From positions 1 to 24,295 of IMG/VR virus record IMGVR_UViG_3300043395_001166: a stretch of DNA of 24,295 bases; one strand, given 5' to 3'. The stretch is from a virus. The translations under genes were made by a program, and so were the position numbers. This document shows positions 1 through 24,295 of this stretch, one piece after another (position 1 is the first letter of the stretch; the number at the start of each line of letters is the position of its first letter). The notes under the pieces are model-generated. The model worked only from the letters and a program-made list of their open reading frames with translations, did not search any database and was not told the origin of the DNA.

Positions 1-388
1 TAGCAACTTCTGCATCTGTTGCAAAAGAAGAATCAATTGTTGTTGAAATTTGTACATTTTGTGAACCATCAAATGATACAGAGCCTGTAACATTTCCAGT
101 TAGTTGAATTGTACGAGCAGTCTCAAGTGTTGTTGCTGTATCTGCATTACCATCTACGTTACCAACGAGATTTGCTGTTACTGTACCAGCAGCAAAGTTG
201 CCATTAGCATCACGCTTTACAACCTTATCTGCTTCGTTTGCTGAGGTGGCTGTACCACCAATTAAATTGACGACATAATTTTGATCGTCTTGCTTTTTTG
301 TAAGAATGTCATAGCCATTAACTGTAGCAGTTGTACCTTCAACGACGAGACCACTCTTAATCTTAAAGTCTTTATTTACTGTTGCCAT
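1..388 (-). CDS. tail-fibre-like structural protein, N-terminal part (gene continues past the left edge)
   Basis: The reading frame is open from the ATG at 386-388 to the window edge, giving 129 visible residues; the C-terminus lies outside. The N-terminus (MATVNKDFKIKSGLVVEG) and later GNVTGSVSFDGSQNVQI resemble the short beta-strand repeats of phage tail-fibre and neck-fibre proteins, where T-G-x-V-x-G and F-D-G-S turns recur. A good ribosome binding site, AAGGAGA, lies about 7 nt upstream, unlike the leaderless genes around it, so this gene is probably translated from a polycistronic message starting at 854. Role as a virion fibre is inferred from motif style and neighbours; exact attachment site is unknown. 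Confidence 0.6.
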   Translation of the reverse strand, partial: MATVNKDFKIKSGLVVEGTTATVNGYDILTKKQDDQNYVVNLIGGTATSANEADKVVKRDANGNFAAGTVTANLVGNVDGNADTATTLETARTIQLTGNVTGSVSFDGSQNVQISTTIDSSFATDAEVA

Positions 389-407
389 TTTTTATATCTC
401 CTTTTAT

Positions 408-854
408 TTATGCCTTAAGTCCCATACGTGCAAAACGCACAGTGACTGGCTTGATCGCAGGATCTGGAGTGACTGTCAAAGCCACGGTATTTCCAGTGCG
501 AGAGACATTAACGGTGCCAATATTCCCATCATTGTCGATTGTTCCATATTCGCTGACTGATACATTTGTACCGTCAACGAGAATTGTCATTTCAGTTGCG
601 TAGAACTTATTGTCCCCTGCTGTAGTCTTTGATATTGAAATAATATACTTGACCATACGCCAAACTGTAGCATCAAAGTTATCAATTACAGTTACGTTCT
701 CAATACCAGTGATTGTATTTTCATTATTTCCCGCTGATCCTAAGTCTGTTGACTGAGATGATAGGGTGTCGATTAAATCTTCATAGTTTTCTTGAGTAGG
801 TCTATCTCCTGTTTGAAATAGGCTTTTAACTCCTGGAATTGATATCTTTGCCAT
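408..854 (-). CDS. small virion structural (fibre/neck-type) protein
   Basis: 148 residues. The N-terminus (MAKISIPGVKSLFQTGDRPTQ) is a short structural lead. From about residue 55 to the end is a beta-sandwich-like domain with the pattern TVIDNFDATVWRMVKYIISI, then an ATEMTILVDG strand and a VRFARMGL end. That arrangement recurs at the C-termini of structural proteins in T4-like cyanophages and other marine/freshwater phages (family knowledge; no search was run). The start is fixed by an extended -10 box TGCTATAAT whose last base is 6 nt from the ATG, which predicts a leaderless mRNA. It sits 19 nt upstream of the next fibre gene. Confidence 0.6.
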   Translation of the reverse strand: MAKISIPGVKSLFQTGDRPTQENYEDLIDTLSSQSTDLGSAGNNENTITGIENVTVIDNFDATVWRMVKYIISISKTTAGDNKFYATEMTILVDGTNVSVSEYGTIDNDGNIGTVNVSRTGNTVALTVTPDPAIKPVTVRFARMGLKA

Positions 855-860
855 ACTGAG

Positions 861-869
861 ATTATAGCA
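861..869 (-). promoter_or_regulatory. extended -10 promoter, leaderless start at 854
   Basis: TGC-TATAAT on the minus strand, 6 nt (CTCAGT) before the ATG at 854. No convincing -35 box is visible. With normal -10 to +1 spacing, transcription would start at or next to the A of the start codon. Confidence 0.6.
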
Positions 870-887
870 TGTATTTTAATAATATAG

Positions 888-1112
888 TTAAAGAATATAG
901 TTACTATACCCAATAACCTGCAAAGGAATTGCTGGGGTATTTCCCAAACCAATAGCCTGTATTTGAAGTGCTGTAAACTTAACTCTAAATGGCAAGATCT
1001 CTTTAATTACTGATTGGCGAGTAAAGTCTTGTATTTGTATTTCTGGATAATCAATAGGAAATATTTTTTCTGTCTTATTTTTTAAATTATCAAGGATTAC
1101 TGCTGTTGCCAT
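888..1112 (-). CDS. hypothetical small protein in tail-gene cluster
   Basis: 74 residues, not recognised. It starts MATAVILDNLKNKTEKIFPI and contains a mixed beta-like sequence (IQIQDFTRQSVIKEILPFRV), consistent with a small structural or chaperone-like virion accessory protein. The start ATG overlaps the stop of the upstream 136-residue gene as TAATG, so translation is probably coupled and it needs no ribosome binding site of its own. It lies between a KGDT/RGDT-type baseplate-like gene and a fibre gene, so a tail role is likely but not shown. Confidence 0.5.
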   Translation of the reverse strand: MATAVILDNLKNKTEKIFPIDYPEIQIQDFTRQSVIKEILPFRVKFTALQIQAIGLGNTPAIPLQVIGYSNYIL

Positions 1113-1522
1113 TAATCTGTTACATCTTCAAGGATCTTCATACTACCCTGGCAAACTGTCCATACTCTTGTTGGGTCTGATACTTGAATATCAAAGATGT
1201 CTCCTGTTTGAAGTTGTGCTGACTCTTCTGCCGTAAGCCAAACTGTGAACTCTCCAACTAAATCATCTTCATCTGCCCTTGGAGTTATACTCATAACAAG
1301 CACAGCATCATCAGTAATAATTCCTGGCTTTGTGTTTGGTCTTTTAATTTTCATTGCAATATCCCACTCAGATCCCTCGCCTTTTAGAACAAGTGGTTGT
1401 TTAGCATCATCTGTTACATAAACCTTAAAACCAGAAGTGTCTCCACGAACTACAGTCCAAATAACTGTTGGTGGTTTGTTGCCGATATCGTATGATGTTT
1501 GAGATCCTCTTTGAATAGCCAT
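1112..1522 (-). CDS. baseplate/receptor-binding-like protein, RGDT-type beta-sandwich
   Basis: 136 residues. The segment VIWTVVRGDTSGFKVYVTDD near residue 20 matches the segment IKWNVVRGDTSPLRIEF of the gene at 11918-12319, and resembles NYYKGDTFEFRIYP of the gene at 9908-10348. This K/R-G-D-T followed by F-x-[IV] is typical of the N-terminal beta-sandwich of phage upper-baseplate proteins (BppU-like) and tail-associated proteins. The C-terminal half (WLTAEESAQLQTGDIFDIQV) fits a second sheet. A TATAAT box 6 nt before the ATG predicts a leaderless mRNA. The first of three paralogues in this window. Confidence 0.55.
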   Translation of the reverse strand: MAIQRGSQTSYDIGNKPPTVIWTVVRGDTSGFKVYVTDDAKQPLVLKGEGSEWDIAMKIKRPNTKPGIITDDAVLVMSITPRADEDDLVGEFTVWLTAEESAQLQTGDIFDIQVSDPTRVWTVCQGSMKILEDVTD

Positions 1523-1528
1523 AATGTT

Positions 1529-1537
1529 ATTATATCA
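1529..1537 (-). promoter_or_regulatory. extended -10 promoter, leaderless start at 1522
   Basis: TGA-TATAAT on the minus strand, 6 nt before the ATG at 1522. The TGA is also the stop codon (1535-1537) of the upstream gene, so stop codon and extended -10 element are the same bases. Confidence 0.6.
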
Positions 1538-2113
1538 CGACAAACCGTCTTTGAGTGCTCCCCATGTACCATTGCCTTTTGTTTGAACAACTATCATTCC
1601 ACCATTTGGCTTTGTTGCTTTAATTGCAAGCACCCCTACATATCTTGCTGGACCAGTTGCTGGACGACCTGCGACTAAATTTCCAAGATTATCTACATAA
1701 ATTTTTGTTCCAGCGGCAACATCACCAAAAAATGTTGTATTCATTTGTATAATTCCAGAAACTACCGCAATACCGTCACCGCCAGTAGCACTTGAAGGCA
1801 GCATATCTGATTGCAATAAACCAAGTATAGGAAAATCTGGATTGTGATCAGGACTTGATGGATTATATTTTTGTACAAGAGGTTTTAATTTTCCATCATG
1901 AGAAGTGCTTCCAGAAATAAACACTGGTGTTCCTGCAGGTAACGAAACAGAAGAACTTGCATTTCTTACAGGAGAAGAAACGCTTGTCATTCCTAATGGT
2001 GGCAAAATATCATTTAAAGCATCAACTAATACTTTAAAGTCTCCGTGTACGTTAACTGGATCAGACGCAATAGGATACTTCATACTAGGATAATTAGATG
2101 ACTGACTAGGCAT
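1535..2113 (-). CDS. head-fibre/decoration-like structural protein
   Basis: 192 residues. An N-terminal helix-like part (about 1-45, VHGDFKVLVDALNDILPPLG) is followed by a beta-rich part. The latter runs SLPAGTPVFIS (about 57-67), ILGLLQSDMLPSSATGGDGI (about 97-116), FFGDVAAGTKIYVDNLG and YVGVLAIKA near the end. The layout 'initial value, index by a property, final strand' resembles small phage decoration or fibre proteins with a DUF2190-like barrel, but I am not certain of family. A TGGTATAAT box 7 nt before the ATG predicts a leaderless mRNA. It diverges from the lysin gene at 2217. Confidence 0.5.
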   Translation of the reverse strand: MPSQSSNYPSMKYPIASDPVNVHGDFKVLVDALNDILPPLGMTSVSSPVRNASSSVSLPAGTPVFISGSTSHDGKLKPLVQKYNPSSPDHNPDFPILGLLQSDMLPSSATGGDGIAVVSGIIQMNTTFFGDVAAGTKIYVDNLGNLVAGRPATGPARYVGVLAIKATKPNGGMIVVQTKGNGTWGALKDGLS

Positions 2114-2120
2114 AATCTTT

Positions 2121-2129
2121 ATTATACCA
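2121..2129 (-). promoter_or_regulatory. extended -10 promoter, leaderless start at 2113
   Basis: TGG-TATAAT on the minus strand, 7 nt before the ATG at 2113. The sequence from the box through GATTATG is nearly the same as at 12,311-12,335, another divergent late promoter. Confidence 0.6.
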
Positions 2130-2139
2130 CCCTATAAAG

Positions 2140-2169
2140 TTGACTTTTACATAAATTTTGTGTTATACT
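2140..2169 (+). promoter_or_regulatory. sigma70-type promoter of the lysin gene with downstream hairpin
   Basis: TTGACT (2140-2145), 18-nt spacer, TATACT (2164-2169). Expected transcription start is near 2176. Immediately downstream AACACC (2177-2182) and GGTGTT (2189-2194) form a 6-bp inverted repeat around TACCAA, in the early 5' leader. The leader carries a proper ribosome binding site (AAGGAGG at 2205-2211), so this promoter is of a different class from the divergent leaderless one at 2121. Confidence 0.6.
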
Positions 2170-2216
2170 TGTTAGTAACACCTACCAAGGTGTTATTGTT
2201 TTCTAAGGAGGAAACT

Positions 2217-2780
2217 ATGATTAAATTTATCGAAAGAAACAAAGAGATCATTAGCACACTCAGTATCGTGGCATTAGTTAGCGTTTTTACAAATACTGCT
2301 AATGCTTCTATAGATCTTGATACTAAAAACAATCTTAGCCTGGAACAGGCTCAGACTGAAAAGACTACCTCGAAAGAGGTTTTTTTGGTTTCTAAGGCAA
2401 AAAAATTGGAGAGTTTTGAAAATAAAACTTCTCTTACAGACTTAGAACTAAAGGAACTGCTTTCTCTGGTTGGCTTCAAGGGTAGAGACCTTGTTGTTGC
2501 CTGGGCAGTAGCAAAAAAGGAGTCTAATGGTAGACCGCTGGCATTCAATGGCAACCATAAGACTGGAGACTCATCCTATGGGATGTTTCAAATAAATATG
2601 ATAGACGATCTTGGTCCTGATCGTAGAACCAAGTTTGATCTTGACTCAAATGCTGAGTTATTCAATCCCGTCAAGAATGCGGAGATCGCATACTATATGA
2701 CAAATGGCGGTGAAGACTGGTCTTCTTGGAAGGGTATTACCCCAAAGACTAGATACTGGATGACCAAATTTCCTAAATAA
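2217..2780 (+). CDS. secreted lytic transglycosylase/lysozyme-like lysin
   Basis: 187 residues from the ATG at 2217, chosen because AAGGAGG sits 5-6 nt upstream; an in-frame ATG at 2160 precedes the -10 box and cannot be transcribed from this promoter. Residues 1-30 form a signal peptide: a charged start MIKFIERNK, a hydrophobic core and ANA-S at the cleavage site. Residues 90-175 are a lysozyme-like SLT domain: AWAVAKKESNGRPLAF carries the expected catalytic glutamate (E102), followed by SSYGMFQINM (119-128) and NPVKNAEIAYYM (150-161). It would cut peptidoglycan glycan strands outside the membrane, for lysis or entry. The only plus-strand gene inside the late block. It ends 6 bp before the convergent epimerase gene ends. 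Confidence 0.75.
   Translation: MIKFIERNKEIISTLSIVALVSVFTNTANASIDLDTKNNLSLEQAQTEKTTSKEVFLVSKAKKLESFENKTSLTDLELKELLSLVGFKGRDLVVAWAVAKKESNGRPLAFNGNHKTGDSSYGMFQINMIDDLGPDRRTKFDLDSNAELFNPVKNAEIAYYMTNGGEDWSSWKGITPKTRYWMTKFPK
2367..2386 (+). terminator. intrinsic-terminator-like hairpin inside the lysin gene
   Basis: ACCTC (2367-2371), a GAAA tetraloop and GAGGT (2376-2380) form a 5-bp G/C-containing stem, followed directly by a run of T (2380-2386). This is the standard form of a rho-independent terminator on the coding strand, about 150 nt into the gene, in the linker between signal peptide and catalytic domain. It may reduce or time full-length lysin expression. Function is inferred only. Confidence 0.4.
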
Positions 2781-2786
2781 ATAATT

Positions 2787-3791
2787 CTATATTATTTTAT
2801 CTACCCATGTCCTTGGGGTTTTGTTTGTTACAAACTCCAAGGGCAGGTGGTATGAAAACTCTTTGGGGCCTTCTGATTTAATCCAACTACAAAGATCTTC
2901 AAGGCAGGAATCTAATGTCTGCGTTGTTTTATACCCTAATATTTCTCTAGCAAGGTTTGCTGAGCAGTTTGCATTCAATACTTCTTGGGGTCTTCCAGGC
3001 ATATATATTGGATCTAATTTAAAATTAAGTATTTTAGCAATTTTGACAGCAAGTTGATTAATTGATATAAACTCTTCGTCTGGTCCAATATTTATTACTC
3101 TGCCGTTGGCTATATCATTTTCACAAGCAACAATTAATGGATTTATAACATCTTGTATAGACGAAAAGCACCTCATCTGAGAACCATCTCCATAAATAAT
3201 TGGCTGCTTTCCAGATAACATTCTGTTAATCATGATAGAGGCCACATTTCTGAATGGATCATCATATTTTTGGCGAGGACCAACAATATTATGTGGTACT
3301 AAAATTACATATTTCATATCATGGGTATCACATAAATTTTTAATTAAAAGTTCTGTTGTATATTTTGCAATTCCATAAGGATCTTGTGGCTTTGGAACCA
3401 TATCTTCTGTAAAAGGAACTATATCTTGTGCTCCATATCTGGCCATAGAAGACATGTGAACAAACTTTTTAACATTATGCTTAATTGATGCACTTAAAGC
3501 AACAGTAGTTATATGTGAAGTATTTCTAGTTACTAAAGATGGACTAAATACTGACAAGCCTTCGTATGCTGTACATGCTGTATTAACAACAAGATCAACA
3601 CCGTTAAAGTGCTCTTGAACTAAATCAAAATCACCAAGATCTTTTTGATAAAACTCAACTAAACCTGGAACGTTTTTACGATATCCGCCTACTAAATTAT
3701 CAATTCCAACAACTTGGTGTCCACGATTAATGAACGCATCTGCAAGATGGCTGCCCATAAATCCAGCAACACCAGTTATTAGAACTTTCAC
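2787..3791 (-). CDS. NAD-dependent sugar epimerase/dehydratase (SDR extended family)
   Basis: 334 residues, the usual length for extended short-chain dehydrogenases that act on nucleotide sugars. The Rossmann nucleotide-binding motif is ITGVAGFMGS (G7, G10, G13), with D31 positioned for NAD ribose. The active-site serine region is HMSSMARYG (S114/S115) and the catalytic pair is Y139-x3-K143 (PYGIAK). The C-terminal part should bind the nucleotide-sugar. The start is GTG, overlapping the upstream stop as GTGA, with AAAGGA about 7 nt before it. Last gene of the six-gene operon; with the glycosyltransferase-like gene before it, it could supply a modified sugar. Exact substrate cannot be read from sequence. 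Confidence 0.8.
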   Translation of the reverse strand: MKVLITGVAGFMGSHLADAFINRGHQVVGIDNLVGGYRKNVPGLVEFYQKDLGDFDLVQEHFNGVDLVVNTACTAYEGLSVFSPSLVTRNTSHITTVALSASIKHNVKKFVHMSSMARYGAQDIVPFTEDMVPKPQDPYGIAKYTTELLIKNLCDTHDMKYVILVPHNIVGPRQKYDDPFRNVASIMINRMLSGKQPIIYGDGSQMRCFSSIQDVINPLIVACENDIANGRVINIGPDEEFISINQLAVKIAKILNFKLDPIYMPGRPQEVLNANCSANLAREILGYKTTQTLDSCLEDLCSWIKSEGPKEFSYHLPLEFVTNKTPRTWVDKII

Positions 3792-4558
3792 ATATATTCC
3801 TTTGGAAGAAACTTTGAGGTATTACCAGTATAATAATGATGAATAACCAATTTGTCTGTATTCTTTTCTTCTGGCTCTGTATGAAGCATAACCTCATTTT
3901 CATCAAAATACTTTACTGGACTATTTATATTTTGGAAATAATCCCAAACTGCATACTGAGTAGAAACCCAGCCTAAGTCTGAGTACTCTTTTTCTGTAAG
4001 TTTATCCTTATGTTTTGACAATATATGATTTACATAAAACTTCATATGCTTAAGTATGCCTTGGTTAGCAAGACTCTTATTTAATATAAATTGACCATCA
4101 TTCATCCCTGGCCAAACCTCAACCTTTTTCATAAGATCAATACTGTTATCTGGTCTTGCCCAAACACAACTAGTTCCATCATACTTTTCAAACAAAATTT
4201 CTGGATCTGCATGAAACACTGTATCCGTGTCCATATAAAGTATGCTATCCAGATTATTTGTGTGTATTGAATTTATTGCATTTTCCCATCTATGTTTCAA
4301 AAACTCTAAATAACCAAAATTAACCCAATCATCTGGCCAACCTCCATCATTATCAACATCAAACTTAACAATGCTAGTGTTGTCATCAAATACTATATTG
4401 GAAGTATCAATACTTGATGGAGATATGTGCACATACACTGGAATATTTGTATTAAATTTTCTTAATGTATCAATTGAATATCTTAATTGTTTATAACAAA
4501 GAAGATCTTCAACCTTTCCTGATCTTACATGAAAAGAATATACTATTGCATTTTTCAT
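3788..4558 (-). CDS. glycosyltransferase-like protein (GT-A fold, DxD motif)
   Basis: 256 residues. The segment LDSILYMDTDTVFHADPE contains the metal-binding DxD (D110-T-D112) expected of GT-A enzymes such as GT8-like families. Before it lies a beta/alpha N-terminus (AIVYSFHVRSGKVEDL, IPVYVHISPSS), and after it WPGMNDGQFILN (149-160), which fits the acceptor-side loop, and a C-terminal VIHHYY that could supply a metal ligand histidine. It would transfer a sugar from a nucleotide-sugar to a protein, glycan or base. Start ATG overlaps the stop of the upstream oxygenase gene as ATGA; its own stop overlaps the epimerase start. Confidence 0.65.
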   Translation of the reverse strand: MKNAIVYSFHVRSGKVEDLLCYKQLRYSIDTLRKFNTNIPVYVHISPSSIDTSNIVFDDNTSIVKFDVDNDGGWPDDWVNFGYLEFLKHRWENAINSIHTNNLDSILYMDTDTVFHADPEILFEKYDGTSCVWARPDNSIDLMKKVEVWPGMNDGQFILNKSLANQGILKHMKFYVNHILSKHKDKLTEKEYSDLGWVSTQYAVWDYFQNINSPVKYFDENEVMLHTEPEEKNTDKLVIHHYYTGNTSKFLPKEYM

Positions 4559-5115
4559 TTTTTACTTTTCTCCCATTGTTCTTCTGTTATTTCTCCTCTA
4601 ACTACACGCAAATATTCTGGTCCTTTAGTAAAATACCAGTGGTCTGGCTCTGCAAAATGAAAGAATATCATAGCAACATAATTATTTTCTGGATTTGGAA
4701 ACTTTTCTCTCCAATGTAATTGGTCATTTCCGTAATAAGCAAGTGCTTGATTTGGGTGTAAAGTATAATTTCTATTATCTACCCACAAATCCCACGGCTC
4801 ATTTTGATAAACACACATGTCTATTGTATATGTACAAGCATTATCATCTTTATGTTTATATAAACTTGCCTCTTCTCCTTCATAGTGTGCAAACAGTGCA
4901 TATGTCGGTAGCAGAGTTTTGCTATTAAATGTTTTTCTTGCATCAATAGTCAAATCATTTAATATTTTTTTAAGTATTAAAAGTTGGTTATCTGAAACAT
5001 AATACCTTCCAAATCCAGAAGCATACTCAAATCTTTTTGGATTTTTTACAGACAATAATAGAGTTTGATAGTCTTGTTCATTTAATATGTTTTTTAAAAT
5101 TTTAGGTTTTTTCAT
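4555..5115 (-). CDS. 2OG-Fe(II) oxygenase-like protein
   Basis: 186 residues from the ATG at 5115, which overlaps the upstream stop as ATGA; a TTG at 5124 in frame is possible but less likely. LYKHKDDNACTYTIDMCVY gives a H88-x-D90 pair, and DQLHWREKF a distal H134 with R136 near; this is the order of the iron ligands and a possible 2-oxoglutarate arginine in the double-stranded beta-helix oxygenases. PNQALAYYGN precedes the distal histidine, as in that family. The match is weaker than for the neighbouring gene at 5112-5696. Substrate unknown; modification of a fibre protein, a glycan or a nucleotide are options. Confidence 0.55.
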   Translation of the reverse strand: MKKPKILKNILNEQDYQTLLLSVKNPKRFEYASGFGRYYVSDNQLLILKKILNDLTIDARKTFNSKTLLPTYALFAHYEGEEASLYKHKDDNACTYTIDMCVYQNEPWDLWVDNRNYTLHPNQALAYYGNDQLHWREKFPNPENNYVAMIFFHFAEPDHWYFTKGPEYLRVVRGEITEEQWEKSKK

Positions 5116-5696
5116 TTTATCCAACTTGCTACAGCATATCTTGTTCCATCAGTAACTTCTGAAACTGAATGATTGTATACATATGTTGATGGAAAAATTA
5201 TCATTTCATTTGCTTTAGGTTTGTATGATATTTCAAATCTTGGAAAGTTTATTTCTCCTCCAACATAGTTATCGTTTAAGTAGTAAACACTAGAAAGTCT
5301 TCTATGATATTGTGGATGATCATCTATGTGGTTTGTAAAATATTGACCTTTGCCATATTTTAAAATTTGATAATTATCGTGATCAGAAAAATAAACTCCA
5401 TAACTAGCCATATATTCTTTTTCTGCAACGACTAAAGTAGTATAAAATAGGTTAGCAATATTTTTATGAAACGCATCTATAAGTGTTGAATACTCTTCGT
5501 CTATACCATTAATAAACGGAATAGATATAGAACTTGTATTTCTTACTTTTGTATCTACCCCGCCAATAACTGTTGCAGAAAACCACTCAATGCCAGAAGA
5601 CGTAATCCCTTCTTCTATATCATTTACCAAATTCTCATGTCCATCAATTAGGTCAGAATAAACAACTATACCTGGAGCAATTTCTTTTTTTATCAT
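5112..5696 (-). CDS. 2OG-Fe(II) dioxygenase, prolyl 4-hydroxylase-type
   Basis: 194 residues. The C-terminal half has all marks of the prolyl-4-hydroxylase-like family. ILKYGKGQYFTNHIDDHP gives H123-x-D125, SSVYYLNDNYVGGEINFP is the conserved central strand and Gly-Gly-Glu turn, IIFPSTYVYNHSVSEV gives the distal iron ligand H176, and GTRYAVASW gives R186 for 2-oxoglutarate. Such enzymes hydroxylate proline, lysine or other groups using O2, Fe(II) and 2-oxoglutarate. Common in aquatic phages with unknown substrate. It starts directly after the stop of the zinc-ribbon gene, with no gap, and overlaps the next gene by ATGA. Confidence 0.85.
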   Translation of the reverse strand: MIKKEIAPGIVVYSDLIDGHENLVNDIEEGITSSGIEWFSATVIGGVDTKVRNTSSISIPFINGIDEEYSTLIDAFHKNIANLFYTTLVVAEKEYMASYGVYFSDHDNYQILKYGKGQYFTNHIDDHPQYHRRLSSVYYLNDNYVGGEINFPRFEISYKPKANEMIIFPSTYVYNHSVSEVTDGTRYAVASWIK

Positions 5697-5936
5697 TTAC
5701 CATTTTCCTATCGGACAAAAAGCCTTTTCAAGTTTTGTTTTTGCTTTCATAAAACAACCACACTTTTTACATTGTGTTGTTAGTTTTATTAACTCTGGAC
5801 AACTTTTGCAAAGACTATATCTTTCGGCTGCTTTTTCTTCACTTGCCCATTCAGTATTTGGATTAACAAGATCCCAGGGACGGACCTGTCGCTGTTGATT
5901 GTCTTGTTTACTTTTATATTCTTCCCACTTATTCAT
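5697..5936 (-). CDS. small zinc-ribbon-type phage protein
   Basis: 79 residues. The C-terminal half carries CKSCPELIKLTTQCKKCGC, then KAKTKL and a terminal CPIGKW: five or six cysteines (about C43, C46, C56, C59, C61, C73) in a zinc-binding layout. I recognise this C-terminal pattern from many cyanophage and freshwater phage proteins, often next to 2OG-Fe(II) oxygenases, as here (knowledge from memory, not searched). Function unknown; an accessory or metal-handling role for the oxygenases is a guess from neighbourhood. Starts by ATGA overlap with the upstream gene. Confidence 0.65.
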   Translation of the reverse strand: MNKWEEYKSKQDNQQRQVRPWDLVNPNTEWASEEKAAERYSLCKSCPELIKLTTQCKKCGCFMKAKTKLEKAFCPIGKW

Positions 5937-6322
5937 TCGTATTGTCCTGGTAGTTTAAATGTATCATCTAAAAACTTCCATCCCACAGAGACAAGCCTAG
6001 CGTATTCATGACCATCGTCAATATCAAGAACTTTTGCATTTGAAAGCAAAATTGAATATATCATCTCATCACATACAAGGATATCAACAACTTCATTATT
6101 TTTAATAATATTTAATGTATATAAATTATTTGTTTCGTCAACACTGTTTTCAGTAAAACTATCTGCAGAACAAAGAATTGAACCTACAGAAAAATCAACA
6201 GTATCAGTATGAACAACTTCATCATTTATTACATACGCTATAGCCATTGGCTTAATATTATTTTCTGTTTTATTTTGTTTATCTTCTGCCGTGGCCCATC
6301 TAATGTCTTGATAATTAATCAT
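5933..6322 (-). CDS. hypothetical protein, first gene of the oxygenase/glycosyltransferase operon
   Basis: 129 residues, acidic, not recognised. Begins MINYQDIRWATAEDKQNKTE and contains alternating beta-type stretches (MAIAYVINDEVVHTDTVDF, LYTLNIIKNNEVVDILVCDE). It has the operon's only strong ribosome binding site, AAGGAG about 6 nt before the ATG, and follows the promoter at 6349-6377. Because it is first in a translationally coupled operon of modification enzymes, it may work with them, but no motif supports this. Its ORF is compact and well conserved in codon use with its neighbours. Confidence 0.5.
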   Translation of the reverse strand: MINYQDIRWATAEDKQNKTENNIKPMAIAYVINDEVVHTDTVDFSVGSILCSADSFTENSVDETNNLYTLNIIKNNEVVDILVCDEMIYSILLSNAKVLDIDDGHEYARLVSVGWKFLDDTFKLPGQYE

Positions 6323-6348
6323 AAATATCTCCTTATTTCTCTAACAAT

Positions 6349-6377
6349 ATTCTATCACAAAAAGACTTTACTGTCAA
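6349..6377 (-). promoter_or_regulatory. sigma70 promoter of the modification operon
   Basis: On the minus strand: TTGACA (6372-6377), exactly 17 nt, TAGAAT (6349-6354). This is a near-consensus vegetative promoter, lying between the end of the adhesin gene and the operon. It differs from the leaderless late promoters around it, so the operon may be expressed by host polymerase at another time. Confidence 0.7.
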
Positions 6378-6379
6378 CA

Positions 6380-9289
6380 CTAGCACGAGGATAGGCTTCC
6401 AAGTGGATCACATGCTCCTGGATACATACAGTATGGAGCAGGAAGGTTGGCGTAGTCAGACTGGCTACATGTACGATTTGAACTTGCTACTGGTGTAGGT
6501 GCAACTGGTGTTGGAGCATAGTCTCCCTGGCAAATATTTGGACATGATCCTGGTGTAATACACCATGTTCCATTGCCATAGGTTCCACATGAACTACCAT
6601 AACTTACGCAAGTATTGCAATCAACTGTTGGTGTTGGAGCGGTTGGAGTAGTTGGTGTTGGAGAACAGTTTGTAGACTGGCAAGCAGGGAAGTCCCCAGT
6701 TGTGTATATACATTGACGTGAGTAGCCAGTACCAGAACCAGAATTATCATATCCTGGAGTTGTATATCCACAGTTTCCTGTTCCACCGCACTGATAACTT
6801 TCAGTACACTTCCACTGTGCAGTTACTGCAGTTGGTGTTGGAGCAGTTGGTGTTGGTGTTGTAGGAACACAACCATTAGTTTGATCTATATTTGGACAAG
6901 CACCTGGAGTTACACATGTTCTATAATATTCATATCCAGAAGGACAACTTGAATTTACTCTTTGTGCATATGATCCATCAGAATTTGGAGAATAACTATT
7001 ACATGTGTTGCAGTCAACTGTTGGAGTTGGGGCAGTTGGAGTTGGGGCAGTTGGAGTTGGGGTAGATCCACACAAAGACTGAGCATTAGATAATGCAGTT
7101 GTATAATCTGTGCTTACTCCTGATTCAGTACATCCTGTTGCACTTCGATATTCTGCTCTAGCAGTATTGCCATTTGGACCATCAATTACTTCTGGGCTAC
7201 CATTACAGCATCCATAAGCATAATAGAATGTTTGAGTTGGTGTTGGAGTTGTTGGAGTTGGTGCTGGGACTGGTGTTGTAGGAACGCAACTTCCATCTTG
7301 TGGAATATTTGGACATGTTGATGGTGTTATGCATGTTCTGTAATATCTACTTCCAGATGGGCAAGTAGCATCATCTTTCACAAGTGTATAAGATCCATCT
7401 GATGGGTTATAACTATTGCATGTGTTACAGTCAACTGGAGTAGGTGTTGTTGGAGTTGGTGTAGGTGTAGAAGAACATGTTGTTGGTGCAGGTCTTGTAG
7501 ATACTGTAGAACAGTCAATACTTGTTGCTCCTATTCCACTAAGCAAGTTTGTATATACTGAACAAGCCTCATTTATATTTGTTGTTAAAACATTGTTTGC
7601 ATCAACTGTGTATGATTCTGAATATGGCTGACCATCAAGGCAATATGCAAGATAAACTGTTCCAGGGTTTACTGTTGGGGTTGATGGACATCCGCCACCA
7701 TATCCAAGAAGAGCAACTATTTGCTCACTAGTTAACGATGGGTTGGTTGTTGTTCCAACAACTACAGTTGAACTTGCTGTCTGTGTTCCATATGCTCCAC
7801 CTCGTATACCAACGCTTACTGGATCACAATAAGTATAAATGTTATATGTTCCTGGGGTTGGTGTTGGTGTTGGGGCTGGACTATTTATACAAGAAACACC
7901 CAAACTGGTATACAATGGAGAAGATGCTGTTCCCTGTACACATGTAAAGTTAGTTGCTCCATTTTGACTTAAACTATTTCCAATTCCAGCACATGCTTCA
8001 TTTACTGATGTATATCCACCATAAGATATGTCCATACCAGAGTATCCGTTTATGTATCCACTGCTATCACAATATGCATAGGTTATGTAGATTGGTCCTG
8101 ATGTTGGTGTTGGTGTTGGTGCTGGGGTTGGTGTTGGAGAAGCACCAGGAGTTGCAGCAAATGTTATTGATCCTGTAGAACTTTGATATCCAGCACGGGA
8201 TGCAGTTATATATACTGTATAAGATTGGTCTGGTGTTAAACCGCTAATATTAAATTCTTCTGGAAATTCTGGATTCTGTGTTCCTAAAGAAGAAGAATAA
8301 GAATTACTATAGTCGTGATTGGTTATAGTAACATTTGCATAAACGGAACTAGGATAAACATTCCATCCCGTTGTATATGTAAGTGTTGGCGTTGGAAGCG
8401 TTGGCAATGTTGGTGTAGGTGTTGGCACTGGCACTGGCACTGGTACTGGTGTTGGGGCTGGAACTGGTACTGGTGTTGGAGTAGGTGTAGGTGTTGGAGT
8501 AGGTGTAGGTGTTGGAGTAGGTGTTGGTGTTGGGGTAGGAGTAGGTGTTGGGGTAGGAGTAGGTGTTGGGCTTACTATGTTAAGTAAATTTCCAAAAAAA
8601 AACCATGTATCTGGGCCTATCTTTGAAAGAGTTCCTTTTGAGTACTGACCATCCAAAGAACGAACATTTGATTTGCTATTAAGAAATACAGAAGAATCTT
8701 CTTCGGTAATTGTAGTTAGTGCTGTACCTATTTGAATTATATCAACAGAATAACCTACAGGAATTTGCACTGAAGAATTTTTTGGAAGAGTTAGAGTGTT
8801 TGGAGTAGAAGTAGATAGAAGAATAGTTTTTCCAACATCTTCTGCAGAGAGTGTAAAACTTTCTGTTTTTGTTATTACTGTTCCAGTGTTTGCAAGTGCT
8901 GGATACAAGTCAAATCTTAAATCTACAGAATTCCAATCAATACCATTTCCAGCAAGATCTGAGTATGCTGATGTTGCTCCATTAATACCATTGGTAACTG
9001 CTGTATCAACATATGCTTTTGTTGCTAGATTTGCAGTGTTAGCAATACCATGAACATCTGTAGTCTTTGCGCTGTGTGTTGCATCTGCATCTACAAGATT
9101 TTGAAGGTGTTTTGCAATAGATGGGTTTACTAGGTTTGCAGGATTTACATTTGCGCCATCATAGGCATATGATCCATAGTGATAAAGCCGTAGGGCTGCC
9201 TGAATATCTGCAGCATCTGAAAGACCAGGCACTTTGGTAGGAAAAAGCCCAGTGCCATTGACGGTATTATCAATATTTTCTGCTGCCAC
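6380..9289 (-). CDS. large modular Pro-Thr-linked, Cys-rich tail-fibre/adhesin
   Basis: 969 residues from GTG at 9289. Residues 1-240 are a fibre-like anchor ([31 protein letters not shown]). Residues about 241-300 are a Pro-Thr linker with 16 uninterrupted PT dipeptides (8474-8569), then Pro-Val. A fibronectin-III-like domain follows ([18 protein letters not shown]). The C-terminal 600 residues alternate PT linkers with at least two kinds of cysteine modules: three that begin near a Y-C and end with IGAT..C or similar, and three beginning VDCNTC (about 610, 770 and 900). The last is a short Cys-rich tail. Disulphide-stabilised modules on stiff linkers fit a host-surface adhesin. An AGGGTGAT ribosome site lies 6-13 nt before GTG. 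Confidence 0.7.
8478..8567 (+). repeat. 18-bp in-frame tandem repeat coding Pro-Thr linker
   Basis: Five 18-bp units, two of GGAGTAGGTGTAGGTGTT, one variant and two of GGGGTAGGAGTAGGTGTT. They code three PT dipeptides each in the adhesin on the minus strand. Unit length divisible by three means slippage would shorten or lengthen the linker without breaking the frame. Confidence 0.8.
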
Positions 9290-9307
9290 TATAGATCACC
9301 CTGTTTC

Positions 9308-9316
9308 ATTATACCA
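9308..9316 (-). promoter_or_regulatory. extended -10 promoter upstream of the adhesin gene
   Basis: TGG-TATAAT on the minus strand, 18 nt before the GTG at 9289. It overlaps the stop codon of the gene at 9309-9905. Unlike its siblings it leaves room for a short leader with AGGGTGAT, so this gene would not be leaderless. Confidence 0.5.
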
Positions 9317-9905
9317 CCGTAATAAAGAGATGAACATATTTTGGACCAGACATTGCGACCCATTCTCCATCTAGATATTCTACACCCTCTATTTCAAGTG
9401 GTAGGGCAATAAATCCCTGAGTTGTATCTACTTCTTTTATAATTAAGTTTGTTGCTAACGGTCCAGCAGTTTCTGGTGATGAGATACTGTATTGAACGCT
9501 AAATCTTGACGAACTAATAGTTCCTTCTGCTAAATCATATATGCTTGCAAGATTTATAGGAGCAATTGTTAGTTTGCCATTTACTGGAGTTAAAGGACCT
9601 TTGGTTTCAGAATAAAAGTTTGACTTTAAACTTAGCATTGGTGTCCACTGTGACCCAGTTGCTGTTGCTACTCTTTGAAAAACAGTTTTGTATGTTGGTG
9701 ATGATGGACTATAGTCAATTGCAATATCTAATGGCTGAATGTCTTGTACTATTGCCCTATGAACATTTACATCTTGCGGATTTCCAAGTGATCCAACAAT
9801 AATACTTCCACGGTCACCTTGTGGACCAAAATCTAAATCAAGACTTATTGTTTCTGGTCCACCAAAAACAGTTAAATCATCATTTGATAATAGTATGTCT
9901 GCCAA
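9309..9905 (-). CDS. baseplate/tail structural protein
   Basis: 198 residues, start TTG at 9905 with GGAG about 9 nt upstream; no better in-frame start is seen. Begins LSNDDLTVFGGPETISLDL, followed by a single short collagen-like turn DFGPQGDRGS and a beta-rich body (DIQPLDIAIDYSPSSPTYKT). The last part, EIEGVEYLDGEWVAMSGPKY, is also strand-like. It looks like a tail or baseplate assembly protein. It overlaps the end of the KGDT-type gene by only a few bases, and lies in the row of leaderless and coupled late genes. Family not identified. Confidence 0.5.
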   Translation of the reverse strand: MADILLSNDDLTVFGGPETISLDLDFGPQGDRGSIIVGSLGNPQDVNVHRAIVQDIQPLDIAIDYSPSSPTYKTVFQRVATATGSQWTPMLSLKSNFYSETKGPLTPVNGKLTIAPINLASIYDLAEGTISSSRFSVQYSISSPETAGPLATNLIIKEVDTTQGFIALPLEIEGVEYLDGEWVAMSGPKYVHLFITVV

Positions 9906-9907
9906 TG

Positions 9908-10348
9908 TTATGCTCCAGTTACCTGATCGGTAATTGTTATTTTACCAGTTAAGAGTGTATGAACTAGTGGATAAGATTCTGGGTTGCCTGCAATTCCTGC
10001 TGGTTTTACTACTTCTACGTCATAGACATATTCTGTTCCTGCAACTAGCGTTGTTGAATCTTGTGGCCTAATGGCACATCTTACATGTGTTCCGTCATCC
10101 CAAATTCTTGCATAACAATTTATTTTATTTGCAACTCCAGCAGTTCCTCTTGCTGTAGATATTGTAAATCTTGCACTATCATACGGAGAAACTGTGTCAA
10201 CAACACCATCTATTGTGCTAGAAGAATCTGAGTCAATCTGATAAGATGACAAATTAAAAACCGTTCCATCGTTCTTTTTAGGGTAGATACGAAACTCAAA
10301 GGTGTCACCCTTGTAGTAGTTAAAATCATAAGTTGCTGGAAATGCCAT
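9908..10348 (-). CDS. KGDT-type baseplate/receptor-binding-like protein
   Basis: 146 residues from the ATG at 10348. An in-frame ATG 24 nt upstream exists, but the TGGTATAAT box lies between it and this ATG, which would make the start leaderless at 10348. The N-terminus MAFPATYDFNYYKGDTFEF is the K-G-D-T pattern of BppU-like beta-sandwich domains, with FRIYPKKNDGTVFNL following. The later EYVYDVEVVKPAG and LLTGKITIT strands complete it. It is a paralogue or at least a fold relative of the genes at 1112-1522 and 11918-12319. Likely part of the tail tip. Confidence 0.6.
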   Translation of the reverse strand: MAFPATYDFNYYKGDTFEFRIYPKKNDGTVFNLSSYQIDSDSSSTIDGVVDTVSPYDSARFTISTARGTAGVANKINCYARIWDDGTHVRCAIRPQDSTTLVAGTEYVYDVEVVKPAGIAGNPESYPLVHTLLTGKITITDQVTGA

Positions 10349-10354
10349 GGTTTT

Positions 10355-10363
10355 ATTATACCA
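10355..10363 (-). promoter_or_regulatory. extended -10 promoter, leaderless start at 10348
   Basis: TGG-TATAAT on the minus strand, 6 nt (AAAACC) before the ATG at 10348. The TAA stop of the collagen-like gene is inside the -10 box. It makes the upstream in-frame ATG an unlikely start. Confidence 0.6.
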
Positions 10364-11087
10364 CGCTGACATATACAGAATTGAAAATTACTGAAGCATC
10401 AAAATCTGTCCTGATTTGAGGGATAGCACCATTGCCCCACATAGTAGTATCTTCTATAAAAATTTGCTGTGTTGCAGAAAGTACATAGGTTCCTTGATAC
10501 TTAAATGATCCTATTAATTGAACAAATTCTTTGTCTTTGCTTGGAAAATAGGTTCTTAACCAAACCTCCGTATTTGATGTATAGGTAGTTAGTTCAAAGT
10601 TATAGGTTACAAATACCTGAGATCCTTCTTTTATACCGTGAAAGTTTAAAGCCCTTTGATTACTATTCCAAAGGCTTGTACATTCCGCAGGAAGATATGT
10701 TTCATTTTGTCTTTTTCCTTTAGTATCAAGAATAAGAGTTACCCATCCATCATCTCCTTGAGTAATACCCAACTTTATTGGTTTCTCTAGCATATTAGTG
10801 TATGATGCCCAGCCAGCCTGCTGACCAGCCGAGGATAAAGAACTTAATCCATCTTTCCCCGAAGGTCCTTGAGGACCTCTTGGCCCCTGCTTACCCTCTG
10901 GGCCTGGTTCTCCCTGTTTACCATCTTTTCCATCTCTGCCTGCAGGTCCTTGAGGCCCAACTGGTCCAGGAACTGGAAGAAAAGATAATGTATTTTCCGA
11001 TGAAACACTAGTTTTATTTTGCTCAACTTGTGCAGCATAAGATGTTTTTTTTGCGCTAGGAAAATCCATGGATTTAGAAACTGCCAT
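10356..11087 (-). CDS. collagen-like fibre protein
   Basis: 243 residues. After a 40-residue N-terminal lead, residues 41-82 form 14 consecutive Gly-X-Y triplets (GPVGPQGPAGRDGKDGK, then GEPGPEGKQGPRGPQG and GPSGKDGLS). About 40% of X/Y positions are proline or charged, which suits a stable triple helix. A C-terminal domain (about 95-243, GWASYTNMLEKPIKLG to FNSVYVSVV) would be a trimeric head that binds the receptor. A GATAAT box 6 nt before the ATG predicts a leaderless mRNA. The collagen segment is a plausible target for the hydroxylase and glycosyltransferase operon in the same window. Confidence 0.75.
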   Translation of the reverse strand: MAVSKSMDFPSAKKTSYAAQVEQNKTSVSSENTLSFLPVPGPVGPQGPAGRDGKDGKQGEPGPEGKQGPRGPQGPSGKDGLSSLSSAGQQAGWASYTNMLEKPIKLGITQGDDGWVTLILDTKGKRQNETYLPAECTSLWNSNQRALNFHGIKEGSQVFVTYNFELTTYTSNTEVWLRTYFPSKDKEFVQLIGSFKYQGTYVLSATQQIFIEDTTMWGNGAIPQIRTDFDASVIFNSVYVSVV

Positions 11088-11093
11088 AGGAGC

Positions 11094-11102
11094 ATTATCT
11101 CA
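11094..11102 (-). promoter_or_regulatory. extended -10 promoter, leaderless start at 11087
   Basis: TGA-GATAAT on the minus strand (one mismatch to TATAAT), 6 nt before the ATG at 11087. It lies just downstream of the stop of the gene at 11105-11551. Confidence 0.5.
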
Positions 11103-11104
11103 TA

Positions 11105-11551
11105 TTATTCACAAATATAAGAAAATGACATATGAAATTTATCATTAGTATCTAAAATAAATGGAGAATTATGATCAAATGGCTCATCAAGTGCACTTGA
11201 CTTTAAGTTCCAAACTGTCATACCAATACTTCCAGGGGATAAATGACCTTTAATACTATAATGATCAGTAGCACCATTGTTTGCATGATGAATTGATCCA
11301 CCATAAACATCTGTATGGTACTTAGATTTTACTGGTAATGTTAAAGAATATTGACCAGTTCCAAAGTTAGTAACAGTAGTAAATAAAACATCTATTTGAA
11401 CAGTTACCAAATTACCAATTTTAATATAAGAACCAGTTGCTGGTGTTCCAGTAAAAGTTAATCCAGTTCCAGACCAAACTGGATTATAAGAATTAATTTT
11501 TGTAGTAAGTCCTCCGACATCTCCGAAGGCGGGATGTGTAAAACGTGCCAC
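11105..11551 (-). CDS. tail-fibre domain protein
   Basis: 148 residues, GTG start at 11551 overlapping the upstream stop as TAGTG (coupled translation). It reads as a single fibre beta-domain. LTFTGTPATGSYIKIGNLV is followed by VTNFGTGQYSLTLPVKSKYH, then HYSIKGHLSPGSIGMTVWN and SPFILDTNDKFHMSFSYI. I recognise this 'GTP-Y-K-GN-V ... F-GTGQYSLTLP' series from many uncharacterised tail-fibre ends of aquatic phages. Probable trimeric spike or fibre knob. No catalytic motif. Confidence 0.6.
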   Translation of the reverse strand: MARFTHPAFGDVGGLTTKINSYNPVWSGTGLTFTGTPATGSYIKIGNLVTVQIDVLFTTVTNFGTGQYSLTLPVKSKYHTDVYGGSIHHANNGATDHYSIKGHLSPGSIGMTVWNLKSSALDEPFDHNSPFILDTNDKFHMSFSYICE

Positions 11552-11832
11552 TATGAACCACTTTCAAGACTTGTTCTTAGTAGTGCAAGTTTCATTTCGT
11601 TTATAGATGATATTGCATAAAGAACTTCATTACCAGGAAGTTCAAAAGATATAGAATGGTTTGGCATAATTCTAAAACCATAAGATGTTGCACTAACATC
11701 TTCTGCTCCAACATAAATATATCCAGAGTCATTTACGTTTTGAAGAGTTATGTCCATACCTGAATGCGAACCATTTGGTGTTAGTCTTAATGGCTGAGTA
11801 TTACTCAAAGTATTTAGAGCATGATGTGTCAT
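11551..11832 (-). CDS. small tail-associated protein
   Basis: 93 residues. Contains GMDITLQNVNDSGYIYVGAE and ISFELPGNEVLYAISS, a short beta-sandwich of a type seen in phage head-tail or fibre accessory proteins. ATG overlaps the stop of the 29-residue ORF as ATGA. Ends by TAGTG overlap into the next fibre gene, so the three are one translational unit. Function not recognised beyond that. Confidence 0.5.
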   Translation of the reverse strand: MTHHALNTLSNTQPLRLTPNGSHSGMDITLQNVNDSGYIYVGAEDVSATSYGFRIMPNHSISFELPGNEVLYAISSINEMKLALLRTSLESGS

Positions 11833-11918
11833 TTTTTACCTACCTTAAAAGTTTTATTTTTTATTCTAATTGCTGATGGAAGTTCTGGTCTTGGTGTTGA
11901 AACTTTAATTACTGCCAT
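11829..11918 (-). CDS. 29-residue small coding region in coupled tail operon
   Basis: MAVIKVSTPRPELPSAIRIK and then NKTFKVGKK, 29 residues. Its ATG at 11916-11918 overlaps the upstream stop as TAATG and its own stop overlaps the next ATG as ATGA. Both overlaps have the style used by every other coupled pair in this region, which is the main support that it is translated. Basic, proline-containing, no motif recognised. It may simply restart ribosomes for the next gene. Confidence 0.45.
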   Translation of the reverse strand: MAVIKVSTPRPELPSAIRIKNKTFKVGKK

Positions 11919-12319
11919 TACAGTGTCCCACTAACATCGCCAATAACCGAGATAGTTCCAATAACTGGAGTCCAAATTGTTGGTCCATCCATATTAACAT
12001 TTGGTCCATCAATAGTTACCTGAAGATCAAACATTAGTTCAGCAACCATACTCTTATATCCACTGCCCCAAAGTTCTGTTATTGAGGCTGGAGCCATAAT
12101 GTCGACATACCCTGCGCCAGGAGTTACCTCTAGTTCATCCAGGAAATCTGTTTTTGAATCATAACTTGTTGCTTTATAGGTCCAGTCAGAGGTATCAAAA
12201 TATGTAGTTTCATCATCTTCTAAAAATTCAATACGAAGCGGAGAGGTATCTCCTCTGACTACATTCCATTTTATAGATACTGGATCTGCTCCAAACACCT
12301 CTGGGCCACACATACTCAT
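11918..12319 (-). CDS. RGDT-type baseplate-like protein
   Basis: 133 residues from the ATG at 12319; the frame extends to 12355 but the -10 box TGGTATAAT (12327-12335) lies in that extension, so a start there is excluded if the promoter is real. The motif SIKWNVVRGDTSPLRIEF matches the gene at 1112-1522. Later segments (YKATSYDSKTDF, GAGYVDIMAPAS, ELMFDLQVTIDG and TIWTPVIGTISVIGD) form the rest of a beta-sandwich. The first gene of the late minus-strand row. Its stop overlaps the 29-residue ORF. Confidence 0.55.
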   Translation of the reverse strand: MSMCGPEVFGADPVSIKWNVVRGDTSPLRIEFLEDDETTYFDTSDWTYKATSYDSKTDFLDELEVTPGAGYVDIMAPASITELWGSGYKSMVAELMFDLQVTIDGPNVNMDGPTIWTPVIGTISVIGDVSGTL

Positions 12320-12326
12320 AATCTTG

Positions 12327-12335
12327 ATTATACCA
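12327..12335 (-). promoter_or_regulatory. extended -10 promoter, leaderless start at 12319
   Basis: TGG-TATAAT on the minus strand, 7 nt before the ATG at 12319. A weak -35 (TTGGTA, 17 nt upstream) lies in the inverted repeat containing ACCAAGGT, so it could be occluded or controlled by a protein bound there. Confidence 0.6.
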
Positions 12336-12339
12336 TGAA

Positions 12340-12392
12340 AATTGACTAATACCAAGGTTGGTGGGTATAGGACAAACCAAGGTATTAGCCAA
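12340..12392. promoter_or_regulatory. divergent control region with ACCAAGGT inverted repeats
   Basis: CTAATACC and GGTATTAG are 8-bp arms of one inverted repeat; inside it ACCAA-GG-TTGGT is another, and ACCAAGGT occurs in both outer arms. A plus-strand promoter, TTGACT-18-TATAGG, runs over it; the minus-strand -35 region of the late promoter is also inside it. ACCAAGGT recurs just after the lysin promoter at 2184-2191. It looks like an operator. Confidence 0.4.
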
Positions 12393-12585
12393 TAATAAAT
12401 TATACCATAATAGACAAAAAGGACATGATATTAAAGTTTACCAAATTGTTACAATTGATAATGTCCGTTTTGTTACTTTTAAGATGAAATGCCAGGATTG
12501 GGATAGTGTATACTTAAATATATATAAGAAAAGAAATATCCTTATAGTTTTAAAAACTATCTTATATATAATATATAGGAGAAAA
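12393..12585. other. A/T-rich non-coding stretch with a small hairpin
   Basis: No gene is supported. It contains ATGTCCGTTTTGTTAC, a word also found before the early operon at 15,309. An 8-bp inverted repeat ATAGTTTT-A-AAAACTAT lies at 12,544-12,560. Minus-strand hydrophobic frames here reflect the base composition and lack a ribosome site. Confidence 0.4.
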
Positions 12586-12660
12586 ATGAGAAAAATAATT
12601 AATCGAATTAAGTTGTATTTTATCAAAAGAAAAAATAAAAATCAAAGATATATTTATTAA
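12586..12660 (+). CDS. possible 24-residue basic peptide
   Basis: ATG at 12586 has AGGAG 5 nt upstream. The product, MRKIINRIKLYFIKRKNKNQ plus four residues, is highly basic and amphipathic. It is downstream of the possible plus-strand promoter at 12,340-12,375 and ends 2 bp before the stop of the convergent holin-like gene. A/T-rich sequence easily gives such frames, so this is a weak call. Confidence 0.25.
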   Translation: MRKIINRIKLYFIKRKNKNQRYIY

Positions 12661-12662
12661 AA

Positions 12663-12917
12663 TTAAATTTTGTTTTTTGATATATAGTCTATAAGTATAT
12701 CGTACATATGGTCTAGTTTTCGACTCATGTCTTTTCTTTTTTCATCTGCCTCGTTAATACGATTTTCAAGCCTATTAACCTGGTCTTTTAGCGATGATCC
12801 AGAATTCGGTTTAAGTTCGCTTAAATAATGTTTTACAAGCCACTTGATTCCAAAAGAAATTGATGATACAATTGTTAAAATGGCTACAATTAACGAAGCC
12901 CAATCTTGTACGGTCAT
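12663..12917 (-). CDS. holin-like single-span membrane protein with coiled coil
   Basis: 84 residues. One membrane span (about 7-25, ASLIVAILTIVSSISFGI) after a short start MTVQDW, followed by a positively charged turn (KWLVKHYL). Then a predicted coiled coil, LKDQVNRLENRINEADEKR, with heptad L/I positions and a C-terminal DHMYDILIDYIS. This layout is typical of actinophage holin-like or tail-accessory membrane proteins; no enzymatic motif. The position apart from the lysin at 2217 weakens a pure lysis role. A TATAAT box 6 nt before the ATG predicts a leaderless mRNA. Convergent with the small ORF at 12,586. Confidence 0.5.
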   Translation of the reverse strand: MTVQDWASLIVAILTIVSSISFGIKWLVKHYLSELKPNSGSSLKDQVNRLENRINEADEKRKDMSRKLDHMYDILIDYISKNKI

Positions 12918-12923
12918 GAAAAT

Positions 12924-12929
12924 ATTATA
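12924..12929 (-). promoter_or_regulatory. -10 box, leaderless start at 12917
   Basis: TATAAT on the minus strand, 6 nt before the ATG at 12917. It lacks the TG extension of its siblings. On the plus strand the same bases read TATAAG, and a TATTTT at 12,935-12,940 lies 6 nt before the divergent ATG at 12947. Confidence 0.5.
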
Positions 12930-12946
12930 AGGGGTATTTTAACAAA

Positions 12947-13717
12947 ATGAAAACACACATACTTGAAACATTAGAGCATTCTAAGAATTTAATAATATCC
13001 CCTGATATGGATGGTTTTATGACCGCAAAATTAATAGAGCGTTTTAACGGTTCGCAAATAGTAGGTTCGTATGATAAAAATATTTTATGTCTCGCCGACG
13101 GGATCAATCCAGAAGAATGTTTGTTCGTCGATTGCGATATGAATAGACAAGAGTACGTATCTCTCGGTAATCATATGCGACTATTAAAAGACAATATGTC
13201 AGTTGAGTCATTCAATCCGAATGTACACTTCGGCGTAACAACATATAGTGACAAGTTTCCTTTCGCAACCGCTTTTTTAGTTTCGTTCGCAACAGAGGTT
13301 CAAACCTCCGACTCTGACCTCATACGCATGGCTTTTGCTGATTCAACTCTCAATAACATGGAGAAATACAGCGATAACATGCGAAACTGGTCAACACGGA
13401 TGGATCATGATGCAGTAAAGTACATAATAGACAATTCGGACATTGCAAAAGCAAATGATGTGCAAGCAAGGTTTGATTATGTTGATCAAGCATTTGTATC
13501 AAAACGTTATGGCAAGGAAAGATATTTAGATACCCTAAATAAGGCCCTAGAAGCGCAGGGGATGAAGTTTAAACCACTAACTAGTGGTATCAAGTACATA
13601 TGCGATAAAGTTGGCATAGAAACCCTTATAAGGTATAATAGAGATATAATCTCATATGCCGAGATATTTACAGGAGAATATTCTATTACTTACGACCAAG
13701 AAAAGGAATGGGTATGA
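12947..13717 (+). CDS. DHH-superfamily phosphoesterase-like protein
   Basis: 256 residues. NLIISPDMDGFMTAKLI resembles motif I of DHH phosphoesterases (D20-x-D22-G then a small-residue helix). CLFVDCDMNRQE gives D62-x-D64, in the place of motif II. YVSLGNHMRLLKD sits where the DHH triad would be but reads GNH (74-76). FNPNVHFGVTTYSDKFPFAT corresponds to motif IV context. Such proteins cut phosphodiester bonds in nucleotides or single-stranded nucleic acids (RecJ/NrnA-like). The missing first Asp-His of DHH may alter metal binding. It starts with little leader and overlaps the next gene as ATGA. Relation is inferred from motif order only. Confidence 0.5.
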   Translation: MKTHILETLEHSKNLIISPDMDGFMTAKLIERFNGSQIVGSYDKNILCLADGINPEECLFVDCDMNRQEYVSLGNHMRLLKDNMSVESFNPNVHFGVTTYSDKFPFATAFLVSFATEVQTSDSDLIRMAFADSTLNNMEKYSDNMRNWSTRMDHDAVKYIIDNSDIAKANDVQARFDYVDQAFVSKRYGKERYLDTLNKALEAQGMKFKPLTSGIKYICDKVGIETLIRYNRDIISYAEIFTGEYSITYDQEKEWV

Positions 13718-13899
13718 CAAAAGAAGAAGTTATTCAAACAATGATTGATACAGTAAATGTTTATAATATTAATTTAATGAAGCAAGCCAAGATGAGCGAA
13801 GATGAAATTACAAAAAATATTGACGGACAGTACCCCGCACTTCACTACATGTTTACTTTAATATATGATGATCTTGAAGTTAAGGATGCTTTTAAGTAA
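13714..13899 (+). CDS. small phage protein downstream of the DHH-like gene
   Basis: 61 residues from the ATG at 13714, which overlaps the stop of the previous gene as ATGA and has AAGGA 6 nt before it; an in-frame ATG 6 nt earlier is too close to that site. Starts MTKEEVIQTMIDTVNVYN, helical, ends LIYDDLEVKDAFK. This size and 'TKEEVI...Y...' start are common in phages with unknown function. Convergent with the gene ending at 13912, only 12 bp apart. Confidence 0.55.
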   Translation: MTKEEVIQTMIDTVNVYNINLMKQAKMSEDEITKNIDGQYPALHYMFTLIYDDLEVKDAFK

Positions 13900-13911
13900 A
13901 ATCTGAAAAAA

Positions 13912-14100
13912 TTATTTGCCACAACTGCAGTTAGTACAGCAGGTTTCTGAAAATAATTTTACAGCAAGGTTTGGCTCTTCTGGTCGACCTAAGTCTTCCC
14001 AAAATTTTTCTCTGCCAATAGAATCGGTTTCGACTATAGGCTTTGATTCAAATTGGAAATTATCATCCCAAGCGTTTTCTAAGTTATCTAATATTCCCAT
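13912..14100 (-). CDS. small protein with Cys-rich C-terminus
   Basis: 62 residues. MGILDNLENAWDDNFQFESK leads to REKFWEDLGRPEEPNLAVKL and ends CCTNCSCGK. The four cysteines in nine residues could bind a metal. Its ATG lies 17 nt inside the end of the endonuclease gene, so translation is probably coupled to it. A plus-strand frame over the same bases has no ribosome site and is treated as a shadow. Function unknown. Confidence 0.5.
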   Translation of the reverse strand: MGILDNLENAWDDNFQFESKPIVETDSIGREKFWEDLGRPEEPNLAVKLFSETCCTNCSCGK

Positions 14101-14686
14101 TTAGATATTCTATCATAGTTTGTAGTATCTCCACATTATCATTTACTTGGCCAAGAACCCTATTGCAGTTTGAGCATAACAAACCTCTAATGCATTTACC
14201 ACAGGATTTAGACCCAGAACAACATGCATGGTCGTGATCTACTGATAGGCGTTTTTTGTACTTTTCAGGTTCCCCGCAAATTTTACAAACCCCATTTTGG
14301 GATTTTTCCATATTCACATAGTCATCTCTTGTCAAACCATAATTTTTTAAATTTCCTATATGGCCAATGAGATTATCACACTCAATGCAATAGGTATAGG
14401 TTAGGTATTTGCCATTTTTCCTTAGTTTGGGAAAGTCTGTTTTGTCAAGATACCGTTCGCATTTTCGACAATGAATTTTTATACCCTGGAGTTTTCTAGG
14501 CATAACTCTTTTTGGATCATCTTCTGCTAGGTCATATTCTCTTACACAAACCTTACACCAGGGTTTTAGTCCATCTTGTGCTTTAGAGAATTTATGAAAA
14601 TCAGATGTTTCTTTGTAGTTCTGACATTTTGTACATTGCTTTAAACCATCTTTATTGTATTGTACTCGTGTGTATTGTTTTCTCAT
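14084..14686 (-). CDS. endonuclease VII-like HNH nuclease with zinc ribbons
   Basis: 200 residues. Two CxxC...CxxC units come first (C18/C21 with C44/C47, then C73/C76 with C100/C103). The C-terminal 85 residues match recombination endonuclease VII (T4 gp49 family). YGLTRDDYVNMEKSQNGVCK is followed by the catalytic D150-H151-D152-H153, then CIRGLLCSNCNRVLGQV with C171/C174 and N175. This enzyme resolves branched DNA such as Holliday junctions during replication and packaging; some relatives are homing-type nicking enzymes. The promoter is a strong one (CTGACA-17-TATACT with TGG before the -10) whose -10 box is 6 nt from the ATG, so it is leaderless. Confidence 0.8.
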   Translation of the reverse strand: MRKQYTRVQYNKDGLKQCTKCQNYKETSDFHKFSKAQDGLKPWCKVCVREYDLAEDDPKRVMPRKLQGIKIHCRKCERYLDKTDFPKLRKNGKYLTYTYCIECDNLIGHIGNLKNYGLTRDDYVNMEKSQNGVCKICGEPEKYKKRLSVDHDHACCSGSKSCGKCIRGLLCSNCNRVLGQVNDNVEILQTMIEYLNGNIR

Positions 14687-14692
14687 AAATTA

Positions 14693-14726
14693 AGTATACC
14701 AGATTTCAGATTTGTTGTCAGATTTC
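14693..14726 (-). promoter_or_regulatory. promoter of the endonuclease gene, leaderless
   Basis: On the minus strand CTGACA, 17 nt, TATACT with TGG directly before it (14693-14701), then 6 nt to the ATG. The spacer and upstream region carry three copies of AAATCTG (plus strand CAGATTT at about 14,701, 14,708 and 14,720), a possible operator array. Confidence 0.55.
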
Positions 14727-14791
14727 TTATTTAGACAAAATTGGAATATTTTGTTCAGATGTACGATACATATTATAGAAAAATAAACACA

Positions 14792-14824
14792 AAAAAAATA
14801 GTGCGCCCATTAGGGACACACTAG
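14792..14824 (-). terminator. rho-independent terminator after the gene at 14835-15077
   Basis: On the minus strand TAGTGTGTCC and GGGCGCACTA form a 10-bp stem with two G-U pairs around a short loop, followed by eight T. It ends the minus-strand transcript 11 bp beyond the stop codon. Confidence 0.8.
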
Positions 14825-14834
14825 ATCATTTAGT

Positions 14835-15077
14835 TTATTTAATGACCCCCGCTTGCATAAGGGCTACATACCGCTTAGCAATTCTAATTGCCATAGGGTG
14901 AGGGGTAGGGCGTAGCGCACCTTTTTCCCATGTGGCAGGATACTTATTGTTAATTCGTTGAGCAACACGAATTGGTAATTCATACTTAGGGCGAGGTGCA
15001 TAACCTGCAGCCTCTAAGCCAAATTCTTTAGCAATGTCAGAACGAATTTCGTTATAGTAGTTATTTAGTGTAGTCAT
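14835..15077 (-). CDS. small hypothetical protein, divergent from the early region
   Basis: 80 residues from the ATG at 15077 (MTTLNNYYNEIRSDIAKEFG), chosen because AAGAAAGG lies 8-11 nt upstream in the same form as at the plus-strand early genes; a GTG three codons earlier overlaps that site. Basic, with RPKYELPIRVAQRINNKYP and MAIRIAKRYVALMQAG, mainly helical; a small DNA-binding protein is possible but no helix-turn-helix is certain. It is transcribed away from the early plus-strand operons and has its own promoter and terminator, the position where a regulator would be expected. Confidence 0.55.
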   Translation of the reverse strand: MTTLNNYYNEIRSDIAKEFGLEAAGYAPRPKYELPIRVAQRINNKYPATWEKGALRPTPHPMAIRIAKRYVALMQAGVIK

Positions 15078-15086
15078 TTTGACCAC

Positions 15087-15414
15087 CTTTCTTTTTTAAT
15101 TCTTATAGTAGTAATACTAGCATAGAAATGTCAAAAAGTCAAGTTTAGACACGGACAAATCGGACATTTTCTTTGTGATTTAGACCACATGACAAATCGG
15201 ACATATTGGACACACGTCTGTCAAGTCGACACGCCGATAATGCTATGATCGTTACGGAAATGTTATAATTCCCCTAAAAATGTGATGTGATTCACAATCC
15301 CAATTGTTCTAAATGTCCGTTTTGTACCCCTCAATTTGTCAGACCCCTCTGCTACACTTGTAGGTATACAAGGTTGAAAAAGAAGTAAGCCCCTAAAAGA
15401 AAGGTAGTTTCTAA
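15087..15414. promoter_or_regulatory. divergent early control region
   Basis: 328 bp without genes. Minus-strand promoter TTGACT-17-TAGTAT (15,114-15,142). Two direct copies of ACAAATCGGACAT near 15,155 and 15,192. CRP/GlxR-like palindromes TGTGA-N6-CCACA (15,174-15,189) and TGTGA-N6-TCACA (15,281-15,296). GACACGCC at 15,228-15,235. An extended -10 TGTTATAAT at 15,261-15,269. A plus promoter TGTCAG-N10-TACACT at 15,337-15,358. The region has the density of a genetic switch. Confidence 0.6.
15337..15358 (+). promoter_or_regulatory. TGTCAG-N10 promoter of the first early operon
   Basis: TGTCAG (15337-15342), 10 nt (ACCCCTCTGC), TACACT (15353-15358). No TTGACA at the standard -35 place. Same motif and same spacing as at 16554, 17689, 21722, 22305 and 22957. 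Confidence 0.55.
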
Positions 15415-15597
15415 ATGACTACACTAACAATTATCGAAGTATGTAAAACACATACACCTAATAAATCTGCTATCTCTATGGTAGGAGATGACCAATTCAC
15501 TTTCTGTGAGGTCTGTGAAAATAACATAGAGCGTTGGTATAACGATACCGACCCAGAGCGTCTACCTATGTGGACAGATTGGAAAGTGTCTAAATGA
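15415..15597 (+). CDS. small Cys-containing early protein
   Basis: 60 residues. MTTLTIIEVCKTHTPNKSAI then GDDQFTFCEVCENNIERWYN and PMWTDWKVSK. One CxxC in the middle and an earlier V-C-K-T-H-T; the gene at 15761 has a similar VCGKTHT and CxxC, so the two may be related zinc-ribbon-like proteins. AAGAAAGG lies about 10 nt before the ATG. First gene of a six-gene operon joined by ATGA and TAATG overlaps. Function unknown. Confidence 0.55.
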   Translation: MTTLTIIEVCKTHTPNKSAISMVGDDQFTFCEVCENNIERWYNDTDPERLPMWTDWKVSK

Positions 15598-15761
15598 TAA
15601 AAGACTACATTGACCAAAATGAGTTTTATCTTATCAAAGATGAACAACATTTTTGCTGTGGCGAAAGCCAATTCGTCTATGTGTGTAAATCACATGGCGA
15701 ACAAATGGATTGCTACTTTTGCGGTTTCGATTACTCTACAGATTGCGAGGAACAACACTAA
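15594..15761 (+). CDS. small Cys-rich protein, paralogue of the gene at 17959
   Basis: 55 residues. The pattern IDQNEFYLIKDEQHFCCGES and CYFCGFDYSTDC matches IDQNEFYWIWDLSFLCCDEV and CYFCEFDYSKEC of the gene at 17959-18123, so they are clear paralogues. CC, C, CxxC and a last C would suit a small zinc-binding fold. ATG overlaps the stop of the previous gene as ATGA; its stop overlaps the next as TAATG. Function unknown. Confidence 0.6.
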   Translation: MIKDYIDQNEFYLIKDEQHFCCGESQFVYVCKSHGEQMDCYFCGFDYSTDCEEQH

Positions 15762-15925
15762 TGGCTACACTACTACGCCTTGACTCCGTATGTGGAAAGA
15801 CACATACTTTTGTTGATGTCTATGACATAAACCTAAACCCTCATGGCTCTATCTGCTGTGATAATTGTCAATCAATCCTAATGTGCCGAGAGGCATGGGA
15901 CTATCTCTATAAGGAGAATAACTAA
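15761..15925 (+). CDS. small zinc-ribbon-like protein
   Basis: 54 residues from the ATG at 15761, which overlaps the previous stop as TAATG; the frame is open further upstream but that part overlaps the previous gene. VCGKTHTFVDVYDINLNPHG then ICCDNCQSILMC give several cysteines, C-C-x-x-C being the core. Similar in plan to the gene at 15415. It ends with an internal AAGGAG that probably serves the next gene. Function unknown. Confidence 0.55.
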   Translation: MATLLRLDSVCGKTHTFVDVYDINLNPHGSICCDNCQSILMCREAWDYLYKENN

Positions 15926-16062
15926 TGCCAGTATTTGAGTTTACCACTTTTATCAACATTGAGGCAGATAACTATGATGATGCAATTGATGTATTTGACT
16001 ATAAACTAAAAACAGGAATAAACAGAAGCGATGTCTATGTCGCAGAAATTGAGGAACAGTAA
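15925..16062 (+). CDS. small EFTTFI-type protein, paralogue of the gene at 18576
   Basis: 45 residues: MPVFEFTTFINIEADNYDDA then IDVFDYKL, ending YVAEIEEQ. The gene at 18576-18701 reads MPLYEFTTFITIEADSEEDA and ends YVAEIEEK, so they are paralogues. The 'beta strand, I/V-E-A, acidic, E-x-A helix' plan is shared with the gene at 16063 and with the C-terminus of the gene at 22359. AAGGAG lies about 9 nt before the ATG. Function unknown. Confidence 0.6.
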   Translation: MPVFEFTTFINIEADNYDDAIDVFDYKLKTGINRSDVYVAEIEEQ

Positions 16063-16209
16063 ATGACTAAATACAATGTGCTTATTTCTTATGTCGTAGA
16101 GGCAGAAGATGAAATGAGAGCGGTATTCGCTCTAAACAAATCACTCTATCCACTAAGTGAAAATGAATTAGAAAAGTTTAACGCTTTTCATGTTGAGGAG
16201 GTTCAATAA
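16063..16209 (+). CDS. small VVEAEDEMRA-type protein
   Basis: 48 residues: MTKYNVLISYVVEAEDEMRA, then VFALNKSLYP and NAFHVEEVQ. Same strand-turn-helix plan as its neighbour at 15925 (V-E-A-E-D-E-x-x-A against I-E-A-D-N-Y-D-D-A). It directly follows the previous stop codon, with no gap. A third member of this small family in the window, more diverged. Confidence 0.5.
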   Translation: MTKYNVLISYVVEAEDEMRAVFALNKSLYPLSENELEKFNAFHVEEVQ

Positions 16210-16310
16210 TGGAAAAAGATTTATTCGGATTTGCTGATGCAATTAATTTGGATCATCTCAACTTAGAACAACTAAAAGAATTAGAAAAACTTTTAGAAAA
16301 AATAAAATAA
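16209..16310 (+). CDS. 33-residue helical protein, last of the operon
   Basis: MEKDLFGFADAINLDHLNLE followed by QLKELEKLLEKIK, strongly amphipathic and probably a coiled coil. ATG overlaps the previous stop as TAATG, and GAGGAGG lies within 10 nt upstream. Support rests on that overlap and ribosome site. Function unknown. Confidence 0.5.
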   Translation: MEKDLFGFADAINLDHLNLEQLKELEKLLEKIK

Positions 16311-16606
16311 AAAAACAATTTTGCAGAAATAAAAACTCTGCAAAAATTGCACGTGCAGAGTTATCCACAGGCTGTGTATAACTTATGTGGTATAAATCAC
16401 ATACGACACGCCGTGTTTGGGCTTGACTTTTTGAGTTTTGTGTGATAGTCTTACTACATAAGAAAAACTAAATAAAGGACAAATTGGCTAATGAGCCTAA
16501 GCAAATAAATGTGAGATAAATCACAGTGAGCCTTAGCAAATAAGTAGCCAAAATGTCAGACCCCTCTGATAGGATAGTCTTATCAAAATAAAGAAAGGAA
16601 GTCAAA
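16311..16606 (+). promoter_or_regulatory. composite early control cassette before the gene at 16607
   Basis: 296 bp without a standard-size gene. In order: stem-loop (16316-16349, 12-bp arms around AATAAAAAC); GCACGTGC (16349-16356); DnaA box TTATCCACA (16361-16369) inside a near-perfect 23-bp palindrome; CRP-like TGTGG-N6-TCACA (16386-16401); ACACGCCGTGT (16406-16416); promoter TTGACT-17-TAGTCT (16423-16451); two 18-nt units each reading start-Ser-Leu-Ser-Lys-stop (16491-16508 and 16526-16543) around TGTGA-N6-TCACA (16510-16525); then TGTCAG-N10-TAGGAT (16554-16575). Confidence 0.6.
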
Positions 16607-16792
16607 ATGACTTACACTATAACACTAGAAACCTTCAATGGTTCAACTAAAAAAATCGCTCTCCCTTCTCGTGGTGCGGTTGCTCAATTCATCTCAACTT
16701 ATCCAAATCAACTCCCTGTTGGTGTTGCGGTAAAAGTATCTTGCGACGCTTTAGGCGTTAGCGGAACACTAAGAGGAAAGGCGGTTCTCTAA
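16607..16792 (+). CDS. small hypothetical early protein
   Basis: 61 residues, beginning MTYTITLETFNGSTKKIALP, with AVAQFISTYPNQLPVGVAVK in the middle. A small beta/alpha protein, basic, not recognised. AAAGAAAGG sits about 9 nt before the ATG. First gene of a five-gene operon with TAATG and ATGA overlaps. Confidence 0.5.
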   Translation: MTYTITLETFNGSTKKIALPSRGAVAQFISTYPNQLPVGVAVKVSCDALGVSGTLRGKAVL

Positions 16793-16935
16793 TGATAAAC
16801 TCCGTTCTAACAATTCCTTGTGATGAATGTAATTCAACAGGTCTAATCTTTTTTGGTAATGATTTTGACTATGATGTAGAAACCTGCTCTTGTGATTTTG
16901 GCAAAGAGCAAGACCTCAATTTTTTCAACAACTAA
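16792..16935 (+). CDS. small zinc-finger-like protein (CDEC / CSC)
   Basis: 47 residues. PCDECNSTGLIFFGNDFDYD then ETCSCDFGKE: a CxxCxxTG knuckle like a single DnaJ-type or ribbon half, followed by CxC. Could bind one zinc. ATG overlaps the previous stop as TAATG. Not recognised. Confidence 0.5.
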   Translation: MINSVLTIPCDECNSTGLIFFGNDFDYDVETCSCDFGKEQDLNFFNN

Positions 16936-16955
16936 AAGAATAGGAAATAAAAATA

Positions 16956-17165
16956 ATGACAAAAATAATTGAACACTCTCTAAAGTTTGTAACCGAGTTT
17001 GATGAAACTCACCCAATTTCTAAGCAAGCACTTGCTATTCCTCACTCAGATTTAGTGGCAATGCTTGAACAAATGCTAAAAGAATTAGTCGTGCCTGCAC
17101 TTGGTCCAGTTATTGAGGAAATAAATAAAAATGGTTCTTATGCAATTCTAAAGGTGGCCGAATAA
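16956..17165 (+). CDS. small helical hypothetical protein
   Basis: 69 residues, starts MTKIIEHSLKFVTEFDETHP and has an amphipathic helix SDLVAMLEQMLKELVVPALG. A 20-nt gap with AGGAAA before the ATG. Stop overlaps the next ATG as TAATG. No family recognised. Confidence 0.5.
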   Translation: MTKIIEHSLKFVTEFDETHPISKQALAIPHSDLVAMLEQMLKELVVPALGPVIEEINKNGSYAILKVAE

Positions 17166-17335
17166 TGATGACACGCAAAGACTATGTAGCAACTGCAGAA
17201 ATTTTATCGTCTTATAAAGATTTAATCGCTGATGAATTTACTTTTCAAGATTTAGTAAATGATTTTGGTGCAATGTTTGAGGCAGATAATCCAAGATTTA
17301 ATTTTGAAACTTTTAGAGAGGCTTGTGAAAAATGA
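17165..17335 (+). CDS. small phage protein, RKDYVATAEIL / NPRFNFETF family
   Basis: 56 residues. TRKDYVATAEILSSYKDL at the start and FEADNPRFNFETFREAC at the end are characteristic of a very common small phage protein (RKDY...A..DNPRF...F..AC), known from many phages of Gram-positive and Gram-negative hosts; function unknown. Two adjacent ATG codons exist; the first overlaps the previous stop as TAATG. Its stop overlaps the next gene's ATG as ATGA. Confidence 0.65.
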   Translation: MMTRKDYVATAEILSSYKDLIADEFTFQDLVNDFGAMFEADNPRFNFETFREACEK

Positions 17336-17457
17336 ATAGACTACTAACAACAATTGTTCAACTATTCTTAGCGGGAACTGTTTTTATTTTATTCCGCATG
17401 ATGTTGCCAATGTTAAAAGAAGATTTGCAAGAAATAAAAAACGATTTGCAAAAGTAA
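17332..17457 (+). CDS. 41-residue single-span membrane protein
   Basis: MNRLLTTIVQLFLAGTVFIL then FRMMLPML and a charged tail KEDLQEIKNDLQK. One transmembrane helix (about 4-22) with a short cytoplasmic or external helix. Starts by ATGA overlap with the previous gene. Could act at the host membrane early in infection; no specific function is visible. Last gene of the operon. Confidence 0.55.
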   Translation: MNRLLTTIVQLFLAGTVFILFRMMLPMLKEDLQEIKNDLQK

Positions 17458-17743
17458 ATTGTGATCCTGAGCAAGATTCAAAACTGCTCAAATTTTGGAC
17501 GTGGGACTTATCCACAGGCTGTGGAAAACCTTTAAGTACGATGTGAGATTTATCACATGGCTTGAGCGTCTCATTATTTAAGATTACTCGCTAGTAAGTT
17601 GATATTTTTTATCTAATAGGATAGACTTACATAGTAAGAAAAAATAAATAAAGAAAGTCTATTTATCTACGGCGTGTCTAACCGAAAATGTCAGACCCCT
17701 ATGCTAAGATAGAATTATCAACAAAAAAGAAAGAGGTTGCCCA
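17458..17743 (+). promoter_or_regulatory. composite early control cassette before the gene at 17744
   Basis: 286 bp without a gene. In order: TGAGCA/TGCTCA stem-loop (17468-17490); GACGTGGG; DnaA box TTATCCACA (17508-17516) in a near-palindrome; TGTGA-N6-TCACA (17542-17557); promoter TTGATA-17-TAGACT (17599-17627); GGCGTGTC (17671-17678); TGTCAG-N10-TAAGAT (17689-17710). It has the same plan, and partly the same sequence, as the cassette at 16311-16606. Confidence 0.6.
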
Positions 17744-17956
17744 ATGGCTACTAAACTATACACAATAGAAAACCTACTTGTAGGAAAAACTTATCGTTCT
17801 AACTCTCGCCACTTTGAGGGTGAAATTGTATCTGCCCGACCTGCTCACCCAGCAATTTGGTATGGAGAAAATACCGAAGCATACCTAATTGAGATAAACT
17901 ATAAAGGTTCTATCCGAAATAAATTTGCGACTATCGCAGTAAAGGTTGGTGAATAA
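17744..17956 (+). CDS. small beta-barrel-like early protein
   Basis: 70 residues. LLVGKTYRSNSRHFEGEIV is of the same form as YKVGDTFTTQKSKITGTIL in the gene at 20937 (V-G-x-T-[YF] then [EG]-x-I), so a distant relative is possible. Ends with FATIAVKVGE. AAAGAAAGAGG lies about 10 nt before the ATG. First gene of an eight-gene operon. No function recognised. Confidence 0.5.
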   Translation: MATKLYTIENLLVGKTYRSNSRHFEGEIVSARPAHPAIWYGENTEAYLIEINYKGSIRNKFATIAVKVGE

Positions 17957-17958
17957 TA

Positions 17959-18123
17959 ATGGCTAGTGTTATTGACCAAAACGAATTTTATTGGATTTGG
18001 GATTTATCTTTCTTGTGTTGCGATGAAGTCCAATTTCGCTACCAATGTAAAGCGCATAGCGAACTTATGGGTTGCTACTTTTGCGAATTTGATTACTCAA
18101 AAGAATGTGAGTGTGCCGAATAA
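17959..18123 (+). CDS. small Cys-rich protein, paralogue of the gene at 15594
   Basis: 54 residues; IDQNEFYWIWDLSFLCCDEV and CYFCEFDYSKECEC align almost residue by residue with the gene at 15594-15761. Compared with it, an extra cysteine occurs near the end. Two bases separate it from the previous stop. Function unknown; a zinc-binding fold is likely from the CC, CxxC and C(E)C pattern. Confidence 0.6.
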   Translation: MASVIDQNEFYWIWDLSFLCCDEVQFRYQCKAHSELMGCYFCEFDYSKECECAE

Positions 18124-18266
18124 TGGGATACATAGAAATTTTTAGAATGAACGAAAGTGGTGCGGGTTGGGTTGATTTCTCAGACGCAACACCAGACGAA
18201 TTGCTTACACTTGAAATTGGTTTATTTCAAGAAGGCGCACTATTTACTACTAAGGAGAATGACTAA
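18123..18266 (+). CDS. small hypothetical protein
   Basis: 47 residues: MGYIEIFRMNESGAGWVDFS, then DATPDELLTLEIGLFQEG. Acidic, alpha/beta, not recognised. TAATG overlaps on both sides; its last codons contain AAGGAG, the ribosome site of the next gene. Confidence 0.5.
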   Translation: MGYIEIFRMNESGAGWVDFSDATPDELLTLEIGLFQEGALFTTKEND

Positions 18267-18358
18267 TGGACATAATGAATAAATGGGAGCCTTCCCTAAC
18301 TAAAGAGGAATGTAATAATAAAGAATTAGGGAATTGCTATTGTGGGGAGTGTGAATAA
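18266..18358 (+). CDS. 30-residue Cys-rich peptide
   Basis: MDIMNKWEPSLTKEECNNKE then LGNCYCGECE. Four cysteines, three of them in CYCGEC. TAATG overlaps on both sides and AAGGAG about 10 nt upstream support translation. Too short to classify; metal binding is possible. Confidence 0.5.
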   Translation: MDIMNKWEPSLTKEECNNKELGNCYCGECE

Positions 18359-18576
18359 TGGACTATGAATACCTAGTAACTTGCCAGTATGATTTTGAGG
18401 AGAGCCCTCACTGGAAACAACGCTATGAAAATGAATTTGGTGCGTGGGAAAGTTTTTTCCGATTTACTGATTGGGGAATGGCTAATGAATACTCAACAGT
18501 GAATATTTACACACCAACAGGAAAGTGTTACACTAAAGTATTCTATCGAGATGGAAGGGTTCAGGTAAAAGCATAA
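18358..18576 (+). CDS. small hypothetical protein
   Basis: 72 residues, rich in aromatic residues: MDYEYLVTCQYDFEESPHWK, FGAWESFFRFTDWGMANEYS, and a beta end TVNIYTPTGKCYTKVFYRDG. ATG overlaps the previous stop as TAATG. Not recognised. Confidence 0.5.
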   Translation: MDYEYLVTCQYDFEESPHWKQRYENEFGAWESFFRFTDWGMANEYSTVNIYTPTGKCYTKVFYRDGRVQVKA

Positions 18577-18701
18577 TGCCACTATACGAATTTACTACTT
18601 TCATAACTATTGAGGCTGATAGTGAAGAAGATGCCGTCCGTTGGTTCGACTATAAAACAGAAGATTTAGAAACCTATGTCGCAGAAATTGAGGAGAAATA
18701 A
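18576..18701 (+). CDS. small EFTTFI-type protein, paralogue of the gene at 15925
   Basis: 41 residues: MPLYEFTTFITIEADSEEDA, WFDYK, and YVAEIEEK at the end. Differs from the paralogue at 15925 mainly by a shorter loop. TAATG overlap with the previous gene. The order 'CYFC gene then EFTTFI gene' is preserved between the two operons, with other genes between. Confidence 0.6.
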   Translation: MPLYEFTTFITIEADSEEDAVRWFDYKTEDLETYVAEIEEK

Positions 18702-18703
18702 TA

Positions 18704-18988
18704 ATGGGAAGCATAACAGCACTAGGAATACAGGATACAGTATTGGATTTAGAAACTCAGATTCTTTATCACCTAAAAGGTAATCACTATCCACCCGTCC
18801 CCGCAGAAATGGTAAAACCTTGTATCGAGGCTATTGACGCATACTATGATGAGGACTATGACCGAATGATTGCTATGCCAATGGTTGGCGACTTTCAGAT
18901 TCTCTATAAGGGAATGACTCACGCACCTGCGAGGGCTATCATAAGCCAGCACCACTTGGAATTTTGGCTACCAGAGTGGGAGGACTAG
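18704..18988 (+). CDS. conserved small phage protein (PPVP...HHLE type)
   Basis: 94 residues. HYPPVPAEMVKPCIEAIDAY, then GMTHAPARAIISQHHLEFWL. I recognise the pattern 'PPVP..M......AIDA...D.D....P......A.PA..I...H.L..' from many actinophages, where the function is not known. The two histidines near the end and the preceding acidic pairs are conserved-looking. Two bases after the previous stop, with GAGGAG upstream. Confidence 0.6.
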   Translation: MGSITALGIQDTVLDLETQILYHLKGNHYPPVPAEMVKPCIEAIDAYYDEDYDRMIAMPMVGDFQILYKGMTHAPARAIISQHHLEFWLPEWED

Positions 18989-18989
18989 A

Positions 18990-19229
18990 ATGTCTGATAC
19001 AATGATTTCTATGGAATTGATCCACGCAGATAACTTAACACCAGATCAATTAATGATTGGTGATTTAATTAAAATTGGTGACGACATTCTTGAAGTAAAA
19101 TTTATTGAAAGTGATTCTACTGGAGATAACTACGACATACAAACTGAAAACGAATTTGGTGAAACAGAATTTACACAGTATAGTTATACTGATTTAATTC
19201 CGTTGTATGTTTTTATTCAAGAAGAATAA
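18990..19229 (+). CDS. small hypothetical protein (SH3-like beta-barrel plan)
   Basis: 79 residues, acidic. LTPDQLMIGDLIKIGDDILE followed by VKFIESDSTGDNYDIQTENE and IPLYVFIQEE. 'Gly-Asp-hydrophobic-Ile-Lys' then several strands fits a small SH3-like barrel. One base separates it from the previous stop. Last gene of the operon. Confidence 0.5.
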   Translation: MSDTMISMELIHADNLTPDQLMIGDLIKIGDDILEVKFIESDSTGDNYDIQTENEFGETEFTQYSYTDLIPLYVFIQEE

Positions 19230-19236
19230 TAAAAAT

Positions 19237-19264
19237 ATTTTTATGCACTTCCCCGCATAAAAAT
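19237..19264 (+). terminator. 10-bp stem-loop after the operon ending at 19229
   Basis: ATTTTTATGC and GCATAAAAAT are perfect 10-bp arms around ACTTCCCC. Because both arms end in A/T tracts it could act as a terminator in either direction. A CACGT word follows directly. Confidence 0.5.
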
Positions 19265-19280
19265 GCACGTCCCGCAGTCT

Positions 19281-19352
19281 GGCGTGTCGTGATCTATGTG
19301 AGATTGATCACATTAAGCAGATTTGACATTTTCCCCCGATTTATGATAAGAT
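19281..19352 (+). promoter_or_regulatory. control region and leaderless promoter of the gene at 19359
   Basis: GGCGTGTC (19281-19288), the CRP/GlxR-like TGTGA-GATTGA-TCACA (19297-19312), then TTGACA (19323-19328), 18 nt, TAAGAT (19347-19352) with TGA directly before it. The -10 box is 6 nt from the ATG at 19359, so the mRNA is predicted leaderless, by the same spacing as in the late region. Confidence 0.6.
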
Positions 19353-19358
19353 TATTTT

Positions 19359-19505
19359 ATGAAAAAAACACCAGAGGAATTACGCAGGCTTATGGAATTG
19401 CGCCGTAGCAACGCTGCCTCTGCTGTGCCTTCTAAAAAGGCATATACTCGCAAGGGTAGAAAATGTCAGTCTGAAATGCTACAATTAAAATATAAAAACT
19501 ACTAA
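19359..19505 (+). CDS. small basic protein, leaderless
   Basis: 48 residues: MKKTPEELRRLMELRRSNAA, then SAVPSKKAYTRKGRK and a C-terminal MLQLKYKNY. Very basic, helical start, might bind nucleic acid. No ribosome site; the start is set by the -10 box 6 nt upstream. First of three genes that end with the gp88-family gene. Not recognised. Confidence 0.5.
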   Translation: MKKTPEELRRLMELRRSNAASAVPSKKAYTRKGRKCQSEMLQLKYKNY

Positions 19506-19521
19506 GAAAGGTCGTGCCCCC

Positions 19522-19698
19522 ATGACATTCGAAAACGATGAATTCTATGATGAATTCTATGCAACAATATGCCCTTCGTGCAATGAAAATTCAATAGATG
19601 AGCATGATGAAAAGTGTGGCTCATGCATGCTAGATGAATTGGCTGAAACCTACAATGAGGATATTGCTCTAGAAATGAGCCTTGGCCTTGACTACTAA
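19522..19698 (+). CDS. acidic zinc-ribbon-like protein
   Basis: 58 residues: MTFENDEFYDEFYATICPSC, NENSIDEHDEKCGSC, then LAETYNEDIALEMSLGLDY. CPSC and CGSC, 11 residues apart, form a plausible zinc ribbon. AAGAAAGG lies about 13 nt before the ATG. Overlaps the start of the gp88-like gene by 17 nt. Confidence 0.55.
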   Translation: MTFENDEFYDEFYATICPSCNENSIDEHDEKCGSCMLDELAETYNEDIALEMSLGLDY

Positions 19699-20422
19699 TA
19701 CACTTAAACTAAAACGCTCCAATGATAGAAAGGTGGCTAACCTTGTCACAAAAAATGGAAAGCAAGCCGCAATTGCCAACACATTCGGACTACCCGCAGG
19801 AAAAAACTATTCATGTCCTGGCGCTACGAGTGTCTGCGAAACTGTTTGCTATGCTGGCAAATTGGAAAAAATATTCCCAGGAGTAAAAACTAATTTACTT
19901 CATAACTGGGACCTACTTAAAGACGCAGATCTTCAGACTATGTACACTTTACTTTCTGAGATGATTGCAGAATTTAAAACTGATTGTGTAAAGAAAGACG
20001 CACCTATGCTATTCCGTATCCACTGGGACGGAGATTTCTTTAGCGATGAGTACGCACACGCATGGCGTATGGTTATTGAAGAACAACCAGACATTCAATT
20101 CTGGGTATACACACGAGTAAAGTCTGCAGCGCTTATTCTTAAGGATGTATCTAACCTATCACTTTATTTTAGTACTGATAGTGAAAATGTAAAAACTGGT
20201 GTTGACTTAAAAAATCAAAACGGTATTCGTCTTGCATACCTTGCTAAGAATTTTGCAATAGGCCAAGCAGATATGAAAGAAATGATTGGCAAGCCTGGTG
20301 CTAAGTGTCCAGAAAATGCAAAACGCATTCCACTAATTAGCAATGCAGGCTCCGCTTGTGTTTCTTGCTCACTTTGTGTATACTCTAAAGCAGACATAGT
20401 TTTTTCTGCAACTAAGAAATGA
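19682..20422 (+). CDS. gp88-family protein (mycobacteriophage L5 gp88-like)
   Basis: 246 residues. LPAGKNYSCPGATSVCETVC holds C-P-G-A-x-x-x-C-x-x-x-C, followed by YAGKLE; then PMLFRIHWDGDFFSDEYAHA, a series of beta-alpha units (FWVYTRVKS, LSLYFSTDS), and at the end KCPEN and CVSCSLC. These are the hallmarks of the gp88 family of actinophages. Seven or more conserved cysteines and a barrel-like core suggest an iron-sulphur, perhaps radical-SAM-like, enzyme, but this is inference. The start is TTG at 19682 (alternative TTG at 19688); both overlap the previous gene and neither has a strong ribosome site. Confidence 0.75.
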   Translation: MALTTNTLKLKRSNDRKVANLVTKNGKQAAIANTFGLPAGKNYSCPGATSVCETVCYAGKLEKIFPGVKTNLLHNWDLLKDADLQTMYTLLSEMIAEFKTDCVKKDAPMLFRIHWDGDFFSDEYAHAWRMVIEEQPDIQFWVYTRVKSAALILKDVSNLSLYFSTDSENVKTGVDLKNQNGIRLAYLAKNFAIGQADMKEMIGKPGAKCPENAKRIPLISNAGSACVSCSLCVYSKADIVFSATKK

Positions 20423-20658
20423 GTTAAAGTGAGTAATACACAAATTATTTTTTTCTTTTGGTGTTTAGTTCTTTTATTTTTTCTGCAATGATCGCAATGT
20501 GGGCACGTCCGCAAAATCTAATTTGTCAAGTTACGACACGCTTTTAAGATGTGATTAAGGACACACCCAAAATCCTCCCCTGAATTGGTATTTTTGACAT
20601 TTTTCTGCTAAAATTATAATGTAGGAAAAACCCCCACAACAGAAAGGCAAGACCCAAA
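20423..20658. promoter_or_regulatory. control region before the gene at 20659
   Basis: 236 bp without a gene. T-rich part (20449-20483) may help termination. Then GCACGTCC (about 20503), GACACGC (20535-20541), TGTGA-N6-ACACA (20550-20565, one mismatch), and TTGACA (20594-20599) with TATAAT 15 nt further (20615-20620), a short spacer. AGAAAGG precedes the ATG. Confidence 0.5.
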
Positions 20659-20829
20659 ATGACACTTCACGGATACACTTACCAAATTGGTGATTTATTC
20701 ACAACAAGTAAGACAGGCGTTACAGGTCGTATCGCAGGTTTTACACCAATGTCTAATAAGGTTACTAGAGTTAGTCTGGTTTTGGCAAATGGCTCACGCC
20801 GTTTGGCTATGGTCAAGACAAGCAAGTAA
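20659..20829 (+). CDS. small SH3-like protein, paralogue of the gene at 20937
   Basis: 56 residues: MTLHGYTYQIGDLFTTSKTG, VTGRIAGFTP, then RVSLVLANGSRRLAMVKTSK. Aligns with the next gene: Y-x-[IV]-G-D-x-F-T-T-x-K-x-x-[IV]-T-G-x-I, a turn, then V-x-L and a basic end. Short beta strands suggest a small barrel. AGAAAGGC lies about 10 nt before the ATG. Function unknown. Confidence 0.55.
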   Translation: MTLHGYTYQIGDLFTTSKTGVTGRIAGFTPMSNKVTRVSLVLANGSRRLAMVKTSK

Positions 20830-20900
20830 TCTCACATTGTGAGAAATGTCAGAAATGGATTTGACATTTTTATCCCCAAAATGTTATACTTAGGTATAAC
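20830..20900. promoter_or_regulatory. control region between the paralogous small genes
   Basis: A 15-bp palindrome TCTCACATTGTGAGA (20830-20844) starts right after the stop codon. TTGACA (20861-20866), 18 nt, TATACT (20885-20890) follows. GTTATAC-TTAG-GTATAAC (20883-20900) is a perfect inverted repeat covering the -10 box, like a repressor operator. Confidence 0.55.
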
Positions 20901-20936
20901 CAAATAACAACCCCTAACAGAAAAGGAAATAAACAA

Positions 20937-21101
20937 ATGGCAGTAAATACAGCACTATACAAGGTCGGCGACACTTTCACAACACAGAAGTCAAAGATTA
21001 CAGGAACTATCTTGGAAATCAACCCACAGGCTAATGGTAATGTTCGTGTAAAGTTAGATGTAGATGGCAAGGCTCGCTACACAACTTGGACAGCAAAGTA
21101 A
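20937..21101 (+). CDS. small SH3-like protein, paralogue of the gene at 20659
   Basis: 54 residues: MAVNTALYKVGDTFTTQKSK, ITGTILEINP, NGNVRVKLDVDGKARYTT. Paralogue of the previous gene with the same G-D-x-F-T-T-x-K core. AAAAGGAA lies about 8 nt before the ATG. It has its own promoter although the two genes are tandem. Function unknown. Confidence 0.55.
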   Translation: MAVNTALYKVGDTFTTQKSKITGTILEINPQANGNVRVKLDVDGKARYTTWTAK

Positions 21102-21147
21102 TTTAGCAAACGCTAAAAGTCCTGAGCAAGACTACTAAAACTGCTCA
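21102..21147 (+). other. two consecutive stem-loops between genes
   Basis: TTTAGC-AAAC-GCTAAA (21102-21117), then TGAGCA/TGCTCA around a 13-nt loop ending AAAAC (21123-21147). No promoter is visible before the next gene at 21184, so the message runs through them; RNA processing or stabilisation is more likely than termination. Confidence 0.45.
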
Positions 21148-21183
21148 ACACAACCCCCAACTAACAGAAAAGGAAAAGACCCA

Positions 21184-21609
21184 ATGGCAAGAAACGGAAA
21201 ATCTATCAGCGTAAAAATCGCTACACCTAAAGTAATCAAGGCACTAGAAGCCCGTCTAGCAGAACTAGAAAAGAACTACAAGACACAAGGCGAGAACGAG
21301 GCAAAGTATCAGAAAGCCCGTGAGAAGTGGCAAAAGGAAATCGGTAAGTGGGCTATGGCTAACTTTGCTAAGGCAGAGAACCTACGCACTAACTATCGTT
21401 CTTGGAACAAAACCCTAAATGTGGATTTTGACCTCATTGTAAATGAAAGTGATTTCCCTGCTGAACCTGAAAAGGATTTTGAGGTAATTCATACTCACCA
21501 ATACAATGAAATGAAAGAGGAAATCACGAACGCAATTCGTATCCTCAAAATGACAGATGAGGAAGTTGTAAATACTTCCACATACAACGCTATTGCTCGT
21601 TATCTATAA
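21184..21609 (+). CDS. hypothetical protein with coiled coil
   Basis: 141 residues. A basic lead MARNGKSISVKIATPK is followed by a long helix (about 17-60: ALEARLAELEKNYKTQG and EAKYQKAREKWQKEIG). Then FDLIVNESDFPAEPE, and a last helix EMKEEITNAIRILKM. Not recognised; the helical, charged first half suggests a DNA-binding or scaffolding part. AAAAGGAAAAG lies about 6-12 nt before the ATG. Likely cotranscribed with the gene at 20937. Confidence 0.5.
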   Translation: MARNGKSISVKIATPKVIKALEARLAELEKNYKTQGENEAKYQKAREKWQKEIGKWAMANFAKAENLRTNYRSWNKTLNVDFDLIVNESDFPAEPEKDFEVIHTHQYNEMKEEITNAIRILKMTDEEVVNTSTYNAIARYL

Positions 21610-21624
21610 ATAACAGCAACCACC

Positions 21625-21646
21625 TGAGTAAGTGGCTAAACTGCTC
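21625..21646 (+). other. 3' stem-loop of the CCTGAGCA...TGCTC family
   Basis: TGAGTA and CTGCTC, with an 11-nt loop ending AAAC and one G-U pair. Follows the gene at 21184 by 15 nt. A variant member of the family also found at 17468, 21123, 22805 and 24047. Confidence 0.45.
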
Positions 21647-21713
21647 CCCGCAATCCCCCTGCGTTCAAGGCAGAGTTTCTGCGAAAGTCCCCTGGGGGAT
21701 CATAAACGGGTAT

Positions 21714-21743
21714 TTGACAAATGTCAGCCCTGTGCCCTATAAT
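21714..21743 (+). promoter_or_regulatory. combined TTGACA and TGTCAG promoter of the gene at 21777
   Basis: TTGACA (21714-21719), 18 nt, TATAAT (21738-21743): a near-perfect promoter. The spacer contains TGTCAG (21722-21727) exactly 10 nt before the -10 box. It shows how TGTCAG sits relative to a normal -35 box. Just upstream, ATCCCCC and GGGGGAT (about 21,651-21,700) are inverted. Confidence 0.65.
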
Positions 21744-21776
21744 TAAATAAATACCTAAAGAAAGAAGGAAGCCCCC

Positions 21777-22274
21777 ATGGGATTAGATATGTATCTTAGT
21801 GCTAAGAAGCACATGGAAAAAATTGACTGGAAAGCGCTAAGAGATAATGAGGAATTATCTTATTCATCACCTGAAGCCGTTTATCCTAAGTTTAATGATT
21901 TAATGGAACTAACGCAACTAAGTGATGTTGCTACAGATATCTATGGCGCAAGCGTAGAGGTTACCTGTGCCTACTGGCGCAAGGCTAATCAAATTCACAA
22001 ATGGTTTGTCGATAATGTACAACAAGGTGAAGATGATTGTGATAACTACTATGTTTCACAAGATAAATTAATAGAGTTGCTTGCAATATGTAAGCATGCA
22101 TTAGAAACTAAGGACCCTAGCCTGCTACCGCCGCAATCAGGATTTTTCTTTGGCAGTACAGATATTGATGAATGGTATTGGAAAGATTTAGAAAATACTA
22201 TTAGTCAGTTAGAGCGTATCTTTGCTTTACCTGAAGTAGATAAATTATCATTCTACTACACTTCCTCTTGGTAG
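21777..22274 (+). CDS. conserved phage protein (MGLDMYL family)
   Basis: 165 residues. Starts MGLDMYLSAKKHMEK, then VEVTCAYWRKANQIHKWFVD (about 62-81), NVQQGEDDCDNYYVS, and SGFFFGSTDIDEWYWKDLEN (about 121-140). This combination is typical of a widespread phage protein family of unknown function, in T4-like phages and in phages of actinobacteria and enterobacteria. The conserved aromatic and charged residues (YWRK, H, DC, EWYW) look like an active or binding site. AAGAAAGAAGG lies 9-13 nt before the ATG. Single-gene unit with its own strong promoter. Confidence 0.7.
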   Translation: MGLDMYLSAKKHMEKIDWKALRDNEELSYSSPEAVYPKFNDLMELTQLSDVATDIYGASVEVTCAYWRKANQIHKWFVDNVQQGEDDCDNYYVSQDKLIELLAICKHALETKDPSLLPPQSGFFFGSTDIDEWYWKDLENTISQLERIFALPEVDKLSFYYTSSW

Positions 22275-22296
22275 GGGAAGTTAGTAGGATCCAAAA

Positions 22297-22326
22297 TTGA
22301 CAATTGTCAGCGGTACCTAGTACAAT
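22297..22326 (+). promoter_or_regulatory. combined TTGACA and TGTCAG promoter of the gene at 22359
   Basis: TTGACA (22297-22302), 18 nt, TACAAT (22321-22326). The spacer contains TGTCAG (22305-22310), again 10 nt before the -10 box. Confidence 0.65.
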
Positions 22327-22358
22327 TAATAGTAACAACTAACAGAAAGAGGGCCCCC

Positions 22359-22784
22359 ATGGACCAGCAAGAAACAGCAGTAAAGATAGTAAACGCAACA
22401 GAAGACTTTCTTAAGTCAGAAATTGAAAAGAAAGACCAACGCATTCATCAACTAGAAGAGCACATTCAAAAAGTAACACAGCGCTCATATGCAGATTCTG
22501 CAGACCGTAACCGTATCACAGAGGCCATGCAAGAGTGGACCTTGGAGCAATTGGACGAAGGGTCTCTTACAGAATCACAGGCCGAAGAGATTGCAGAAAT
22601 TATTGGCTTTGAGTTAACAAAAGAATTCGAAGTTGAAGTAACTGTAATGTACTCAGTCACTGTTAATGCTCGCACTGAGGAAGAAGCACAGAATGCAATT
22701 CATGATATTGATTTTGATTCTGTTTCTTATAACGACGATTCAATTTCTTATCTGTCATCCTCAATTGACAGAATAGATATTTAG
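22359..22784 (+). CDS. coiled-coil protein with EAxxEEEA-type C-terminal domain
   Basis: 141 residues. N-terminal 45 residues form a coiled coil (FLKSEIEKKDQRIHQLEEHI). The middle (TEAMQEWTLEQLDEGSL, QAEEIAEIIGFEL) is helical and acidic. The C-terminal 50 residues read FEVEVTVMYSVTVNARTEEE and AQNAIHDIDFDSVSYND: a beta strand, then E-E-E-A and a helix, like the small proteins at 15925, 16063 and 18576. It may be an adaptor or oligomerisation module in this family. AGAAAGAGGG lies about 7 nt before the ATG. Confidence 0.55.
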   Translation: MDQQETAVKIVNATEDFLKSEIEKKDQRIHQLEEHIQKVTQRSYADSADRNRITEAMQEWTLEQLDEGSLTESQAEEIAEIIGFELTKEFEVEVTVMYSVTVNARTEEEAQNAIHDIDFDSVSYNDDSISYLSSSIDRIDI

Positions 22785-23009
22785 TAGGGGGCTACTAATA
22801 AACCTGAGCATGTTTTAAAACTGCTCCTTTTTCCCCAAAAAAATGCACGTGGGGTTTATCCACAGGGTTATCCACATGATCAAGATCACATTGTGAATTA
22901 CGACACAGTTACGAAATGTCCGAATTATCCCATGTTTAACTATCCCGATTTGTATTTGTCAGCCTATCCTGCTATACTTGAAATTCAACAACAAAAAGGA
23001 GAAAAACTC
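22785..23009 (+). promoter_or_regulatory. control region of the DUF932 gene with tandem DnaA boxes
   Basis: 225 bp. In order: CCTGAGCA/TGCTC stem-loop (22805-22826) followed by five T; GCACGTGGGG; two direct DnaA boxes TTATCCACA at 22856-22864 and 22868-22876, starts 12 bp apart; TCACATTGTGA (22886-22896); CGACAC; AAATGTCCG; TGTCAG-N10-TATACT (22957-22978). AAAAAGGAG lies about 8 nt before the ATG. Confidence 0.6.
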
Positions 23010-24032
23010 ATGGCACATGACCTAGAAACACAAAACGGAAAAACATCTTTTGCTTCTTTCCGTGAACCTGCTTGGCATGGATTGGGAACTGTCTTCACAG
23101 AAGAAAAAACAACTGCAGAAATGCTAGAGGCTGCAAACCTCAATGGTTGGAATGTTCGTCTGGAAGATTTAGAAACCCCCTCACATCTAACAAGCGACAA
23201 GAACTACCAGTATGTTCTTCGCACTAACCCTACTGATAAAACACAAACTGACATTCTTGGTGTCGTTGGTGAGCGTTATCATGTTTTGCAGAATGAAGAT
23301 TTATTCTCATTCGGTGATAACATTCTAGACGGCGGAGGTCGTTGGGAAACTGCTGGCTCAATCAAGGGTGGTCGTGTTGTATTCGGTGCTCTTGCATTAG
23401 AGCGTGAAACAATTCTAGACCCTAGCGGTGTTGCAGATAAGGTAAAAACTTATTTGCTCATCAACACATCACACGATGGCTCAATCGCAATTCAGGCTTC
23501 AATCACACCAGTGCGTGTTGTCTGCGCTAATACTCTCAACCTTGCTCTTGGTGGCGTAGGTCGTAAGAAAAATAAGGGTATCAAGCAATCTTTCAAGATA
23601 CGCCATACACAAACTGCAAATGGCAAAGTGCAGATTGCTCGTGAAACTCTTGGGCTTGCTAACACTTACATGGACGAATTCGATAAAATGGCTAAGGCTA
23701 TGATTGAGAAGGAAGTTTCTGCTAAGCAATTCAATGACATCATTCTTGCTGCATACGCTAAGCCTGAAAAGGACGCTAAGGGTGCTTTCAAGAAATGGGA
23801 AAATAAAGTTGATACTATCAACGACATCTACACTGGCGAATTCAATGGAATGATTGCTGGTAATGCGTGGGGTGCTTTCAATGCACTTACTGAACGCCTT
23901 GATTGGTATCGCACTGCTCGTGGTGGTTCTAACGAGTCAATCCTCGCAAGTGCAAGTGGTTTTGACCCTGCTATCAACGCAGAAAAAAATCGTTTGCTAA
24001 AAGTTGTGCAAAATGTAATGCAGATTGCATAA
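23010..24032 (+). CDS. DUF932 / phage-plasmid-like protein (TIGR03299 type)
   Basis: 340 residues from the ATG at 23010, chosen for AAAAAGGAG 8 nt upstream; the open frame to 22893 contains the promoter. Early motif MAHDLETQNGKTSFASFREP then AWHGLGTV; middle HDGSIAIQASITPVRVVCAN and LNLALGG; later SFKIRHTQTANGKVQIARET. These are characteristic of the DUF932 family (phage/plasmid-like protein), found in phages and plasmids of many hosts; biochemical role not established, a DNA-metabolism role has been suggested. C-terminal residues (about 240-320) are helical and contain DEFDKMAKAMIEKEVS. Monocistronic with an adjacent tRNA. Confidence 0.8.
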   Translation: MAHDLETQNGKTSFASFREPAWHGLGTVFTEEKTTAEMLEAANLNGWNVRLEDLETPSHLTSDKNYQYVLRTNPTDKTQTDILGVVGERYHVLQNEDLFSFGDNILDGGGRWETAGSIKGGRVVFGALALERETILDPSGVADKVKTYLLINTSHDGSIAIQASITPVRVVCANTLNLALGGVGRKKNKGIKQSFKIRHTQTANGKVQIARETLGLANTYMDEFDKMAKAMIEKEVSAKQFNDIILAAYAKPEKDAKGAFKKWENKVDTINDIYTGEFNGMIAGNAWGAFNALTERLDWYRTARGGSNESILASASGFDPAINAEKNRLLKVVQNVMQIA

Positions 24033-24046
24033 ATAAAAAATTTCCT

Positions 24047-24068
24047 GAGCATGAAATAAAACTGCTCC
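24047..24068 (+). other. 3' stem-loop of the CCTGAGCA...TGCTC family, next to the tRNA
   Basis: TGAGCA and TGCTC around an 11-nt loop ending AAAAC, 15 nt after the DUF932 stop and 3 nt before the first base of the tRNA. Probably a processing element for the tRNA 5' end or a transcript 3' end. Confidence 0.5.
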
Positions 24069-24071
24069 ACT

Positions 24072-24145
24072 GGTCCGTTAGAATAGTTGGTTAGTTCGCT
24101 ACCCTGTCACGGTAGAGGTCACGGGTTCAAGTCCCGTACGGATCG
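24072..24145 (+). tRNA. tRNA-Asp (GTC)
   Basis: 74 nt. Acceptor arms GGTCCGT and ACGGATC pair over 7 bp with one G-U pair. The anticodon stem CTACC/GGTAG encloses CTGTCAC, giving anticodon GTC. The T arm is ACGGG-TTCAAGT-CCCGT. Base 73 is G, the Asp discriminator. No CCA is encoded (the next bases are CAA), so the tail must be added by the host enzyme. Located directly after the DUF932 gene and a stem-loop. Confidence 0.9.
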
Positions 24146-24156
24146 CAATTAATAAA

Positions 24157-24179
24157 TATGCATTGCAGTGCATAAAAAA
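24157..24179 (+). terminator. stem-loop after the tRNA
   Basis: TATGCA-TTGCAG-TGCATA, a 6-bp stem, followed by AAAAAA rather than T. It resembles the stem-loop at 19237-19264 in having A/T outside and CACGT directly after. It may terminate or mark the 3' end. Confidence 0.4.
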
Positions 24180-24216
24180 TCCACGTGAGTACAAACCAGA
24201 CAATTCGGACATATCA

Positions 24217-24291
24217 AAAATGTCAAACCAAAAAATCTTTACGAAGACCATTATTGATCTCCCAAAATGTCAAACCTAAAAATCTTTACGA
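24217..24291. repeat. 28-bp direct repeat pair
   Basis: 24217-24244 and 24264-24291 are 28-bp copies that differ at one base. Each starts AAAATGTCAAACC and ends ATCTTTACGA, with starts 47 bp apart. On the minus strand each contains TTTGACATTTT, the same word as several -35 regions here. The window ends right after the second copy, so more copies may follow. Confidence 0.6.
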
Positions 24292-24295
24292 TAGA

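Follow-up and report, generated by a model that had tools for sequence, protein, structure and literature searches.

Arrayed promoters of the RecA-NDp (PafBC-dependent) class on a freshwater actinophage, probably read by the host activator

Results

Seven promoter sites in the window

A stretch of viral DNA of 24,295 nt (IMG/VR record IMGVR_UViG_3300043395_001166, here called the window) carries seven sites at which TGTCAG stands exactly 10 nt before a TAnnnT box, and these are very likely promoters of the RecA-NDp (PafBC-dependent) class, arrayed on a large freshwater actinophage, with host PafBC and sigma-A RNA polymerase (RNAP) as their readers. The class itself is known from actinobacterial hosts, and what appears from the sequences to be new is its occurrence in arrays on a phage; the dependence on PafBC, the timing and the exact host are what we infer.

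A preliminary description had listed six of these sites, and all six were found again at the same positions and spacing (Table 1), as was the arrangement upstream of them, with no recognisable -35 box at 15337, 16554 and 17689 and a TTGACA 18 nt before the -10 box at 21722 and 22305. A seventh site at 19464 had been overlooked (TGTCAGTCTGAAATGCTACAAT). All seven have the core TGTCAG and lie on the + strand, and downstream of each is an SD-like sequence with a start codon, which lies 31-36 nt past the -10 box except at 15337, where the distance is 56 nt. As TTGACA is present at two of the seven, these two promoters could have basal activity without PafBC. The operons had been labelled early, which their position and gene type would suggest. 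An Rfam search gave a tRNA as its only match.

Table 1. Putative promoters, upstream palindromes and selected genes in the window
Feature	Position	Strand	Elements	Remarks
Promoter 1	15337..15358	+	TGTCAG-N10-TACACT, no -35	ORF 15415 starts 56 nt downstream
Promoter 2	16554..16575	+	TGTCAG-N10-TAGGAT, no -35	ORF 16607 starts 31 nt downstream
Promoter 3	17689..17710	+	TGTCAG-N10-TAAGAT, no -35	ORF 17744 starts 33 nt downstream
Promoter 4	19464..19485	+	TGTCAG-N10-TACAAT	ORF 19522 starts 36 nt downstream
Promoter 5 (hybrid)	21714..21743	+	TTGACA (21714) N18 and TGTCAG (21722) N10, then TATAAT	ORF 21777, 33 nt downstream
Promoter 6 (hybrid)	22297..22326	+	TTGACA (22297) N18 and TGTCAG (22305) N10, then TACAAT	ORF 22359, 32 nt downstream
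Promoter 7	22957..22978	+	TGTCAG-N10-TATACT	DUF932 gene, likely start 23010, 31 nt downstream
DUF932 protein gene (PF06067)	23010..24032	+		Behind promoter 7; query used for finding relatives
GP88-family protein gene (PF17338)	19682..20422	+		Next after ORF 19522, behind promoter 4; probably co-transcribed
CRP-type palindrome	15281..15296	+	TGTGATGTGATTCACA	Upstream of promoter 1
CRP-type palindrome	16510..16525	+	TGTGAGATAAATCACA	Upstream of promoter 2
CRP-type palindrome	17542..17557	+	TGTGAGATTTATCACA	Upstream of promoter 3
CRP-type palindrome	19297..19312	+	TGTGAGATTGATCACA	Control region before promoter 4; nearer a TTGACA-type promoter at about 19324

Enrichment and exact spacing of the motif

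TGTCAG alone showed no enrichment in the window, with 15 matches compared to 12.7 expected; the pair TGTCAG-N10-TAnnnT was found 7 times compared to 0.40 expected, a number that none of 100 shuffles reached. Motif discovery at fixed spacing in relatives, as the preliminary description had proposed, was carried out on 80 loci picked by their DUF932 gene, independently of the motif, and in an unbiased scan of hexamers by spacing TGTCAG at N10 ranked first (579 matches compared to 28.8 per other spacing). Among single substitutions at N10 in these 80 loci, TGTCGG showed the largest excess (53 compared to 5.8 expected), TGTCTG was twofold over expectation (44 compared to 21.5), as, approximately, were TGTCAT, TCTCAG and TGTCAC, and TGTCCG gave 8 matches compared to 13.0. 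Counted as distinct contexts, there were 503 sites at N10, with 8 each for the reversed and complement controls, and only 13 at N9 and 5 at N11. The window shuffles, the unbiased scan and the distinct-context counts against their controls rule out a chance origin of the motif. It had been allowed that the motif might be absent from orthologous regions; instead, TGTCRG-N10 is conserved in the promoter of the DUF932 gene at 75 of 81 loci, or in 58 of 64 when only distinct upstream sequences are counted, and all of these 75 have exactly N10, with varying letters in the spacer.

The sites are clustered. Fifteen contigs had 4-15 matches each, with 120 of their 145 sites lying within one 13-kb stretch per contig; contig G014 had 15, 14 of them sharing a strand within about 10.7 kb, and one further contig (L044) had 26 in about 9 kb.

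Promoter architecture in relatives

The consensus of the phage sites is AWW-TGTCRG-TSS-N4-TG-N-TAnnnT. An SD sequence and start codon followed within 10-70 nt at 373 of 485 distinct sense sites, compared to 223 of 1682 random TAnnnT boxes, and most often at 30-34 nt, suggesting that the sites look selected as promoters; the other 112 sense sites had no SD and start codon under this rule. An extended -10 was common (T 0.64 and G 0.74 at -15/-14), and TTGACA within one mismatch was found at N18 in 65 and at N17 in 20 of the 485 sense sites, so that most have no -35 element. The base before the core, at -29, was T (0.43) or A (0.55), and the bases after it were T at -22 (0.56) and C (0.54) or G (0.33) at -21, making the published “tg” weaker here.

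Match to a host promoter class

RecA-NDp is the actinobacterial RecA-independent DNA-damage promoter, described in Mycobacterium and Streptomyces (recA P1 and about 150 DNA-damage genes), and its motif was reportedly defined in a paper of 2004. PafBC has recently been established as an ssDNA-triggered, sigma-adapting activator, and in the literature examined the only targets of it that we know of are host genes. The motif published for actinobacterial hosts, as quoted in one account, is tTGTCRgtg-8 nt-TannnT (PMC5656591), and this equals the TGTCRG-N10-TAnnnT of the phage sites, the tg plus 8 making the 10 nt. The phage sites thus share with the class its core, the exact N10 to TAnnnT and a weak or dispensable -35 element, and their box overlaps the “-26” element that PafB is described as reading, with PafBC wedged between sigma-A domain 4 and the promoter DNA (PMC11804915). 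They differ in standing in arrays before small ORFs of unknown function, in a leader mostly of about 30 nt with an SD (16 of 30 actinobacterial loci start 6-8 nt past the -10 box), in a less strict “tg” after the core and in their common extended -10. The motif, which had been called unusual, is so for a phage, but for an actinobacterium it is that of a known DNA-damage promoter class. The titles and abstract openings of open-licence literature on PafBC and phages, PafBC and prophages, and RecA-NDp describe no phage promoter of this class.

Host genomes

The WhiB genes of the phage contigs and the DUF932 homology suggest that the host is actinobacterial, and a megablast search for the expected host through a phage record near the window gave no match. 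Two adjacent WYL genes of a lake actinobacterium matched the solved PafB (1.7e-42) and PafC (3.8e-29); the second protein carries HTH_PafC (PF19187), and the PafB helix RMFER, which holds the proposed recognition arginines R44 and R48 (PMC6789036), is identical in this bacterium. WYL genes, counted without assigning each to pafB or pafC, were present in 59 of 60 genomes including the lake one. Among 30 loci listed, the same motif stood before recR (one locus) and radA (two loci) in relatives of the lake actinobacterium. Of the genomes listed around this bacterium, the first 37 (0.9-2.2 Mb) showed only modest enrichment of the strict motif (33 matches compared to 13 in the control), and 25 of the 60 had no match. 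These actinobacterial genomes were reached by a DNA-pattern scan of genome contigs, which gave at least 120 matches, and as those from Streptomyces were mixed with many phyla, no taxonomic count was drawn from it.

Upstream elements and named phages

Palindromes of CRP type are enriched upstream of the sites, and are a possible second host input. LexA-type GAAC-N4-GTTC was not frequent upstream (0.006 compared to 0.003).

TGTCRG-N10 was not enriched in 14 named phage records (12 actinophages and 2 others; 21 matches compared to 21 in the control), which include phages of Streptomyces and Mycobacterium, genera from which the RecA-NDp class is known. Two small records, those of Microbacterium phage Bush and Mycobacterium phage Maminiaina, had 2 matches each compared to 0 in the control. 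The closest named relatives by DUF932, at about 50-53% identity among the best 30 records, were the Streptomyces phages Jay2Jay and Samisti12 (Stanwilliamsviridae), which resemble the window in having the DUF932 gene near a genome end (in Jay2Jay amid small ORFs) but in which the motif was not enriched (2 and 3 matches compared to 5 and 3 in the controls); in the intergenic regions of Jay2Jay, inspection by eye found -10 boxes of TAGACT type together with -35s of TTG type. A single TGTCGG-N10-TAGACT occurs in Samisti12, within a sequence found there twice (8038 and 131082), and was taken as isolated.

Discussion

What reads the motif

WhiB is another sigma-binding actinobacterial regulator, and proteins of its family act with sigma-A domain 4. 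It was found over the cut-off in 13 of 15 phage contigs, and it or some early protein could be a phage-coded activator that reads TGTCRG, the likeness to the host class then being due to convergence or capture. Of 10 proteins of the region, 7 had no match to any PHROGs family and none matched one with a known function, which leaves such a reader a place, but we consider it unlikely. Contig G014, though perhaps incomplete, has no WhiB match despite its 15 sites, and in Rhodococcus phage Trina, where a WhiB is annotated, the motif shows no clear enrichment (4 matches compared to 2 in the control). A phage WYL activator and a phage sigma factor were both looked for and neither was found in the contigs searched, which may be incomplete (WYL, PF13280, in 0 of 15 and 0 of 41, together 0 of 56; sigma-70 region 2, PF04542, in 0 of 23). 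The change that the core tolerates best, A to G at base 5, fits the host class, and so does the N10 spacing. As the motif equals that of the host promoters and no WYL or sigma-70 region 2 was found in the phage contigs searched, host PafBC is the most likely reader judging from sequence. The earlier proposal of an activator-dependent, MotA-like and sigma-appropriating box at -28 to -23 in place of the -35 thus holds for the architecture, which agrees with the placing of PafBC at sigma-A domain 4 and the “-26” box in the account cited (PMC11804915), but probably not for a phage-coded activator, host PafBC being more likely from the class described in PMC5656591.

It is very improbable that the sites are ordinary extended -10 sigma-A promoters in which TGTCRG is a phage repressor operator sitting in the spacer. 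The TG at -15/-14 of many sites would suit this, as would the TGACA-NN-TGTCA inverted repeat formed at the two TTGACA-bearing sites of the window, but an operator needs no exact distance to the -10 box and the box is in the sense orientation at 485 of 513 distinct sites, while at most sites, which have no -35, the promoter to be repressed would be weak. As the other five window sites have no left half of the repeat and the spacing to the -10 box is exact, this reading was rejected as a general answer. Nor is there much likelihood that the sites serve as decoys, PafBC promoters in high copy that divert activated PafBC from the host repair regulon, with transcription secondary; the many sites per genome in contigs such as G014 and L044 would fit, but the SD and start codon behind most sense sites do not, and PafBC without RNAP is stated not to bind its promoter DNA (PMC11804915).

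Proposed mechanism

With host PafBC as the reader, the arrangement suggests that many small phage operons are switched on by the ssDNA sensor of the host. The sequence class and geometry of the sites are observed directly; pafB and pafC in the lake actinobacterium, and the motif before recombination genes of some relatives, would provide the reader in those genomes, and the phage contigs searched, possibly incomplete, appear to supply no WYL activator or sigma factor of their own. In Mycobacterium smegmatis it is established that PafBC binds ssDNA through its WYL domains, upon which RNAP with sigma-A uses -26-box promoters, and ssDNA arising in infection by end processing, replication or host DNA breakdown may switch on the phage region in the same manner. 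A broader proposal, which we put forward tentatively and with slightly less than even confidence, is that a widespread freshwater actinophage lineage, apparently without its own sigma factor or WYL protein, has this gene region clocked by host PafBC, that phased CRP-type sites add a cAMP input and that the promoters may drain PafBC from host repair.

The T4 middle promoters, which have a -10 box and another box near -30, work by MotA/AsiA sigma appropriation, and resemble the phage sites in outline, including the capture of sigma domain 4 by an activator. The phage sites differ from them in sequence and spacing (TGTCRG at N10 instead of the MotA box), and their activator is probably host-coded and would signal ssDNA. 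Phages under host SOS control use LexA boxes, and in these temperate phages transcription follows from relief of repression; they too have their transcription timed by the host DNA-damage pathway, but here the control would be positive, RecA-independent activation, and the LexA-type sequence is infrequent upstream.

If true, a host damage sensor would here set the timing of phage transcription through positive control, which is rarely seen, and sigma adaptation, the counterpart in the host of what T4 does by sigma appropriation, would reach into phage development. It predicts that without PafBC the phage region would be weak, and it concerns phages of very abundant lake bacteria that are hard to culture, for which the promoter array may serve as a marker of actinobacterial phages in metagenomes. 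The damage alarm of the cell would then serve as the clock of the phage.

Probable phage promoters of a class known in hosts

The motif TGTCRG-N10-TAnnnT (R = A or G) appears, as read from the sequence, to belong to a promoter class which, together with its activator, is already known in hosts. In mycobacteria, genes that DNA damage induces independently of RecA have in common 'tTGTCRgtg - 8 nt - TannnT' (PMC5656591), which at the sequence level is the TGTCRG-N10-TAnnnT of the phage sites. This RecA-independent DNA-damage class (RecA-NDp) was found in Streptomyces (PMC5087735) and reaches further Actinobacteria (PMC8223512). According to PMC11804915, its promoters are activated by PafBC, two WYL-domain proteins switched on when ssDNA binds the WYL domains; PafB reads a '-26' box and PafC holds sigma-A domain 4, the usual -35 contact. 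ClgR is another proposed reader (PMC5656591). No description of the use of RecA-NDp-type arrays by a phage lineage was found in the literature searched (open-licence papers only).

The window holds seven matches to TGTCAG-N10-TAnnnT, all on the plus strand (0.40 expected; seven reached in 0 of 100 shuffles), and TGTCAG by itself is not enriched in it. The six sites of the preliminary description are all present, but the count is seven, the site at 19464 having been overlooked. An SD-like sequence and start codon follow 31-36 nt past the -10 box at six sites and 56 nt past it at 15337. TTGACA, which had been described at two sites, is indeed present at two of the seven, and these could have leaky activity. 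Other operons of the region, as read from their sequence, carry TTGACA-N17/18 alone (the counts being raised at both spacings); promoters of two classes are thus intermingled here.

The window takes in a complete IMG/VR virus record of 24,295 bases (36.7% G+C), which is probably a fragment. Its left part has long minus-strand genes, one an epimerase, and its right part has numerous small ORFs on the plus strand, along with a GP88-family gene (PF17338), the DUF932 gene (PF06067) and tRNA-Asp. The DUF932 protein shares about 50-53% identity with its counterpart in the Jay2Jay/Samisti12 group of Streptomyces phages, where the gene likewise lies near the genome end; a search of 50,697 phage records gave no near DNA match for 12900-24295. 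A 969-aa minus-strand protein with long PT-rich repeats and Cys-rich blocks is perhaps a tail or adhesion protein. At the contig end a direct repeat of AAAATGTCAAACC, then AAAATCTTTACGA (read by eye), may belong to a terminal or control repeat.

Positions of sequence features in the window and in two other records
Feature	Record	Position	Strand
TGTCAG-N10-TAnnnT	window	15337, 16554, 17689, 19464, 21722, 22305, 22957	+
DUF932 gene	window	23010-24032	+
CRP-type palindromes (nine)	window	within 15174-22907	
TTWTCCACA	window	16361, 17508, 17520(-), 22856, 22868	
Repeated hairpin	window	17467-17489, 21122-21146, 21624-21646, 22804-22826, 24045-24067	
Enriched upstream words (examples)	window	near 15227, 16404, 17670	
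969-aa protein	window	6380-9289	-
Direct repeat	window	about 24218-24295	
Array of 26 promoters	L044, 48-kb viral contig	270-9006	one strand
TGTCGGTG-N8-TAnnnT	Microbacterium phage Bush (PP978824.1)	23078, 28602	

Conservation and anatomy in relatives

Relatives were picked independently of the motif by scanning viral contigs with the DUF932 protein, which gave 421 confirmed of 423 stretches, and the best 80 of the 421 were kept. When each hexamer was counted at every spacing of 3-25 nt upstream of TAnnnT, on either strand of these 80 loci, TGTCAG at 10 nt came first (579 vs 28.8 per other spacing), bearing out the motif in the fixed-spacing search that the preliminary description had called for. 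Among single-base changes at 10 nt the ratio for TGTCGG (53 vs 5.8) far exceeded all others, and an approximately twofold excess was seen for TGTCAT (72 vs 31.8), TGTCTG (44 vs 21.5), TCTCAG (21 vs 10.5) and TGTCAC (14 vs 6.9). With repeated contexts removed there were 503 distinct TGTCRG-N10-TAnnnT sites, vs 8 each for the reversed and complement patterns and 13 and 5 at N9 and N11, although these counts are not independent events because many sites in related phages descend from one ancestor. Three further spacings were clearly raised (N16 159, N15 81, N5 68), which we provisionally take to reflect a second TA box immediately behind the first, or else overlapping matches in the spacer.

Sites needed at least 40 nt of context on each side, which left 513 distinct ones, those of the window among them; 485 of these share the orientation of the DUF932 gene. 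With the -10 box set to begin at -12, the profile of the 485 reads A(-31), W, W, TGTCRG (-28 to -23), T/A, S, S, variable, TG (-15, -14), N, TAnnnT; TTGACA, with no more than one mismatch, lies at N18 in only 65 of the 485 sense sites and at N17 in 20. By a loose SD rule, 373 of the sense sites have an SD-like sequence and start codon 10-70 nt downstream (206 of them at 30-34 nt; absent in 112), compared to 223 of 1682 random TAnnnT boxes. In the DUF932 gene's own promoter, an orthologous region in which absence would have spoken against the motif, TGTCRG stands at exactly N10 in 75 of the 81 loci compared, a set that counts the window; by distinct upstream sequence this is 58 of 64. In the other six loci the box is off by one or two bases.

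Other elements near the operons

Nine TGTGA-N6-TCACA palindromes (four perfect, five with one mismatch; 1.35 expected; nine reached in 0 of 100 shuffles), named CRP-type after the CRP consensus, sit in the regions that control the small-ORF operons. Perfect palindromes lie upstream of TGTCRG promoters in 34.5% of 496 distinct segments vs 3.0% of 2691 segments taken from these loci as background, and the shorter GTGA-N-TCAC in 40.7% with N6 vs 0.0% with N5 and N7. Their centres peak at -64.5, -74.5 and -85.5 (33, 15 and 18 of 222 sites, related promoters being counted more than once), about one helical turn apart, with others scattered as far as -318. The arrangement suggests a host regulator of the CRP type as an input; cNMP-binding proteins were found in 20 of 21 genomes of a lake actinobacterium and its kin.

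DnaA-box-like TTWTCCACA occurs five times in palindrome-bearing intergenic regions of the window (0.67 expected) and in 19% of upstream segments of relatives vs 3.6% of background; replication starts or DnaA titration are possible roles. A hairpin, CTGAGNA-N-AACTGCTC, recurs past operon ends (five window copies vs 0.02 expected); a search of Rfam gave no match for it, and it is perhaps a terminator or RNA-processing element. Two more words, ACACGCCG/CGGCGTGT and TGTCCGAT/CGGACATT, are enriched upstream of promoters in the 80 relatives and occur in the window; GACAC resembles a WhiA site.

Spread among viral contigs

Fifteen long contigs (87-119 kb; 13 found via DUF932 and two, L069 and L020, via the motif) gave 145 motif vs 27 control-pattern matches, and by plain count one 13-kb stretch per contig takes in 120 of the 145. 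The densest array seen, in L044, spans about 9 kb. Scanning DNA separately with the motif in a 16-base version gave at least 120 stretches; among the 120 listed, 100 code for a protein related to one or more of 18 proteins from the window's right part, and 20 for no such protein. Several of these 20 show promoter rows, and the use of such promoters may thus extend beyond a single lineage. Rows were seen in L076 (52% G+C), L065, L023, L049 and L095, which may represent other lineages or hosts, and are accompanied by SD-led ORFs in the first three; L041 and L120, also among the 20, had no full site. Named phages showed no enrichment (21 matches vs 21 control in 14 records, 12 of them actinophages). 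The cultured Microbacterium phage Bush, with two sites in 38.9 kb and zero control matches, may have single promoters of the RecA-NDp class.

Who reads the promoters

WhiB was above cut-off in 13 of 15 phage contigs, which hints at actinobacterial hosts; it also keeps a phage WhiB in play as a rival, less likely reader of TGTCRG. Among phage contigs carrying DUF932 or the motif, which may be incomplete, a WYL domain was found in 0 of 15 and 0 of 41, and sigma-70 region 2 in 0 of 23.

Reading by host PafBC, the more probable explanation, is consistent with the genome of the uncultured actinobacterium 'Ki1-1-6m_bin-0456', taken as a lake sample, which has a strict RecA-NDp site (L230) and two adjoining WYL genes matching the solved PafB (1.7e-42) and PafC (3.8e-29), the second with the PafC-specific HTH (PF19187). 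R44 and R48 are the proposed base-contacting arginines of PafB (PMC6789036); the helix RMFER that holds them, placed by counting residues along the printed chain, is unchanged. WYL genes, counted as such and not each as pafB or pafC, occur in 59 of 60 genomes of this bacterium and its kin, in which the strict motif gave 98 matches vs 14 control, with matches in 35 of the 60 (33 vs 13 in the first 37 listed, of 0.9-2.2 Mb). Among the 30 kin loci shown, the first downstream ORF was recR (1), radA (2), sbcD (1) or a DNA methylase (2); one locus had no downstream ORF and the others no assigned name. The start codon lies 6-8 nt past the -10 box in 16 of these loci, so the kin genes may be leaderless, whereas the phage genes have SD leaders. 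A small protein beginning MIINCDSC or similar lies behind the motif in four loci.

Such actinobacterial genomes thus contain the motif class, its reader and repair genes behind the motif, and bacteria of their kind are possible hosts for phages like this one; the connection to the window phage's own host we infer. Under the mechanism proposed, host PafBC would be charged by ssDNA derived from infection, and would bring sigma-A polymerase to the phage promoter array.
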